Assembly: GCF_001704155.1 (NCBI RefSeq)
Contig: NZ_CP016294.1
Location: 291,001-355,000 of the forward strand
DNA from: Stenotrophomonas rhizophila
Lineage (GTDB): Bacteria; Pseudomonadota; Gammaproteobacteria; Xanthomonadales; Xanthomonadaceae
Direction of reading: 5' to 3'
DNA length: 64,000 nucleotides
Positions 1 through 64,000 of the stretch are shown in pieces. The translations under genes and the position numbers were made by a program. Within the stretch, counting starts at the first letter, position 1. Every line of letters starts with the position of its first letter. The notes under the pieces were generated by a model, which did not search any database, was not told the DNA's origin, and was given only the letters and a program-made list of their open reading frames with translations.

Positions 1-582
1 CGGCACCAGCGGTGGTAATCGGCTGATGACGCTGATGTTGCCGTTCCTGTCATGGCCAAACCCAAGGCCTTCTTCAGGAACGATGCCGTACTCATCAATC
101 AACCGGAGCAGGCCGGCCGTCTGAACCGCGCCACGGCTGTAGCCGATGCCGACAACGCGGATTTCGGCATCGGGATTGGTAGCCTTCCAAGTACTCACCT
201 GCTCGGCGAGCTCGCGGTACGAGCGTGTTATGCCATCCTCCCAAGTACTTGCAAGCATGCCGTCAAGAGCACGGCTCACTGCGTTTTGTTGAGTGCCGAT
301 GCCCGCAGCATAATGCGTACCGATCCGACTCTGTGGGTCCTTCGAGAGTTCGAATGCTTGGTCATACAACTCCCCCACAGTGGTGCTCGGACCCAGCTTG
401 GGATTCCTGACATCCTGACCCGTTCCATCCAAGAAGGCGAAGAACACATACTCGTTCGCATTGTCGTCTCGTTGAAGCATCGGCACCGACAGCTGCTGCA
501 TCTGCTGCCGCACATCGAGTTCCATCCGAAGGTCATCTGCGCTAGCGGGCCGAACGCCCGCGCTGGAGCCAACCTTGCCCAT
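1..582 (-). CDS. Tle1-like T6SS phospholipase effector, 3' part outside window
   Basis: The ATG at 582 follows a purine-rich stretch and the frame stays open to the window edge, giving the first 194 codons. Residues about 45-60 carry the DGTG signature (FLDGTGQDV) of DUF2235/Tle1-like alpha/beta hydrolases, and GYSRG at 147-151 is a GxSxG nucleophile elbow with Ser149 as the likely nucleophile. Proteins of this family are often T6SS lipase effectors. The gene lies 17 bp downstream of a lipoprotein gene that fits a periplasmic immunity protein. The codons are less GC-rich than in genes after 2 kb, which suggests transfer. The catalytic Asp and His and any C-terminal delivery domain lie outside the window, so lipase activity and T6SS delivery are inferred. 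Confidence 0.75.
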   Translation of the reverse strand, partial: MGKVGSSAGVRPASADDLRMELDVRQQMQQLSVPMLQRDDNANEYVFFAFLDGTGQDVRNPKLGPSTTVGELYDQAFELSKDPQSRIGTHYAAGIGTQQNAVSRALDGMLASTWEDGITRSYRELAEQVSTWKATNPDAEIRVVGIGYSRGAVQTAGLLRLIDEYGIVPEEGLGFGHDRNGNISVISRLPPLVP

Positions 583-599
583 GGCAATTCTCCCTTTGC

Positions 600-1295
600 T
601 CAATAGGTATACGTTCTCACCAGCACAAGATCACGGCGCGAGGTGCTGTAGCGATTCCCAGGATCCTGAAGATGCTTCGTTGGAATCGACGCCTTCATGT
701 ACAAGCGAATGGTGCGGTCATTGACCTCCAGAAGGATGGAAGGAACACTTTCGTTCTTTCCATCTGGAAGGTCAGCGGCCTCTTCACGTGGAACGAAGTG
801 GCGAACCAGTTCGTCTTTGAATATGGCCCCGATATCAATCTCTGCTTCGTGCAAAGTTCCGTCCTTCGACCTCCAGGTAACCTTTGCTGGGGCAACAAAG
901 TTAGGGATGGCACCGTAGCTCCCGTTCCATCCCTTGAGGTAATCGTCGCCGTAGGACGCTGAAGACTTGGTGGGCTTGTCGCGGCCAAAGGAGAATCCGG
1001 CGTAAACAACTTGGCACTCGAGCGTGTCATAACAGCGCGGCTCGAAGCTATGCTTCTCAAACCGCAGCGGCCATTCCACCGGCTTGTAGTTCATCTTCGC
1101 CGAGATGGCAGGATCACCTTCGGGTACCAATTCACCGCTGGTCAATACCGGCGTCTCAGGATAGGTAAAGCGGACTGACGACACCGCCGTGTTCTCCTGC
1201 AACTGTGGGGCCGTGGGCGTGGCCGCCCCGGGCGTGGCGCAGGCGGCCAGCGCCAGGCTGGCGACGGCGGCAACCTGCATGGGGATCTTTGGCAT
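600..1295 (-). CDS. Probable immunity lipoprotein for the adjacent Tle1-like effector
   Basis: 231 residues from ATG 1295, preceded by GAGGAAAG at good spacing. The N-terminus has a hydrophobic stretch ending in LAACAT, a lipobox with Cys at about residue 19, so the product should be a periplasmic or outer-membrane lipoprotein. The mature part has no motif I can name. Position just upstream of the lipase gene, in the same direction and with the same lower GC, is the pattern of T6SS lipase/immunity pairs, where a periplasmic lipoprotein neutralises the effector. The frame is open upstream to an ATG at 1517 that also has a strong Shine-Dalgarno, but starting there would bury the signal peptide. 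Function rests on context. Confidence 0.7.
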   Translation of the reverse strand: MPKIPMQVAAVASLALAACATPGAATPTAPQLQENTAVSSVRFTYPETPVLTSGELVPEGDPAISAKMNYKPVEWPLRFEKHSFEPRCYDTLECQVVYAGFSFGRDKPTKSSASYGDDYLKGWNGSYGAIPNFVAPAKVTWRSKDGTLHEAEIDIGAIFKDELVRHFVPREEAADLPDGKNESVPSILLEVNDRTIRLYMKASIPTKHLQDPGNRYSTSRRDLVLVRTYTY

Positions 1296-1517
1296 CGCAC
1301 TTTCCTCATCATCGCGCCCAGTGGGCATCGGTGTTTCCGGCAACAGCGGAAGCGGCCTGCGCTTGGGCAGGATCGGTAAACCACCCGGTGGCAGTGCCCC
1401 GAGTGCTTCTTTCGTCTGTGTGTTGATGATCGCCACGTCGCGCAGCAGCTGGGCGTCGTGGAAGGGGTCCTGAACGTTCATTACCCCGGGACCGTGCAGT
1501 TTCCTGTGCTTGTCCAT
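1296..1517 (-). other. In-frame upstream ORF segment with its own ribosome binding site, possibly a frameshifted gene
   Basis: 74 codons read in frame into the lipoprotein gene from ATG 1517, which follows GGAGGGGGG. The encoded segment is Pro-rich near its end and not recognised. In the neighbouring frame the sequence just before the lipoprotein start reads TGATGAGG, a stop followed by the lipoprotein Shine-Dalgarno. That is where a normal upstream gene would end, so one base may have been gained or lost in a formerly separate small gene. It could also be chance coding. Confidence 0.35.
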
Positions 1518-1936
1518 TGCCCCCCTCCGATCGTCCCTGTCGTCGCCCGATCATAGACGAGCCTGCGGGCGCCTGTGCTACTGGCTGACGCATTCGACCT
1601 CGACCTGCGCCGGCAGGCCATTGGTCACCCGTATTGACTGCCGGGCATTGCCGAGACGCATGGCTGAAGGGCGTTCGCCATCGGGCATCCGGAATGCCGA
1701 GGCGGTGAGTCGTACACATTCCACGCGCTGGGCCCGGGAGACACAGCGGCGGCGGGCGGTAGAGCGGACCGTTGGTCCGCTGCCTTTTGCGGGATGCCGG
1801 AAATCGCGAACGCGGGCGGCAGCGCGCTTCGCGCTCAGCGGACCAACGGTCCGCTCTACCCTCGGGGTGCGCGTGCGTTCCGGGTGTCAGGGCGATGCGT
1901 TTGAAGTCGCATCGCCCTGAGACGCAGGGTCGGCGA
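1518..1936. repeat. Intergenic region with an inverted pair of SMAG (GTAG) palindromes
   Basis: This gap of about 420 bp separates the effector locus from the oxidoreductase. It holds one SMAG/REP-like unit at 1759-1781, starting GTAG and continuing into the stem AGCGGACC-GTTG-GTCCGCT, and a second in opposite orientation at 1837-1859 ending CTAC. The pair shares nearly the same stem and can fold as one larger hairpin. Such palindromes are dispersed in Stenotrophomonas genomes and mobilised by RAYT transposases, none of which is in the window. I see no gene in the rest of the gap. Confidence 0.75.
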
Positions 1937-4900
1937 TTACGCCACCTGCACGATATGCAGCGCCTTCGGGTTGCGCCACTGCGCCAGCAGCACCGCTTCC
2001 CGCGCCTTGGCCTTGTGCAGGTGCGCTTCCTTTACATGCCCATAGCCGCGGATATGTTCCGGAATGCTGGCAATCTCCACCGCCAACGCAACGCGGTCAT
2101 CGCTCAACCCTTCCAGCAGCAGTGCCACGGTCTGTTCGTAATCGGCGATCAGCTGGCGCTCGCCCCGGCGTTCTTCGGTGCGCCCGAAGATGTCGAATGT
2201 GCCACCGCGCAGGAATTTAAGCTTGGCCAGCAGGCCGAACGCCTTGAGCATCCACGGCCCGTATTCCTGCTTGATCAGGCGGCCCTGTTCGTCCTTCTTC
2301 GCGAACAGCGGCGGAGCCAGGTGGAAGTGCACCTGGAAATCGCCCTCGAACTGCTGCTCCAGGCGGCGCTGGAATTCGCCGCTGGTGTACAGGCGCGCCA
2401 CTTCGTACTCGTCCTTGTAGGCCATGAGCTTGAAGTAGTAACGCGCCACGGTTTCGGTCAGCGCCGTGCTGCCGGCCTTGTCCCACTCCGCCGTGCGCAC
2501 GCGGTCGACCAGCGTGCGGTAGCGCGCGGCATAGGCCGCGTCCTGGTACTCGGTGAGGAAGCGCACGCGGCGTTCCACCAGCTCATCCAGCGAACGCGAC
2601 AGGCGCTCGTCATCCAGCGGCAGGAATGCCACGTCGCTGCCGCCGCCATGCCCGGGCAGGCCGCGCAGTTCGCGCTCGTCGCCGGTTTCGCGCGGTGCCG
2701 CGGTGGCGCCCCATTCGTTGCCTTCCCACTCGCCCGGCGGCAGGTCGTGCAGCGGGCCCGGGGTGCGCTCGGCATCGGTATGGCCGTTGCGGACCAGACC
2801 GGCGGCCTGCTGCACCGCCTGCGGATCCACGGCGGCCAGCCGGCCCCACGCGAATGCCTGTTGGTTCATCGCCACCGCTGCGCCATTGAGCTCGACCGCG
2901 CGCATCAGCGCCTCGAACGAGATCGGCACCAGCCCCTGCTGCCAGGCGTAGCCCAGGATGAACAGGTTGGAGGCAATCGCATCGCCCAGCAGCGCGGTGG
3001 CCAGCTGGGTGGCATCCAGCAGCAGCGGGTCGCGGCCGCCCAGCGCCACGCGGATGCCGGCAATGATGTCGGCCGCCGGGAACTGCATGTCCGGGCGGGT
3101 GGTGAAGGTGCCCGGCATGGCTTCATAGGTGTTGAGCACCACCTGCGAGCGCTCGGCGCGCACCTTCGACAGCGCCCAGTAATCGTTGACCACCACCATG
3201 TCGCAGCCCACCACCAGGTCGGCTTCGCCGGCGGCGATGCGCACCGCATGGATGTCTTCCGGACGCTTGGCGATGCGGATATGGGTGGTGACCGCGCCGC
3301 CCTTCTGGGCCAGTCCGGTCTGGTCGAGCACGCTGGCACCCTTGCCTTCCAGGTGCCCGGCCATGCCCAGCAGAGCGCCGATGGTCACCACGCCGGTGCC
3401 ACCGACGCCGGTGATCAAAATGTTCCAGGGCTGCTCGAGCGTGCTGCGGAAGGTCGGCGCGGGCAGGTTGTCCAGCAGGCTGCTGCGCTCGCTGCGCGAG
3501 CCCTTGCGCAGCGTGCCGCCGTGCACGGTGACGAAGCTGGGGCAGAAACCGGTGGTGCAGGAGTAATCCTTGTTGCAGTTGGACTGGTCGATATCGCGCT
3601 TGCGCCCGAATTCGGTTTCCTTCGGCAGCACCGACACGCAGAAGCTCTTCTGGCCGCAGTCGCCGCAGCCCTCGCAGACCAGCGAATTGACCACCACGCG
3701 CTTGGGCGGGTCGACCAGCTTGCCGCGCTTGCGGCGGCGGCGCTTTTCGGTGGCGCAGGTCTGCTCATAGATCAGGATGCTGGTGCCCTTCACCTCGCGC
3801 AGCTGCTTCTGCACCGCATCCAGCTCGGCGCGGTCGTGGAATTCCACGCCCTCGGGGAACAGCTCGCGCTTGTTCCATTTGCCGATCTCATCGCTCACCA
3901 GCACGATCGTCTGCACGCCTTCGGCGCGCATCTGGTGGGCGATCTGCGGCACGGTCAGGGTGCCGTCCACCGGCTGGCCGCCGGTCATGGCCACCGCGTC
4001 GTTGTAGAGGATCTTGTAGGTGATGTTGACCCCGGCGGCGATCGCCTGGCGGATCGCCAGCGAGCCACTGTGGAAATAGGTGCCATCGCCCAGGTTCTGG
4101 AACACGTGTTCGGTATCGGTGAACGCGGCCTGGCCGGCCCAGGTGACGCCTTCCCCGCCCATGTGGGTGAAGGTGTCGGTGCTGCGGTCCATCCAGGTGA
4201 CCATGTAATGGCACCCGATCCCGCCCAGCGCACGCGAGCCTTCCGGCACGCGGGTGGAGGTGTTGTGCGGGCAGCCCGAGCAGTAATGCGGCACGCGCGG
4301 GAAACTGGCGCGCGGCAATGCCAGCTCGGCCTCCTTGGCATCCATCCAGCGCAGGCGCTGTTCAATGGAGTCATTGGTGAAGAAGCGCTGGATGCGGCGG
4401 CCGATCACCCCGGCAATGGTGGCGGGGGTGAGCTCATTGGTGGACGGCAGGATCCACTGGCCCGCTTCGTCATACTTGCCCACGATGGACGGGCGCTGCC
4501 CCCAGCTGGCCGGCCAGTTGTAGAACTGCTCCTTCATCTGGCGCTCGATGAAGGCCCGCTTCTCCTCCACCACCACGATGTCTTCCAGCCCCTGGGCGAA
4601 GCGCGCGATGCCTTCCGGTTCCAGGGGCCAGGTCATGCCGACCTTGTACACGCGGATGCCGATGTCGGCGCAGGCGCGCTCGTCCAGGCCCAGGTACTCC
4701 AGCGCCTGCAGCACGTCCAGGTAGCTCTTGCCGGTGGTGACGATACCCAGCCGCGCACGCGGCGAATCCATCACCACCCGGTCGATGCCATTGGCCCGCG
4801 CGAACGCCTGGGCGGCCTTGACCGCATAGCGGTGCAGGCGCATCTCTTGGTCCAGCGGCGGGTCCGGCCAGCGGATGTTGAGCCCGCCGGCGGGCATCTC

Positions 4901-5635
4901 GAAGTCTTCCGGCAGCACGATCCGGCGCGCGAACGGGTCCACCTGCACCGACGCGGACGATTCCACCGTCTCGGCGATGGTCTTGAAGCCGATCCAGCGC
5001 CCGGTGTAACGGCTCATGGCCCAGCCGAGCAGGCCCATGTCCAGGATGTCCTGCACGCCGGCCGGGTTGAGCACCGGCATCATCGCGCTGACGAATTCAT
5101 CTTCGCTGCCGTGGGGCAGGGTGGAGCTGCGGCAGGCGTGGTCGTCGGCGGCCAGCGCCAGCACGCCACCGTGCACGGACGTACCCGCCGCATTGGCGTG
5201 CTTGAACACATCGCCGCAGCGGTCCACGCCGGGGCCCTTGCCGTACCACATGCCGTACACGCCCTGGACCCTGGCCCCGGGGAACAGGTTGGTCTGCTGG
5301 GTGCCCCAGACCATGGTCGCGCCCAGGTCCTCGTTGAGGCCGGGGGTGAACTTCACCTTCGCCGCCTCCAGGTGCTGGCGGGCGCGCCACAGTTCCAGGT
5401 CGAAGCCGCCCAACGGGCTGCCGCGGTAGCCGCTGATGAAGCCGGCGGTGTCCAGTCCGGCGGCCTGGTCGCGCAGCCGCTGCATCAGCGGCAGGCGTAC
5501 CAGCGCCTGCACCCCGCTCAGGTAAATGCGGCCATCGGTACGGGTGTACTTGTGGTCCAGCGTGTAGCTGTCGTCCAGCGGCCCGGCAGGCAGGTTGGCG
5601 GACGAAGGCGAGGTGAGTTCGGCGGTACTGGTCAT
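1937..5635 (-). CDS. Indolepyruvate ferredoxin oxidoreductase family protein (fused subunits)
   Basis: 1232 residues, the usual size for the fused form. These thiamine-diphosphate enzymes oxidise aryl-2-oxoacids from aromatic amino-acid breakdown to acyl-CoA and pass electrons to ferredoxin. The N-terminal half is the pyruvate-ferredoxin-type pyrimidine/TPP region, with HYCSGCPHN and GGIGCHYM. A central cysteine cluster (CEGCGDCGQKSFC plus later Cys) suggests Fe-S binding. A gamma-type domain follows, with GVGGTGVVTIGALLG and LDQTGLAQKGGAV, then a C-terminal extension seen in the fused family. The start at 5635 precedes the conserved domain but lacks a strong Shine-Dalgarno. It is monocistronic, divergent from the TPR gene. 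The exact substrate is uncertain. Confidence 0.9.
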   Translation of the reverse strand: MTSTAELTSPSSANLPAGPLDDSYTLDHKYTRTDGRIYLSGVQALVRLPLMQRLRDQAAGLDTAGFISGYRGSPLGGFDLELWRARQHLEAAKVKFTPGLNEDLGATMVWGTQQTNLFPGARVQGVYGMWYGKGPGVDRCGDVFKHANAAGTSVHGGVLALAADDHACRSSTLPHGSEDEFVSAMMPVLNPAGVQDILDMGLLGWAMSRYTGRWIGFKTIAETVESSASVQVDPFARRIVLPEDFEMPAGGLNIRWPDPPLDQEMRLHRYAVKAAQAFARANGIDRVVMDSPRARLGIVTTGKSYLDVLQALEYLGLDERACADIGIRVYKVGMTWPLEPEGIARFAQGLEDIVVVEEKRAFIERQMKEQFYNWPASWGQRPSIVGKYDEAGQWILPSTNELTPATIAGVIGRRIQRFFTNDSIEQRLRWMDAKEAELALPRASFPRVPHYCSGCPHNTSTRVPEGSRALGGIGCHYMVTWMDRSTDTFTHMGGEGVTWAGQAAFTDTEHVFQNLGDGTYFHSGSLAIRQAIAAGVNITYKILYNDAVAMTGGQPVDGTLTVPQIAHQMRAEGVQTIVLVSDEIGKWNKRELFPEGVEFHDRAELDAVQKQLREVKGTSILIYEQTCATEKRRRRKRGKLVDPPKRVVVNSLVCEGCGDCGQKSFCVSVLPKETEFGRKRDIDQSNCNKDYSCTTGFCPSFVTVHGGTLRKGSRSERSSLLDNLPAPTFRSTLEQPWNILITGVGGTGVVTIGALLGMAGHLEGKGASVLDQTGLAQKGGAVTTHIRIAKRPEDIHAVRIAAGEADLVVGCDMVVVNDYWALSKVRAERSQVVLNTYEAMPGTFTTRPDMQFPAADIIAGIRVALGGRDPLLLDATQLATALLGDAIASNLFILGYAWQQGLVPISFEALMRAVELNGAAVAMNQQAFAWGRLAAVDPQAVQQAAGLVRNGHTDAERTPGPLHDLPPGEWEGNEWGATAAPRETGDERELRGLPGHGGGSDVAFLPLDDERLSRSLDELVERRVRFLTEYQDAAYAARYRTLVDRVRTAEWDKAGSTALTETVARYYFKLMAYKDEYEVARLYTSGEFQRRLEQQFEGDFQVHFHLAPPLFAKKDEQGRLIKQEYGPWMLKAFGLLAKLKFLRGGTFDIFGRTEERRGERQLIADYEQTVALLLEGLSDDRVALAVEIASIPEHIRGYGHVKEAHLHKAKAREAVLLAQWRNPKALHIVQVA

Positions 5636-5795
5636 GGCTGGCCCGTGCTGACGGCTGGCACGGCCACCGCGAGGGCGGCCGGAAAGGGCGGAATTGTATC
5701 AGCCGGGCATTTTTTGGCCTTCGGGACTCGCACCGCGGGCGAGCTGCGGTTAGGATCGGGGAGGGAGGTTGTTGTGACAACCTGGGGGAGTTTGT

Positions 5796-6434
5796 ATGGC
5801 AGTGGCAAGAAAGATGCTGACCGGCATGGTGCTGGCGGCGGGGATGACCGTGTTCGGGGCGGCAGCGCAATCGTTGCCGGCATTGCAGGAGTTCTACTTC
5901 GATGACGACGTGGCTGCGGTCACGCCCGTGGTCGTGCCGGCCGACAGCAGCGATGTCGTCGACCAGCTGATGAAACAACGCGAACGTGGCCGCAAGGCGC
6001 TGGAAGCCACCGTGCAGCTGGCCAGCGTGGCCTATGCACAGGGCCGCCCGGAGCTGGGCCGTGAGCTGTACGCCGATGCGGAAAAGAATGCGCCGGGTAC
6101 CTCGGTGCCGGGCCGCATGGTGCGCTGGAACCATGGCTGGGATCTGTTCCGCCAGGGTGACGCCGAGGCGGCCCTGGTGCAGTGGCACAGCGCCCAGCAG
6201 GGTCTGCGCGGCAACGCATCCTGGGTGCCGCAGACCTACGCGCTGGCGTTGTGGACGCTGGGTCGCAAGGACGAAGCGGTGAAGTGGTACGCCGCCGCCG
6301 TGCGCACCGAGCCGCAGCGTTGGAGCACCAGCGACGGCTACGCGCAGGCACTGCCGGGCTGGCGCGACAGTGAACGTGCCACCTTGGCCGAAGTGCAGCA
6401 GGCCTGGGCGGCGCAGCCGCCGGCTTGGCCGTAA
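5796..6434 (+). CDS. Exported tetratricopeptide-type protein
   Basis: 212 residues with a clear signal peptide (about residues 1-25, cleavage near GAAAQS), so periplasmic or secreted. From about residue 60 the sequence forms helix pairs typical of TPR/Sel1-like repeats (QGRPELGRELYADAEKNAP, DAEAALVQWHSAQQG, LGRKDEAVKWYAAAVRTEP). Such folds hold partner proteins, and no catalytic motif is seen. GGGGGA lies a few bases before the ATG. It stands alone between divergent and convergent neighbours, so context gives no function. Confidence 0.7.
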   Translation: MAVARKMLTGMVLAAGMTVFGAAAQSLPALQEFYFDDDVAAVTPVVVPADSSDVVDQLMKQRERGRKALEATVQLASVAYAQGRPELGRELYADAEKNAPGTSVPGRMVRWNHGWDLFRQGDAEAALVQWHSAQQGLRGNASWVPQTYALALWTLGRKDEAVKWYAAAVRTEPQRWSTSDGYAQALPGWRDSERATLAEVQQAWAAQPPAWP

Positions 6435-6448
6435 CACCCGCAGGTTAG

Positions 6449-6474
6449 CCGGCTTCGACCCTGCTCGAAGCCGG
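6449..6474. terminator. Hairpin between convergent genes
   Basis: A perfect 10-bp stem (CCGGCTTCGA / TCGAAGCCGG) with a 6-base loop sits between the convergent TPR and AAA genes. No T-run follows on either strand, so a factor-independent terminator is not proven. It could also be a REP-like palindrome or an mRNA 3'-end stabiliser. Confidence 0.5.
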
Positions 6475-6499
6475 TCGCCGCACCGTGCTGGAGCGTGGT

Positions 6500-7984
6500 C
6501 TATTCGTCCGCGCTGACGGTACGCCCGCGTGCCCAGTCGCGCAGGCCGTTGACCTGTTCGGCCATCAGCACCGACAGCGGGCGGCTGCCGCGGATCTCGG
6601 TCATCAGCAGTTCGGTGTCCAGCGCACGTTGTTCGGCATGTGCCGCGTACAGCCCAGCCACCACGGCCTGTTCGATCTCCGCTCCAGAGAAACCATCGCT
6701 GGCCGCCGCCAGCGCCGGCAGCGCGAAATCGTCGGCATTGAGCGTGCGCCGGCCCAGGTGCAGCCGCAGCAGCTCCACCCGGGTGTTGGCATCGGGCAGG
6801 TCGACGAAGAAGATCTCGTCGAAGCGGCCTTTGCGCAGCAGCTCCGGCGGCAGTTCATGCACCTGGTTGGCGGTGGCCACGATGAACACCTGGCTCTTGC
6901 GCTCGGCCAGCCAGGTCAGCAGGTGACCCAGCACGCGCCGGGACACGCCGCCGTCCTCGCCACCACTGGCCAGGCCCTTCTCGATCTCGTCGATCCACAG
7001 CACGCACGGCGCCAGCTGCTCGGCCGAGGCCAGCGCCTCGCGCAGGTTCTTCTCGGTTTCGCCGTGGAACTTGTCGTACAGGCTGCCGAAGTCCAGGCGC
7101 AGCAGCGGCACCCCGAAGCCGGCGGCGGTGGCTTTGGCCAGCATCGATTTGCCGCAGCCCTGCACGCCCAGCAGCAGCATGCCCTTGGGCGGGTCCAGCC
7201 CGGCCGGGCCCTGGCCGCCCAGGAACACCGGGCGACGCTGGTTGACCCAGCGCTTGAGCCGGTTGGCCCCGGCCACGTCGGCGAAGCGGGTGGTGTCGTA
7301 TTCGTAATGCAGGTGCCCGGCGCGGTTGAGCAGCTCGAACTTCAGCTTCGCCAGCTGCGGCAGGTCGTCCTGGCTGATCGCACCGTCGGCGAAGATCAGC
7401 TGGCGGGCGATCCGCCGTGCATCCACCAGGCTCAGCCCACGCAGGTTGTGCAGGATCTTCTTGACCGCATCGTTGTCCACTTCGACCCGGCGGCCGCCGT
7501 TCTCTCGCGCATAGGCGGCCACTTCCTCGCGCAGCATCTTGAGCAGCGCGTTGGGGTCGGGCAGGCGCGGGTTGAAGCGGGTGGCCAGCGCCTCCAGCTC
7601 GGCCGGCAGCTCCACCTTGGCGCCGATCAGCACCAGTACGTGGGCCTCGCAGTGGCGGCGCTGGATCAGGTCGCGCAGCGCGCGCTGGTGGCTGGCATAG
7701 CCCAGGTAGGGGTGGAAATCGAGAAGCAGGTAGATGCCGCGCTGGTCGGCCTGGCGGATCATCTGCAGGGCCGAACTGGCATCGGGCGGGCCGACCGCGT
7801 CGTCCTCGCGGTCCATGTCGATCCGGCGCAGCCCTTCGGTGATGGACCAGCGGTGCAGGGCCCGCCAGACATGCATCAGGGTCTGCCGGAACAGCTCCAC
7901 CACACGACCCTCGTCCTGGGTCTCGATCACGATCAGCGGGGTATTGGCGCGGATCAACGCGCTGAGGTCCTGTAACTCGCTCAT
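6500..7984 (-). CDS. Ycf46-like AAA+ ATPase
   Basis: 494 residues from ATG 7984. The frame is open to 8068, but homologous sequence begins at MSELQDL. The N-terminal ~230 residues resemble the vestigial AAA-like domain of Ycf46 proteins. The C-terminal AAA+ module has Walker A GVQGCGKSM, Walker B CVLWIDEIEKG, sensor-1 region FIVATANQ and an RKGRFDE arginine-finger region, followed by a helical lid (SGAEIEQAV). Ycf46 proteins are known from cyanobacteria and proteobacteria, but no molecular role is firmly established. An energy-driven remodelling role in the cytoplasm is inferred. It is divergent from the parA-like gene, 131 bp between starts. Confidence 0.85.
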   Translation of the reverse strand: MSELQDLSALIRANTPLIVIETQDEGRVVELFRQTLMHVWRALHRWSITEGLRRIDMDREDDAVGPPDASSALQMIRQADQRGIYLLLDFHPYLGYASHQRALRDLIQRRHCEAHVLVLIGAKVELPAELEALATRFNPRLPDPNALLKMLREEVAAYARENGGRRVEVDNDAVKKILHNLRGLSLVDARRIARQLIFADGAISQDDLPQLAKLKFELLNRAGHLHYEYDTTRFADVAGANRLKRWVNQRRPVFLGGQGPAGLDPPKGMLLLGVQGCGKSMLAKATAAGFGVPLLRLDFGSLYDKFHGETEKNLREALASAEQLAPCVLWIDEIEKGLASGGEDGGVSRRVLGHLLTWLAERKSQVFIVATANQVHELPPELLRKGRFDEIFFVDLPDANTRVELLRLHLGRRTLNADDFALPALAAASDGFSGAEIEQAVVAGLYAAHAEQRALDTELLMTEIRGSRPLSVLMAEQVNGLRDWARGRTVSADE

Positions 7985-8115
7985 GCCGGCATGCAGTCCA
8001 TTGGATCGCGCACGATAGCAAAGCGGCGCGGGATGCAGGAGGTTCAGCCGCGCGACTATCTCCATCACGGAGGGCGGTGTACGCTCGGGTCACGTTCCCC
8101 GGAAGCGAGGCTGGC

Positions 8116-8745
8116 ATGAAGACGATCCTGGTAGCCGGTTCCAAGGGTGGGGTGGGTAAATCCACCATTGCCACCCACCTGGCGGCGCAGGCCGCCCTGG
8201 CCGGCAAACGGACCGTACTGGCCGACGCCGACCCGCAAGGCTCCGGCACCCGCTGGGCAGAACGCCGTGCCGGGCTGGAAAGCGCGGTGCTGCCCATCGA
8301 TGCCAGCGGCAAGCACCCGCTCAAACACGTCCCTGACGATACCGAGGTGTTGGTCATCGATGCCCCCGCCGGCGCCCGGGCCGGTGAGCTGGACGCCTTC
8401 CTGGACGTGGCCGACGCGGTGGTGGTGCCGGTGCTGCCCTCGGCGCTGGACATCGAAGCCATCGTCGGCTTCCTGAACACCCTGTCCAAGGTGCCGCGCG
8501 TGCACAAGCGCAAGCTGCCGGTGGGGCTGGTGCTCAACCGCACCAAACCGTGGACCCAGACCTCCCGCCAGGCCGAGCAGATGCTGGAGGAGTGGCCGTA
8601 CCCGGTCGTTGCCAAGCTGCGCGATACCCAGGCCTACGTGGTCATGACCGGCCTGGGCCGAAGCATGTTCGATTACCGCTCCGCGCAGGTGCGCGAGCAC
8701 CAGAGTGACTGGGAGCCACTGTTGAAGTGGTTGAAGATTGCCTGA
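8116..8745 (+). CDS. ParA/MinD-family P-loop ATPase
   Basis: 209 residues from ATG 8116, preceded by GGAAGCGAGG; an earlier in-frame start at 8077 lacks a binding site. The deviant Walker A GSKGGVGKST includes the signature lysine, DADPQGSGTRW is the A' region and VLVIDAPAG the Walker B. There is no DNA-binding HTH and no parB neighbour, so it is an orphan ParA-type protein rather than a chromosome partition pair. Members position cargo such as chemoreceptors, carboxysomes or secretion machines. The sixA gene follows after 16 bp and may be co-transcribed. The cargo is unknown. Confidence 0.85.
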   Translation: MKTILVAGSKGGVGKSTIATHLAAQAALAGKRTVLADADPQGSGTRWAERRAGLESAVLPIDASGKHPLKHVPDDTEVLVIDAPAGARAGELDAFLDVADAVVVPVLPSALDIEAIVGFLNTLSKVPRVHKRKLPVGLVLNRTKPWTQTSRQAEQMLEEWPYPVVAKLRDTQAYVVMTGLGRSMFDYRSAQVREHQSDWEPLLKWLKIA

Positions 8746-8761
8746 GCCAGAAGAGAGCCTT

Positions 8762-9238
8762 ATGCGAGAACTGATCCTGCTGCGCCACGCCCATGCCGAA
8801 CCTGCGGGTACCGGCCAGGCCGACCTTGACCGGCCGTTGTCGTCGACCGGGCTGGCCGAAGCCGAAGCCGCCGGCAAATGGCTGAAAGAAAACAACCTGC
8901 TGCCCGACTGCGTGCTGTATTCACCCGCGCGGCGTACCCGCGAGACCCTTGAAGCGGTGCTGGGCGTCATCGGCAACGTCGAAAAGCGCTTGGACGACGG
9001 GATCTACGAGGCGACGCCCGGTGCATTGGCCGCCCTGGTCGATGACCGCAGGGACGTGGATCGGCTGCTGGTGGTCGGGCACAACCCCGCACTGGAACAA
9101 CTGGTGGCGCTGATGAGCGACGGCAGCAGCAGCGAATACCGCGGCATGGCCCCGGGCGGAATAGCGGTACTGCAGATTCCCAGGGACACTGCCATCGAGC
9201 CCGGCGTTGCGAGCCTGACCGCGTTCTGGTGGCCGTAA
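8762..9238 (+). CDS. sixA: Phosphohistidine phosphatase SixA
   Basis: 158 residues of the histidine phosphatase superfamily. The RHG-type motif LLRHAHAEP at residues 6-14 places the phospho-accepting His at 9, and VVGHNPALE carries the second conserved His. SixA removes phosphate from His residues of phosphorelay or phosphotransferase proteins in the cytoplasm. ATG 8762 follows AGAAGAGAG. It sits between the parA-like gene and the yceI-like gene, which starts 4 bases after its stop, so a small operon 8116-11943 is likely. Confidence 0.85.
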   Translation: MRELILLRHAHAEPAGTGQADLDRPLSSTGLAEAEAAGKWLKENNLLPDCVLYSPARRTRETLEAVLGVIGNVEKRLDDGIYEATPGALAALVDDRRDVDRLLVVGHNPALEQLVALMSDGSSSEYRGMAPGGIAVLQIPRDTAIEPGVASLTAFWWP

Positions 9239-9241
9239 GCC

Positions 9242-9853
9242 GTGACAGCAGTACGAACCCTGTTGTGCTGTCTGCTCGGGCTGGCGGCGGGGGCGGCGCG
9301 TGCCGAACCCCCGGTGACGGCCCTACCCCCGGCCCAGGCCGCACCCAGACACGTGATGGAGCTGGATACGGCGCGTTCGCGCCTGGGCTTCGAGATCCGC
9401 ACCCGGCTCGGCCAGCGTATCGAAGGGGTGTTCCCGCGCTTTGAAGGCCGCATCGACGTGCTGGCCGATGGCCGCCACCAGGTCCACCTGCGCATGTTCA
9501 CCGGCTACGTGGAGATTCCCGGCAAGGACCGCTACACCGGCTGGATGCGGGGCGAGGAGTTCTTCGACGCCGGGCGCTACCCGGTGGTCGAATTCGATTC
9601 AGTGCCCTACGACCCGCAGCTGGTCGAGAAAGGCGGCGGCATCCATGGCCGGCTGATCCTGCGCGGGGTATCCCACCCCGAGACCCTGCAGGTGGAACCG
9701 GCGTCCTGCCCCCGGGCCGGGTATGATTGCGATGTGGTCAGCCGCGGTACCGTCCAGCGTGGCCGGTATGGGATGGACAGCTGGCAGCTAGCCCTGAGTG
9801 ATCGAGTGACCTTCGTCCTGCGTGCGCGTCTCAACGAGGCGCTGAAACCGTGA
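9242..9853 (+). CDS. YceI-family periplasmic protein
   Basis: 203 residues from GTG 9242, with a signal peptide ending near AARAEP. The mature part is a YceI-type lipocalin-like barrel: it begins with the typical strand 'DTARSRLGFEIRTRLGQRIEG' in shortened form (DTARSRLGFE then RLGQRIEG) and includes FDAGRYPVVEFDS and LILRGVSHP. YceI proteins bind isoprenoid-type lipids in the periplasm, but the ligand here is unknown. The last codons overlap the phospholipase D start by four bases (GTGA), indicating translational coupling. Confidence 0.8.
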   Translation: MTAVRTLLCCLLGLAAGAARAEPPVTALPPAQAAPRHVMELDTARSRLGFEIRTRLGQRIEGVFPRFEGRIDVLADGRHQVHLRMFTGYVEIPGKDRYTGWMRGEEFFDAGRYPVVEFDSVPYDPQLVEKGGGIHGRLILRGVSHPETLQVEPASCPRAGYDCDVVSRGTVQRGRYGMDSWQLALSDRVTFVLRARLNEALKP

Positions 9854-11943
9854 ATCCCCTGCTGCGGGTGATCGTGCTGGCAATCCTGTTGCTGGGCAGC
9901 GGCTGTGCGTCGCTGTCCAACGCGCAGCGCGAGCGCGCGGCCGGCATTGCGGCGCAGGCGCGTTCCCATGCGGTGGACTGCGACAAGCCCGACCGCTGCG
10001 CGCTCGATTCGCCATTGCGCGCCTTGGGCGGGCAGGCCTTCAGCGAATCCACCGAAGCGGCGCCTCGCCATTACGCCACCATCCTGGACGAGGGCGAAAC
10101 CGCGCTGGTGGCGCGCATCAACCTGATCCGCAGCGCCACCCGCAGCATCGACCTGCAGACCTACATCTTCGACAAGGACGACAGCGCCCGGCTGGTGCTG
10201 GACGAACTGCTGGCCGCCGCCCGGCGCGGCGTGAAGGTGCGGGTGCTGATCGACCAGCTCTCGGCGATCTCCGACCTGGAGATCCTGGCCGCGCTGGCCA
10301 GCAGCCACCAGAATTTCGAAATACGCGTCTACAACCCGACGTTCGGCAAGGCGCGGCTGAACTACGCCGATTACGCCGGCAGCGTGATCTGCTGTTTCCG
10401 CCGCTTCAACCAGCGCATGCACAACAAGCTGCTGGTGATCGACGATGCGCTGGGCGTGGTGGGCGGGCGCAATTACCAGGACGACTATTACGACTGGGAC
10501 AGCGAATACAACTTCCGCGACCGCGACGTACTGCTGGCCGGCCCCGAAGCGCGCGGCATGGCAGCCAACTTCGATGCGTTCTGGCGGGCCCAGCGCAGCG
10601 TGCCGGCCGAGCGCCTGAACGATGTGGGCAATACCCTGCTCAAGCAGGGCGCCCCGGCCATGCCGCCGGCCGACTACCGCCGCCCGGCGCGGGTGGAACA
10701 GGTGATCGATGAGGCGATCGACCCGGCCTACATCCAGCGCATGTTCGTCGATACCGCGCTGCCGGTGCGCTCGGTCCGCTATGTGGCCGACCTGCCGCGC
10801 AAGCACCGCCGCGAGCGTGCCAGCCAGCCGGCCAACGGCCAGCACGTGACTGAGCCGCAGCTGGATTCGTTGATTGCCGGCGCACAGAGCGAAGTGCTGC
10901 TGCAGACCCCGTACCTGGTGCTGTCCAAGCCGGCGCGCAAGTTGTTCGAGGCACTGCGCAAGCGCGAACAACCGCCGCGCATCGTGGTCTCCACCAACAG
11001 CCTGGCCGCCACCGACAACCCGATCGTCTACGCGCTGTCCTACAAGTACAAGCGCCGCAACATGCGCGAGCTGGGCTTCAACATCTACGAGTTCAAGCCG
11101 TTCCCGCTGGATGCGCCGGTCGACTACCGCAACCTGGTGCCGGCCCCGCTGGGCACCACGCCCAGCACCGACAGTGGGCGCAGCAGCCTGTTGGGTGGCA
11201 GCGCGGCCGGCAGCAACGCGCGCAGCAGCGGCAGCAACCGGCGCAGCGCGGGCACCACGGGCGCCACCGCACCGCCCGTGGCGCAGGAAGACGCCGGCAC
11301 CGTGCCAGCCACCGACGACGCCGGCGACCGCCCGCAGCCGACCCCCGGCCCGGCCGCGCGCCGCCGTACCGACGGCAGCGTAGTGGAACGCCGCGTGCTG
11401 CGCGCCGAAACCCGGCCTTCGTTCCTGGGCACCAAGGCGGTGAACAAGCCGCTGCCGGTCACCCGCAGCGGCGCGCGCATGGGCCTGCACGCCAAATCAC
11501 TGGTGGTGGACCGCCGCATCGGTGTGATCGGCACCCACAACTTCGACCCGCGCAGCGAGAACTACAACACCGAAGGCGCGGTGATCATCGATGACCCGGC
11601 GTTTGCCGAAGCGCTGGCGCAGAGCATCCTGCGCGACATCCACCCCAAGAACTCCTGGGTGGTGGCGCCGCGGACCAAGCCGCCGGTGCTGTCGGGCCTG
11701 AACTACAGCGTGGGCAAGGCCTCCGAAGCATTGCCGGTGCTCGATTTCTGGCCGTGGCGTTACGCCACCGATTACGAATTCCAGCCCGGCCCGGACTGCC
11801 CGGAGCCGCTGCGCCGCCAGGACCCGGACTTCCACCGCTGCTATGTGGCCGTGGGCGATTTCCCCGAGGTCAACGTCGGCCCGAAGTGGCTGCTGGTGCG
11901 CATGCTCACCGCGTTCGGCGCCGGCCTGGTGCCCATCCTGTAA
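9850..11943 (+). CDS. Phospholipase D-family lipoprotein (cardiolipin synthase-like)
   Basis: 697 residues starting at GTG 9850. LLGSGCAS near residue 20 is a lipobox, so the protein should be membrane-anchored outside the cytoplasm. Two HKD motifs are present: HNKLLVIDD with His191 and GGRN downstream, and HAKSLVVDR with His547 and THNFDPRS downstream. Paired HKD motifs form one active site that transfers or hydrolyses phosphatidyl groups. Between them (about residues 435-510) lies a Ser/Gly/Ala/Pro/Thr-rich, probably disordered insert. The C-terminus ends in hydrophobic residues. Coupled to the YceI-like gene by a 4-bp overlap. The substrate is not determined. Confidence 0.85.
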   Translation: MNPLLRVIVLAILLLGSGCASLSNAQRERAAGIAAQARSHAVDCDKPDRCALDSPLRALGGQAFSESTEAAPRHYATILDEGETALVARINLIRSATRSIDLQTYIFDKDDSARLVLDELLAAARRGVKVRVLIDQLSAISDLEILAALASSHQNFEIRVYNPTFGKARLNYADYAGSVICCFRRFNQRMHNKLLVIDDALGVVGGRNYQDDYYDWDSEYNFRDRDVLLAGPEARGMAANFDAFWRAQRSVPAERLNDVGNTLLKQGAPAMPPADYRRPARVEQVIDEAIDPAYIQRMFVDTALPVRSVRYVADLPRKHRRERASQPANGQHVTEPQLDSLIAGAQSEVLLQTPYLVLSKPARKLFEALRKREQPPRIVVSTNSLAATDNPIVYALSYKYKRRNMRELGFNIYEFKPFPLDAPVDYRNLVPAPLGTTPSTDSGRSSLLGGSAAGSNARSSGSNRRSAGTTGATAPPVAQEDAGTVPATDDAGDRPQPTPGPAARRRTDGSVVERRVLRAETRPSFLGTKAVNKPLPVTRSGARMGLHAKSLVVDRRIGVIGTHNFDPRSENYNTEGAVIIDDPAFAEALAQSILRDIHPKNSWVVAPRTKPPVLSGLNYSVGKASEALPVLDFWPWRYATDYEFQPGPDCPEPLRRQDPDFHRCYVAVGDFPEVNVGPKWLLVRMLTAFGAGLVPIL

Positions 11944-11970
11944 TTACTCTTCGTTCCAAGGAAGCAGCGC

Positions 11971-12408
11971 ATGTCCCAGGTATTCCGCGAGCCGGTATCG
12001 ATCGAGGCGCTCAACGCGCTCAGCCGCAACACCCTGATCGAACACCTTGGCATCGTCTTTACCGCCGCCGGTGACGACTGGGTCCAGGCCACCATGCCGG
12101 TCGACGCGCGCACCCGCCAGCCTTACGGCATCCTGCACGGGGGCGCCTCGGTGGTGCTGGCCGAAACCCTGGGCAGCAGCGCCGGCAACCTGTGCGTGGA
12201 TACCCGCGAACAGGTCTGCGTGGGCCTGGAGATCAACGCCAACCACATCCGCGCCCAGCGCGGTGGCACCGTCACCGGTACCGCGCGGGCCGTGCACGTG
12301 GGCCGCAGCACCCACGTGTGGGACATCCGCATCGAAGACGAGGCCGGCAAGCTGGTCTGCACCTCGCGGCTGACCCTGGCCGTGGTCCCGGCGGTCCGCC
12401 CGGGCTGA
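11971..12408 (+). CDS. Hotdog-fold thioesterase (PaaI/YdiI type)
   Basis: 145 residues, the normal length. The YGILHGGASVVLAETLGS segment is the hallmark of PaaI/YdiI/MenI hotdog acyl-CoA thioesterases, with HGG and the Glu of LAET as catalytic elements. YdiI-type members act on DHNA-CoA in menaquinone synthesis or on phenylacetyl- and benzoyl-type thioesters. Without other pathway genes here the substrate cannot be assigned. AAGGAAG precedes ATG 11971. It lies 27 bp after the phospholipase D gene. Confidence 0.85.
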   Translation: MSQVFREPVSIEALNALSRNTLIEHLGIVFTAAGDDWVQATMPVDARTRQPYGILHGGASVVLAETLGSSAGNLCVDTREQVCVGLEINANHIRAQRGGTVTGTARAVHVGRSTHVWDIRIEDEAGKLVCTSRLTLAVVPAVRPG

Positions 12409-12481
12409 GCCCGGCTTGACCTGCTGTGGCGGATGGCCCGCCACGCTGGCAGACCCCGCAGCGCTCGGGTATCGTTCGCGG

Positions 12482-13273
12482 ATGACTTCCCCCCCTTCGG
12501 CCTCGCGTGGCGGCGTGGCGCGTGTGTGCCGTTACCTGTACCGCGTTCCCCTGCTGCTGGTCCACCTGCTGCTGTTCCTTCCGCTGCTCCTGATCGGCAT
12601 GCTGCCGCCGTGGGGCAACCTGCGCGTGGGCGGGCGTACGCTGGAGCACCTGCTGGTCAATGCCTGGTCGGGCGGGTTGATGTGGATCTTCGGCTTCCGC
12701 CTGCACCGCATCGGCACGCCGTTGCCGGGCGCGGTGCTGTTCGTGGCCAACCACGTCAGCTGGGTGGACATCTCCATGCTGCACAGCCAGCGCATGATGG
12801 GCTTCGTGGCCAAGCGCGAAATCGCCGGCTGGCCGGTGGTCGGCTGGCTGGCCGCACGCGGGCAGACCATCTTCCACCAGCGCGGCAGCACCGAATCGCT
12901 GGGCGGGGTGATGCAGCTGATGGTCGAGCGCCTGCAGCAAGGCAAGGCCGTGGGCGTGTTCCCGGAAGGGCGCACCCGCGGTGGCCATGAAGTGGGCCCG
13001 TTCCACGCCCGCATCTTCCAGGCCGCAGTGGAAACCCAGGTGCCGGTACAGCCGGTGGCGCTGCGCTACGGCGTGCGCGGCGACGCGCAGACGGTGGTCG
13101 CGTTCGGCGAGCGCGAAAGCTTCTTCGCCAACTTCCTGCGCCTGCTGGGGGAACCGGCACGGCGGGCCGAGGTGCATTTCCTCGCGCCCATTGGCACCCA
13201 TGACCTGGAAGGCCGCCGCCGCATCGCGGAAACCTCGCGTGCGCGCATCGTGGCGGCCATGAACGCCCAATAG
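12482..13273 (+). CDS. plsC: 1-acyl-sn-glycerol-3-phosphate acyltransferase
   Basis: 263 residues from ATG 12482. Motif I NHVSWVD (H-x4-D) and motif III VFPEGRTRGG define the PlsC/LPLAT family, which adds the second acyl chain in phosphatidic acid synthesis at the inner membrane. Residues about 20-40 are a long hydrophobic anchor. The frame extends upstream to 12416, but that region lacks family similarity. The next gene begins 4 bases after its stop, suggesting an operon. Genomes of this group often hold several plsC paralogues, so it may be an accessory copy. Confidence 0.85.
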   Translation: MTSPPSASRGGVARVCRYLYRVPLLLVHLLLFLPLLLIGMLPPWGNLRVGGRTLEHLLVNAWSGGLMWIFGFRLHRIGTPLPGAVLFVANHVSWVDISMLHSQRMMGFVAKREIAGWPVVGWLAARGQTIFHQRGSTESLGGVMQLMVERLQQGKAVGVFPEGRTRGGHEVGPFHARIFQAAVETQVPVQPVALRYGVRGDAQTVVAFGERESFFANFLRLLGEPARRAEVHFLAPIGTHDLEGRRRIAETSRARIVAAMNAQ

Positions 13274-13277
13274 CGCG

Positions 13278-14270
13278 ATGCTGACCGCTGCCGACTACTG
13301 TCCGCCGCGTTGGCTGCGCAACCCGCACCTGCAGTCGATGCTCAGCTCCAGCCGCATGCGCATGCAGCGCGGCCTGGTGCTGCTGGCCGCCACCGGTGCG
13401 CTCACCGAAGAGCTGATCCTGGATGGCGGCGAAGGCGTGCGCCTGCAGGGCTGGCACAGCCGCATCGAAGGCCGTGAGCCGGTCGGCATGGCGCTGCTGC
13501 TGCATGGCTGGGAAGGCAGTTCCGAATCCAGTTACATGCGCATGACCGCCGCGCGCATGCTCGAGGCCGGCTACGACGTGGTGCGCCTGAACTTCCGCGA
13601 CCACGGCAACACCCACCACCTCAACCCCGGCATCTTCCACTCCAACCGCATCGACGAAGTGGTGCACGCCGCCGGCGACATCGCCCGGCGCTGGCCGCAG
13701 TTGCCGCTGGTGGCCGCCGGCTACTCGCTGGGCGGCAATTTCGTGCTGCGGCTGGCGCTGCGCGCGCCGTCGGCCGGGGTGCCGCTGCGGCGGGTGGCTT
13801 CAGTCTGCCCGGTGCTGGACCCGGCGATCACCATGGAAAGCATCGAAAACGGCCCGGCGATGTACGACTGGTACTTCCGCCGCAAATGGGCCGGCTCGCT
13901 GCGCCGCAAGCGCGACCTGTTCCCCGAGCTGAGCGACTGGGACGACCGCGTGCTGAAGCTGGACATCCGCGCGCTGACCGCCTGGCTGGTGGAACACCAC
14001 ACCGAATTCGGCACCCTGCAGGCTTACTTCGACGGCTATTCCATCGCCGGCGACCGCCTGGCCGGGCTGGAAGTGCCGGCCGACATCCTGATGGCCCAGG
14101 ACGACCCGGTCATTCCCTACGCCACCTTCCACGGCTGGCGCCTGCCGGCCCATGCCCGGCTGGAAATCGCCCCGTGGGGCGGCCACTGCGGCTTCCTGGA
14201 AAACTGGCGCGGCGATGGCTTCTCCGAACGCTGGGTGGCCCAGCGGCTGAGCCTGGAAGCGCTGCGCTGA
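13278..14270 (+). CDS. YheT/EMB8-family alpha/beta hydrolase
   Basis: 330 residues. RNPHLQSML near the start and LLHGWEGSSES then RDHG are typical of the YheT branch. The nucleophile elbow is GYSLGG, with the acid in AQDDPVIP and the His in PWGGHCGF. Members are esterases or hydrolases of unknown substrate in the cytoplasm. It directly follows plsC with 4 bp between, so a role in lipid handling is possible but only inferred from position. Confidence 0.85.
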   Translation: MLTAADYCPPRWLRNPHLQSMLSSSRMRMQRGLVLLAATGALTEELILDGGEGVRLQGWHSRIEGREPVGMALLLHGWEGSSESSYMRMTAARMLEAGYDVVRLNFRDHGNTHHLNPGIFHSNRIDEVVHAAGDIARRWPQLPLVAAGYSLGGNFVLRLALRAPSAGVPLRRVASVCPVLDPAITMESIENGPAMYDWYFRRKWAGSLRRKRDLFPELSDWDDRVLKLDIRALTAWLVEHHTEFGTLQAYFDGYSIAGDRLAGLEVPADILMAQDDPVIPYATFHGWRLPAHARLEIAPWGGHCGFLENWRGDGFSERWVAQRLSLEALR

Positions 14271-14301
14271 GGCACGGCCCGGCGCGCCGGCGCCGGTGTT
14301 C

Positions 14302-14307
14302 TACAAT
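14302..14307 (+). promoter_or_regulatory. Possible -10 element of the TPR-sulfotransferase gene
   Basis: TACAAT lies 28 bases before ATG 14335, a near-consensus -10 hexamer. No good -35 is seen at 16-18 bp upstream in the very GC-rich spacer. Its position argues against the earlier in-frame start at 14296, which would precede the -10. Confidence 0.4.
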
Positions 14308-14334
14308 CGGGGTTTGACCCCAAGCCGGACCGTC

Positions 14335-16404
14335 ATGCAAGACACTATTCTCCAAGCCCTGCGCCGCAACGCAGTTGAAGAAGCCGCGCAGCTGGCGCGC
14401 GAATGGATCCAGGCCGAGCCGGAGCAGCCGCAGGCGCACCGCTGGCTGGCGCTGGCGCTGCAGCAGCAGGGCCAGCACGACGCAGCGCTCGTCAGCCTGC
14501 AGCGCGGGCTGGAGCTGGCCCCGGACAACGCCGAACTGCATCTGCAGCACGCCGGCCTGCTGCTGGCGCTGCGCCAGTTCGACGCCGCCAACAGCGCGCT
14601 GGACCGCACCGCAGAGCTCAATCCCAACGAACTGTCGGCCTACCTGATGCAGGCCCACCTGGCGTTGTCGCGCAACGATGTGGACGAGGCCGAGCGGATC
14701 ACCCGCACCGCCGCGCGCGTCGAGGAAGACAACGCCGAAGTGGTGGCGCTGCAGGGCATGATCGCGCTGCGCCGCAATGATGCCGACCGTGCGCTGGCGC
14801 TGCTCTCGGCCGCCAGCCAGGCGCTGCCCAACGATGCACGCATCCTCTATGCGCTGGGCTTTGCCTACATGGGCAAGGACCTGCTGGCGTTTGCCGAACA
14901 GGCCTTCCGCCGCGTGCTGGAGATCAACCCGGCCATTACTTCGCTGCAGGGCCTGCTGGTGCAGCTGGCCCTGCGCCAGGGCAATACCGAAAACGCCGCC
15001 GCCATCGTGGGCCAGGTGCTGGCCCAGCCCGAGACCGACACCCCGGCGATGCACCGCCTGGCCGGCGAGCTGGCCCTGCAGTCGGGCCAGCCGCTGCAGG
15101 CGCTGGAACACCTGCTGCCGGTGCTGGAACAGTGGCCGGCCGACCGCCAGACCCTGCAGCTGCTGCTGATGGCCTGGCAGCGCTTGGGCCGCGAGCAGCA
15201 GGCCCGCGACACCCTGGACGCCACGCTGGAAACGCACCCGCAGGAACACAACCTGTGGATGGCCCGCCTGGCCATCGAAGTGGTTGGCAGTGCCGAGGCC
15301 GCCGCCGTGGCCGATCGCTGGATCGCGGCCGTGCCGGATCACCTGCCGGCGCTGGAAGCGCGCCTGCGCCTGCACGACATGGCCGGCGATGCCGCCGCCG
15401 CGGAAGCCATTGCGCGTCGGATCATTGCGCTGGAGCCCGGCCGCAGCAGCGGTGAAATGCGCGTGGTCGAGGCCCTGCTGGCGCGTGACCCGGCGGCGGC
15501 TGTGGCGCACGTGGAGCAGCTGATCGAGCAGGTTCCGGCCGAGGCCAAGCCGGGCCTGCGCGCCTGGCTGGGCGCGGTGCAGGACCGTGCCGGTCAGCAC
15601 GCCGCCGCGCTGGCCACCTGGACCAGCCTGCATGCCAACGAAGCCTCCATGCGCTTGCCGTTGCCGCCGCAGGCCAAGGCCCCGTTGAGCTGGCCGGCGC
15701 TGGGCGAGGTTGCCGCCGACGTCGGCAGTCGCCCCATGTTCGTATGGGGCGCGCCGGGTTCGGGCGTAGAGCGGGTCGTCGCCGCTATCGCGGCGGCCAG
15801 CCCGGTGGTGCGTGGCGATCGCTTCAGTCCCAACCCGCCCAATGATGCGTTCCAGAGCTACCACGCGCTGCAGGACCTCTCCACCGGCAAGCTGGCGCCG
15901 GAGCAGCTGGTGGCGCAGTGGCGCGCCGCCCTGCCCGAACGCGGCCTGGCCGATGGCAACGTGATCGACTGGCTGCTCTGGTGGGACAACGCGCTGCTGT
16001 GGGCGCTGCGCCCGCAGCTGCCCGAAGGCCGCCTGCTGCTGGTGCTGCGCGACCCGCGTGACATGCTGCTGGAGTGGCTGGCACACGGCGCACCGGCACC
16101 TTTTGCGGTGAACTCGGTGCACGAAGTGGCCGAGTGGCTGGCGCGCGCACTTGCCCAGATCGCAACGCTGCACGAGCAGGACCTGTACCCGCACGCGGTG
16201 GTGCGCGTCGACGAGATCGGCAACGACCCGGCCGCCATGGCCGAGCATCTGGGCCGCTTGTTCGGCGTGCATTTCCCGCCCGCGCAGACCCTTGGCCCGG
16301 CGCGCTTCCCGGCCGGCCACTGGCGCCAGTACAGCGAGGTCCTGTCTGCCGCGTTCGCCCAGCTCACCCCGGTTGCGGTGCGGCTTGGCTATACCGAAGC
16401 GTAA
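14335..16404 (+). CDS. Tetratricopeptide repeat protein with C-terminal sulfotransferase-like domain
   Basis: 689 residues from ATG 14335. Residues ~1-430 are a run of TPR helix pairs (for example AHRWLALALQQQGQHDAALV). The C-terminal ~240 residues start with FVWGAPGSGVERV, in the place of the sulfotransferase 5'-phosphosulfate loop, and later have LLLVLRDPRDMLLEWL, the 3'-phosphate motif RDPRD. TPR-sulfotransferase fusions are common in proteobacteria but their acceptors are mostly unknown. The P-loop is divergent (GAPGSG rather than PKSGT), so sulfate transfer is likely but unproven. Followed after 10 bp by the PEBP gene. Confidence 0.8.
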   Translation: MQDTILQALRRNAVEEAAQLAREWIQAEPEQPQAHRWLALALQQQGQHDAALVSLQRGLELAPDNAELHLQHAGLLLALRQFDAANSALDRTAELNPNELSAYLMQAHLALSRNDVDEAERITRTAARVEEDNAEVVALQGMIALRRNDADRALALLSAASQALPNDARILYALGFAYMGKDLLAFAEQAFRRVLEINPAITSLQGLLVQLALRQGNTENAAAIVGQVLAQPETDTPAMHRLAGELALQSGQPLQALEHLLPVLEQWPADRQTLQLLLMAWQRLGREQQARDTLDATLETHPQEHNLWMARLAIEVVGSAEAAAVADRWIAAVPDHLPALEARLRLHDMAGDAAAAEAIARRIIALEPGRSSGEMRVVEALLARDPAAAVAHVEQLIEQVPAEAKPGLRAWLGAVQDRAGQHAAALATWTSLHANEASMRLPLPPQAKAPLSWPALGEVAADVGSRPMFVWGAPGSGVERVVAAIAAASPVVRGDRFSPNPPNDAFQSYHALQDLSTGKLAPEQLVAQWRAALPERGLADGNVIDWLLWWDNALLWALRPQLPEGRLLLVLRDPRDMLLEWLAHGAPAPFAVNSVHEVAEWLARALAQIATLHEQDLYPHAVVRVDEIGNDPAAMAEHLGRLFGVHFPPAQTLGPARFPAGHWRQYSEVLSAAFAQLTPVAVRLGYTEA

Positions 16405-16414
16405 GGAGACCCTG

Positions 16415-17026
16415 ATGAAACTCACCAGTACCCGCCTGCGCAACGGCGCGCCGATCGACAGCAGCTTCGCCGCGGGCGATGCCAACGGCTTCGCCGCCAA
16501 CCGCAACCCGCCGCTGGCCTGGAGCGAGGTGCCCGAGGGCACCCGTTCGTTCGCCCTGCTGTGCATCGACCCGGACGTGCCCACGGTGCCGGAAACGGTG
16601 GGCCGCAGCGACTGCAGCGTGCCCGCCGACCAGCCACGTGCCGACTTCACCCACTGGGCGATGGCCGACATTCCGGCCGACCTGCGCGAGATCGCCGAAG
16701 GCAGCTGCAGCGATCGCTTCACCGCCAAGGGCAAGCCGCAGCCTGCCGGCCCGGCCGGTGCGCGCCAGGGCCTGAACGATTTCACCGGCTGGTTCGCCGG
16801 CAACCCGGACATGGCAGGCCAGTACCTGGGCTACGACGGCCCGTACCCGCCGTTCAACGACGCGCGCGTGCACCGTTATTTCTTCCGCCTGTTCGCGCTG
16901 GACGTGGCCACGCTCGAGCTGCCCACGCCGTTCACCGCTGCCGACGTGCACAAGGCCATGCACGGCCACGTGCTGGCCGAAGCCGCATTGCACGGCACGT
17001 ACACGCTCAACCCGGCGTTGGCATAA
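16415..17026 (+). CDS. YbhB/YbcL-type phosphatidylethanolamine-binding-like protein
   Basis: 203 residues from ATG 16415, preceded by AAGGAG. PPLAWSEVPEGTRSFALLCIDPDVP and the later FTHW are characteristic of the PEBP/Raf-kinase-inhibitor-like family (YbhB, YbcL); the first string is read as two motifs, PPLAWSEVPEGT and LLCIDPD. There is no signal peptide, so it is probably cytoplasmic. An insertion around residues 95-150 (GARQGLNDFTGWFAG) is typical of the longer bacterial form. Ligand and role are not known. It probably shares the transcript of the TPR-sulfotransferase. Confidence 0.8.
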   Translation: MKLTSTRLRNGAPIDSSFAAGDANGFAANRNPPLAWSEVPEGTRSFALLCIDPDVPTVPETVGRSDCSVPADQPRADFTHWAMADIPADLREIAEGSCSDRFTAKGKPQPAGPAGARQGLNDFTGWFAGNPDMAGQYLGYDGPYPPFNDARVHRYFFRLFALDVATLELPTPFTAADVHKAMHGHVLAEAALHGTYTLNPALA

Positions 17027-17043
17027 TCCAGACGCGTGCCGAA

Positions 17044-17112
17044 GGGAACGGCAGGAGCCGTTCCCAACGTCGCGCAGCGACGGCCCGCAGGGTGCCCGCC
17101 AGGACGGCGGGC
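17044..17112. terminator. Three consecutive hairpins between convergent genes
   Basis: Between the PEBP and META genes lie GGGAACGGC-AGGA-GCCGTTCCC (17044-17065), CGTCGC-GCA-GCGACG (17068-17082) and GCCCGCC-AGGAC-GGCGGGC (17094-17112). None has a T-run. They may act together as a bidirectional transcription end or 3'-end protection, or be REP-like elements. Confidence 0.45.
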
Positions 17113-17141
17113 ATATCGTTGGCCGGCCCACGCAATGCCGG

Positions 17142-17978
17142 TCACTTCTCGGTCGCAGACTCCACGACCATATCCAGCACATACGCCTTCGACGACGCAT
17201 CGGCCGGCGGATTGGCCACGTTGAAACGCTTCACCCGCAGCACGTTGCGCGTGCCGGCTTCGTGGGTATAGCCCTCGATCACGTCGTAGAAGTTCTCGAA
17301 CGCGCCCGGCGTACCCTGCTTGATCCCCTTGTCATCGAAGTGGATCTCACGGGTCTGCAGGCACTGCTTGTCGCGGATCATCGGGTGCGGGCACGGCTTG
17401 GCCTGCGCGGCCACCTCGATGAAGATCGTCTCGCCCGGGCCGCCGAAGCGGGTTTCGGCGGTGGGCTGCGGGCTGAACACCAGCACGTCACCGCTGGCGG
17501 TGCGCAGGGTCAGCCGGCCTTCGCCGCCCAGCTCGGTCTTCAGCGCGCCTTCCAGCCGCGAACCCACCGCCTGGTCCAGCGCCATCAGTGCCTTGTCGGT
17601 GCAGGCCATCATGGTCGAGGCCATCGGCGAAACGGTCAGCGTGCCGTCGGCCAGGGTGTAGCCGCCGCCCATGCGGTTGCAGGTATTGCTCACGGCCAGG
17701 CGGCCATCGATGAAGTCCAGCGTGACCGGCTTGTCGGCGCGCGCGAACAGCGCATCGATGCGCTTGCCGGCGCTGTCGGTGGCGCTGTCGAGCACCCAGT
17801 GGTTGCCCTGCAGGCGCTGCACGTCCAGCTGCGCGGCGGCCTTCTGGTCGGCGGCGGCGGTCGGGGCCGGCGCGAGGTCGTCGCGGCCGGGGCCGGCGGG
17901 GGCCTGGCTGGAGGGGTTGCTGCACGCAGCCAGCAGGGCCAGCGGCAGGATCAGCATGAGGTTGCGGGTGGTTTTCAT
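17142..17978 (-). CDS. META and DUF4377 domain lipoprotein
   Basis: 278 residues from ATG 17978. AAGGAG lies six bases before this codon and directly abuts an alternative ATG at 17984. LLAACSNPS is a lipobox with Cys near residue 20. Residues ~50-160 form a META/HslJ-like domain (NHWVLDSA, CNRMGGGYTL, ASTMMAC). Residues ~175-270 match DUF4377 (KPCPHPMIRDKQCLQTREI). HslJ-type META proteins are linked to envelope stress and heat shock in other bacteria. This one should sit in the outer membrane or periplasm. Confidence 0.8.
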   Translation of the reverse strand: MKTTRNLMLILPLALLAACSNPSSQAPAGPGRDDLAPAPTAAADQKAAAQLDVQRLQGNHWVLDSATDSAGKRIDALFARADKPVTLDFIDGRLAVSNTCNRMGGGYTLADGTLTVSPMASTMMACTDKALMALDQAVGSRLEGALKTELGGEGRLTLRTASGDVLVFSPQPTAETRFGGPGETIFIEVAAQAKPCPHPMIRDKQCLQTREIHFDDKGIKQGTPGAFENFYDVIEGYTHEAGTRNVLRVKRFNVANPPADASSKAYVLDMVVESATEK

Positions 17979-18049
17979 GGACATCTCCTTGGGAACCCGG
18001 GGAATAACGTTGGAACACCCCGGGTGGGGTTGCGGCGGCGCGGCGCTGT

Positions 18050-18844
18050 TCAGTTCCCGGCAGGCAGGAACAGCAGCAGGCCCGCGCCGAGTGCGATCCG
18101 GTAGAACGCAAACGCCGTGAAGCGGTGTGCCTTGATGTAGCCCAGCAGCCACTTCACTACGACGAAGCCGGTGATGACGGCGGCAACGAAGGCCACGCCC
18201 ACGTCGGCCCAGTTCTCGCTGGCCAGCTTGCCGTCCTTGGCCAGTTCCAGGAATGCGTAGCCACTGGCGGCGAACATGGTGGGAATGCCCACCAGGAACA
18301 CGAATTCAGTGGCGGCCGCGCGCCGGCTCAGGCCGAACAGCATGGCGATGAAGATTGCCGCCGCCGACCGCGAGGTGCCCGGGAACACGCCCGCCACCAC
18401 CTGCGCCAGGCCAACCAGCACCGCCACCTTCCAGGTCACCTCGTCGCGGTCGGGCAGGCGCGCGGTGCGCGCTTCCACCAGGATCATCCAGATACCGCCG
18501 ATGATCAGCGCCCACGCCACCGGGGTCACCGTTTCGGGCAGCTCCCAGCCGGCCAGCCGGACCGGCAGGCCCACGATCGCGGTCACCAGGAACGCGGTGC
18601 CCAGCTTGAACACGTAATCGCGGTTGGCGCGGTCGTGCAGGCCCGTGGCCAGCGTCCACAACCGCTGGCGGAACACCAGGGTGATGGCCAGGATCGCACC
18701 GGCCTGGATCACGATGTTGAAGAAGTCCGAGCGTGCGCCCAGCCAGTGCTGGGCGATCAGCAGGTGGCCGGTGCTGGAAATCGGCAGGAATTCGGTGAGG
18801 CCTTCAAGGATGCCCAACAGCAGGGCGGAGAACAGATCGGACAT
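18050..18844 (-). CDS. uppP: Undecaprenyl-diphosphatase
   Basis: 264 residues from ATG 18844. LEGLTEFLPISSTGHLL near the start and VFPGTSRSAA in the middle are the two signature motifs of UppP/BacA, with the catalytic Glu, Ser and Arg residues. The protein is polytopic, about eight membrane helices. It removes a phosphate from undecaprenyl pyrophosphate outside the inner membrane, recycling the lipid carrier for peptidoglycan and O-antigen synthesis and giving bacitracin tolerance. The frame runs on upstream to 18913 through a SMAG palindrome, which is not coding. Confidence 0.93.
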   Translation of the reverse strand: MSDLFSALLLGILEGLTEFLPISSTGHLLIAQHWLGARSDFFNIVIQAGAILAITLVFRQRLWTLATGLHDRANRDYVFKLGTAFLVTAIVGLPVRLAGWELPETVTPVAWALIIGGIWMILVEARTARLPDRDEVTWKVAVLVGLAQVVAGVFPGTSRSAAAIFIAMLFGLSRRAAATEFVFLVGIPTMFAASGYAFLELAKDGKLASENWADVGVAFVAAVITGFVVVKWLLGYIKAHRFTAFAFYRIALGAGLLLFLPAGN

Positions 18845-18874
18845 CGGCGGGCAATTGCTCGAAAAATGAAGGGG

Positions 18875-18897
18875 GTAGAGCCGGGCCCTGCCCGGCT
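18875..18897 (+). repeat. SMAG (GTAG) palindrome in the uppP leader
   Basis: GTAG followed by the stem AGCCGGGC / GCCCGGCT lies 31 bases before the uppP start codon. If uppP is transcribed from further upstream, the hairpin would be in its 5' leader. Confidence 0.65.
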
Positions 18898-18927
18898 GGT
18901 GCGGTGAAATCATAAAACATCACAACC

Positions 18928-18944
18928 CGCACCAAATGTGTGCA
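18928..18944 (+). promoter_or_regulatory. Distal NtrC-type site before glnA
   Basis: CGCACC-AAATG-TGTGCA is an imperfect match to the NtrC enhancer dyad TGCACC-N5-GGTGCA. Its centre lies 29 bp (about three helical turns) upstream of the proximal site, so both would lie on one face of the DNA. Confidence 0.55.
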
Positions 18945-18956
18945 CGGTGCGGCCAT

Positions 18957-18973
18957 TGCACCGCAATGGTGCG
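18957..18973 (+). promoter_or_regulatory. Proximal NtrC-type site before glnA
   Basis: TGCACC-GCAAT-GGTGCG is nearly a perfect NtrC dyad. Its centre is about 100 bp upstream of the transcription start predicted from the sigma-54 promoter, a normal distance for an enhancer. Confidence 0.7.
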
Positions 18974-19036
18974 CCGCGTTCAGCGTCCATCCGGGTGCAC
19001 GCCGTGTGAAATCAACCACTTGTGCGCCACGAAAAG

Positions 19037-19053
19037 TTGGCACGGGGATTGCT
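19037..19053 (+). promoter_or_regulatory. Sigma-54 promoter of glnA
   Basis: TTGGCACGGGGATTGCT matches the -24/-12 consensus YTGGCACGRNNNTTGCW at every defined position and has the required GG-N10-GC spacing. It lies 39 bp upstream of the glnA ATG. Confidence 0.88.
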
Positions 19054-19091
19054 CTATCCACACAGGCAATCACCCATCTGAGGTTTCACCG

Positions 19092-20501
19092 ATGTCCGTG
19101 GAAAATGTTGAGAAGCTGATCAAGGACAACCAGATCGAGTTCATCGACCTGCGTTTTGTCGACATGCGCGGTGTGGAACAGCACGTCACCTTCCCGGTCA
19201 GCATCGTGGAACCGTCGCTGTTCGAAGAAGGCAAGATGTTCGACGGCAGCTCCATCGCCGGCTGGAAGGGCATCAATGAGTCCGACATGGTCCTGCTGCC
19301 GGACCCGGCCAGCGCCTACGTCGACCCGTTCTACCAGCACCCGACCCTGGTGATCAGCTGCGACATCCTCGACCCGGCCACCATGCAGCCGTACGGCCGC
19401 TGCCCGCGCGGCATCGCCAAGCGCGCCGAGGCCTACCTGAAGTCCTCCGGCATTGCCGAACAGGCCTTCTTCGGCCCGGAGCCGGAGTTCTTCATCTTCG
19501 ACTCCGTCCAGTTCGCCAACGACATGGGCAACACCTTCTTCAAGATCTCCTCCGAAGAAGCCGCCTGGAGCACCGGCGACAAGTTCGACGGCGCCAACAG
19601 CGGCTACCGTCCGGCCGTCAAGGGCGGCTACTTCCCGGTCCCGCCGACCGATTCGCTGCACGACCTGCGCGCTGAAATGTGCAAGACGCTGGAACAGGTC
19701 GGCATCGAAGTCGAAGTGCAGCACCACGAAGTGGCCACCGCCGGCCAGTGCGAAATCGGCACCAAGTTCAGCACCCTGGTGCAGAAGGCCGACGAACTGC
19801 TGCGCATGAAGCACGTCATCAAGAACGTGGCCCACCGCAATGGCAAGACCGCCACCTTCATGCCCAAGCCGATCGTCGGCGACAACGGCAGCGGCATGCA
19901 CGTGCACCAGTCGCTGTCCAAGGGCGGCACCAACCTGTTCTCCGGCGACGGCTACGGCGGCCTGAGCCAGATGGCGCTGTGGTACATCGGCGGCATCTTC
20001 AAGCACGCCAAGGCCATCAACGCCTTCGCCAACTCCGGCACCAACAGCTACAAGCGCCTGGTGCCGGGCTTCGAAGCCCCGGTCATGCTGGCCTACTCGG
20101 CCCGCAACCGTTCGGCCTCGTGCCGCATTCCGTGGGTGTCCAACCCGAAGGCGCGCCGCATTGAAATGCGCTTCCCCGATCCGATCCAGTCCGGCTACCT
20201 GACCTTCACCGTGCTGATGATGGCCGGCCTGGACGGCATCAAGAACCAGATCGACCCGGGCGCACCGAGCGACAAGGACCTGTACGACCTGCCGCCGGAA
20301 GAAGAGAAGCTGATCCCGCAGGTGTGCTCCAGCCTGGACCAGGCCCTGGAAGCGCTGGACAAGGACCGCGAGTTCCTCAAGGCCGGCGGCGTGATGACCG
20401 ACGACTTCATCGATGGCTACATCGCGCTGAAGATGCAGGAAGTGACCCGCTTCCGCGCCGCCACGCACCCGCTCGAATACCAGATGTACTACGCCAACTG
20501 A
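19092..20501 (+). CDS. glnA: Glutamine synthetase, type I
   Basis: 469 residues, one longer than the E. coli enzyme. It makes glutamine from glutamate, ammonia and ATP as a cytoplasmic dodecamer. Visible family motifs are [23 protein letters not shown] (metal-binding Glu), [10 protein letters not shown] (ATP and metal site) and [10 protein letters not shown]. The Tyr in [10 protein letters not shown] is the adenylylation site of GlnE-regulated enzymes. ATG 19092 begins the conserved N-terminus; the frame is open further upstream across the promoter. Transcription should be NtrC and sigma-54 dependent. glnK and amtB follow. Confidence 0.97.
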
Positions 20502-21201
<700 letters not shown>

Positions 21202-21219
21202 CCCCACTCGGAGCCCACA

Positions 21220-22653
21220 ATGAAGACTTCCTTGTTCACCGGGTGGCAAGCCCGGTTCCACGCGGTGTGCCTGTTGATGCTGTTCAGCGCGCTCGCGGTG
21301 GGTGCCTTCTCCGGCACCGCGCATGCCCAGGCCCAGGTCAGCCCGGCACCGTCGGAAGCCGTTGCCGTCGAACCGCTGCCCGGCCCGGAAACCGCGGCCC
21401 CGGCCGCCGCCGCGGAAGCTGCCGCGGCGCCCACCTTCGACCACGGCGACGTCGCCTGGATGCTCACCTCCACCCTGCTGGTGCTGCTGATGGTGGTGCC
21501 TGGCCTGGCCCTGTTCTACGGCGGCCTGGTCCGCTCCAAGAACGTACTGTCCGTCCTCAGCCAGATCCTGGTGGTGTTCTCGCTGGTGCTGATCCTGTGG
21601 GTGGCCTACGGCTACAGCGCGGTGTTCAGCGAAGGCAACGCCTTCTTCGGCTCGTTCACCCAGTTCGCCTTCCTCAAGGGCTTTGCGCCCGATTCGGTGG
21701 GTAACACCCCGATCAAGGGCCTGCCGGATTACCTGTTCGTTGCCTTCCAGTCCACCTTCGCCGGCATCACCACCGCGCTGATCGTCGGCGCGTTCGCCGA
21801 GCGCATCAAGTTCAAGGCGGTGCTGCTGTTCTCGGCACTGTGGTTCACCCTGAGCTACATCCCGATGGCCCACATCGTGTGGGGCGGCGGTTACCTCGGC
21901 GCAATGGGCGCGATCGACTTCGCCGGTGGCACCGTCGTGCACATCAACGCGGGCGTGGCCGGCCTGGTCGCCGCGTACTTCGTCGGCAAGCGCATCGGCT
22001 ACGGCCAGACCGCCCTGAAGCCGCACAACGTGCCGTTCACCTACATCGGCGCGATGCTGCTGTGGGTGGGCTGGTTCGGCTTCAATGCCGGCTCGGCTGC
22101 TGCTGCCGACACCGTGGCATCGCTGGCCTTCATCAACACCATCCTCGCCACCGCCGCTGCGGTGCTGGGCTGGACCCTGGTCGAAGCGGTCAGCAAGGGC
22201 AAGCCGTCCGCGCTGGGCGCGGCGTCCGGCGCGGTCGCCGGGCTGGTCGGCATTACCCCGGCGTGCGGCACCGTGGGTCCGCTGGGTGCGATCGTGATCG
22301 GCCTGGTCACCGGCGTGGTGTGCGTGTGGGGCGTCACCGGCCTCAAGCGCCTGCTCAAGGTTGATGACACCGCCGACGTGTTCGGTGTGCACGGCGTCGG
22401 CGGCATCGTCGGCGCGCTGCTCACCGGTGTGTTCAGCGCGCAGTCGCTGGGCGGCACCAAGGCCGACCTCGACATCGGCCACCAGGTATGGGTGCAGCTG
22501 GTCAGCGTGGGCTTCACCATCGCCTGGTGCGCGGTCGTCACCGTCGCCATCCTGCTGGTGGTGCGCCTGGTGTTCGGCCTGCGCGTCACCGAGGAAGCCG
22601 AGCGCACAGGTCTGGACGTCACCTCGCACGGCGAGTCCGCTTACGAGGTCTGA
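21220..22653 (+). CDS. amtB: Ammonium transporter
   Basis: 477 residues. A signal peptide (cleavage near AHAQAQ) and an Ala/Pro-rich spacer precede 11 membrane helices, as in proteobacterial AmtB. Signature elements include ALFYGGLVRSKN, FAGGTVVHINAG and FGVHGVGGIVG; the two His in the last two are the pore twin-histidines. It conducts ammonium across the inner membrane and is blocked by GlnK under nitrogen excess. It is co-transcribed with glnK and ends at a strong terminator. Confidence 0.95.
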   Translation: MKTSLFTGWQARFHAVCLLMLFSALAVGAFSGTAHAQAQVSPAPSEAVAVEPLPGPETAAPAAAAEAAAAPTFDHGDVAWMLTSTLLVLLMVVPGLALFYGGLVRSKNVLSVLSQILVVFSLVLILWVAYGYSAVFSEGNAFFGSFTQFAFLKGFAPDSVGNTPIKGLPDYLFVAFQSTFAGITTALIVGAFAERIKFKAVLLFSALWFTLSYIPMAHIVWGGGYLGAMGAIDFAGGTVVHINAGVAGLVAAYFVGKRIGYGQTALKPHNVPFTYIGAMLLWVGWFGFNAGSAAAADTVASLAFINTILATAAAVLGWTLVEAVSKGKPSALGAASGAVAGLVGITPACGTVGPLGAIVIGLVTGVVCVWGVTGLKRLLKVDDTADVFGVHGVGGIVGALLTGVFSAQSLGGTKADLDIGHQVWVQLVSVGFTIAWCAVVTVAILLVVRLVFGLRVTEEAERTGLDVTSHGESAYEV

Positions 22654-22717
22654 TAGAGGTCACAGTTTCTTCGGGGTTACACCATTGCGGTAATGCACGT
22701 TGACCATTGACGTTGCT

Positions 22718-22747
22718 ACCGGCGGTCTTCGGGCCGCCGGTTTTTTT
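22718..22747 (+). terminator. Rho-independent terminator after amtB
   Basis: ACCGGCGG and CCGCCGGT flank a loop around CTTCGG and are followed by seven T residues. Confidence 0.9.
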
Positions 22748-22763
22748 ATGCCCGCGCACGACC

Positions 22764-22803
22764 CGCGCGATGTCTCATTTTCACGCGCGATGCGTAGTTT
22801 TCC
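22764..22803. repeat. 20-bp direct repeat upstream of cdiB
   Basis: Two abutting 20-bp units begin with the identical 9-mer CGCGCGATG (22764 and 22784) and share TTTTC near their ends. Spacing of two helical turns upstream of cdiB suggests a regulator site. No known consensus is matched. Confidence 0.4.
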
Positions 22804-22917
22804 TACAAACGAAAGGGAGGATCCAGAGCTGTTTCGGATCGCAGGATTCCTTTAAAGTTCCCCGCCCGCCGGCCGTTTCAGGATCGGAGGCATCAGAATT
22901 TTCTGCCAGGGAAGCGC

Positions 22918-24648
22918 GTGAACGTGGATCAGGGACGTATCGAACGCAGCCGTGCGCTGCGCTGGCCGTTGGCCGTGGCCGTGGCAATCGCCTGCCTGCC
23001 GGCCGCCGCCGTTGCACAGGTGGCCGGGCCGTCAGACCAGGAACTGCTGCGCCAGCAGGAGCGTGAGCGGGTGCTGCGCGAGCAGCAGGAAACCACGCCT
23101 GACGTACGCCTGCAGGCAGCCCCGGAAGAAGCCGTCGGTCGCCTGCCGGTCGACGAATCGCCCTGTTTCACCATCAACCACATCGTGCTCGACGGTGAAC
23201 TGGCCGAACGCTTCGGTTGGGCGCTGAAGGCCGCCGATCCGCGCAACGATCGCGCCACCGGGCGCTGCCTCGGCACCGGTGGCGTGGACATCGTGATGAA
23301 GCGCGTGCAGAACGCGATCATCGCCCGCGGCTTCGTCACCACCCGCATCCTTGCCGCCCCGCAGGACCTGAAGACCGGCACGCTCACGCTGACGGTGGTC
23401 CCAGGGCGCATCCACGCGGTCCGCTTCGCCAGCGGTGAAGGACGCACCCCGGCTCTGTGGAACGCACTGGCGGTCGGCCCCGGCGACCTGCTCAACCTGC
23501 GCGACATCGAACAGGCGCTGGAAAACCTGCAGCGCGTGCCGACCGCCACCGTGGACATCCAGATCGCACCGCCGCAGGAAGGCGAACAGGCCCGGCCCGG
23601 TGAGAGCGACCTGGTCATCAGCTGGAGCCAGCGCGCGCCCGTGCGCCTCAACCTGACCCTGGACGACGCCGGCAGTACCTCCACCGGCAAGCTGCAGGCC
23701 GGTGCCACGGTATCGCTGGACAACCTGGCCGGGATCAGCGACCTGTTCTATTTCAACGCCGGCAAGTCCGTGTTCAACGGCAGCGCACGCGGCACCGACA
23801 GCTGGGCCGCGCACTACAGCGTGCCCATGGGGTGGTGGCTGCTGGGTGCCAACGCCAGCGAGTACGACTACCAGCAGACCGTGGCCGGCGCGTTCGAGAC
23901 GTACGAATACAGCGGCTCCAGCCGCAACGCCGAACTGCGCCTCACCCGCATGCTGTTCCGCAACGCGCGCGCAAAGACCAGCATGCACGCGCGCGGCTGG
24001 TACCGCGAATCGGACAACTTCATCGACGACACCGAAATCCTCGTGCAGCGCCGGCGCATGGCCGGCTGGGAACTCGGGCTCGCCCACCGCCAGTTCATCG
24101 GCAAGGCCACCCTGGACGCCAACCTGGCCTACCGACGTGGTACCGGCGCGTTCGATGCGCTGCACGCACCGGAGGAGGGGTTCGGCGAGGGCACCGCGCG
24201 CGGCAAGGTGGTCACCGCCGATGCGCAGCTCACCGTGCCGATGCAGTGGGGCAGCCAGGCCCTGCGCTACACCGGCAGCTGGCGCGCGCAGTGGAACCGC
24301 TCGCGGCTGGTCCCGCAGGACCGCTTCTCCATCGGCGGCCGCTACACCGTGCGTGGCTTCGACGGTGAAGTCTCGCTCACCGGCGAGCGCGGCTGGCTGC
24401 TGCGCAATGAGCTGGCGTTCGCGCTCGGCGGCGCAGTGGAGAGCTACGTGGCGATCGACCACGGCCAGGTCAGCGGCCCGTCCACCGGATGGCTGCTCGG
24501 CGACCGCCTCACCGGCATGGCGCTGGGCCTGCGCGGTGGCACCCGCCACGTGCAATGGGAAGGCTTCGTGGGCAGCCCGCTGGACAAGCCCGCCGGTTTC
24601 CAGACCGCCTACACCACCTTTGGCATGAATCTCGGCGTCTCGTTCTGA
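22918..24648 (+). CDS. cdiB: Two-partner secretion transporter (CdiB/FhaC/ShlB family)
   Basis: 576 residues from GTG 22918, preceded by AGGGAAG. A signal peptide ends near AAAVAQ. Residues ~85-220 carry two POTRA domains (SPCFTINHIVLDGEL, then GRIHAVRFASGEG). The rest is a 16-stranded outer-membrane barrel, with the conserved VRGF motif at 478-481 followed by LTGERGWLLRNEL, and a C-terminal Phe as expected for barrel assembly. It recognises the TPS domain of CdiA in the periplasm and exports it. cdiA starts 70 bp downstream, so the two form one locus. Confidence 0.93.
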   Translation: MNVDQGRIERSRALRWPLAVAVAIACLPAAAVAQVAGPSDQELLRQQERERVLREQQETTPDVRLQAAPEEAVGRLPVDESPCFTINHIVLDGELAERFGWALKAADPRNDRATGRCLGTGGVDIVMKRVQNAIIARGFVTTRILAAPQDLKTGTLTLTVVPGRIHAVRFASGEGRTPALWNALAVGPGDLLNLRDIEQALENLQRVPTATVDIQIAPPQEGEQARPGESDLVISWSQRAPVRLNLTLDDAGSTSTGKLQAGATVSLDNLAGISDLFYFNAGKSVFNGSARGTDSWAAHYSVPMGWWLLGANASEYDYQQTVAGAFETYEYSGSSRNAELRLTRMLFRNARAKTSMHARGWYRESDNFIDDTEILVQRRRMAGWELGLAHRQFIGKATLDANLAYRRGTGAFDALHAPEEGFGEGTARGKVVTADAQLTVPMQWGSQALRYTGSWRAQWNRSRLVPQDRFSIGGRYTVRGFDGEVSLTGERGWLLRNELAFALGGAVESYVAIDHGQVSGPSTGWLLGDRLTGMALGLRGGTRHVQWEGFVGSPLDKPAGFQTAYTTFGMNLGVSF

Positions 24649-24718
24649 CGTCCGTCGTACGGTACTGCGCACCCTGCCGGTGCGCGCCCTTACCACCGCA
24701 TTGAAAGGAAGCAACGCC

Positions 24719-27700
24719 GTGAATCGAGTCTACCGTCTGGTCTTCAACCGCACGCTGGGTGTCATGCAGGTCGCCTCCGAGCTGGTCACCGCACCGCGCG
24801 GCGGCTGCGACGCGCGCGGCGGCAACACGGTGGCCACGCTGCGCCCGGTGAGCTTCGCCCTGTGGCTGGCGCTGGGCTGGGTGGGCGTGGTGCAGCCACT
24901 CTCGGCGCAGCAGTCACCCAGCGCCGGCCGCATCATCGCCGACCCCAACGCGCCCGCCGACCAGCGCCCCACCGTGGTCAGCTCGGCCAACGGCACCCCG
25001 CAGGTCAACATCACCACGCCCAGTGCGGCGGGTGTCTCGCGCAACCAGTACCAGCAGTTCGACGTTGGCGCGCAGGGCGTGATCCTCAACAACTCGCGTG
25101 GCGATACCCAGACCCAGATCGGCGGTTGGGTGCAGGGCAACCCGTGGCTGGCCACCGGCACCGCGCGCGTCATCCTCAATGAAATCAACAGCAGCAGTCC
25201 CAGCCAGCTCAACGGCTACATCGAAGTGGCCGGCGCCCGCGCGCAGGTGATCATCGCCAATCCGGCCGGCATCCAGATCGACGGCGCCGGCTTCCTCAAC
25301 GCCAGCCGCGTCACCCTGACCACCGGCACGCCCATCGTCAGCAACGGTGCGCTGGAAGGCTACCGGGTTGCCGGGGGCGCCATCCGCATTGCCGGTGCCG
25401 GCCTGGATGCCAGCCGCACCGACTACACCGACATCATCACCCGCTCGCTGCAGGTCAACGCCGGCATCTGGGCCAACCAGCTGCAGGCCAGCCTGGGCAA
25501 CAACGTGGTCAGCGCGGACAACACCGCCGTGACCCCGCAGGCCGCCGACAGCGGCGCCCCGGCGTTCGCCCTGGACGTGGGCGCGCTGGGTGGCATGTAT
25601 GCCAACCGGATCTGGCTGGTCGGCAACGAGCAGGGCGTGGGCATGCGCAACGCCGGCAAGATCGGTGCGCAGGCCGGCGAACTGGTGGTCACCGCCGAAG
25701 GACGGCTGGAAAACACCGGCGCGCTGCACGCCCAGCAGGACACCCGCATCAAAGCCGCAGGCGGCGTGGCCAACGCCGGCACGCTCAGCGCCGAGCGCGA
25801 GCTGCGCGTGGACACCCCCGCCGACATCGACAACAGCGGCGGCACGCTCAACGCACGCCGGCTCGAACTAAACGCCGACGCGCTGCGCAACCGCGCCGGC
25901 AGCATCGAACAGGTGGGCGCGCAGGCGCTGCAGTTGAAGGGGGCCGACGTCCGCAACCTGCAGGGGCAGATCGGCACCGTTGCCACCACCACGCCAGGCG
26001 AAGGCGCCGGCAACACCGGCGGCACCGCTCCGGACAGCGGCAGCACTCCCGGCACCGCCACGGGCATCCCGACGCCCGGCACCGGCACAGGCACCGGCAC
26101 CACCCCGCCGCCCGCCACGACGGTTCCCCTGGCGGCCGGCGTGCTCAACATCGCGCGCACGCTGGACAACGACGGCGGCGCCATCGACGCCACCGGCGTG
26201 CTGCAGCTCGACGCGCGCAGCAGCCTGGACAACAGTGGCGGCACGCTCGGTGTAGACACCCTGAAGGTGCAGGGCCAGGCCCTGCGCAACGTCGGCGGCA
26301 CCCTGGAAGTGCAGGGCGCCACCACCGCCCGGGTAGCCACGCTGGACAACAGCGACGGGCACATGACCCTGGCCCAGGGCGCGGAGCTGCACACGCAGAC
26401 ACTGCTCAACCGGGGCGGCAGCCTGGCGCACGGCGGCAGCGCCGCCAGCGCCTGGACGATCGGCACGCTCGACAACCGCGATGGCAGCATCGCCAGCAAC
26501 GCGGCCAGCTTCGGCTTGGGCATCGGCACCCTGGTCAACACGCGGGGCAGCATCAGCCACGCCGGCAGCGACGGCCTGCGCCTGCGCGCCGATCGCCTGG
26601 ATGGCGTGGGCGGTACCCTCGCCACCGCAGGCGACCTGCTCCTGCAGCTGGGCACCGCCGACCACCGCAACGCGCAGCTGATTGCCAACCAGATCAGCCT
26701 GACCGCCGCGTCCTTCGACAACCGCGGTGGCCGCGTGCTCGCCACCGGGCAGCAGGCCAGCAGCCTGAACGTACAGGGCACCCTGGACAACGGCGACGGC
26801 GGCACCGTGGCCAGCAACGGTGACCTGCAGATCAGCGCAGCGCAACTGGGCAATGCCGGCGGCACCGTGCAGCAGGCCGGCAGCGGAAGCCTGCGCATCG
26901 ATGCGGCCAACCTCCAGGGCCAAGGCGGCAGCATGCTCAGCAACGGCAGCCTGCTGCTGCAGGGCGGCACCACCAACCTGCGCGACGGCACCACCGCTGC
27001 CCAGCGCATCGACATCCATACCAACGACCTGGTCACCGCCGGCGGCTCGCTCACCTCGGCTGGCCCCGATGCGCTGAACCTGCAGGTAAGCCGCACCCTG
27101 GACAACACCGGTGGCCTGCTCGGCAGCAACGGTGCAGTGGCCATCGAGGCCACCACCCTCATCAACAACGGCGGCAAGCTGGTCGCCGCTGGCACCGCGG
27201 CAAGCACGCTGCGCGCCAGCGGCCTGCTGCAGAACCAGGGTGGCACGCTGTCCAGCAATGGCGACCTGCGCATCGACGCCGACGGCCTGCTCAATGCAGG
27301 TGGCAGCATCGATCACGCCGGCGATGGCACCCTGCAGATCACTGCCAGCACCGTGCAAGGGGGCGAAGGCAGCATCGCCAGCAACGGCCTGCTGCAGCTG
27401 CAGGCGCAGGCGCTGGATGTCCGCAAGGGCAGCACCCGCGCACGCCAGATGGACATCCGCGCCGGGTCGCTGGACAACAGCCACGGCACGTTGCTGTCGC
27501 TGGGCGAGCAGGCTCTGCAGCTGAACGTCAGCGGCGCTCTGCTCAACGATGGCGGCACCCTCAGTGCCAACGGTGCACAGCAGATCGACGCGGGCTCGCT
27601 GAGCAACCGCAGCGGCGAGCTCACCTCGGCCGGCACCGCCGACACCCGCATCGTGGTGGCGGGCACCCTGGACAACCACGCCGGCAGCCTAGCCAGCAAT

Positions 27701-30700
27701 GCCGCAGCGCTGCAGTTGCAGGCCGGCACGCTGGTCAACGCCGACGGCGCCATCAGCCACGCCGGCAGCGGCGGGCTGTCGATCACCACCGGCCGCCTGG
27801 ACGGACAGGACGGCCGCATCGGCACCGCCGGCGCGGTATCCCTCAGCGCCGGTGCGGTGGACCATCGCGGCGCCTCGCTGGCCGCCGCGCAGCTCGACCT
27901 CATCGCGCAGTCGCTGGACAACCGGGGCGGCAGCATCGTCGGCACCGGCACCGCCGCCAACACGTTGCAGGTAGCCGACACGCTGGACAACGGTGACGGC
28001 GGCAGCCTGGCCACCAATGGCGACCTGACCATCACGGCCCAGACCCTGGGCAATGCCGGCGGCACGATCCAACAGGCCGGCAGCGGCACGCTCGCCATCG
28101 AGGTGAAGACCCTGCAGGGCACGGCAGGCACGCTGCTCAGCAACGGCGCCCTGCGGTTGGAGGGAGACACCCTCGACCTTGGCAAAGGCACTACCTCGGC
28201 GCAGCAGATTGCCATCGACAGCGAACGCCTGATCACCGGCGGCGGCCAGCTCACCGCGGTGGGCACCGGGGTGCTGCAGGTGAAGGCACGCACCCTGCTG
28301 GACAACAGCGGCGGCATGCTCGGCAGCAATGGTACGGTCGACATCGCCGCCGGCAGCTTCATCAACGATCACGGCAAGCTGATCGCCGCCGGCGAAGCGA
28401 CGTCGAAGATCCGCGTGGCCGATACGCTGGACAACGGCGGCGGTGCCATTTCCGGCAACGGCAGCCTGCATATCGACGCCGCGCTGCTGCGCAATGCGGG
28501 CGGCACGGTGGTCGCCAGCGACGCGCTGCAGCTGCAGGGCGAGGAACTGGACCTGCGCGACGGCGCGGTTGGCGCCACCGATATCAGCGTGCAGGCCGGC
28601 AACCTGGACAACAGCGGGGGCACCCTCAGTTCCACCGGCACCGCCGAGATGCTGCTGCAGGTGCGCGACCGCCTGGGCAACCACGGCGGCACCATCGCCG
28701 CCAACGGCGCCCAGCGCATTGATGCCGGCACGCTGTCCAACCGCGACGGCACACTGAGCTCGGCCGGTACCGCCAACAGCCAGATTACCGTCAGTGGCGA
28801 ATTGGACAATGCGAAGGGCCTGATCGCCAGCAACGCCGCCGCGCTGGCCGTGAATGCCGGGAGCCTGCGCAACGTGGAAGGCACCCTCAACCATGCCGGC
28901 ACCCAGGGCCTCACGTTGGGTACGGGCCAGCTGGATGGCCGCGACGGCACCATCGTCACCGCAGGCGACCTCTCCCTGACCGCCACGGACGTGGACCATC
29001 GCGGTGCCACGCTGCAGGCCGTGCAGATCGCGCTGGATGCCCGCTCCTTCGACAACCGCGGCGGCAAACTGGTGGCCACCGGCACCGGGGCCAACCGCCT
29101 CACCGTTGACGCCACGCTGGACAACGGCGAGCAGGGCGTGATCGCCAGCAATGGTGATCTGACCGTCAACGCAGCGGTGTTCGGCAACGCCGGTGGCACG
29201 GTACAACAGGCCGGCAGCGGCCTGCTCGACATCAACGCTGCCACGCTCAACGGGACAGGTGGCACGCTTGTCAGCAATGGCAGCCTGACCCTGAAGGGCG
29301 ACGACATCGATCTGCGCAACGCCACCACCTCGGCGCAGCGCATCCGCATCGACAGCGGCAACCTGACCACCGCCGGTGGCAAGCTCACCGCGACCAGCAC
29401 CGAGGCGCTGGTGCTGCACGCGCGCGGCCAGCTCGACAACAGCGGCGGCACCGTGGCCAGCAACGGCGCACTGGACCTGCGCGCCGCAAACCTGGTCAAC
29501 GTCGCCGGCACCGTGCAGGCCGCGGGAACCGCCGCCAGCCAGCTCGCCATCGGGCAGGCCTTGGACAACCGCGACGGCAAGGTGCTGGTCAGCGGCGACC
29601 TCGACATCGCGGCGGTAAGCGTGAACAACCAGGGCGGTACCCTGCACAGCGCCGGTGCGCTCAGCGTCGGCGCCGACGGTGTGCTGGACAACAGCAACGC
29701 AGGCCTGATCGCCAGTGGCGGCGACGCATACCTGCGCGCAGGCACGCTGGACAACCGCGCCGGCAGCATCGAGCAGGCCGGCGACGGCCAGCTGCAGATC
29801 GAAACGCAGGCCCTGCACGGCGCCGGCGGCCGCATCGTCAGCAACGGCGCACTGGCGCTGCAGGGCGAAACCCTCGACCTCACTGGCGGCACCACCGCCG
29901 CGCGGGACATCCAGATCACCGCCGGCAGCCTGCAGAACGCAGGCGGCACGCTGAGTGCCACCGGCGAGCAGGCCATGGTCCTGCAGGTGCGCGACGCGCT
30001 CGGCAACAACGGCGGCACCATCGCGGCCAATGGCGCGCAGCAGATCACTGCCGGTTCGTTGTCCAACGTCGACGGCACCCTGAGCTCGGCCGGCAGCGCC
30101 AACACCCGCATCGAGGTGACCGGCCAGCTGGACAACACCCGGGGCACCGTGGCCAGCAACGCCAGCGCCCTGCACCTGCAGGCCGGTAGCCTGGTCAACA
30201 CCGCCGGCAGGATCGCCCAAGCGGGCAACGGTGGCTTGACCCTGCAGACCGGCAGCCTGAGCGGCCAGCAGGGCAGCATCGCCACCGCAGGCGCCTTGAT
30301 CCTGCGCGCGGGGGACGTCGATCACCGTGATGCCACCCTCAGCGCCAGCCAGCTGGACATCGTCGCCACCGGCTTCGACAACCGTGGGGGCACCGTGCTG
30401 TCCGGCGGTAGCGGCGCCAGCACGATTGCGGTGCAGGGCAGCCTGGACAATGGCAACAACGGGACCCTGGCCAGCAATGGCGATCTCCAGATCACCGCGT
30501 CCACGCTGGGCAATGCTGGCGGCACCGTGCAGCAGGCCGGGACCGGCTCGCTGGCAATCAACGCCGGTACGCTCAACGGCCAGGGCGGCAAACTGCTCAG
30601 CAATGGCAGCCTGCACCTGCAGGGCGAAAATACCGACCTGCGCAACGGCACCACCGCCGCGCAGCGCATCACCGTCCAGACCGGCAACCTGACCACGGCC

Positions 30701-33700
30701 GGGGGCAGCCTGACCGCGGCGGGCACGGACGTGCTTGCACTGAACGTACGCGGCCGCCTGGACAACACCGCCGGCACCCTCGCCAGCAACGGCGCGCTGG
30801 ATCTGCACGCCGCCCAGTTCACCAACAACCAGGGTACCGTTCAGGCCGCCGGCACCGGCAGCAGCCAGGTGGCCATCGGCGGTGCGCTGGAGAACCGGAA
30901 CGGACGCATCCTCACCGGCGGCGCTGCCACCGTCACTGCTGCCAGCGTCGACAACCGCGCCGGCATCCTGCACACCGATGGCGCGTCAGCACTGACCCTC
31001 ACCGTCGACGGCCTGCTCGACAACAGCGCGCAGGGCACCATCAACGCGGGCGGCAGCGCCGACATCGATGCGCAGTCGCTGAACAACGCCGCGGGCATCC
31101 TCGCTGCCGGTACGGGGCTGCAGCTCGACACGACCACCCAGCTCAACAATGCTGGCGGCCTGATCCAGGCCGGTACCGCCCTGCAGCTGGGCACGGCCGG
31201 CATGAACAACCAGGCCGGCAGGGTCATTGCCGGCACCGTCGATCTGAACACGCACGGCCAGGCGCTGGACAACCGTGCCGGTACGGTGGCCAGCCTGACC
31301 GGCGTTACCACGCTGCATACCGGCCTGCTGGACAACAGCGGCGGCCTGCTGCAATCGGCCGGCAACCTGCGCATCGACACCGCCGGCCAGGCGCTGCTCA
31401 ACACCAACGCGAACGGCAACGGCATCAACAGCAGCGGCGCGCTGGAAATCGCCAGCGGCACATTCGACAACCGCGCCGGCGCGGTATTTGGCCAGGGCGC
31501 CATCACCGTCAATGCCAGCAGCGTGGACAACTCCGACGGCGGCTCGCTGCAGGGTGCCAACGACCTCACGCTGCGCGCGCAGCAGCTGAACAACGCTGGT
31601 GGCGCCATCAGTGTCGGTCGCAATGCCGACCTACTGCTGCCCGGCGTGCTGGACAACCGCAGCGGGCTGGTGGCTGCCGCCGGCACGCTGACCGTGCAGG
31701 CCGCCAGCGTCGACAACCGCAACACCCTGAGCGGACCCAACGGCCCGGCCCTCGGCCTGCAGGGCAAGCAACTTCTGCTTACCAGCGGCAGCCTGGACAA
31801 CCAGCAGGGCCAGGTGCTGGCCGACAACCTGAAAGTGCAGCTCAGCAACCAGCTCAACAACGCGGGCGGGCTTGTTTCGGCCTCGCAGACTTCCGAGATC
31901 CGCGCCGACAGCATCGCCAACGCCGGCGGTACGCTGGTGGCCGGCACCAGCCAGTTCATCCACACCCGCGAAATCACCGGAGACGGCAAGCTGCTGTCGC
32001 AGGGCGACATGACCCTGGAACTGGGCCAGAGCCACACCAATACCGGCGAGCTGGCCGCCAATGGCACGTTGACCCTCGCCATCCAGGGCAATCTGGACAA
32101 CCTGGGCAAGCTGCAGGGCGCCAACGTCAACATCAGTGCCGGCAACGTCTACAACGCGGCCACCGGCGAAATCAGCTCGGTCGGCCTGACCCGGCTGGTG
32201 GCCGGCGGTGAACTGGTCAACCGCGGTCTGCTCGACGGGCGTACCACGCATATCGACGCGGGCACCCTGACCAACATCGGCACCGGCCGCATCTATGGCG
32301 ATCGCATCGCCATCAATGCCGGCACGCTCAACAATGTCGCCGAGAACGTTGGCGGCGCGCAGCGCTCGGCCACCATTGCCGCGCGCCAGCGCCTGGACCT
32401 GGGCGTGGGCGTGCTGACCAACAGCGGCCAGGGCCTGATCTTCAGCGATGGCGACGCCGTGATCGGCGGCGGCCTGAACGGACTGAACGCGGTGGGCACC
32501 GCGCAGCGCATCGACAACCTCAGCTCCACCATCGAAATCGCCGGCAACCTGGACATCAACGCGCTGGCGGTCAACAACATCCGCGAAAACGTGGTGGTGC
32601 AGAGGCAGACCACGGTGCACGACACCGTGACACTGAACCAGCCGACCTGGTTCAAGAACGGCGACAACGAAGGCAGGCTGCGTGAGACCTCCAACTTCCA
32701 GCCTCTTGAAATCTACTACCTCAACCCGGCCGACATCCTGGAAGACACGGCCTACATCACGCCCGACGGCCAGCAGATCCGCAAGGCGGTCGTACGGCTG
32801 ACCCCCAACACCAGCGCCTACTACTTTGCCCGCGGCGGCCTCTATGGTGCGCGCGGTGAACGTGCGCGCCTGAATGTCCAGGACGGCACGGTGGTGATCT
32901 ACTACGTCGGCCGTGCAGACAACCGCAGCAACCCCGACCAGCTGGGTGCCGGAGCAGAAGATCCGTTCCATGAGCTTTCCAAACCCCAGCCGGGCAGTCC
33001 GGCGTTCCGCTACGAGTCAGACACCTTGGCATACAGCAATGCCTACGGGACGTGCACCACGAACTGCGTGCAGCTGATCACCTACCCGGACTACGACAAT
33101 CCGGACGCGATGCTGATCAACATGCAGCGTCACCCCGAACGCACCAGCGGCAACGAGAAGTACCGCCTGGCCACCCGTACCACCGTGGAAGACGTGGTCG
33201 TTTCGGCCGGTGCCGATGCGGTGATCAACGCGGGTGGGCGCATCAACATCAACACCAATGCACTGCGCAACGAGTACGCCAGCATTGCTGCAGGTGGCAA
33301 CCTGGAGATCCACGGCCTGACCCAGGACGCGTCGGTCATCAATACGGCCCGGAAGCTGGAGCGCACCCACTCCTTCAACAACGTCAGCGTCACCTACGGC
33401 GGCTCATCCAGCCCCTGGAGCGCAGCCCCCATTTCCGAGCAGGTCGGCGTACTGGGCGCCGGCCTCGTCGCCGGTGGCAAGCTCGTCGTCGATGTCGGCA
33501 CGCTGCGAAATGAAAACAACGGCAGCGACGCGCCCAACGTCCGCGACGGCAGCAGCATGGCCAACCTCAACAACGGCGGTCCCGGTGCAGGTTCCGTCGG
33601 TCCGGGTGCCGGCGCGGTACAGGGACCCGGCCAGGCCACCGGCCAGGGCGCCGGCCCGGTGGCCGCACAGGGCCCCGGCGCAGCCACCGCAGCGCAGGGT

Positions 33701-36700
33701 CACAACGGCAGCGCCGTGCAGGGCCCCGGAACGACCGGTGCGCAGTTGGCCGATGCTGCCACGGCGCAGGGTCCCGGCCAGGTCGGCTCGGCCGGGCCCG
33801 GCAGCGGCACCGTCCAGGACGTGAGCGCAACCCAGGCCGCCCAGGCCACCGCCGCCGGCCCGAGCGCCGCGCAGGGCGGCAGCCATGCCGGCAGCGGCAG
33901 CAACGCCGCGCTCGACCGCAAACAGGCCGTGGCCGCCGCCGGAAATGACCCGCACGTGGTGGTGACCACCGCGCCGAACGCCAGCGCCCCCAGCGCCAGC
34001 CTGTTCAACGTGGATGCCAACCGCGGCAGCTACCTGGTCGAAACCGATCCGAAATTTGCCAACTACCGCAGCTGGCTCAGTTCCGATTACCTGCTGCAGC
34101 GCGCCGGCTATGAGCCGTCGCAGACCCAGAAGCGCCTGGGCGATGGCTTCTACGAACAGAAGCTGGTGCGCGAACAGATCGGTGAGCTCACCGGCCGTCG
34201 CTTCCTCGATGGCTACGCCAGCGATGAAGACCAGTACCGCGCGCTGCTGGAAGCCGGTGCCACCGTGGCCGGCGAATGGGGTCTGCGCCCCGGCGTGGCC
34301 CTCACTGCCGAGCAGATGGCACGCCTCACCAGCGACATCGTGTGGCTGGTGGAGCAGGACGTGACCCTGGCCGACGGCTCAACTGCCCGCGCGCTGGTGC
34401 CGCAGGTCTACCTGCGCGTGATGCCGGGCGACCTCGACCACAACGGGGCACTGCTCGCCGGTGCCGACGTGGACATCAAGCTGCGCGGCGACCTGGTCAG
34501 CAACGGCTCCATCGCCGGGCGCCAGTTGGTCAGCATCGACGCCGGCAACATCCGCAACATCGGCGGCGGACAGATCAGCGGTCAGCAGATCGGCCTGAAG
34601 GCCGCCGGCCAAATCGACATCATCGGCAGTACCGTCACCGCCACAGACGTGCTGGCGCTCAAGGCCGGCGGTGACATCACCGTGGCTTCCACCACCCACG
34701 AGTGGCAGGACAAGGGCGATCTGCTGACCCAGCACACCACCACGCTGGACCGCGTGGCCGGCCTGTACGTGACCAACACCGACGGCGCCGGCGTGCTCAG
34801 TGTCAACGCCGGCGGCAACGTGGAACTGCGTGCCGCACAGCTGGCCAACGCCGGTGCCGACGGCCTCACCGCCATCGTGGCGGGGGGCGACATCAATCTG
34901 ACCGCGGTAACCCAGCAGAGCAGCGTCGCACTCACCCACGACAGCGGCAACTTCAACAAGCAGAGCCAGGTCACCCACATCGGCACCACCATCACCGGTG
35001 CCGGCGATGTGGCGCTCCGCGCGGGCAACGATCTGAACCTGGCCGCAGCGAACGTGTCGGCCGCCAATGCGCTGGTGGCGCAGGCGGGGCGTGACATCAA
35101 CAGCATTGCCGTGCTGGACACGCAGAGCATCGACAGCAGCGCCAAAAGCAGGAACCATTCACGCGAGGTCAGCGCGGCTGACGCCTACGTGCTGGGCAAC
35201 CAGCTGAGCGGCGGTGAAGGCGTTGCCCTGCAGGCAGGACGTGACCTGACCCTGCAGGCCACCACGGTGGCCAGCAGCGACGGCGGCGTAGTGCTGTCGG
35301 CCGGTCGCGACGTGACCCTCAGCACCGCGCAGGAGACCCATGACCTGGTGGTGGACGAGTTCACCCGCAAGAAGAAGACACTGTCCACCACGACCACCAC
35401 CACCCACGACCAGAGCTCGACCAGCTATGCCGTAGGTACCACCGTGACTGGCAAGACCGTGGACATCCTTGCGGGCAACAACGTGGGCATCAGCGGCTCC
35501 ACCGTGCTGGCCGACAACGACCTGCGCATCGCCGCTGCGAACAATGTCACCATCGAATCGGCGCAGGACACCTTCAACGAGGCGCACAGCTTCAACCAGA
35601 AGAAGTCCGGCATCACCGGCGGCTTCGCCAACGGCGTCGCGTCGGTGGGCTACAGCAGCGCCCGCAGCAACACCGAAAGCGCGCTGCAGTCCACCACGCA
35701 GGTGGGCTCGGCCGTGGGGTCGATGAACGGCAATGTGCAGATCAGCGCGGGCAACCAGCTGACCCTGGCCGCCTCCGACGTCGCCGCCGGGCAGGACCTG
35801 ACCCTGATCGGCAAGGACATCAACCTGGTCGCGCGCCAGGACACGGTGGACACGCAGAACAGCCAGTCCAGCAAATCCAGCGGCTTCTCGATGGGCGTCA
35901 CTTACGACCCCACCAAGGCCTACCGCAGCGCCCGCGATTCCACCACCGACGGCATGGCCGACAGTGGCTCGACCATGGGCGACATCACCCGCAATGCCGA
36001 AGGCACCGCCGCCGGCGTGCGTGCCGCCACGACGTCCGTAGTGGTGAGTGGGGGCAGCCAGCGTGCGAGCGGCAACCAGACCCACTCCACCAGCGACGCC
36101 CGCGTGGCCCAGCTGAGCGCGGGCGGTGACCTGACCCTGATCGCCAACGGCGGCTCGATCACCAGCCAGGGCGCGCAGATGTCGGCCGAAGGCGACGCCC
36201 TGCTGCTCGCCACCAAGGACATCGTGTTCGGCGTGGCTCACAACACCGAATCCAGTACCAACCAGAGCAGCGGCAAGGGCTGGGGCTTCGCCAACAACAC
36301 CAGCGGCCTGCCGTTCGGCACCAACAACTCGCGCGGTGAGGGCACTGGCCAGAGCGACACCATCACCGGCACCCAGTTGTCGGCGGGCGGTGGCGTGCGC
36401 ATGGCCACCACTGAAGGGGACATCACCCTGACCGCCGCGAACCTTGTCGCAGAGAAAGACGTGACCATATGGGCTGCCGGCAACCTCACCGTGCAGAGCG
36501 GCCAGGACACCGTGCGCAACGCCAACACTGCCGACAGCAAGGCGATCGGCACGGTGCAGATCTCCGACACCGAGAAGTTCGCCGGCTGGCACCGCCAGCA
36601 GCACGAGGACGACAGCGGCATGGTGTCGCAGGTCGCCAGCACCATCGGCAGCCTGGGTGGCAACGTCAACCTGGGCGCCGGCGGCAAGTACACCCAGATC

Positions 36701-39700
36701 GCCAGTAACGTGGTGGCCGCACAGGACGTGAACATCACCGCAGCCGAGATAGAGCTGCTCACCGCCGACGAGACCGGCTACAACTCCCAGAGCGACAAGG
36801 ACCTGAAGATCGGGGTGTTCGCGCGGATCAAGTCGCCCTTCATTGACCTGATCAACAACGTGGATGCAGCACGCCAGTCCGACGGGCGTCTCCAGGCGAT
36901 GCAGGGCATGGCTGCCGGCGCGAATGCCTACCAGGCAGGCAGCGCCATCGCTAGCGCGGCCAAGGGCGCGGGTAGCGGCGCGCTGTTCAGTGCCGAAGCC
37001 GGCATCGGCTTCAAGTCGGCCAGCAGCAGCGCAGATGGCAGCAGTACGGTCTCGCGCGGATCAACCATCCAGGGCGGTCGGAACGTCAACCTGACCAGCA
37101 CCAGTGGCGACATCCACGTGGTGCAAGGCAACCTCAGCGCTGGCAACAAGCTGGCGCTGGACTCCGCGCGCGACATTCTGCTGGAAGCGGGTCAAGCGAA
37201 CCTGCAGAACAGGAGCAAGAGCAACAACGCCGGTGCCGAAGTGGGGGTAGGCGTATCGGTGGGAGCACAAACCGGTGTCTATGTCTACGCGGAAGCCAGT
37301 GTCGGCAGCAGCAAGTCAAATGCCGAAAGCAACACTTGGCAGAACACGACGCTGACCGGCAGCAACATCTCGCTGAAAGCCAAGGGCGACACCACCATGC
37401 GCGGCGCGAGCGCAACCGCCGATCGGATCGACGTCAGGACCGGAGGAACGCTCACCATCGAGTCGCTCCAGGACATCGCCGAAAGCATGTCCAAGGACAG
37501 CCAGGTGGGGGGGCGTGTCCAGGTCTCCATCGGCACGGCGTGGGACGCCAGTGGCTATGCCAGCGCGGCCAAGGCGAACGGCAGTTACAAGGGTGTAGGC
37601 CAGCAGTCAGGGCTGTTCGCCGGTGACGGCGGCTACCACGTCGACGCCGGCCACGTAAATCTGGTGGGCGGTGCCATCGCCAGCACCAATGCGGCCAACA
37701 GCGAACTGAGTGCAGAGACATTCACGTTCACTGATCTCAAGAACGAGATGGATTACCGCGCCAGCTCGGCGAGCATCAGTGGTGGGTTCGGGCACAAGGC
37801 CACGGGCGAAGGCGCCAACCAGAACGCAGCCGGCCAGTTGAAGGACATCGGCAGCAATGTGGCAAACGGCAAATTCGGCAATGTGGAAGGTACCAACTTC
37901 AGCGGTGGCGTGCCGATGACCAGCAACGGCAGCGACAGCTCCAACACCTACGCCACGCTGACCGAGGGCAATATTACGATCGGCGGCAGAAAAGTCACGG
38001 CTGCCGAGCTCGGCGTGAACACCGACGCCGGCAAGGCCCATGAGGCAATCAACGCGCTGCCAGACCTCCAGAAGTTGATGAAGGAACAGCAGGCGATGTC
38101 ATCAGCTGCGGGCACGGTGGTGGCCACCAGCAAGCAGATTGCGGGGGATGTCGCGGCGGCGAAGACCAAGGCGGCGACCGAAGCGTATCTGGCTTCTCTG
38201 CCCAGCAAGGAAGACAGGGACAAGTTCCTTGCGACGAGCCCTGAAGCGCAGCGAGAAATACTCTCCGCGCGTGATGACTACAAGGAGGCGCAGAAGTGGG
38301 CCACAGGCGGGGCGTACGGCCGCGCGCTTGATGCAGTGACCACTGCCATCGTGGGCAGCGTTTCCGGACAGAGCGGCGGACAGGTGGCGTCCAACGCGTT
38401 GGCACCCTACGCAGCGAACTTCATCGGCGGCCAGTTCGATCCGAACCATGGGGACAACCCGGATGCCACGTTGCAGCTCATCTCCCATGCAGTTCTCGGC
38501 GCGCTTCTGGCAGAGGCCAATGGTGGCACCGCTGCAAATGGCGCAGCTGCCGCTGCTGGTGGAGAGCTGGCCGCCAAGTTCATCATCGATCAACTGTACA
38601 AGGGCGACGTTGGAGGGTTGAGCGAACAGGACAAGCAGATGGTCCTTGCGCTCTCCCAGGCCGTGGGGGCGCTGGCCGGCAGCATGGGCGGAAACGGAAT
38701 CGAAGGGGCCGCAGCCGGAGCGAACATTGCCCAGAATTCCGTCGAAAACAACTATCTGTCCGCCAAGGATGTCGAGATACTCAGCGAGAAGTTGAAGCGA
38801 TGCGATGCCAAGGACGATGCATGTCGAAACGCCGTAGTGGCGGAGGCCCAGCAGCGAAGCGATGTCAACAGTGCAAAGCTGAAAGCATGTGCGACGACCC
38901 AGTGCGTTGATGCAATCATGCCAGAGCTGTTCGACGGCGCGCGTCACTTCGGTAAGCTGTACCGCGCGGACAATGCGGATGACAACGAGGAGAAGCTCGC
39001 TTTCGGCGCAATCTCGGATATTGAGACGAAGGGGTTGCTTATCGCGGCGAATATGGCTGCAGGCCTGCCGCAGTTCAATAGCGCCACGACGACCCGTGAG
39101 CAGTTCCTGCGCAACGTAGACGCTTCTGCGTATACGCCAGGCACGCCGGGAACCAAGTTCCAGCAGATCTTTGATGGGTACGAGTGGGCATTCGGGACCA
39201 CTAAGCAGCCCCATGAGTACTCAACTACCTCCAACGCATGCATGGGACAGCCATTCAGTACCTGCGGAACGCCTGCCTCGCAGTTTGATGCGCTGAGGCG
39301 ATATGCCGGGCCCGGCACAGACGGCAAAGGCCTGGCGAGCAATGGCGTGGTCAGCTACCTGTCAATCATGGGCCTTTCTCTGGGATACGTGACTCACCTC
39401 ATCGATCCCAGCACCAGTAGCCTGATCAACATCACTGTTCCCGGTGCTCACGCCCTGGATCCAGGATTCGTCATCCGGCAAATCATTCCGACCGGAAACG
39501 GTGGTTTCAACGTGGAGACCACGGGCTGGGGAACGGGTTCGAGTCCAATGTTCAACTCGAACAGCTGGGCGGATGACCAGGTTTGGGGGCCGAATACAGA
39601 TAAGATCGGCTCTGAGGTCAACTCCTACAAGCTGCCGTGGTTGCCGGGCGCACCGCCCGCCAAGTGCTGGCCGTCCATAATCGATGGAAAGAAAGTTGAG

Positions 39701-39712
39701 GTTTGTCAATGA
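24719..39712 (+). CDS. cdiA: CdiA-type contact-dependent inhibition exoprotein (giant filamentous hemagglutinin)
   Basis: 4997 residues from GTG 24719, preceded by AAAGGAAG. In order: an extended signal peptide (ESPR, MNRVYRLVFNRTLGVMQVAS) with cleavage near residue 63. TPS secretion domain at ~80-260 with the NPAGI motif. FHA-1 repeats at ~320-2600, including kilobase-scale duplications. A non-repetitive Tyr/Pro-containing region at ~2620-2800, where E. coli CdiA has its receptor-binding part. A Gly/Pro/Gln-rich linker at ~2953-3068. The conserved ETDPKF...WLSSDYLL segment near 3106. FHA-2 repeats at ~3230-4340. A pre-toxin domain ending in VENN at 4675-4678, then a 319-residue variable end. 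The 3' end is visibly less GC-rich than the repeats. A membrane protein gene overlaps the stop codon, so CDI rather than simple adhesion is the best reading. Confidence 0.92.
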   Translation: MNRVYRLVFNRTLGVMQVASELVTAPRGGCDARGGNTVATLRPVSFALWLALGWVGVVQPLSAQQSPSAGRIIADPNAPADQRPTVVSSANGTPQVNITTPSAAGVSRNQYQQFDVGAQGVILNNSRGDTQTQIGGWVQGNPWLATGTARVILNEINSSSPSQLNGYIEVAGARAQVIIANPAGIQIDGAGFLNASRVTLTTGTPIVSNGALEGYRVAGGAIRIAGAGLDASRTDYTDIITRSLQVNAGIWANQLQASLGNNVVSADNTAVTPQAADSGAPAFALDVGALGGMYANRIWLVGNEQGVGMRNAGKIGAQAGELVVTAEGRLENTGALHAQQDTRIKAAGGVANAGTLSAERELRVDTPADIDNSGGTLNARRLELNADALRNRAGSIEQVGAQALQLKGADVRNLQGQIGTVATTTPGEGAGNTGGTAPDSGSTPGTATGIPTPGTGTGTGTTPPPATTVPLAAGVLNIARTLDNDGGAIDATGVLQLDARSSLDNSGGTLGVDTLKVQGQALRNVGGTLEVQGATTARVATLDNSDGHMTLAQGAELHTQTLLNRGGSLAHGGSAASAWTIGTLDNRDGSIASNAASFGLGIGTLVNTRGSISHAGSDGLRLRADRLDGVGGTLATAGDLLLQLGTADHRNAQLIANQISLTAASFDNRGGRVLATGQQASSLNVQGTLDNGDGGTVASNGDLQISAAQLGNAGGTVQQAGSGSLRIDAANLQGQGGSMLSNGSLLLQGGTTNLRDGTTAAQRIDIHTNDLVTAGGSLTSAGPDALNLQVSRTLDNTGGLLGSNGAVAIEATTLINNGGKLVAAGTAASTLRASGLLQNQGGTLSSNGDLRIDADGLLNAGGSIDHAGDGTLQITASTVQGGEGSIASNGLLQLQAQALDVRKGSTRARQMDIRAGSLDNSHGTLLSLGEQALQLNVSGALLNDGGTLSANGAQQIDAGSLSNRSGELTSAGTADTRIVVAGTLDNHAGSLASNAAALQLQAGTLVNADGAISHAGSGGLSITTGRLDGQDGRIGTAGAVSLSAGAVDHRGASLAAAQLDLIAQSLDNRGGSIVGTGTAANTLQVADTLDNGDGGSLATNGDLTITAQTLGNAGGTIQQAGSGTLAIEVKTLQGTAGTLLSNGALRLEGDTLDLGKGTTSAQQIAIDSERLITGGGQLTAVGTGVLQVKARTLLDNSGGMLGSNGTVDIAAGSFINDHGKLIAAGEATSKIRVADTLDNGGGAISGNGSLHIDAALLRNAGGTVVASDALQLQGEELDLRDGAVGATDISVQAGNLDNSGGTLSSTGTAEMLLQVRDRLGNHGGTIAANGAQRIDAGTLSNRDGTLSSAGTANSQITVSGELDNAKGLIASNAAALAVNAGSLRNVEGTLNHAGTQGLTLGTGQLDGRDGTIVTAGDLSLTATDVDHRGATLQAVQIALDARSFDNRGGKLVATGTGANRLTVDATLDNGEQGVIASNGDLTVNAAVFGNAGGTVQQAGSGLLDINAATLNGTGGTLVSNGSLTLKGDDIDLRNATTSAQRIRIDSGNLTTAGGKLTATSTEALVLHARGQLDNSGGTVASNGALDLRAANLVNVAGTVQAAGTAASQLAIGQALDNRDGKVLVSGDLDIAAVSVNNQGGTLHSAGALSVGADGVLDNSNAGLIASGGDAYLRAGTLDNRAGSIEQAGDGQLQIETQALHGAGGRIVSNGALALQGETLDLTGGTTAARDIQITAGSLQNAGGTLSATGEQAMVLQVRDALGNNGGTIAANGAQQITAGSLSNVDGTLSSAGSANTRIEVTGQLDNTRGTVASNASALHLQAGSLVNTAGRIAQAGNGGLTLQTGSLSGQQGSIATAGALILRAGDVDHRDATLSASQLDIVATGFDNRGGTVLSGGSGASTIAVQGSLDNGNNGTLASNGDLQITASTLGNAGGTVQQAGTGSLAINAGTLNGQGGKLLSNGSLHLQGENTDLRNGTTAAQRITVQTGNLTTAGGSLTAAGTDVLALNVRGRLDNTAGTLASNGALDLHAAQFTNNQGTVQAAGTGSSQVAIGGALENRNGRILTGGAATVTAASVDNRAGILHTDGASALTLTVDGLLDNSAQGTINAGGSADIDAQSLNNAAGILAAGTGLQLDTTTQLNNAGGLIQAGTALQLGTAGMNNQAGRVIAGTVDLNTHGQALDNRAGTVASLTGVTTLHTGLLDNSGGLLQSAGNLRIDTAGQALLNTNANGNGINSSGALEIASGTFDNRAGAVFGQGAITVNASSVDNSDGGSLQGANDLTLRAQQLNNAGGAISVGRNADLLLPGVLDNRSGLVAAAGTLTVQAASVDNRNTLSGPNGPALGLQGKQLLLTSGSLDNQQGQVLADNLKVQLSNQLNNAGGLVSASQTSEIRADSIANAGGTLVAGTSQFIHTREITGDGKLLSQGDMTLELGQSHTNTGELAANGTLTLAIQGNLDNLGKLQGANVNISAGNVYNAATGEISSVGLTRLVAGGELVNRGLLDGRTTHIDAGTLTNIGTGRIYGDRIAINAGTLNNVAENVGGAQRSATIAARQRLDLGVGVLTNSGQGLIFSDGDAVIGGGLNGLNAVGTAQRIDNLSSTIEIAGNLDINALAVNNIRENVVVQRQTTVHDTVTLNQPTWFKNGDNEGRLRETSNFQPLEIYYLNPADILEDTAYITPDGQQIRKAVVRLTPNTSAYYFARGGLYGARGERARLNVQDGTVVIYYVGRADNRSNPDQLGAGAEDPFHELSKPQPGSPAFRYESDTLAYSNAYGTCTTNCVQLITYPDYDNPDAMLINMQRHPERTSGNEKYRLATRTTVEDVVVSAGADAVINAGGRININTNALRNEYASIAAGGNLEIHGLTQDASVINTARKLERTHSFNNVSVTYGGSSSPWSAAPISEQVGVLGAGLVAGGKLVVDVGTLRNENNGSDAPNVRDGSSMANLNNGGPGAGSVGPGAGAVQGPGQATGQGAGPVAAQGPGAATAAQGHNGSAVQGPGTTGAQLADAATAQGPGQVGSAGPGSGTVQDVSATQAAQATAAGPSAAQGGSHAGSGSNAALDRKQAVAAAGNDPHVVVTTAPNASAPSASLFNVDANRGSYLVETDPKFANYRSWLSSDYLLQRAGYEPSQTQKRLGDGFYEQKLVREQIGELTGRRFLDGYASDEDQYRALLEAGATVAGEWGLRPGVALTAEQMARLTSDIVWLVEQDVTLADGSTARALVPQVYLRVMPGDLDHNGALLAGADVDIKLRGDLVSNGSIAGRQLVSIDAGNIRNIGGGQISGQQIGLKAAGQIDIIGSTVTATDVLALKAGGDITVASTTHEWQDKGDLLTQHTTTLDRVAGLYVTNTDGAGVLSVNAGGNVELRAAQLANAGADGLTAIVAGGDINLTAVTQQSSVALTHDSGNFNKQSQVTHIGTTITGAGDVALRAGNDLNLAAANVSAANALVAQAGRDINSIAVLDTQSIDSSAKSRNHSREVSAADAYVLGNQLSGGEGVALQAGRDLTLQATTVASSDGGVVLSAGRDVTLSTAQETHDLVVDEFTRKKKTLSTTTTTTHDQSSTSYAVGTTVTGKTVDILAGNNVGISGSTVLADNDLRIAAANNVTIESAQDTFNEAHSFNQKKSGITGGFANGVASVGYSSARSNTESALQSTTQVGSAVGSMNGNVQISAGNQLTLAASDVAAGQDLTLIGKDINLVARQDTVDTQNSQSSKSSGFSMGVTYDPTKAYRSARDSTTDGMADSGSTMGDITRNAEGTAAGVRAATTSVVVSGGSQRASGNQTHSTSDARVAQLSAGGDLTLIANGGSITSQGAQMSAEGDALLLATKDIVFGVAHNTESSTNQSSGKGWGFANNTSGLPFGTNNSRGEGTGQSDTITGTQLSAGGGVRMATTEGDITLTAANLVAEKDVTIWAAGNLTVQSGQDTVRNANTADSKAIGTVQISDTEKFAGWHRQQHEDDSGMVSQVASTIGSLGGNVNLGAGGKYTQIASNVVAAQDVNITAAEIELLTADETGYNSQSDKDLKIGVFARIKSPFIDLINNVDAARQSDGRLQAMQGMAAGANAYQAGSAIASAAKGAGSGALFSAEAGIGFKSASSSADGSSTVSRGSTIQGGRNVNLTSTSGDIHVVQGNLSAGNKLALDSARDILLEAGQANLQNRSKSNNAGAEVGVGVSVGAQTGVYVYAEASVGSSKSNAESNTWQNTTLTGSNISLKAKGDTTMRGASATADRIDVRTGGTLTIESLQDIAESMSKDSQVGGRVQVSIGTAWDASGYASAAKANGSYKGVGQQSGLFAGDGGYHVDAGHVNLVGGAIASTNAANSELSAETFTFTDLKNEMDYRASSASISGGFGHKATGEGANQNAAGQLKDIGSNVANGKFGNVEGTNFSGGVPMTSNGSDSSNTYATLTEGNITIGGRKVTAAELGVNTDAGKAHEAINALPDLQKLMKEQQAMSSAAGTVVATSKQIAGDVAAAKTKAATEAYLASLPSKEDRDKFLATSPEAQREILSARDDYKEAQKWATGGAYGRALDAVTTAIVGSVSGQSGGQVASNALAPYAANFIGGQFDPNHGDNPDATLQLISHAVLGALLAEANGGTAANGAAAAAGGELAAKFIIDQLYKGDVGGLSEQDKQMVLALSQAVGALAGSMGGNGIEGAAAGANIAQNSVENNYLSAKDVEILSEKLKRCDAKDDACRNAVVAEAQQRSDVNSAKLKACATTQCVDAIMPELFDGARHFGKLYRADNADDNEEKLAFGAISDIETKGLLIAANMAAGLPQFNSATTTREQFLRNVDASAYTPGTPGTKFQQIFDGYEWAFGTTKQPHEYSTTSNACMGQPFSTCGTPASQFDALRRYAGPGTDGKGLASNGVVSYLSIMGLSLGYVTHLIDPSTSSLINITVPGAHALDPGFVIRQIIPTGNGGFNVETTGWGTGSSPMFNSNSWADDQVWGPNTDKIGSEVNSYKLPWLPGAPPAKCWPSIIDGKKVEVCQ
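26495..31060 (+). repeat. Four ~1.1-1.3 kb internal repeats in cdiA
   Basis: The short FHA repeats are organised in a higher-order unit. The same landmark (AGCAA[CT]GC encoding SNA) occurs at 26495, 27695, 28829 and 30155, and a second landmark (CAA[CT]GC in LGNAGGT or FGNAGGT followed by VQQAG or IQQAG) at 26851, 28051, 29185 and 30511. The spacings for both are 1200, 1134 and 1326 bp, all multiples of three. The copies are diverged but collinear. The end of the fourth copy is approximate. Confidence 0.8.
38741..39709 (+). other. CdiA-CT: VENN motif, entry region and toxin domain
   Basis: Encodes residues 4675-4997. VENN is followed by a helical segment with four Cys (pattern CDAKDDAC then CATTQC), the likely translocation part of a CdiA-CT. 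The terminal toxin core, about residues 4854-4975, runs from SQFDALRRY through PGAHALDPGFVIRQI to VETTGWGTG and VWGPNTDKIGSEV. I cannot assign it to a known nuclease, deaminase, lipase or pore family; no GxSxG or HNH motif is present. A moderately hydrophobic stretch (VVSYLSIMGLSLGYV) lies inside it. The paired immunity protein is membrane-embedded, which hints at action at the inner membrane. Confidence 0.7.
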
Positions 39713-40158
39713 GTGCTTGGAACCTGCCTGCCAGGATGCTTGCAGTGCCACTGAGCACTGCAGTGGCCAGTTGCATGTTCTTTCTGATCCCTGTCATGTC
39801 CTCGAGCGGAACGTCTGTGCATGGTGCACTGCCTGTGTTGGGCATTTTCCTGATCATAGGTGCCATCATTGGCTTGATCGTGGGATGTCCACTTGTCTTG
39901 CTGGTCGACGGCATTTTCCCCAGATGGCCCCCCAGGTACATCGTTTTTGGAGCTGCCGGGGCTTTGGTGGGCTGGCTAGTCCTGGAGGGTGGGTTCGCGC
40001 GCGGTGCCTGGGAAGCAATTTGGTCCAATCCGAAATTCTGGGTTGACTGGGCACCCAGGCGACTCATCCTCTTCTCGCTCATCGGCGTAATGAGCGGCCT
40101 TCTTTACACCGCGTTTGTCTGGTTCATTGATCGCGCAATCCCTCGTGACACCAGGTAG
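39709..40158 (+). CDS. cdiI: Candidate CdiI immunity protein, four-helix membrane protein
   Basis: 149 residues. ATG 39709 overlaps the cdiA stop (ATGA), the tightest possible coupling; a TTG two codons earlier is less likely. Four predicted membrane helices lie at about residues 10-28, 40-65, 77-95 and 116-136, with a short charged C-terminus (DRAIPRDTR). No family is recognised. Position, overlap and lower GC equal to the CdiA-CT identify it as the cognate immunity protein. Multi-helix CdiI proteins are known to protect against pore-forming or membrane-acting CdiA-CTs, so the same is inferred here. The gene symbol is by position only. Confidence 0.75.
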   Translation: MSAWNLPARMLAVPLSTAVASCMFFLIPVMSSSGTSVHGALPVLGIFLIIGAIIGLIVGCPLVLLVDGIFPRWPPRYIVFGAAGALVGWLVLEGGFARGAWEAIWSNPKFWVDWAPRRLILFSLIGVMSGLLYTAFVWFIDRAIPRDTR

Positions 40159-40175
40159 CTCGTAGAATGCGCCTT

Positions 40176-40250
40176 GCGCAGCCGCTGGCCACGTGGCTGC
40201 CCTCCCCGATCCAAAACGTGCGCAACCCGGTGAGCATCGTGTTGCACTAC
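40176..40250 (+). pseudogene. Diverged fragment of the downstream amidase gene
   Basis: The translation QPLATWLPSPIQNVRNPVSI continues with VLHY and matches 18 of 24 residues of the amidase encoded at 40758 (its residues ~27-50), with the nucleotide match around 85 percent by eye. An ATG at 40167 opens a 67-codon frame, but similarity stops after 40250 and the metal-binding His pair is degraded (HY instead of HH). The signal-peptide part is missing. It is a remnant, probably left by recombination between loci that carry this amidase behind cdiI. Confidence 0.75.
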
Positions 40251-40293
40251 GATTTCTGCCTCGCCACGACTATCCATCCTTTCAGGCAGCCGA

Positions 40294-40590
40294 ATGAAGA
40301 GCCTGATCAACATCGTCTACTACGTCGGTTGGATCGTTTGCGCGGCGCTGTTCCATGCGGTGGCCTATAACAGATACACGTCTGGAGCCCTCGGCCTGTT
40401 TGACGTCTACGATCTGAACCCGGAGCGTGCGCTGCAGGTTGTTCAGGCAGGCGTGGTGGTGCTGTTGATCCAGACAATGGCGATCATCATCAGGATCACC
40501 GATTGGAGGAGGGCGCGAATCCTTGAGATTGCACTGGCCCTCCTTGCATGGCTGCCATTCCTCTACAACCTGTCGTTCGTTCGGGGTTGA
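40294..40590 (+). CDS. Small membrane protein, possible orphan immunity protein
   Basis: 98 residues with three hydrophobic segments (about residues 4-24, 48-68 and 75-93). No family recognised and only a weak ribosome binding site. It sits behind an amidase gene fragment and before the intact amidase gene, where displaced CDI cassettes are expected to leave orphan immunity genes. No matching toxin remnant is seen, so the role is a guess from size, topology and place. The 167 bp after it hold no other gene that I can see. Confidence 0.5.
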   Translation: MKSLINIVYYVGWIVCAALFHAVAYNRYTSGALGLFDVYDLNPERALQVVQAGVVVLLIQTMAIIIRITDWRRARILEIALALLAWLPFLYNLSFVRG

Positions 40591-40757
40591 GAAGGAAGAA
40601 AGTTCAGGGCCACGGGGAACGCACGGCGTCGTTCATCACCCGCGCAGGCACGTGGACACCGAATCTGTGCGGGTGAGACTTCGCGATCCAGGACTCGCAT
40701 CCTCGTCGTGAGGCCAGGACCCGCGCAACCCGCTCTCGAATCAAGCACAATCGGGTG

Positions 40758-41495
40758 ATGCGCCAAGTCCGCCACCCGCTCGTGCTGCTCGCCACCCTCC
40801 TGCTTGCCGCGTGCGCCAGCACCGACGTGCGCAGCCCGCTCGCCACGTGGGTGCCTTCGCCAAACCACAACGTGCGCAACCCGGTCATCATCGTGCTGCA
40901 CCACACGGACCAGGACAGCGTGCAACAGAGCCTGTACACCCTGCGTACCGCCAACAGCGGTGGCAAGGTCAGTGCGCATTACCTGGTGGGCTCGGATGGC
41001 CGCCTCTACCAGCTGGTGGCCGACAACCGCCGTGCCTGGCATGCCGGCGGCGGCCGCTGGGGCACCATCACCGACCTCAACTCCGCGTCGATCGGCATCG
41101 AGATCGACAACGACGGCAGCAGTCCATTTGCCGCGGACCAGATCGCCGCGTTGATCCGCCTGCTGGACGATCTGTGCACCCGTCTGAACATCCCGCGCAC
41201 CCAGATCATCGCCCACGCCGATCTGGCACCGGCCCGCAAGCAGGACCCCAGCCGCTACTTCCCGTGGCAGCAGCTGGCCGAAGCAGGTTTCGGCGTCTGG
41301 CCCCGCGCCAGTGACGGCCCGGCGCCGGAGGGCTTCGACCCGTGGCTGGCCCTGCAGGCGTTCGGCTACCCGCTTGACGACCGCGCCGCCGCCGCCGGCG
41401 CCTTCCACCGCCGTTTCCGTGGCCGCGACGACCTGCCGCCCACGCTCGACGTCGATGACGCCCGCATCCTGCATTCGCTGCTCCTGCAGCGGTAG
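40758..41495 (+). CDS. AmpD/AmiD-like N-acetylmuramoyl-L-alanine amidase, lipoprotein
   Basis: 245 residues from ATG 40758. LLLAACAST is a lipobox, so the enzyme is probably anchored in the outer membrane facing the periplasm. The amidase_2 domain shows the zinc ligands: His of VLHHTD, His of IIAHADLAP and Asp of KQDPSRY. The last ~60 residues resemble a peptidoglycan-binding helix bundle (FDPWLALQAFGYPL). It cleaves the bond between muramic acid and the stem peptide; periplasmic AmpD homologues affect AmpC-type beta-lactamase induction in related bacteria. Its stop codon TAG is part of a GTAG palindrome. mltA follows. Confidence 0.88.
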   Translation: MRQVRHPLVLLATLLLAACASTDVRSPLATWVPSPNHNVRNPVIIVLHHTDQDSVQQSLYTLRTANSGGKVSAHYLVGSDGRLYQLVADNRRAWHAGGGRWGTITDLNSASIGIEIDNDGSSPFAADQIAALIRLLDDLCTRLNIPRTQIIAHADLAPARKQDPSRYFPWQQLAEAGFGVWPRASDGPAPEGFDPWLALQAFGYPLDDRAAAAGAFHRRFRGRDDLPPTLDVDDARILHSLLLQR

Positions 41496-41514
41496 AGCGG
41501 CCGGTTGGTCAGCT
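41492..41514 (+). repeat. SMAG-like element overlapping the amidase stop codon
   Basis: GTAG at 41492-41495 supplies the TAG stop of the amidase gene and is followed by an imperfect stem (AGCGGCC-GGTT-GGTCAGCT) of the type seen at the other GTAG elements. Confidence 0.5.
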
Positions 41515-41566
41515 GCTTCAGCAACCCCCTACAATCAATCGCTGATACCGCCCAGAACGAGCATCC

Positions 41567-42739
41567 ATGAAGGCCAAGCGCATCACCGCTGCAATCAGGC
41601 ACCCTGCCTTGACCCTTCTAGGTCTGTCCCTGCTGACCGCCTGCAGCGTCAGCACTCCCAAGTCCGATGCGCCGCCGTCTGCAAGTCCCGCCACCTACGC
41701 AAAGGCGGACTGGAAAGCGCTCCCCGCCGTCAGCGACAGCGACCTGCAGGCCGGCTTCAGCGCCTGGCGCAGCGCCTGCCCGCGGCTGAAGAGCGACGCC
41801 ACCTGGGCGCCCACCTGCGTGGCGGCTGCCAACATCGCCAACACCCCAACGGCCATCCGCCAGTTCCTGCAGGACCATCTGGAGGTCTATTCGCTGCGTG
41901 CCGGTGGCCACCGCGCCGATGGGCTGATCACCGGCTACTACGAGCCGGTGTACAGCGGCAGCCTCATCCGCACTGCCAGGACGTCCGTACCGGTCTACGG
42001 CGTGCCGACCGACATGGTCAGCGTGCAGCTCGATGACCTGTACCCGGAACTCAAAGGCAAGCGCCTGCGCGGCCGCGTGGAAGGCCGCGTGCTTCGCCCC
42101 TACGACGACGCAGCAAAGATCTTCGCCAAGGGCGTCAACGCGCCCGTGCTGGCCTGGCTGTCCAACCCGATGGACCTGCAGTTCCTGCAGATACAGGGTT
42201 CGGGCCGGATCCGCCTGGACGACGGCCGCCAGCTGCGCATCGCGTACGCCGACCAGAACGGCCATCCCTACCGCCCGATCGGCCGCTGGCTGGTGGAGCA
42301 GGGTGAGCTGAAGAAGGAAGACGTCACCATGGACGCGATCCGCGCCTGGGCCGATGCGCACCCGCAGCGCGTGACCGAGCTGCTGGCCAGCAACCCCAGC
42401 TATGTGTTTTTCACCAAGGGGCCGGACGGCGACGAAGGTCCACGCGGCTCGTTGAACGTGCCACTTACCGCCGGCTACAGCGTGGCGGTGGACCGCACCG
42501 TGGTGCCACTGGGCAGCCTGCTGTGGCTGTCCACCACGCGCCCGGATGGCCGCCCGGTGGTGCGCCCGGTGGCCGCGCAGGACACCGGCGGCGCAATCGC
42601 CGGCGAAGTCCGCGCCGACCTGTACTGGGGCACGGGCGACGCCGCCGGCAAGCTGGCGGGGGACATGAAGCAGAAGGGCAACCTGTGGCTGCTGTGGCCG
42701 AAGGGTGCAGCACTGCCCCACACTCCCGTCGGCCGCTGA
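41567..42739 (+). CDS. mltA: Membrane-bound lytic murein transglycosylase A
   Basis: 390 residues with a lipobox (LLTACSVS, Cys near residue 27), so an outer-membrane lipoprotein. GLITGYYEPVYSGS starts the MltA domain, LQIQGSGRIRLDDG is the conserved middle motif, and VAAQDTGGAI contains the catalytic Asp of the 3D domain. It cuts glycan strands to 1,6-anhydro-muropeptides for recycling. It sits 71 bp after the amidase gene, so the two form a peptidoglycan turnover cluster. Confidence 0.93.
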   Translation: MKAKRITAAIRHPALTLLGLSLLTACSVSTPKSDAPPSASPATYAKADWKALPAVSDSDLQAGFSAWRSACPRLKSDATWAPTCVAAANIANTPTAIRQFLQDHLEVYSLRAGGHRADGLITGYYEPVYSGSLIRTARTSVPVYGVPTDMVSVQLDDLYPELKGKRLRGRVEGRVLRPYDDAAKIFAKGVNAPVLAWLSNPMDLQFLQIQGSGRIRLDDGRQLRIAYADQNGHPYRPIGRWLVEQGELKKEDVTMDAIRAWADAHPQRVTELLASNPSYVFFTKGPDGDEGPRGSLNVPLTAGYSVAVDRTVVPLGSLLWLSTTRPDGRPVVRPVAAQDTGGAIAGEVRADLYWGTGDAAGKLAGDMKQKGNLWLLWPKGAALPHTPVGR

Positions 42740-42749
42740 GGACACCCAC

Positions 42750-43292
42750 ATGGCACTTTGGTACCTGGTGGTCGGCGTGATGGTCCTGGAGATCGTGCTG
42801 CAACTGGCTTGGAGCCCGTTCTACTTCCGAACGGGCATCCGCCTGTTCAACGAGCGGATTCCCGCCACCGCGGAGATGCGCCACCGACTGGTGCTGAACT
42901 GCCTGGAGCGCGACGTGGCCACGTCGGACTGGATGCCGATGGTATTCCGTCCACTGCCGGATGGCCGCATGGCATTCCGCGAAAGCTTCTTCACCAGCTT
43001 CACCGGGCGCTACTACCCGGTAATGCGCGGCCTGGTGGTGGTGGACGCCAGGCGCAACCAGGTACGGGTGGAAGGTATCTGCAACTGGATGACCTTGGCC
43101 ATTGCGGTGCTGTGCGTGGCCATGCCGATGGTGGCCGCCTCCACCTGGCCGATGCTGATGATGCTGGGGTTGTTCGTGTACTGCTACTTCATCCAGCGCC
43201 GCCGCTACCACGCGGTTGCCGAGGCCCTGCGCGAACAGATGCGTATCGAGCTGCCGGAAGCGATCATGGCGTTGAGGCGCCGCACCCAGTAG
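42750..43292 (+). CDS. Conserved membrane protein of unknown function
   Basis: 180 residues from ATG 42750, 10 bp after mltA and probably on its transcript. One membrane helix at residues ~2-20, then a soluble stretch rich in Arg and aromatic residues (FRESFFTSFTGRYYPVM), then two helices at ~112-150 and a basic C-terminus. No domain recognised. Confidence 0.65.
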   Translation: MALWYLVVGVMVLEIVLQLAWSPFYFRTGIRLFNERIPATAEMRHRLVLNCLERDVATSDWMPMVFRPLPDGRMAFRESFFTSFTGRYYPVMRGLVVVDARRNQVRVEGICNWMTLAIAVLCVAMPMVAASTWPMLMMLGLFVYCYFIQRRRYHAVAEALREQMRIELPEAIMALRRRTQ

Positions 43293-43382
43293 AACTACTG
43301 CGCCCGGCGCAGTGATTCTGCGCAGGTAGCCGCCGCGCGCGAGGGCTAGCATTCCAGCTTCAAGCCCCCTCGAGTCATATCC

Positions 43383-44318
43383 ATGCACGAAGGACTGCTC
43401 AAAAGCTGGAACGCCGGCGCCACGCGCCAGGCCATCATCGCCTTCGTCGCACGGGTAACCCTGGAGGACGGCCCCGACTACGTGCCGCCGGCCGCACGGA
43501 TCGCTGTGTTCGACAACGACGGCTGCCTGTGGTGCGAGAAGCCCATGCCGATCCAGGCCGACTTCCTGTTGCGCCGCATTGCCGAACAGGCTGAAGCAGA
43601 CCCGTCGCTACGCGACCGGCAACCCTGGAAAGCCCTTCATGAAATGGACCAGGAGTGGCTGGGCGATGTCATCACCAAGCATTACGAAGGCGATGACACC
43701 ACGCTCAAGGAAATGGCGGCCGGCCTGCTTTCGGCCTATGCCGAAGATGACGTGGAGTCGTTCGCCAGCAAGGCCGACCAGTTCCTGCGCAGCGCGGAGA
43801 ACCCGGTGCTGAAACGCCCCTACCTGAAAACCGCCTACGCGCCCATGCGCGAGCTGCTGCAGTACCTGGAAGCCAATCAATTCACCAACTACATCGTGTC
43901 CGGTGGCGGACGCGATTTCATGCGGCCGATCACCCGCGAGCTGTACGGCGTTCCGCCCGAGCGCGTGGTCGGCACCACCGTCGCGCTGCAGTACCGCGAA
44001 GAAGACGGCATCGGCAAGGTGGTCCACACCTCGAAACTGGAGGTGTTCGATGATGGCCCCAACAAAGTGGTACGGATCTGGAGCCGGATTGGCGCGCGCC
44101 CGATCTTCGCTGCCGGCAACTCCAATGGCGACATCCAGATGCTGCAGTTCGCCACGCAGGGAAAGGGCGCCTCGCTGGCGTTGCTGGTTACCCACGATGA
44201 TGACGAGCGGGAAATTGCGTATACCTCGGGCGCCCAGAAGTCGGTGGCGCTGGCGAAGGAGCGCGGGTGGCCGCTGGTCAGTGTCCGGGAGGACTGGGCG
44301 AAGGTGTTCGTGGATTAG
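43383..44318 (+). CDS. HAD-superfamily phosphatase
   Basis: 311 residues. AVFDNDGCLW is HAD motif I (DxD nucleophile pair), YIVSGGGRDFM motif II, and FAAGNSNGDIQML motif IV, as in phosphoserine-phosphatase-like hydrolases. The all-helical cap lies between residues ~60 and 170. There is no signal peptide. Substrate unknown. It is separated from both neighbours by gaps of about 75-90 bp; the upstream gap contains the palindrome CTGCGC-CCG-GCGCAG at 43298-43312. Confidence 0.8.
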   Translation: MHEGLLKSWNAGATRQAIIAFVARVTLEDGPDYVPPAARIAVFDNDGCLWCEKPMPIQADFLLRRIAEQAEADPSLRDRQPWKALHEMDQEWLGDVITKHYEGDDTTLKEMAAGLLSAYAEDDVESFASKADQFLRSAENPVLKRPYLKTAYAPMRELLQYLEANQFTNYIVSGGGRDFMRPITRELYGVPPERVVGTTVALQYREEDGIGKVVHTSKLEVFDDGPNKVVRIWSRIGARPIFAAGNSNGDIQMLQFATQGKGASLALLVTHDDDEREIAYTSGAQKSVALAKERGWPLVSVREDWAKVFVD

Positions 44319-44373
44319 CGGCGGGCTGCGTGGCTGCGTGGTGCCGGACGGAAGGGGAAATAGACCCTCGTTT

Positions 44374-44390
44374 TGCACTACATTGGTGCA
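44374..44390 (+). promoter_or_regulatory. NtrC site directly before the ntrB start codon
   Basis: TGCACTACATTGGTGCA is a perfect NtrC dyad (TGCACTA-N3-TGGTGCA) and ends at the base before ATG 44391. It covers the place of the ribosome binding site. In E. coli a comparable site at glnL mediates repression by NtrC, so autoregulation of ntrBC is inferred. Confidence 0.85.
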
Positions 44391-45441
44391 ATGACCCCCG
44401 CACCACCGTCTCCGTCCCTCGAAGTCCTTGGCACCCCGGTCGCCTGGGCCGATGCCGAAGGCCGCGTCGCCGGCTGCAACCCGGCCTTTGCGCGCTGGCT
44501 GGGGGTAAGCGTGCGGCGCCTGCTCGGCCAGCCGCTGGCCTCGCTGGAGGTGCAGGGCGAGGCGCTGGCGCACTTCCTGGCGCGCGGCGAGCGCGACACC
44601 CTGCGCCTGCACCGGTTGGCGCTGGCCCTGCCCGGCGAGGCCCCGCGCTTTGCCGAAGGCTGGCTGAGCCGGCATGAGGAAGATGGCTGGCTGCTGGAAG
44701 CGCACCCGGTGGATGAATTCCCCGGGCTGGACCCGACCCAGGCCCTGCCCAGCGCCCTCAGTGCCGCCCTCAAAGGCCTGGCCCACGAGCTGCGCAACCC
44801 GCTGGCCGGCCTCAAGGGCGCGGCCCAGCTGCTGGCCCGTCGCAGCGCCCAGCGCGACCCGGAAGAGCGCGAGCTGATCGAGCTGATCGGCTCGGAGATC
44901 GAACGGCTGAACGGGCTGCTGGAACAGTTGTTGTCGCCGGCTCCGGCCGCGCCGCATGCGCCCCTCAACATCCACGCCTCTCTGGAGCGCGTGCTGCGCT
45001 TGGCCGAGAGCGAAGGCGGCTGGGCGGTGCGCCTGCAGCGCGATTACGACCCCAGCATTCCCGAATTCGACGGCGACGCCGACCGTCTCACCCAAGCGAT
45101 ATGGAACCTGGTGCGCAATGCGATCCAGGCCGGGGCGGGTACCGTCACCCTGCGCACCCGGGTGGAACATGGCGTGCGCATCGGCGACCAGCTGCAGCCG
45201 ATGGCGCTGCGCCTGGAGATCGCCGATGACGGCCGTGGCGTGCCCGAAACGCTGGCCGAGCACCTGTTCCTGCCGTTGGTCAGCGGCCGCGCCGAAGGCA
45301 CCGGGCTGGGCCTGGCGCTGGCCCAGCAGGTGGCACGGGAACACCGCGGCACGCTGACCTACCGCTCGCGCCCGGGGCATACCGTATTCACCGTGCATCT
45401 GCCGATCGGGCAGGGCACCCCCGCTGCCGAGGAGACCGCGC

Positions 45442-45452
<11 letters not shown>
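44391..45452 (+). CDS. ntrB: Nitrogen sensor kinase NtrB
   Basis: 353 residues from ATG 44391. A PAS domain occupies residues ~10-110 without membrane helices, as expected for cytoplasmic NtrB. The H-box HELRNPLAGLKGAAQLL carries the phosphorylated His. The catalytic region has the N-box NLVRNAIQAGA, the G1 box DDGRGVP and G2 EGTGLGLALA. NtrB autophosphorylates and, under PII control, phosphorylates or dephosphorylates NtrC. Its 3' end overlaps ntrC by 11 bp, so the two are translationally coupled. Confidence 0.94.
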
Positions 45453-46890
<1,438 letters not shown>

Positions 46891-46911
46891 ATCCCTGTTC
46901 ATGGCATGTAA

Positions 46912-46953
46912 GCACCGCGTCGCGGTGCCTTTCATGGTCCGTGGACGACCATG
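46912..46953 (+). terminator. Two hairpins after ntrC
   Basis: GCACCGC-GTC-GCGGTGC followed by CTTTC, then CATGGTC-CGTGGAC-GACCATG. The first is the more terminator-like; the second lies closer to the sodC start and could act in its leader. Confidence 0.45.
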
Positions 46954-46981
46954 ACGTTAGTTTGCACAGAAGGAGTTCCAC

Positions 46982-47551
46982 ATGCGTCGTTCCCACCTCG
47001 CCCTGCTGATCCCGTCACTGCTGGTGTTGGCCGCCTGTGGTTCCGCGCCCGAGCAGCGCAGCGCGCCGGTGCCGGCCGTACCGGTGGTGAGCACCGCCAA
47101 GCTGGCCGAAGCCAACCTGGCGCCTGCCTCGGCAAGTATTGTCAGCGGCCGTCTGGTGCTGGTGCCCGATGCGCAGGGCGTGCATATCACCGGCACCATC
47201 GGTGGGCTGCAGCCGTTGCAGACCGCCGCGTTCCACGTGCATGAGCGCGGTGACTGCAGTGCCGTTGACGCCAGCAGCGCGGGGGCGCATTTCAACCCGT
47301 TCAACCAGCCGCATGGCCGCAACAGCGCTGGGGCACATCACATTGGCGACATGGACAACCTGCGCGCCGACGCGCAGGGCCGGGTCAGCGTCGATGTACG
47401 CCTGCCAGCGGTTACCCTCGGCGGCGGTGCAGCCACCGACATCGTTGGCCGTGCGCTGGTGGTTCATGCCAACGCCGACGATTACCGCAGCCAGCCGGCA
47501 GGTAACGCCGGCGCCCGAATCGCCTGCGGCGTCATCCGGGTCACGCGCTGA
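46982..47551 (+). CDS. sodC: Copper-zinc superoxide dismutase, lipoprotein (first copy)
   Basis: 189 residues; lipobox LAACGS, so lipid-anchored in the periplasm. Copper ligands are visible in FHVHERGDC and in VVHANADDY. Zinc ligands occur in GAHFNPF, PHG and HHIGDMDN. The Cys of GDCS and of IACGVI form the family disulfide. AAGGAG precedes the ATG. It removes superoxide in the periplasm. A second sodC follows after 53 bp; both copies are diverged, so the duplication is old. Confidence 0.88.
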   Translation: MRRSHLALLIPSLLVLAACGSAPEQRSAPVPAVPVVSTAKLAEANLAPASASIVSGRLVLVPDAQGVHITGTIGGLQPLQTAAFHVHERGDCSAVDASSAGAHFNPFNQPHGRNSAGAHHIGDMDNLRADAQGRVSVDVRLPAVTLGGGAATDIVGRALVVHANADDYRSQPAGNAGARIACGVIRVTR

Positions 47552-47604
47552 ACGCGCTGTCCAATGACGTCGCTTTTTCCCTCGTTACCCGCAAGGAGAT
47601 CCAC

Positions 47605-48234
47605 ATGCGCCTGATCCATACCTCACTGTTCGCCGCCATTGCCGCCATCGGCCTGACCGCCTGCAACAAGCCGGCTGATGCGCCCGCCGCCGATCCCGCC
47701 ACCGCCACCCCGCCGATCGCCGAAACCGCGCGCACCACCGAAGCGCCGCCGGCCATGACCAGCGAAGCCCACGCCAACCACACCGCCGTGGCCGACCTTG
47801 CGCCGACCCAGGGCAATGACGTCAAGGGCAACGTGACCTTCAGCGTGGTCGACGGCAAGGTCCACGTGAAGGGCCAGGTCAGCGGCCTGAAGCCGAACAG
47901 CGAACACGGCTTCCACATCCATGAGAAGGGCGACTGCAGCGCGCCGAACGGCGACAGCGCTGGCGGCCACTTCAACCCGAGCAAGGAAGACCACGGCAAC
48001 GTGGCCACCACCCCGCACCACGGTGGCGACATCCCCAACATCAAGGCCGACGCCCAGGGCAACGCGGTGGTGGATGCAGCCGTGTCGACCAACGTCAACA
48101 TCGGCGAAGGCAACGACAGCGACATCATCGGTCGTGGCCTGATCGTGCATGCCGACCCGGACGACTACAAGACCCAGCCGACCGGCAACGCCGGTGCGCG
48201 CCTGGCGTGTGCGGTCATCAAAGCCGCACCGTAA
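47605..48234 (+). CDS. sodC: Copper-zinc superoxide dismutase, lipoprotein (second copy)
   Basis: 209 residues; lipobox GLTACNK, then a ~40-residue Ala/Pro/Thr-rich spacer before the enzyme domain. Metal motifs are FHIHEKGDC, GGHFNPS, DHG, HHGGDIPN and IVHADPDDY, with the disulfide Cys in GDCS and LACAVI. Compared with the first copy it has a longer linker and a more standard core. AAGGAG lies before ATG 47605. It ends at a SMAG unit and a terminator. Confidence 0.92.
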   Translation: MRLIHTSLFAAIAAIGLTACNKPADAPAADPATATPPIAETARTTEAPPAMTSEAHANHTAVADLAPTQGNDVKGNVTFSVVDGKVHVKGQVSGLKPNSEHGFHIHEKGDCSAPNGDSAGGHFNPSKEDHGNVATTPHHGGDIPNIKADAQGNAVVDAAVSTNVNIGEGNDSDIIGRGLIVHADPDDYKTQPTGNAGARLACAVIKAAP

Positions 48235-48237
48235 CCG

Positions 48238-48328
48238 GTAGCGCCGGCCGTTGGCCGGCCCCGTGAAACGAAGAACGCCGGCATCGCCGGCGTTTTTCTT
48301 GAACGGTAGCGCCACGCCCTGCGTGGCG
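48238..48328 (+). repeat. Two SMAG palindromes flanking a terminator after sodC
   Basis: GTAG at 48238 begins a palindrome with stem GCCGGCC / GGCCGGC. GTAG at 48306 begins a second with stem GCCACGC / GCGTGGC. Both point the same way. Between them lies the sodC terminator. Confidence 0.7.
48274..48300 (+). terminator. Rho-independent terminator after sodC
   Basis: AACGCCGGC-ATC-GCCGGCGTT followed by TTTCTT. Confidence 0.88.
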
Positions 48329-48342
48329 GCGCGGCGTCACCG

Positions 48343-49230
48343 TCAGCGGGTCAACAATTCCCGCGCATCCTGGCCCGCTTCGCAATGCACGAACAGCACC
48401 GGCAGCCCGTGCGCTTCCAGCACGGCAGCCATCTGCCGCTGGCGCATCAGGTACTGCTCGTAAATGCCCTGCAGGCGATCGCAGTTGCCCTTGTCGTGGC
48501 TGTAGTAGCTGCACCAGCCGGCCGGATCGAACAGTGCCATACGCACTTCGCCGTCAGCGTATCGAAGCAGCGGTTCCGGCGCTCTGTCCAGCCACTGCTC
48601 AGACTGCGGCGCCATCAGCGCCGTTTCTATCAGCGGCCACAACTCGGCCAGGCCCTGGTTGTCGTATTGCATCGACATCATCGCGGCCAGGTCGTTCACC
48701 GTGAAATACCGGGCGTGCTCGATCTGCGCGCCGAAGGCGTTCTGCGCCTGCAGGGCGGTATCGGCCTGGGCCATGCCCTGGGCCAGCAGCACCTCTTCCA
48801 GTGCTTCGGCTACGGCCGTGGTCTGGGCCACGTCGGTGCCCGTCAGCAGGAACGGCACCACGCGCAGGCCACCGCCGGTGAGGCTCGCATCGGCCTGGAA
48901 CGGCAGCGGCACTTCGCCGTCGGCACCGGCGCCGAACGCCAGCAGGCGCGGGCCTTCGTTGCGGCCGGGCGCACGCATCTGCAGTTCTTCCAGGCGGCGG
49001 TGGATCGGCCAGCCGGGGCGCAGAACTTCGGCGGGGTCGAAATGGGCGCCGGCGAACACGAAATCGAGTCCGCTCACGCCGGGCACCAGCTTGGCGAGGT
49101 CGCGGCCAACGCGGTCGGCCAGTTCGCCCGCCTGCGCGGATGTCAGGGCCGCGTGGCGGGGGGCGTCTCCTCCGGCCAGTTCCAATGCCAGTACGCCAAG
49201 GGCATTCATGCCGGGGTCGGGTTTGCTCAT
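48343..49230 (-). CDS. Conserved hypothetical protein
   Basis: 295 residues; no signal peptide, membrane helix or domain that I recognise. The sequence is balanced, with conserved-looking stretches (VPGVSGLDFVFAGAHFDPAE, FDPAGWCSYYSHDKGN) and behaves as a soluble cytoplasmic protein. The start at 49230 has no strong ribosome binding site; ATG 49209 (MNALGVLALEL) is an alternative. It is divergent from the thiolase gene and convergent with sodC. Confidence 0.65.
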   Translation of the reverse strand: MSKPDPGMNALGVLALELAGGDAPRHAALTSAQAGELADRVGRDLAKLVPGVSGLDFVFAGAHFDPAEVLRPGWPIHRRLEELQMRAPGRNEGPRLLAFGAGADGEVPLPFQADASLTGGGLRVVPFLLTGTDVAQTTAVAEALEEVLLAQGMAQADTALQAQNAFGAQIEHARYFTVNDLAAMMSMQYDNQGLAELWPLIETALMAPQSEQWLDRAPEPLLRYADGEVRMALFDPAGWCSYYSHDKGNCDRLQGIYEQYLMRQRQMAAVLEAHGLPVLFVHCEAGQDARELLTR

Positions 49231-49337
49231 GGGTTCACAGTTGGCCCATCACAGGGCGGCAGCTACACTTGGCCCCATTATGCCTGCTCCTTCGTGCAGG
49301 CCATGTTGCAGACACCCCTCCCATGCCAGGTATCTCC

Positions 49338-50618
49338 ATGCCCAACGCTCGTCCCGTCGCCATTCTCGGTGGCGTCCGCATTCCGTTCTGCCGCCAGAAC
49401 ACCGCCTATTCGGACGTTGGCAACCTGGGCATGTCGGTACGTACGCTCGGCGCGCTGGTGGAACGGTTCGGCCTGCACGGGCAACAGCTGGGCGAAGTGG
49501 CGATGGGCGCGGTGATCAAGCATTCCAGCGACTGGAACCTGGGCCGCGAAGCCACGCTGTCTTCGGGCCTGTCCCCGCTCACCCCGGGCATCACCATGCA
49601 GCGCGCCTGCGGCACCTCGCTGGACACGATCATCGCGGTGGCCAACAAGATCGCGCTGGGCCAGATCGAATCGGGCATCGGCGGCGGTTCGGACACCACC
49701 TCCGACGTGCCGATCGTGTACGGCAAGAAGCTGCGCGCGCGCCTGCTGGCCGCCAACCGCGCCAAGACCACCGGCGACAAGATCAAGGCGATCGTGCGCG
49801 GCTTCAAGCTGGGCGAACTGAAGCCGGAATTCCCGGGCGTGGCCGAACCGCGCACCGGCAAGAGCATGGGCGACCACTGCGAAGACATGGCCAAGGAGTG
49901 GAACATCTCCCGCGATTCGCAGGACGAGTGGGCGGTGTCCTCGCACAAGAAGCTGGCCGCGGCCTATGAACGTGGTTTCTTCAATGACCTGATCGCGCCG
50001 TTCCGTGGCGTGGAGCGCGACAACATCCTGCGCGCGGACACCTCGCTGGAAAAGCTGGCCACGCTGAAGCCGGCCTTCGACAAGGTCTCCGGGCGTGGCA
50101 CGCTCACCGCCGCCAACTCCACCCCGCTCACCGATGGTGCGTCGGCGGTGCTGCTGGCCAGCGAGGAATGGGCGCGCGCGCATGGCCACGAGCCGCTGGC
50201 CTACCTGCGTGATTCGCAGGTGGCCGCCGTTGATTTCGTGCACGGCGAAGGCCTGCTGATGGCGCCGACCATCGCGGTTCCGGAAATGCTCAAGCGCAAT
50301 GGCCTGACGCTGCAGGATTTCGACATCTACGAAATCCATGAAGCCTTCGCCGCGCAGGTGCTGTGCACCCTGCGGGCGTGGGAAAGCGAAGACTACTGCC
50401 GCAACCGCCTGGGCCTGGATGCGCCGCTGGGCAGGATCGACCCGGCCAAGATCAATCCGCTGGGGTCGTCGCTGGCCACCGGCCATCCGTTTGCGGCTAC
50501 CGGGGCGCGCGTGATCGCCACGGCGGCCAAGCAGCTGGCCGAACGCGGCGGTGGCCGCGCGCTGGTGTCGATCTGCACCGCCGGCGGCATGGGCGTGGTG
50601 GCGATCGTCGAACGCTGA
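49338..50618 (+). CDS. Acetyl-CoA C-acyltransferase, FadI-like thiolase
   Basis: 426 residues from ATG 49338 (ATG 49323, five codons earlier, is possible). The acyl-accepting Cys is in QRACGTSLDT, followed by IHEAFAAQ, TGHPFAATGAR and the C-terminal base Cys in SICTAGGMG, all thiolase hallmarks. Length and insertions resemble FadI, the beta subunit of the anaerobic-type fatty-acid oxidation complex, but no fadJ is adjacent. It thiolytically cleaves 3-ketoacyl-CoA or condenses acetyl-CoA. It ends at a bidirectional terminator. Confidence 0.88.
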   Translation: MPNARPVAILGGVRIPFCRQNTAYSDVGNLGMSVRTLGALVERFGLHGQQLGEVAMGAVIKHSSDWNLGREATLSSGLSPLTPGITMQRACGTSLDTIIAVANKIALGQIESGIGGGSDTTSDVPIVYGKKLRARLLAANRAKTTGDKIKAIVRGFKLGELKPEFPGVAEPRTGKSMGDHCEDMAKEWNISRDSQDEWAVSSHKKLAAAYERGFFNDLIAPFRGVERDNILRADTSLEKLATLKPAFDKVSGRGTLTAANSTPLTDGASAVLLASEEWARAHGHEPLAYLRDSQVAAVDFVHGEGLLMAPTIAVPEMLKRNGLTLQDFDIYEIHEAFAAQVLCTLRAWESEDYCRNRLGLDAPLGRIDPAKINPLGSSLATGHPFAATGARVIATAAKQLAERGGGRALVSICTAGGMGVVAIVER

Positions 50619-50634
50619 GTCGTTCGCATCGCGC

Positions 50635-50667
50635 AAAAAAAAGGCCGCCCGGTTGGGCGGCCTTTTT
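50635..50667. terminator. Bidirectional terminator between thiolase and hemY
   Basis: AAAAAAAAGGCCGCCC-GGTT then GGGCGGCCTTTTT: an 8-bp stem with an A-run before and a T-run after, serving both convergent genes. Confidence 0.92.
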
Positions 50668-50680
50668 GTTGGGGACGGCG

Positions 50681-51994
50681 TCAGCGGATTGGGTTGCCGT
50701 ATTCATCGCGCTCGTCGCGATGGATGTCACGCACCGGCAGCGGTTCGCTCATCAAGGATTGTTCTTCGACCGTGGCGCGTTCGGGCACTACGGCCGCCAG
50801 TGGGGCGACCGGGCGGGCGAGCACCACGCTGTCTTCGCCGCGCTGCTGGCGCAGGGCGTTGATGTAGCACTGCGCGGCCAGCGCGGGTTCGCCGCGTGCG
50901 GTGAAAACCTCACCCAGCGCTTCCCAGGCGGGGGAGCCGGCGCCGGCGGCGATGGCACGGTGCAGGTAATCCTCGGCCTGGACGTGCTCGCCCTGGCGCG
51001 CGGCGATGCGGCCGAGCGCCAGCAGCAGGGCCGGGCTGGACGGCTGCTGGCCCAGCCAGCGCTGCAGATTGGCCTGGCGGGTGGCCAGCTTCTCCACCGG
51101 CATCTGACCGTACAGCGTCACCAGCGATTCGTCCCAGCGCGTATCCAGCGCCTGTTCCAGGTTGAGCAGGGCCGGTTCATCCCAATCCAGCGCCACGGCG
51201 CGCAGCGCGTAGGCCGACACCACATCGGGGTCGCTGCGCAGGGCCTTCGGGGTGGCTTCCCACTGCGCGGCCAGCGCATTCACATCGCCCGCCTCCAGCA
51301 GCGACTGCGCGGCCAGGCGCACTTCCAGTTCGGCCACGGCCTCATCGGGCAGCACCTTCTGCTTGCGCAGCGCGCCCAGCTGGCCGTAGGCCTCGTGCGC
51401 GCGGTCGGCACGTGCCAACGCTTCGGTGCGCAGCCACAGGCCGCGTGGCGGCAGCGGCTGGATGCCCGGGGCATCCAGCGCGTTGATCGCATCAACCGGG
51501 CGCTCCTGCTGCAGCAGGCGTTCGGCCTGCATCAGCGCATAGGCGGTGGCATCAGTGGTGGACAGGCGCTGCAGGTACTGGTCCACCGCGGCCTGGTCCC
51601 CGCGCGCTTCGGCGCTGCGGATGGCGGTCACGTAGGCCACCGCGCTCACTTCTTCGTCTTCGGCGGCGGTGCCCAGCAGCCTCTCGGCGCGCTGCCAGTG
51701 GCCGTACTCGTGCGCCTGCATGCCTTCGATCAGGCGGGCGCGGCCCTGCTTGCGGCGGTAGCGGCCCCAGGCACGGAACGGCGAGGCCACCAGGCTCCAC
51801 AGCAGCCACAGCACCAGCAGGCCCACCAGCACCATCAGTGCCACCTGCGGCACGGTGGAGCGGTAATCGTTGCCGCCGGCGCGGTAGATCACCTCGCCGT
51901 ACTGGCGCAGCGATTCGGTGCCCAGCCATTGCGCGGCCACCACGCCCAGTACCACGGCCAGCAACAGCACCACCACGGATTGAATCGGCTTCAT
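50681..51994 (-). CDS. hemY: HemY-type TPR membrane protein of heme operon
   Basis: 437 residues. Two membrane helices (residues ~5-23 and 50-70) are followed by a TPR-rich periplasmic or cytoplasmic region (HRAIAAGAGSPAWEALGEVF). HemY proteins of gammaproteobacteria lie behind hemX but are not protoporphyrinogen oxidases; their role in heme metabolism or envelope function is unclear. The start lies 3 bp after the hemX stop, so the genes are coupled. Confidence 0.85.
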   Translation of the reverse strand: MKPIQSVVVLLLAVVLGVVAAQWLGTESLRQYGEVIYRAGGNDYRSTVPQVALMVLVGLLVLWLLWSLVASPFRAWGRYRRKQGRARLIEGMQAHEYGHWQRAERLLGTAAEDEEVSAVAYVTAIRSAEARGDQAAVDQYLQRLSTTDATAYALMQAERLLQQERPVDAINALDAPGIQPLPPRGLWLRTEALARADRAHEAYGQLGALRKQKVLPDEAVAELEVRLAAQSLLEAGDVNALAAQWEATPKALRSDPDVVSAYALRAVALDWDEPALLNLEQALDTRWDESLVTLYGQMPVEKLATRQANLQRWLGQQPSSPALLLALGRIAARQGEHVQAEDYLHRAIAAGAGSPAWEALGEVFTARGEPALAAQCYINALRQQRGEDSVVLARPVAPLAAVVPERATVEEQSLMSEPLPVRDIHRDERDEYGNPIR

Positions 51995-51997
51995 GTA

Positions 51998-52969
51998 TCA
52001 ACTCCCATCGCGCATGGCGCGCAGTTGCTGCAGGGTGCTGCCCAGTTCGGGCAGCGGCGGGCGTAGCACTTGGGTGCGCAACTGCTGCAGTTCACCACGA
52101 CGCTCGCGCAGGCCGGGTGAATCCGGCCACAGCCGCGGCATCCACAGCACCACCCGGTCCAATGCCTGTTCGAAACCGGCCTGGTCGCCGCGTTCAACCG
52201 CGGCACGGGCCAGGGTCAGCTCCAACTGCAGCGAATCCCACGCGGCGGTGCGCTCGGCGCGGGTCAGGGGGCCCTGCACTGCGGTGGGGGTGATGGTCAC
52301 GAACGGGGCCAGCACGTGGTGCCACCACGGCGGCGCAGCGGTGTCCGTCGCCGGAGCGATCTGTTCCGGCAACGCCAGCAGCGACTGCGAGAAGCTGCCA
52401 AGGCGCTGGTTGATGCCGGCGCGCACGCCCGGGCCGAGGGCATCGACCGCATTGCGTTCCTGCATCAGCGCTTGGCGCAGGTTGAGGAATTCGGTGCCCT
52501 GGACGTCTTCCAGCGCCGTGGCGGCCAGTGCATACAGCCGCTTGGCGCCCTCCACGTCATCGGCGAAGGCCAGGCGTTGGCCGGCCTGGCTGAGCAGCAG
52601 TTCGGCCTCCTCCAGCTGCAGCGCCTGCGCGTTGTGGCGGGTGCTGTCGGCCAGCCGTGCCAGGTTCTCTTCCAGCAGGGCGTTGCGCTGGCTCAGGCCC
52701 AGCATTTCATCGCGCAGCACCCGGTTGGTGGCGGCCGCATCCTGCACCCGCTGCGAGGTGGAGCGCTGGTCGCGGCGCAGCGCTTCCACGCTTCCGGCCA
52801 GGCCCTGCACCAGCACGGCGGCATCGGCCTCGCGCTGCGCGACACGCGCCTGCTGCGCCTGCCATTGGGTCCAGCCCCACGCGGCGCCACCGGCCACCAC
52901 CGCAAGCGCGGCAAGCGGCACGATCCAGCGCAGCGGTCGGTGGGGCGGGGGCGGAACCATGTCGTTCAT
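51998..52969 (-). CDS. hemX: HemX-like membrane protein
   Basis: 323 residues. A short cytoplasmic N-terminus, one membrane helix (residues ~15-33), then a long coiled-coil and helical region (ADAAVLVQGLAGSVEALRRD, LLEENLARLADSTRHNAQAL). It matches HemX of proteobacteria, often labelled uroporphyrinogen-III C-methyltransferase although no SAM-binding motif is present here. It lies in the operon hemD-hemX-hemY. Confidence 0.85.
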   Translation of the reverse strand: MNDMVPPPPHRPLRWIVPLAALAVVAGGAAWGWTQWQAQQARVAQREADAAVLVQGLAGSVEALRRDQRSTSQRVQDAAATNRVLRDEMLGLSQRNALLEENLARLADSTRHNAQALQLEEAELLLSQAGQRLAFADDVEGAKRLYALAATALEDVQGTEFLNLRQALMQERNAVDALGPGVRAGINQRLGSFSQSLLALPEQIAPATDTAAPPWWHHVLAPFVTITPTAVQGPLTRAERTAAWDSLQLELTLARAAVERGDQAGFEQALDRVVLWMPRLWPDSPGLRERRGELQQLRTQVLRPPLPELGSTLQQLRAMRDGS

Positions 52970-53077
52970 GCAGGCATCCTTGTCGACCGCGCCGGTGCAT
53001 TCACGAGCTGGCGATCGACGAAGTGCACAGCATCGCTCGCCGCCCGCAGGCCCTGCAAGGCCGCAAACGACCCCTGT

Positions 53078-53854
53078 TCAGGAAGTTGCTGCGGTGGTGA
53101 CAGCCGCGTGTGCGGCCTGCGCCAGCTGTGCCGGCAGCGGGCCGGCGGCGAGGGTGACCCGGGTGAATCCGGCGTCCGTCGCCAGAGCGGCCAAGCGCTC
53201 GCTGGCGGCCACCACATGCGCCTGGCGAAGCTGCGCCAGCAGGTCCGCCGGCAGCTGTTGGCTGAGCAGCGCCAGGGCCTCGGCACTGCTCAGCGCCAGC
53301 ACCCACGGCCCGGCCTGGTGGCGCAGCCGCTGCAGTTGCCGGGGCGGCAGGCGCAGCGCTCTGCGCTGGTAAACATCCACCCGCTGCAACGTCGCGCCAC
53401 GTTCCTGCAGCGTACTGGCGATGATGCCGCGCCCGCCGGGGGCGGTAACCAGCGCCGCGCGCAGGCCCTGCAGCTGGGCCAGCGCCGGCAGGTCGAGCAG
53501 GCCTTCGCTGTCCATCCGGGTGGGAGCCACCACGTTGTCAACGCCATGCCCGCGCAGCGCAGCGGCAGTGCCGGCGCCTACCGCCAGCCAGGTGCCGGCG
53601 TGCGGGGCCTGCAGCGGCTGCAGCCGCGCGGCGGCATGCACCGCCGCCGGGCTGCTGAACACCACGCGGTCCGCGCCCAGCGCCTGGGCCAGGGCCGCGC
53701 GGGTGCCCGCATCGTGGCGCGCCACCAGGGCCCACGGCGACAAGCCGATCACCTGCGCGCCCAGCGCTTCGGCCGCGCGCCGCAGCGGTGCGTGCTGGCC
53801 GCGCGGGCGCAGCGACACCAGGGTCCAATCCGGCACATGTGCGTGGCTGTTCAT
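53078..53854 (-). CDS. hemD: Uroporphyrinogen-III synthase
   Basis: 258 residues from ATG 53854 (another ATG three codons upstream). Two-lobed HemD fold: SLRPRGQHAPLRRAAEALGA starts lobe one, VVFSSPAAVHA and LTLAAGPLP-like segments are family marks, and VDVYQRRALRLPP is the hinge. It cyclises hydroxymethylbilane to uroporphyrinogen III in heme and siroheme synthesis. It is first gene of hemD-hemX-hemY (108 bp to hemX). hemC, often next to hemD, is not in the window. Confidence 0.88.
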   Translation of the reverse strand: MNSHAHVPDWTLVSLRPRGQHAPLRRAAEALGAQVIGLSPWALVARHDAGTRAALAQALGADRVVFSSPAAVHAAARLQPLQAPHAGTWLAVGAGTAAALRGHGVDNVVAPTRMDSEGLLDLPALAQLQGLRAALVTAPGGRGIIASTLQERGATLQRVDVYQRRALRLPPRQLQRLRHQAGPWVLALSSAEALALLSQQLPADLLAQLRQAHVVAASERLAALATDAGFTRVTLAAGPLPAQLAQAAHAAVTTAATS

Positions 53855-53897
53855 TGCGGGCATTATGCGAGGCCTTCGTTGCAACGTCGCCGTACTG

Positions 53898-54368
53898 ATG
53901 TCTGAACAAGATTCCCTCCCTGCGCATCTGGCCGCACTGCAGCAGGTGCTGGAGCGCATGCCACCGGTAGCGGCCATGCAGATCCGCGTGGACGCCTATG
54001 CCGATGGCGTGCTGGCCCTGCGCGCGCCGCTGGCCGCCAACGTCAATGACAAGGGCAACGCCTTCGGCGGCAGCCTGTCTTCCGCGCTGACCCTGTCCGG
54101 CTGGGCGCTGGTCACCCTGCGCCTGCGTCTGGCCGGCTTCGATGCCGATGTCTACGTGGCCGACAGCCACGTGCGCTACCTGGCCCCGGTCTACGAGGAC
54201 CTGCTGGCCCAGGCGCAGGCGGCCGACGATGCGGACTGGGACACCTTCCTGGCCACCTTCGCCCAGCGCGGCAAGGCCCGCATCGAGGTGGTGGCCCGCC
54301 AGCCCGGCGAGGCCGGCAAGCCCGCAGCTGAACTGACCGGACGTTTCGTTGCCTTCGCAAGGCGGTAG
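53898..54368 (+). CDS. YiiD-type hotdog thioesterase domain protein
   Basis: 156 residues from ATG 53898. APLAANVNDKGNAFGGSLSS is the characteristic segment of the YiiD C-terminal (putative thioesterase) family, followed by SHVRYLAPV. E. coli YiiD carries an extra GNAT domain that is missing here. Substrate unknown. It is divergent from hemD with only 43 bp between starts. Confidence 0.82.
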   Translation: MSEQDSLPAHLAALQQVLERMPPVAAMQIRVDAYADGVLALRAPLAANVNDKGNAFGGSLSSALTLSGWALVTLRLRLAGFDADVYVADSHVRYLAPVYEDLLAQAQAADDADWDTFLATFAQRGKARIEVVARQPGEAGKPAAELTGRFVAFARR

Positions 54369-54398
54369 GATGGGCGCCTTGCCGATTGGGGAATTCGC

Positions 54399-54833
54399 AT
54401 GCGTCGCACCTTCCAGATCCTGCTGCTGGCCTTGCTGGCCCTGACTTCCGTGTCGGCATTCGCCGGCGAGCAGAAAACCACCAAGAAGCAGCGCAAGCAG
54501 CTCGAGGAAACCCAGGTCAAGTACGACTCGACCATGCGCTGGGGCACCGTGGAAGACATGCTGCCGTACCTGGACCCGGCCTACGCCAAGGAGCACCCGC
54601 TGACCGACCTGGAACTGCGCAGGTTCGAGCAGGTGAAGATCTCCAGCTACCGCGCCGGCGACAACGTGCCGCTGCCCGACGGCCGGATCGGCCGCAATGC
54701 CGAGGTCCGGGTGATCAATATCAACACCCAGTCCGAACGTTCGGTGCGGGTCAAGGAAATCTGGCGCTGGGATGCCGAGGGCAAGCGCTGGCTGCAGGCC
54801 AGTGGGCTGCCGGACCTGTGGCAGGAATCCTGA
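54399..54833 (+). CDS. Exported hypothetical protein
   Basis: 144 residues with a signal peptide (cleavage near AFAGEQ). The mature part begins with a Lys/Gln-rich stretch and continues as a small mixed fold (LPYLDPAYAKEHPLTDLELR, VRVKEIWRWDAEGKRW). No domain recognised; proteins like this recur in the Xanthomonadaceae. It lies 30 bp after the thioesterase gene. Confidence 0.65.
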   Translation: MRRTFQILLLALLALTSVSAFAGEQKTTKKQRKQLEETQVKYDSTMRWGTVEDMLPYLDPAYAKEHPLTDLELRRFEQVKISSYRAGDNVPLPDGRIGRNAEVRVININTQSERSVRVKEIWRWDAEGKRWLQASGLPDLWQES

Positions 54834-54906
54834 GCTGGCCCAGGGCTGGACGCCGGTTCGCCCGCATGTGCGACAATCGGCGCCCGCTAATCGACCCGTG
54901 ATCTAA

Positions 54907-55344
54907 GTGAATTACGAAGAGTTGCTGGCCTTTGCCGGCCGAAACCCGATGTTGTCGATGGCCTTCGTGGGCCTGACCGTCGCCATCCTCGTCACCGAGG
55001 TGCGCCGCCTGCTGCGCGGCTACAAGTCGATCAAGCCGGCCGAGCTGACCCAGCTGATCAATGCTGGCGGCGCGGTCGTGGTCGACCTGTCGGCGAGCAC
55101 CGATTTCGAGAAGGGCCACATTGCCGGCAGCCGCAACGTGCAGCCTGCCCAGTTCGGGCCGGAGCACAAGCTGGTGGCCAACGCCAAACAGCGCCCGGTG
55201 GTGCTGGTGTGCCGTACCGGCACCGCCTCTGAAACCGCAGCCAAGGCCTTGAAGAAGGCCGGTTTCGAGCAGGTGCACGTGCTCGACGGCGGCCTGCCCG
55301 CCTGGCAGCAGGCCGAGCTGCCGCTGGTCAAGGGCCGCAACTGA
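54907..55344 (+). CDS. Membrane-anchored rhodanese-like protein
   Basis: 145 residues from GTG 54907. A membrane helix at residues ~15-33, then a rhodanese domain with DLSASTDFEKGHIAGSRN and the active-site loop VLVCRTGTAS, in which Cys accepts the sulfur. It resembles E. coli YibN, which also sits upstream of secB and gpsA. It may supply sulfur transfer or phosphatase-like functions at the inner membrane. Confidence 0.85.
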   Translation: MNYEELLAFAGRNPMLSMAFVGLTVAILVTEVRRLLRGYKSIKPAELTQLINAGGAVVVDLSASTDFEKGHIAGSRNVQPAQFGPEHKLVANAKQRPVVLVCRTGTASETAAKALKKAGFEQVHVLDGGLPAWQQAELPLVKGRN

Positions 55345-55448
55345 TTTTGCCCGGATTGCGCGGCATGCCTTGTGCGCGCCGCCACACGCCCCCATCGCAG
55401 GGCATGTAACAATCCGTTTTTACAGCATTCATTCTGGAGCAACAGGAA

Positions 55449-55964
55449 ATGTCCGAAGCGAACACCAACGGCGCCATCGCGCCGGCCGACGCCGCCACCG
55501 GCCCCGCGTTCACCGTCGAAAAGATCTACGTCAAGGACGTTTCCTTTGAATCGCCCAACGCCCCGGCCGTGTTCAACGAAGCCGTGCAGCCGGAGCTGCA
55601 GCTCAACCTGAACCAGCGCGTGCAGCGCCTGGGTGAGAGCGCCTTCGAAGTGGTGCTGGCCGTGACCCTGACCTGCAAGGCCGGCGACAAGACCGCCTAC
55701 GTGGCCGAAGTGCAGCAGGCCGGCGTGTTCGGCCTGGTCGGCCTGGACCCGCAGTCGATCGACGTGCTGCTGGGCACCCAGTGCCCGAACATCCTGTTCC
55801 CGTACGTGCGTTCGCTGGTGAGCGAGCTGATCCAGGCCGGCGGCTTCCCGCCGTTCTTCCTGCAGCCGATCAACTTCGAAGGCCTGTACGCCGAAACCCT
55901 GCGCCAGCGCCAGGAACAGGGCGAAACCTCGCTCGCCGATTCCGAGCCGGCCGGCAACGCCTGA
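55449..55964 (+). CDS. secB: Protein-export chaperone SecB
   Basis: 171 residues. The SecB core runs from [17 protein letters not shown] through [20 protein letters not shown] to [10 protein letters not shown]. The tetramer keeps secretory precursors unfolded and hands them to SecA. The N-terminal 18 residues and the C-terminus are Ala-rich and variable. gpsA starts 14 bp downstream, the order also found in E. coli (secB-gpsA). Confidence 0.96.
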
Positions 55965-55978
55965 TCGGCGCTGCAGCA

Positions 55979-57004
55979 ATGAGCAACAACGCAGACAAGG
56001 TCGCCGTTCTCGGCGCCGGCTCCTGGGGCACCGCCCTGGCCAGCCTGCTTGCACGGCACGGTCGCCAGACCGTGCTGTGGGGCCGCGACGCGGCGATGGT
56101 CGAGGCCATCGACCAGCGCCACGAGAACACCCGCTACCTGCCGGGTATTCCGTTGCCGGAATCCCTGCGCGCCACCACGGACCTGACTGCGGCCGTCAAG
56201 GATGCCACCTGGATCCTGGTGGTGGTGCCGTCGCACGCGTTCGGTGAAACCGTGCGCGCGCTGGCGCCGCTGCGCCCGGCGGCTGCCGGCGTGGCCTGGG
56301 CCACCAAGGGCTTCGAACCCGGCTCCGGGCGTTTCCTGCATGAAGTGGCGCGCGAGGTCCTCGGGCCGGAAGTGCCGCTGGCGGTGGTTACCGGCCCGTC
56401 GTTCGCCAAGGAAGTCACGCTGGGCCTGCCCACCGCGATTACCGTGCACGGCGACGATGCCGAGTTCGCCCAGCAGGTGGCCGAAGCCATGCATGGCCCG
56501 GCGTTCCGCGCCTATACCGGCGACGACATGGTCGGTGCCGAACTCGGTGGCGCCATGAAGAACGTGCTGGCCGTGGCCACCGGTGTGGCCGATGGCATGC
56601 AGCTGGGCCTCAACGCCCGTGCCGGTCTGATTACCCGCGGCCTCAACGAGATGCTGCGCCTGGCCGCTGCGATTGGCGCCAAGCCGGAGACCCTGATGGG
56701 CCTGGCAGGCTTGGGTGACCTGGTGCTGACCTGCACCGGCGATCTCTCGCGCAACCGTCGCCTGGGCTTGGCGCTGGGGCGTGGGCAGTCACTGCAGGAC
56801 GCGATCCGCGAAATCGGCCAAGTGGTGGAATCGGTGCAGACCGCCGACGAAGTCATGCGCCAGGCCCGTCGCCACGGCATCGACCTGCCGATCTCCGACC
56901 GGGTCCGCGCCGTGCTGCACGGCGAACAGACCCCGGAAGAAGGCCTGCGCGCGCTGTTGGCGCGCGAACAGAAGCCGGAGTATCCGGACACGCTGTTCAA
57001 ATGA
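55979..57004 (+). CDS. gpsA: Glycerol-3-phosphate dehydrogenase [NAD(P)+]
   Basis: 341 residues. The dinucleotide-binding motif [10 protein letters not shown] at ~12-21, catalytic Lys in [12 protein letters not shown], and [19 protein letters not shown] are standard GpsA motifs. It reduces dihydroxyacetone phosphate to sn-glycerol-3-phosphate for phospholipid synthesis in the cytoplasm. It ends at a strong terminator. Confidence 0.96.
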
Positions 57005-57010
57005 TCAGGA

Positions 57011-57040
57011 AAAACCCCGGCATTGCCGGGGTTTTTTTTA
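57011..57040 (+). terminator. Rho-independent terminator after gpsA
   Basis: AAAACCCCGG-CATTG-CCGGGGTTTTTTTT: a strong GC stem and an eight-T run, with an A-run on the other side that makes it usable from both directions. Confidence 0.92.
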
Positions 57041-57066
57041 ACCCCGCCCGGATGCCCAGAACGCGA

Positions 57067-57152
57067 AAACCCAGCTTCCGCTGGGTTTCTGCGTGGCACC
57101 CCGACGAGGTAGGCACCATATAAGTGAAGCCCGGCCTACTAAGCCGGGCTTC
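57067..57152 (-). terminator. Hairpins downstream of ax21
   Basis: Two stems lie behind the ax21 stop when read on the minus strand: GAAGCCCGGC / GCCGGGCTTC (57126-57152, 7-base loop) and AAACCCAGC / GCTGGGTTT (57067-57088) followed by TTCG. Together with the gpsA terminator they separate the convergent genes. Confidence 0.6.
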
Positions 57153-57209
57153 ATGGCGTGAGGGAGAGAGAGATCACGCCATCCAACAACGTACCGTGCA
57201 GCTACAGGC

Positions 57210-57782
57210 TTACCAGGTGAAGCGCGGGCCGACGAACCATTCCTTGTCGCCACCCTTGGCCAGCTTCACTTGGCCGCTCAGGCCCCAGTTCTGGTTGAAC
57301 TTGGCCTGCGCGCCGACCAGGCCGTAGAACTCGCCGTCCGGGTTGATGCCGTGCTTCTTGCTGAAGTCTTCGTAGCCGGCCATCGCGTAGCCTTCGATCA
57401 TCGGGGTGAACGCGGTGCGCACGCCCACTTCGGTGGCGTAACCGTTGAAATCCAGGCCTTCCTTCGGATCGAACTTCTGGTAGGCGACGCGGGCCACCAG
57501 GTCGGTGGTCGGCGCGATGCCGTAGTTGTAGCCCAGGCCCACGCGCCACTGGTCAACATCAACGTTGCCGCGGTCGGTTTCCTGCGAGTTGTAATCGCCA
57601 AAGACATGGAAGTTCGGCGCAATCGCGGCCGAGCCCTTCACCGCCCAACCGTCGGCGGAGCCGCCCTTGGTATCGGTGTTCACGTAGCCGCCTTCCACGT
57701 AGTTGTACGACAGGCCATCGGCAGCCGAAGCAGCGAACGGCAGGGCAGCAATCAGGCCCAAGGCAAGCAGGGAGGTCTTCAT
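57210..57782 (-). CDS. ax21: Ax21-family outer-membrane protein
   Basis: 190 residues from ATG 57782 (an adjacent ATG at 57785 is equally possible), preceded by AAAGG. The signal peptide MKTSLLALGLIAALPFAASA is followed by an amphipathic beta pattern with alternating aromatic residues ending in FTW, a small outer-membrane barrel. Ax21 proteins are abundant in Xanthomonas and Stenotrophomonas, where they were first studied in connection with quorum sensing and virulence; later work treats them as outer-membrane proteins carried on vesicles. Monocistronic. Confidence 0.85.
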   Translation of the reverse strand: MKTSLLALGLIAALPFAASAADGLSYNYVEGGYVNTDTKGGSADGWAVKGSAAIAPNFHVFGDYNSQETDRGNVDVDQWRVGLGYNYGIAPTTDLVARVAYQKFDPKEGLDFNGYATEVGVRTAFTPMIEGYAMAGYEDFSKKHGINPDGEFYGLVGAQAKFNQNWGLSGQVKLAKGGDKEWFVGPRFTW

Positions 57783-58103
57783 CATCGGGAACACACCTTT
57801 TTATTATTTGGTTTTGCCGACCGTCCCCCTTGGGGAGGGGAGAGAGAAGGACGGTCGACAGGTGTGAATTATCCGTTAGGCGATCTAATCAACCCTGAAT
57901 ATTGAACTGACCGGTACATGAATGAAGGGCGCGTTCAGGGAACTTGGTGGAAGCGTCCTCTTAACCGCTCCGGCAAGCGATAGGGCGCACCTATAGGTAA
58001 TGCTAGATAGCTAATAACGTAACTTATAGGTTACAAAAGACGCCGCAAAAAGATAACTATAGGTTACATTGTAGGATGAAGCCTCAACGCCACAGGTGGC
58101 CCC
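57783..58103. other. Divergent intergenic region between ax21 and the mobile mystery genes
   Basis: 321 bp with markedly more A+T than the surroundings from about 57880 to 58080. The ax21 side has its ribosome site and an AT-rich stretch (TTTTTATTATTTGG at 57798-57811). The other side carries the repeated operator-like dyads listed separately. No gene seen. Confidence 0.6.
57990..58067 (+). promoter_or_regulatory. Three related dyads, probable operators of the mobile mystery pair
   Basis: GTAACTTATAGGTTAC at 58019-58034 is a perfect GTAAC-N6-GTTAC inverted repeat. ATAACTATAGGTTAC at 58053-58067 is a near copy with a 5-base spacer. CCTATAGG at 57990-57997 followed by TAA is a third, partial one. 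They lie 36-114 bp before the HTH gene. The HTH protein is the obvious candidate binder. Confidence 0.6.
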
Positions 58104-58589
58104 ATGTCATCCAGAGATGGTTCGCAGATGCGCAGACTTGCCCGGGCACGGCTGGATGAAGTTGGCAGCCGCCTTCGCGACATGCTTCCCAAGCTACCGC
58201 GCACGCCCGGCGGTGGGTGGATCGCGGGAACGCGCGAAGCGTTGGGAATGTCCAAGTCAGATCTTGCAAGGCGGCTGGGAGTGTCTCCGGCTGCGGTGGC
58301 AAAGCTGGAAAGCAATGAGCGGGCGGGCACGGTCCAGATCGACACGCTTCGACGCGCGGCAACCGCGCTCGATTGCGAGCTGGTGGTACTGGTCGTGCCT
58401 CGTCAACCGCTGCAGGCTGCGGTGGACCAGCGTCGCCTGCAGCTCTACAGCACGGAAATCGATCGGGCCTCCGTACACATGAACCTGGAGGACCAGGCCG
58501 TATCCGAGACGCTGCGCCGACACTTGTTACTGCAGGCCGAGGCGGCAATCCCGGACAGTATGTTGTGGCGGGAGCTACCCGTTGGCTGA
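58104..58589 (+). CDS. Mobile mystery protein A, HTH regulator
   Basis: 161 residues from ATG 58104, preceded by AGGTGG. An XRE-type helix-turn-helix lies at ~45-100 (ALGMSKSDLARRLGVSPAAV, then KLESNERAGT). Length, the N-terminal basic helix and the coupled Fic gene identify the 'mobile mystery protein A' family, found sporadically in many bacteria always with protein B. It probably represses its own operon like an antitoxin. GC is lower than in neighbours. Confidence 0.82.
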   Translation: MSSRDGSQMRRLARARLDEVGSRLRDMLPKLPRTPGGGWIAGTREALGMSKSDLARRLGVSPAAVAKLESNERAGTVQIDTLRRAATALDCELVVLVVPRQPLQAAVDQRRLQLYSTEIDRASVHMNLEDQAVSETLRRHLLLQAEAAIPDSMLWRELPVG

Positions 58590-59180
58590 CCCGTACTTCC
58601 ACGATGCACTGGACGAGGGGCAGACGCCGCTCGATCCCGATGAAGCGCGTGGCCTGAAGCTTGGATGGGTAGCAACACGTACCGACCTCAATGATGCAGA
58701 GGGCGAAAACATTCTCCAGGGAATGCGCTGGGCCCGTGCCCAGATCAGGAGGAAGGACGTCGTCGTAAACAGCGAGGCATTCCTGCGCCAGCTCCACGAA
58801 CGCATGTTCAACCAAGTGTGGGACTGGGCAGGGACCTTCCGCCAGACCGAACGAAACATCGGCGTTGCCCCTATCAGATTGCAACGCAACTGCGGCAGCT
58901 GTTCGACAATGCACACGCCTGGCAGGAGTTTGGAACCTACCCCCTTGATGAGCAGGCCGTGCGCCTCCACCACCAGCTGACCTTCATTCATCCTTTCCCA
59001 AATGGGAATGGCCGCTGCTCGCGTGTGATGGCTGACATGTTCCTGCTCAGGCATGGGGGCGAGCAGTTTTCGTGGGGGCCTGCTCCCCACGGCCCAATGG
59101 TCCGCCAGGAATACCTGGCGGCCATCAGGAAGGCGGACTGCGGAGACATTGCTTCTTTGCTCGCCTTCGTCAGAAGCTGA
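58582..59180 (+). pseudogene. Mobile mystery protein B (Fic domain), frameshifted
   Basis: Starts at TTG 58582, overlapping the protein A stop by 8 bp, with GGGAG upstream. The first frame encodes the N-terminal helices to TFRQTERNIGVAP. Similarity then continues one frame back (PYQIATQLRQLF) to the stop at 59180. The break is at CCCC, 58868-58871; one more C would restore GVAPYQIAT. The Fic motif HPFPNGNGR at 58989-59015 lies after the break and has Asn where canonical Fic AMP transferases have Asp or Glu. As read, the protein would lose its active site, so it is a pseudogene, a variable tract or a sequencing error. Confidence 0.8.
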
Positions 59181-59186
59181 CCAACG

Positions 59187-59747
59187 TCAAAGCAGCCGGC
59201 TTGCAGCCGAAGCCAGCGCATGTCTCTCGATGCTGGCGGCGAACAACGGGGTCTCGCGGCTGTTGTGGTTGCCGCCATCGCGCTGGCGGGCGTCGGCCGC
59301 GTCTTCGAACGGCGTGCCGTGTTCGGCGATGAAGTCCAAGAATTCCTGCGTGGGGTGGGCCACGACGCTGTTGGTGTATTCGCAGGTGTTCTCGTCGATC
59401 TTTTTCACGCTGAGCGTCCAGATCACCTGCACCCGCGTGCGACCGTTGGGCGTGAACGCGTCCGACGTGGATACCATGCGGCACAGGCTTGGCCTGGCAA
59501 TTTCGGCCACGTAGTGCTGGACCATCAGCGTCTTGCCGATCATCTCGACATTGATGGACATGCGCGTGCCATCGTCGGTGCGGGTCGAGCCAGCGGAGAT
59601 ATGGTCGGGCGGGCAGCAGCGCTGATACTCCGCTTCGGGCAGGTTGAACAGCCAGTCCGCGATGTCCACCTTCTCGATCGGCGCGTTGATGATCGCGGTG
59701 TAGGCGGAGGCGGACAGCAGCTTGTCGGTGATGATGATGTCGGACAT
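59187..59747 (-). CDS. SRPBCC-like protein
   Basis: 186 residues from ATG 59747, preceded by AAGGAG. No signal peptide or membrane helix. The alternation of strands and the C-terminal long helix, with CTF-like strands (VIWTLSVKKIDENTCEYTNS), suggest the SRPBCC/START helix-grip fold that binds hydrophobic ligands. No catalytic residues can be assigned. Its 3' end meets the Fic gene after 6 bp. The frame extends upstream to 59990, but that part overlaps the Rof-like gene and is not used. Confidence 0.65.
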   Translation of the reverse strand: MSDIIITDKLLSASAYTAIINAPIEKVDIADWLFNLPEAEYQRCCPPDHISAGSTRTDDGTRMSINVEMIGKTLMVQHYVAEIARPSLCRMVSTSDAFTPNGRTRVQVIWTLSVKKIDENTCEYTNSVVAHPTQEFLDFIAEHGTPFEDAADARQRDGGNHNSRETPLFAASIERHALASAASRLL

Positions 59748-59857
59748 GGTGGACTCCTTGGGTGAGGCCCCACTATCGATCCGGCACCGGTTGCGCACAG
59801 CCATCTCTTGGTATGCACGGTTGGACCGGCGCGGACACCAGGCTGCATACCAAGGTT

Positions 59858-60100
59858 TTAGAACGCGGCCAGCCGCACGCCGTCCACGCTCGCAATGGCA
59901 TCCAGGCGCACGACGCTTCCGTCGTCCAGGTGCATGTACTCGGCGCCCTCCTTCGCACGCAGGTCCGTGATCCGTGCCAGCGCCGTGCATTCCTCTCCCG
60001 CCGCGTCCACGTACACGATGGTCACGCGGCGTTGGCTGGTGGCGGTGGCTTCCAGCACATCGTGGAACTCGCAGTTGATCGGGCGGTAGGTTGTGGTCAT
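59858..60100 (-). CDS. Rof-like Rho-binding antiterminator
   Basis: 80 residues from ATG 60100. YRPINCEFHDVLEATATS and RITDLRAKEGAEYMHLDDG match the small Sm-like Rof (YaeO) family, which binds Rho and lowers termination in E. coli. The ribosome site is weak. It lies between the AhpD-like and SRPBCC genes in the same direction, probably an operon of three. Confidence 0.8.
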   Translation of the reverse strand: MTTTYRPINCEFHDVLEATATSQRRVTIVYVDAAGEECTALARITDLRAKEGAEYMHLDDGSVVRLDAIASVDGVRLAAF

Positions 60101-60178
60101 TGCCGTAGTCTCACGCAACAGGACGGAGGGAACACCTGGGTTGGCTGGCCGGAACCCGGCCAGCACGGACCGCTGGAA

Positions 60179-60715
60179 TCAACGCAGTTTGACGCCGGGG
60201 AAATCGACCGGCACCGCAAAGGCGACGTTGACGTAGTTGGTGAACAGATTCAACGCGACGTGGGCGAGGATTTCGACGATCGCTTCATCATTGAAGCCCA
60301 CGTTCCGCAGCTGGGCGACATCGGCATCGTCGATCTGGCCACGGCCTTCCACCACGCGCAGCGCGAAGTGCAGCGCGGCAGCTGTCTTGGGATCATCGGA
60401 CTCACCGCCCTGCGCGGCGCTCATTTCCTGGCTGCTGGCACCGGCCTTGCGGCCCAGTGCGGTGTGCGCGGCCAGGCAGTACTCGCAGGCGTTGCGGTTG
60501 GCGATGGCCACGGCGATCTTCTCGCCCAGCGCGGCCGGAATGATGCCGCCGCCCAGCGCGCCGAACGATCCCCACATGCTCTTCAGGGCAGCGGTGGAAT
60601 TGGCAACGGCACGGAACATGTTGGGGGTGGCACCGAAGGCGGAATGGATCTGGCCGAGCAGGGCCTGGCGTTCGCCGGTGGTGTCGGCGGCGTTGATCAG
60701 CGGGATACGGGACAT
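60179..60715 (-). CDS. Carboxymuconolactone decarboxylase/AhpD-like protein
   Basis: 178 residues. NACEYCLAAHTALGRKAG carries the CxxC plus His signature of the AhpD/CMD fold, so a peroxidase-type redox activity is likely; a true lactone decarboxylase lacks this CxxC. The C-terminal half repeats the fold (LAHVALNLFTNYVNVA). The start at 60715 is divergent from an AraC-family regulator 82 bp away, which probably controls it. Confidence 0.85.
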   Translation of the reverse strand: MSRIPLINAADTTGERQALLGQIHSAFGATPNMFRAVANSTAALKSMWGSFGALGGGIIPAALGEKIAVAIANRNACEYCLAAHTALGRKAGASSQEMSAAQGGESDDPKTAAALHFALRVVEGRGQIDDADVAQLRNVGFNDEAIVEILAHVALNLFTNYVNVAFAVPVDFPGVKLR

Positions 60716-60797
60716 GGTGTGGATTCCTTTGAATGCCGGCGCGGGGTGGCCGGTTGATGGGCATAATAGGAACCCGGTCGGGACGTTTGGTGTCTGT
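60716..60797. promoter_or_regulatory. Divergent promoter region, AhpD-like and araC-like genes
   Basis: 82 bp shared by two outward genes, the usual place for an AraC-type activator to bind. GGCATAATAGGAAC around 60759 includes a TAATAG element that could be a -10 for the araC-like gene. No clear dyad seen. Confidence 0.4.
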
Positions 60798-61682
60798 ATG
60801 TCGCTCATAGATGTCAATTCGTCCAGCCCTTCCATCGACCGTCTGACCCCGGTCCTGGAGCGGTTCCGGGTCCAGGCCACGCTGTTCCATGCCGGCCCGC
60901 TGTGCGGGCACCAGCACTTCGACGCGCAGCCTGGCCGCGGCTTCCTGCACGTGCTGCGCCGGGGCGAAATGGACCTGCTGTATCGCGACGGCTCGCGCCT
61001 GGCGCGCACCCATCTGAGCGAGCCCACGCTGCTGCTGTTTCCGCGCGCGGTGCACCACGAGTTCATCAACCCGCCGGTGGACGGCTCGGACTTCACCTGC
61101 GCCACGCTCGATTTCGATGGTGGCGCCCGCAACCCGATCGTGCAGTCGCTGCCGGAAGCGATCGTGTTGCCACTGGGCGCCATTGACGGCCTGCAGGCGA
61201 CGCTGGACCTGCTGTTCGCCGAATCGGACCAGTTGCGCTGCGGGTCGCGCCTGCTCGCCAACCGCCTGTTCGAGGTCGTGTTGATCCAGGTGCTGCGCTG
61301 GATCATCGACCACCCCGGCAAGGCGCAGGTGTCGCCCGGCATGATGATGGGCCTGTCCGACCCCCGCTTGGCCAAGGCACTGATGGCGGTGCACGCCGAA
61401 CCCGATGCCGACTGGACCCTCGAACGCATGGCCGAACGCGCAGGCATGTCGCGCAGCGCATTCGCCGCTGCCTTCAAGACCGCCACCGGCACCACGCCGG
61501 CGGCGTATTCGCTGGACTGGAAACTCAACGTGGCCACCTCGCTGCTGCGGGCCGGTCGTGCGGTCAAGCAGGTGGCGCTGGAGCTCGGCTTCGCCGACGC
61601 GCCCACCTTTTCGCGCGCCTTCCGCCGGCGCACCGGCGCCTCGCCGCGCGAGTGGTTGAACGCGCACGGCGAGGGTGGGTAG
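60798..61682 (+). CDS. AraC-family transcriptional regulator
   Basis: 294 residues from ATG 60798. The N-terminal cupin-like domain (HFDAQPGRGFLHVLRRGEM, PRAVHHEF) is of the 'cupin 6' AraC type. The C-terminal double HTH reads WTLERMAERAGMSRSAFAAA and VKQVALELGFADAPTFSRAF. Regulators of this type often sit next to the AhpD-like or dehydrogenase gene they activate. Likely targets are the divergent AhpD-like gene and perhaps the genes to 63398. Confidence 0.9.
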   Translation: MSLIDVNSSSPSIDRLTPVLERFRVQATLFHAGPLCGHQHFDAQPGRGFLHVLRRGEMDLLYRDGSRLARTHLSEPTLLLFPRAVHHEFINPPVDGSDFTCATLDFDGGARNPIVQSLPEAIVLPLGAIDGLQATLDLLFAESDQLRCGSRLLANRLFEVVLIQVLRWIIDHPGKAQVSPGMMMGLSDPRLAKALMAVHAEPDADWTLERMAERAGMSRSAFAAAFKTATGTTPAAYSLDWKLNVATSLLRAGRAVKQVALELGFADAPTFSRAFRRRTGASPREWLNAHGEGG

Positions 61683-61690
61683 GCAGGCAG

Positions 61691-62620
61691 TTACTTGTCC
61701 AGGAACGCGACCAGCGCGGGGATCGTCTGCTCCGGGGCTTCTTCCATCAGCCAATGGCCGGAGCCTTTGACGATCACGCCTTCCACATTGGTGTCCACCA
61801 GCTTGGCCTGGTCGATCAGGAACTGGCCGCCGGCCTTCTCACCGGACAGCACCAGCATCGGCATGTGCAGCGGCGTCTTCGCGAAGCCCGCAAAGTCCTT
61901 GGCATCCTGCTCGAAGTTCTTGAAGTACTCAAAGCCCGCGCGCATGCCGCCGGGGCGTGCGTACTCGGACGCATAGAACTGCCTGTCGGCCTCGGGCACG
62001 GAGTGGGTGCGGTCGGCGGCGAAGTCGTTCCAGAAGTGCTCGAAGTAGGTGCGCTCGCGGCCATCCACCAGCTTCAACGGGGTTTCGCCGTAGAAGTGGA
62101 AGTGCCACAGATCGCGCAGCAGCCACACGTGGGTCCAGTCGCCCACGCCGGGCAGGAATGCATCCATCAACACGATGCTGTCCACTTCGTCCTGGTACTG
62201 GGCGGCGTACGCATAAGCCACCATCAGGCCGATGTCATGGCCGACGATCTTGACCTTGGGGTAGCCCAACGACTTCACCAGCGCGTGGATATCCTGCGCC
62301 AGCGTTTTCTTGTCGTAGCCGCCGTCCGGTTTGGACGACTGCCCGGCACCGCGCAGGTCGGGCGCGATGACCACATGGCGGCCGGCCAGCTGCGGCATCA
62401 ACGGGCGCCACATGTGGCTGGTTTCGGCATAGCCGTGCAGCAGCACCACCGGCGATGCATCGCCTTGGCCGGCCTGCAGGTAATGCAGGGTGACGCCGTT
62501 GACGTTGGCGTTGTGGCTCTGGATGGCCGCGCTGCCGGCCGCCTGCGCAGTGGCATGCACGGCCAGCATCAGCACCAGCGCGGTGGCGGCGCGGCGGAAC
62601 GAACGGGAAAGCAGTTTCAT
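61691..62620 (-). CDS. Secreted Cif-like epoxide hydrolase
   Basis: 309 residues with a signal peptide (cleavage near AQAAGS). Alpha/beta hydrolase fold: oxyanion motif LLHGYAETSHMW, APDLRGAGQSSKP, nucleophile Asp in VGHDIGLMVAY, acid region near FDK-like C-terminus, and His in KGSGHWLMEE. The cap has LWHFHFY and FEYFKNF, where the CFTR inhibitory factor Cif of Pseudomonas aeruginosa has its ring-opening His and Tyr. Cif hydrolyses epoxides of host lipids. Similarity and export make an epoxide hydrolase likely; substrate and any host role are inference. Confidence 0.8.
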   Translation of the reverse strand: MKLLSRSFRRAATALVLMLAVHATAQAAGSAAIQSHNANVNGVTLHYLQAGQGDASPVVLLHGYAETSHMWRPLMPQLAGRHVVIAPDLRGAGQSSKPDGGYDKKTLAQDIHALVKSLGYPKVKIVGHDIGLMVAYAYAAQYQDEVDSIVLMDAFLPGVGDWTHVWLLRDLWHFHFYGETPLKLVDGRERTYFEHFWNDFAADRTHSVPEADRQFYASEYARPGGMRAGFEYFKNFEQDAKDFAGFAKTPLHMPMLVLSGEKAGGQFLIDQAKLVDTNVEGVIVKGSGHWLMEEAPEQTIPALVAFLDK

Positions 62621-62648
62621 GACGATTCTCCTGGAAAAGGGCGGGGCG

Positions 62649-63398
62649 TCAGAGCTGGCTCATGCCACCGTCGGCGATGATTTCGGTGCCAACGATGTAG
62701 GCCGATTCGGGTGAGGACAGGTGCAGCACGGTGGCGGCAATTTCTTCCGGGGTGCCGAAGCGGCCCAGCGGAATCTGGCTCTGGATCTGTGCGGCGGTGG
62801 CGTCCAGCGCGGCGGCATCCAGGCCGAGCTTGGTGTAGATCGGGGTGGAAACCGGACCCGGGCTGAGCACGTTGACGCGCACGCCGCGCGGCAGCAGTTC
62901 GGCCGAGAGCGTTTTTGCGAGCGAGATCACGGCGGCTTTACTGGCCGCGTACACCGAGGTGTTGGGCATGCCGATGCGGGCGTTGATCGAGCCGTTGATC
63001 ACCACCGACGCGCCCGGGTTGAGCAGCGGCAGCAGTGCCTGCAGCTGGAAGTAGGGGCCCTTGATGTTGGTGTTGAAGATCTGGTCCCACAGCGCTTCGT
63101 CCACGTCCGGGTAGGCGGCGAACTTCGCTGCGCCGGCGTTGACGAACACGGCGTCCAGGCGCACCTCGGCGGCGGCCAGGGTCTCGGCCAGGGCGCGCGC
63201 GGCGGCGATGTCGCCGGCATCGTTCACCACCACCAGCGCAGTGCTGCCCACCGCCGCTGCAGCCTGCTCCAATGCGGCGGCATCGCGGCCGGTGATGACC
63301 ACACGGGCGCCTTCGGCGGCGAAGGCCTTGGCCGCAGCCAGGCCGATGCCGCTGCTGCCGCCGGTGACAAGGACGGTCTTGTTGATGAAACGGTTCAT
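62649..63398 (-). CDS. Short-chain dehydrogenase/reductase
   Basis: 249 residues, classical SDR length, from ATG 63398 with AAGGAG before it. Cofactor motif TGGSSGIG at ~13-20, NAG in VFVNAGAAK, and the catalytic Ser-Tyr-Lys in INGSINA and YAASK. The C-terminus IIADGGMSQL is usual. TGRD after strand two suggests NADP(H). Substrate unknown. The Cif-like gene starts 28 bp after its stop, so both probably form an operon, divergent from a LysR gene. Confidence 0.9.
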   Translation of the reverse strand: MNRFINKTVLVTGGSSGIGLAAAKAFAAEGARVVITGRDAAALEQAAAAVGSTALVVVNDAGDIAAARALAETLAAAEVRLDAVFVNAGAAKFAAYPDVDEALWDQIFNTNIKGPYFQLQALLPLLNPGASVVINGSINARIGMPNTSVYAASKAAVISLAKTLSAELLPRGVRVNVLSPGPVSTPIYTKLGLDAAALDATAAQIQSQIPLGRFGTPEEIAATVLHLSSPESAYIVGTEIIADGGMSQL

Positions 63399-63502
63399 GC
63401 TGATCTCCTTCGATGGTGGCGTTGTGCCGTGAGCCCATGTTGCGCGGGCGTTCTCCTGTTTCCGTGCCACAATCGCGACGAACTCGTTCGAAGGGATCGA
63501 AC

Positions 63503-64000
63503 ATGTTGTCTGCCGACGAACTGGCCCTGCTGGAAGCCATCCGCGAGAGCGGCAGCCTGTCGCGTGCTGCAGCCCGCTTGGGCAAGGCGCCGTCCACGGT
63601 GTCGCACGCCGCCCGCCAGCTGGAGGCGCGCTTCGACGCCCTGCTGTTCGACCGCCGCCGCTACCGCCTGCAGCTCACCCCGGCCGGCCATCTGCTGGCC
63701 CAGGAAGCGGCGCGCCTGATGCTCGATGTGTCCCGGCTCACCCGCCGGGTCAAACAGGTGGCCGGTGGCTGGGAAGACCGGCTGTGGATCGTTACCGACG
63801 AAATCCTGGAATTCGAAACGCTGCTGCCGGTCATCCATGCCTTCGACGCGCTCGCCTCCGGCGTCACCCTGCGGATTACCCACGAAGTCCTTACCGGCAC
63901 CTGGGACGCGCTGCGCGACGGGCGTGCCGACCTGGTGGTGGGCGCCACCAACGAACCGCCGGTCATTCCGGGCCTGCGCTGGTTCGAGCTGGGGGTGATG
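63503..64000 (+). CDS. LysR-family transcriptional regulator, 3' end outside window
   Basis: 166 codons before the window ends. The N-terminal winged HTH is typical: LALLEAIRESGSLSRAAARL, then APSTVSHAARQLEARF and LFDRR. The effector domain begins near residue 90 (LWIVTDEIL). It is divergent from the dehydrogenase gene with 104 bp between; CGAAC-TC-GTTCG at 63479-63490 and a further GATCGAAC just before the ATG may be its autoregulatory site. Confidence 0.9.
   Translation, partial: MLSADELALLEAIRESGSLSRAAARLGKAPSTVSHAARQLEARFDALLFDRRRYRLQLTPAGHLLAQEAARLMLDVSRLTRRVKQVAGGWEDRLWIVTDEILEFETLLPVIHAFDALASGVTLRITHEVLTGTWDALRDGRADLVVGATNEPPVIPGLRWFELGVM

Follow-up and report, generated by a model that had tools for sequence, protein, structure and literature searches.

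What does the variable end of a very large CdiA protein do when the gene that overlaps its stop codon encodes a protein with four predicted membrane segments, and does such a tail belong to any family of toxins? CDI is a weapon delivered by one bacterium into a neighbour with which it is in contact. The window, by which we mean the whole 64,000-nucleotide stretch that was analysed, lies on a Stenotrophomonas chromosome of 4.2 Mb assembled as one contig, and it carries the following features:

22918..24648, + strand: cdiB, outer-membrane transporter of the two-partner system (Pfam ShlB, E 2.6e-103; POTRA_3; POTRA_2)
24680..39712, + strand: cdiA, an ORF of 5010 codons from the first GTG, with ESPR, TPS, haemagglutinin repeats and PT-VENN
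38612..38761, + strand: PT-VENN pre-toxin domain (Pfam PF04829, E 6.9e-12)
38753..39376, + strand: region between VENN and the toxin core
39410..39616, + strand: predicted toxin core, common to RHS-type proteins
39709..40158, + strand: cdiI, putative immunity protein of 149 aa, with four membrane segments predicted
40175..40250, + strand: copy of a 5′ piece of the downstream amidase gene (other copy at 40828-40904; 65 of 77 aligned columns identical)
40294..40590, + strand: 98-aa membrane protein with three segments
40755..41495, + strand: Amidase_2 gene bounding the locus (Pfam PF01510, E 4e-34)

By Pfam the CdiB/CdiA two-partner pair of the window is complete, with ShlB and POTRA domains in CdiB and ESPR, TPS, Fil_haemagg, Fil_haemagg_2 and PT-VENN in CdiA. 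The cdiA ORF starts with the GTG at 24680, 13 codons upstream of the start used in a preliminary description made from the sequence, and ends at the TGA at 39710-39712. The anatomy given in that description was borne out: VENN is encoded at 38741-38752 and is followed by a variable tail of 319 residues; the partner ORF has 149 codons and begins with an ATG at 39709, overlapping the cdiA stop by four bases (ATGA, 39709-39712); and GC content drops in the tail (0.573) and the partner gene (0.567), compared with 0.682 in the cdiA body. Among segments tested at 50-base steps, the 1418-base segment at 38751 ties for the lowest GC content, and 1.3% of segments have a GC content equal to or lower than that of the 972-base tail alone. 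Within the 64 kb, the 972-base stretch of lowest GC content (0.557) is at the left end (151-1122), outside the CDI tail.

Upstream of VENN, four other CdiA proteins from Stenotrophomonas (L054, L060, L063 and L064) share 36-41% identity with that of the window, whereas downstream of VENN comparison with the same four gave only low local scores (35-39). This break in identity at VENN indicates that the tail is an exchangeable module. Two further loci gave comparable values on both sides of VENN, with 57% identity before and 64% after in L023, and 62% before and 66% after in L022.

The preliminary description could not place the toxin in any family, and for the libraries searched that remains so. 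Beyond PT-VENN, searches with the tail gave no accepted Pfam or NCBIfam match and no believable PDB match. None of 15 members of the core family matched Pfam at E 0.1, the NCBIfam matches were limited to three models, each hit by a single member (best E 0.024), none of four proteins matched PADLOC, and PHROGs had no match for P0001 or P0002. L-asparaginase I (E 0.008) and VtrC (E 0.041) appeared as PDB profile matches, but both were weak and differed between profiles, and we rejected them.

The tail is not a singleton, however. A single-sequence search with the window tail matched 4 of 297 family genomes, its own included (L005 at E 3.8e-6), and in whole-genome searches the relatives, on RHS-type proteins, covered the last ~100 residues of the tail. 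Profile searches matched 4 of 200 order genomes (the window's own, L009, L010, and L011, the last judged chance) and 13 of 197 genomes of a sister family, with L040 a repeat of L009, L050 a fragment, and L049 and L052 put down to chance; an RHS form, L021, came from the same-genus profile search. L007, L008, L011, L013, L049 and L052 were rejected as relatives because they lack the motif in a plausible gene context. We kept 14 RHS-type loci (L005, L009, L010, L021, L041-L048, L050 and L051), in 12 of which the RHS tip is visible by eye, the exceptions being L009 and L050; NCBIfam Rhs_assc_core matched two of the three tested, L005 with 32.3 bits and L010 with 26.9, both under the cut-off of 32.5. 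Plasmids and viral contigs yielded no relative, and the phylum samples (3 of 398 and 1 of 170) and class sample (2 of 369) yielded only the window's own genome or rows judged chance. At the search sensitivity used, the family thus looks concentrated in the order.

What the two kinds of carrier have in common is a core of ~70 residues with the motif NxT...H...GxV.R...GxG...W, which is also C-terminal on RHS-type proteins of related genera. Separate profiles of the CDI and RHS cores align over 66 columns with a probability of 97.1% and E 6.4e-11, the CDI profile being shallow (Neff 1.5). The core strings PGAHALDPG...VWGPNTDKI fall at residues 4908-4963 in the numbering of the preliminary description, inside the span of about 4854-4975 proposed there. 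We conclude that the toxin is best explained as belonging to a polymorphic-toxin family that has no name yet and that is carried by both CDI and RHS-type proteins. With this, a CdiA tail that could not be placed becomes a defined family that can be searched for; it has a motif, occurs on two kinds of carrier and recurs with a membrane-protein partner.

Across 15 members, N, T, G, V, G, G and W are invariant and R is nearly so; besides Gly, Val and Trp, the invariant residues are the polar Asn and Thr only. The conserved His is missing in L045 and L051, and GEG is changed to GTG in the CDI group and in L047. Together with the small number of invariant polar residues, these changes speak against a simple enzyme, and the lack of any invariant charged or His residue argues against a classical one.

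Within the genus, the core profile matched 9 of 91 genomes, one of which has the RHS form (L021), leaving eight of CDI type, and the immunity profile matched 8 of 91. Both the CDI-type core and the immunity protein are present in 7 of 91 genomes (hypergeometric P 7.8e-9, uncorrected for relatedness). In one genome (G1242) there is only a short toxin fragment, with no immunity match, and another (G1219) has two immunity genes and no toxin-core match. Since the two co-occur in seven of eight genomes each way, the toxin-immunity pair appears real, in support of the CdiA-CT/CdiI pair proposed earlier.

Long versions of the tail are few. The region from VENN to the core, which we infer is probably an entry or processing part, was found in 2 of 91 genus genomes, the window's own included, and in Xanthomonas sp. 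AmX2 (L003/L023). In an S. rhizophila copy (L017/L022), a TAG lies in frame shortly past the VENN region, at L022:521-523, and two ORFs resemble the immunity gene; the match to the first of them begins only at position 28 of the model. The remaining six copies in the genus consist of short core pieces in open frames of 72-142 aa; one of the six contains an in-frame TAG, and in five of these six loci an open immunity gene lies 3′ of the core piece. An amidase-like ORF lies downstream in four of six genome-contig loci (L024-L027), and in L038 the immunity gene stands alone, directly before the amidase gene. We conclude that the genus loci show the orphan-module pattern of CDI loci; retention of immunity while the toxin decays fits selection for protection.

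These broken copies, along with the lack of a library match to any known toxin, could be taken to mean that the tail is a decaying or structural element rather than a working toxin, and that the membrane gene beside it is unrelated. In the window, however, the copy is open, and the toxin end and the partner both vary like coding DNA, with codon-position differences of 39/29/99 for the toxin end compared with L023 and 53/27/83 for the partner compared with L038; moreover, immunity genes remain open beside broken toxin copies, and once without any copy, before the amidase gene. We therefore regard a non-toxin tail as very improbable. On the same codon pattern we set aside the possibility that the partner ORF is not a gene.

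The duplicated 5′ piece of the amidase gene (40175-40250 and 40828-40904) is likely a recombination scar of module insertion. The 98-aa ORF between the two copies is 65% identical to L060:1513-1803, a protein encoded directly 3′ of a different CdiA, and its family occurs in 12 of 91 genus genomes. The resemblance makes it most likely an orphan immunity gene, and we conclude that it is probably that of another CdiA-CT. The small ORFs for membrane proteins that lie close to the amidase gene in Stenotrophomonas can thus be explained as probable orphan immunity genes.

A Kyte-Doolittle scan of the window's CdiI placed membrane segments at residues 11-29, 48-66, 78-96 and 119-137, in agreement with the four helices first described; P0002 and its relatives in L023 and L024 each have four hydropathy segments. 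A match of the immunity protein to DUF2070 (E 0.15) was put down to composition. On the RHS side, the gene directly downstream of the core encodes a protein with two to four hydropathy segments in 14 of 14 kept loci: four in nine, three in four (L041, L046, L048 and L050) and two in one (L047). L049 and L052 had been dropped before this count; with them it would be 14 of 16, no multi-segment neighbour being listed for either. At least three segments in 13 of 14 loci corresponds to a binomial P of 9e-9 at an assumed background of 0.2, an indicative value given that the loci are related; among greedy ORFs of the window, 2 of 45 have at least three segments. With five of 14 partners under four segments, a four-helix rule is not strict, and alignment of the CDI immunity family with the RHS one (hhalign probability 13%, E 0.0022) falls short of showing homology. 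On both carriers, a membrane protein of several segments thus recurs directly 3′ of the core, and is likely the antidote.

Four of eight RHS-type proteins examined by pattern and by eye (L005, L010, L021 and L041) have a signal-peptide-like N-terminal stretch, ending in AHA, AHA, ASA or AQA just before the RHS tip. Such N-termini would place the RHS-type toxin in the periplasm. All four are short proteins made up of the signal-like start, the RHS tip and the core, and are followed by a membrane protein of three to four segments; L005 and L021 have an additional upstream ORF that is similar by eye. In L043:907-2088, a shortened core and a four-segment membrane protein lie within one ORF.

The occurrence of the core on two kinds of carrier, next to membrane partners of several sequence families, suggests that the inner membrane or the periplasm is where the toxin encounters its target. 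The reading we prefer, with confidence only slightly above even, is that of a contact-delivered toxin whose site of action is the inner membrane or the periplasm and which is neutralised in the membrane. On contact, the tail would be released near VENN, and its N-terminal part would deliver the final ~100 residues to the target cell's inner membrane. There the polar, possibly beta-rich domain would act at the membrane or in the periplasm, perhaps by binding a membrane protein, or on a substrate that is lipid-linked or lies in the membrane. CdiI, with its four segments, would bind the toxin or shield its target within the membrane. A narrower version, in which the family is a non-helical membrane-targeting one that is borne by CdiA and by short Sec-exported RHS-tip proteins and is countered by multi-helix, typically four-helix, antidotes, is possible but doubtful. 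Counting against a membrane site of action, many CDI toxins whose activity has been characterised work in the cytoplasm (PMC9086364).

In a different account, the toxin is a cytoplasmic enzyme and the membrane-bound immunity protein blocks its entry at the inner membrane. Nucleases make up the majority of characterised CDI toxins (PMC9086364), two-helix transmembrane immunity proteins may prevent uptake according to Zhang et al. 2012 (PMC3482391), and His, Arg and Glu/Thr are conserved in most members of the core family. Nevertheless, the core has no family match, the partner is multi-segment on both carriers, whose entry routes would differ, and some RHS-type forms look Sec-exported, all of which makes this account improbable.

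If the toxin does act at the inner membrane, it might do so by forming a pore or as an ionophore, in the manner of CDI ionophores or pore-forming colicins: it would insert into the membrane and abolish its potential, with CdiI blocking the pore. Known CDI ionophores comprise CdiA-CT EC93 and six E. coli groups and, like the window module, combine a CdiA-CT that follows VENN with a membrane-embedded CdiI (PMC11630599). Polytopic immunity does go with pore-formers, including the two-helix CdiI of these ionophores (PMC11630599) and the predicted four-transmembrane immunity protein TspI1b, which matches the window's partner in predicted segment number and is paired with TspE1b, a pyocin-like pore-former of the P. 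aeruginosa T6SS (PMC9846239). The hydropathy of the tail, moreover, peaks near the threshold (1.53 at residues 203-221, compared with 1.6). However, no tail segment reaches that threshold, and the conserved core, which is polar and rich in Gly, Asn and Thr, lies after the near-threshold stretch. TspE1b is a predicted pore-forming alpha-helical bundle (PMC9846239), whereas the window tail has no membrane helix by hydropathy. CDI ionophores form a five-helix bundle with a glycine zipper and are paired with a two-helix CdiI of 72-100 aa (PMC11630599), whereas the 323-aa tail contains no GxxxGxxxG zipper and the window's CdiI has 149 aa and four segments. An EC93-type ionophore was set aside on these differences, and a pore-former of any kind seems unlikely. 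Two AF2 models of the tail, both of low confidence (mean pLDDT 42.0 and 40.6), have strands at tail residues 242-250 and 256-265.

Returning to the preferred reading, the attack on the inner membrane put forward in the preliminary description is plausible, the argument for it being the membrane-type partner. In those features that could be tested, the module does not match the membrane-acting CDI toxins of the best-known class. If true, a non-helical family would represent a way of attacking the inner membrane distinct from that of helical-bundle ionophores, and the family offers a cheap test of how a polar domain of ~100 residues might act there.

Much of the setting is already known. CDI modules of the S. 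maltophilia complex likewise combine a CdiB/CdiA carrier with a low-GC CT/CdiI module, the length of the window CdiA falls within their Type II-1 range of 4574-5174 aa, and immunity genes without a cognate cdiA occur there as they do among the window's relatives (PMC11893273); CDI pairs, cdiA-less immunity genes and low-GC CT modules in Stenotrophomonas are therefore not new. The toxins in that work are grouped as tRNases, rRNases, DNases, deaminases, peptidases and Unknown/Other, and the parts of its text covered here mention neither transmembrane immunity proteins nor strain D457 (PMC11893273). Modular C-terminal toxins common to T5SS and RHS carriers were described by Zhang et al. 2012, whose transmembrane immunity proteins include the two-helix Imm-CdiI, Imm17 and the TM or secreted partners of L,D-peptidases, and no motif of a known Ntox or Tox family fits the core in three of the seven parts of the table section of that paper (PMC3482391). 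The part that appears new is the toxin-immunity family. We found no description of the core in the literature, of which mainly open-access main texts were covered, so that its absence is not proven.

A second type of CdiA tail was seen in the four Stenotrophomonas proteins compared above. L054, L060, L063 and L064 carry HxxxDxxxH (H[AL][FL]GDSFAHV), a motif listed for Tox-HET-C in the table of Zhang et al. 2012 (PMC3482391). Pfam matches on these CdiA proteins were PT-VENN and weak DUF matches only, and since no Pfam toxin model accompanies the motif, Tox-HET-C is only a lead. A three-segment membrane protein is encoded directly after this tail in L054, L060 and L063, and ~200 bases further on in L064.
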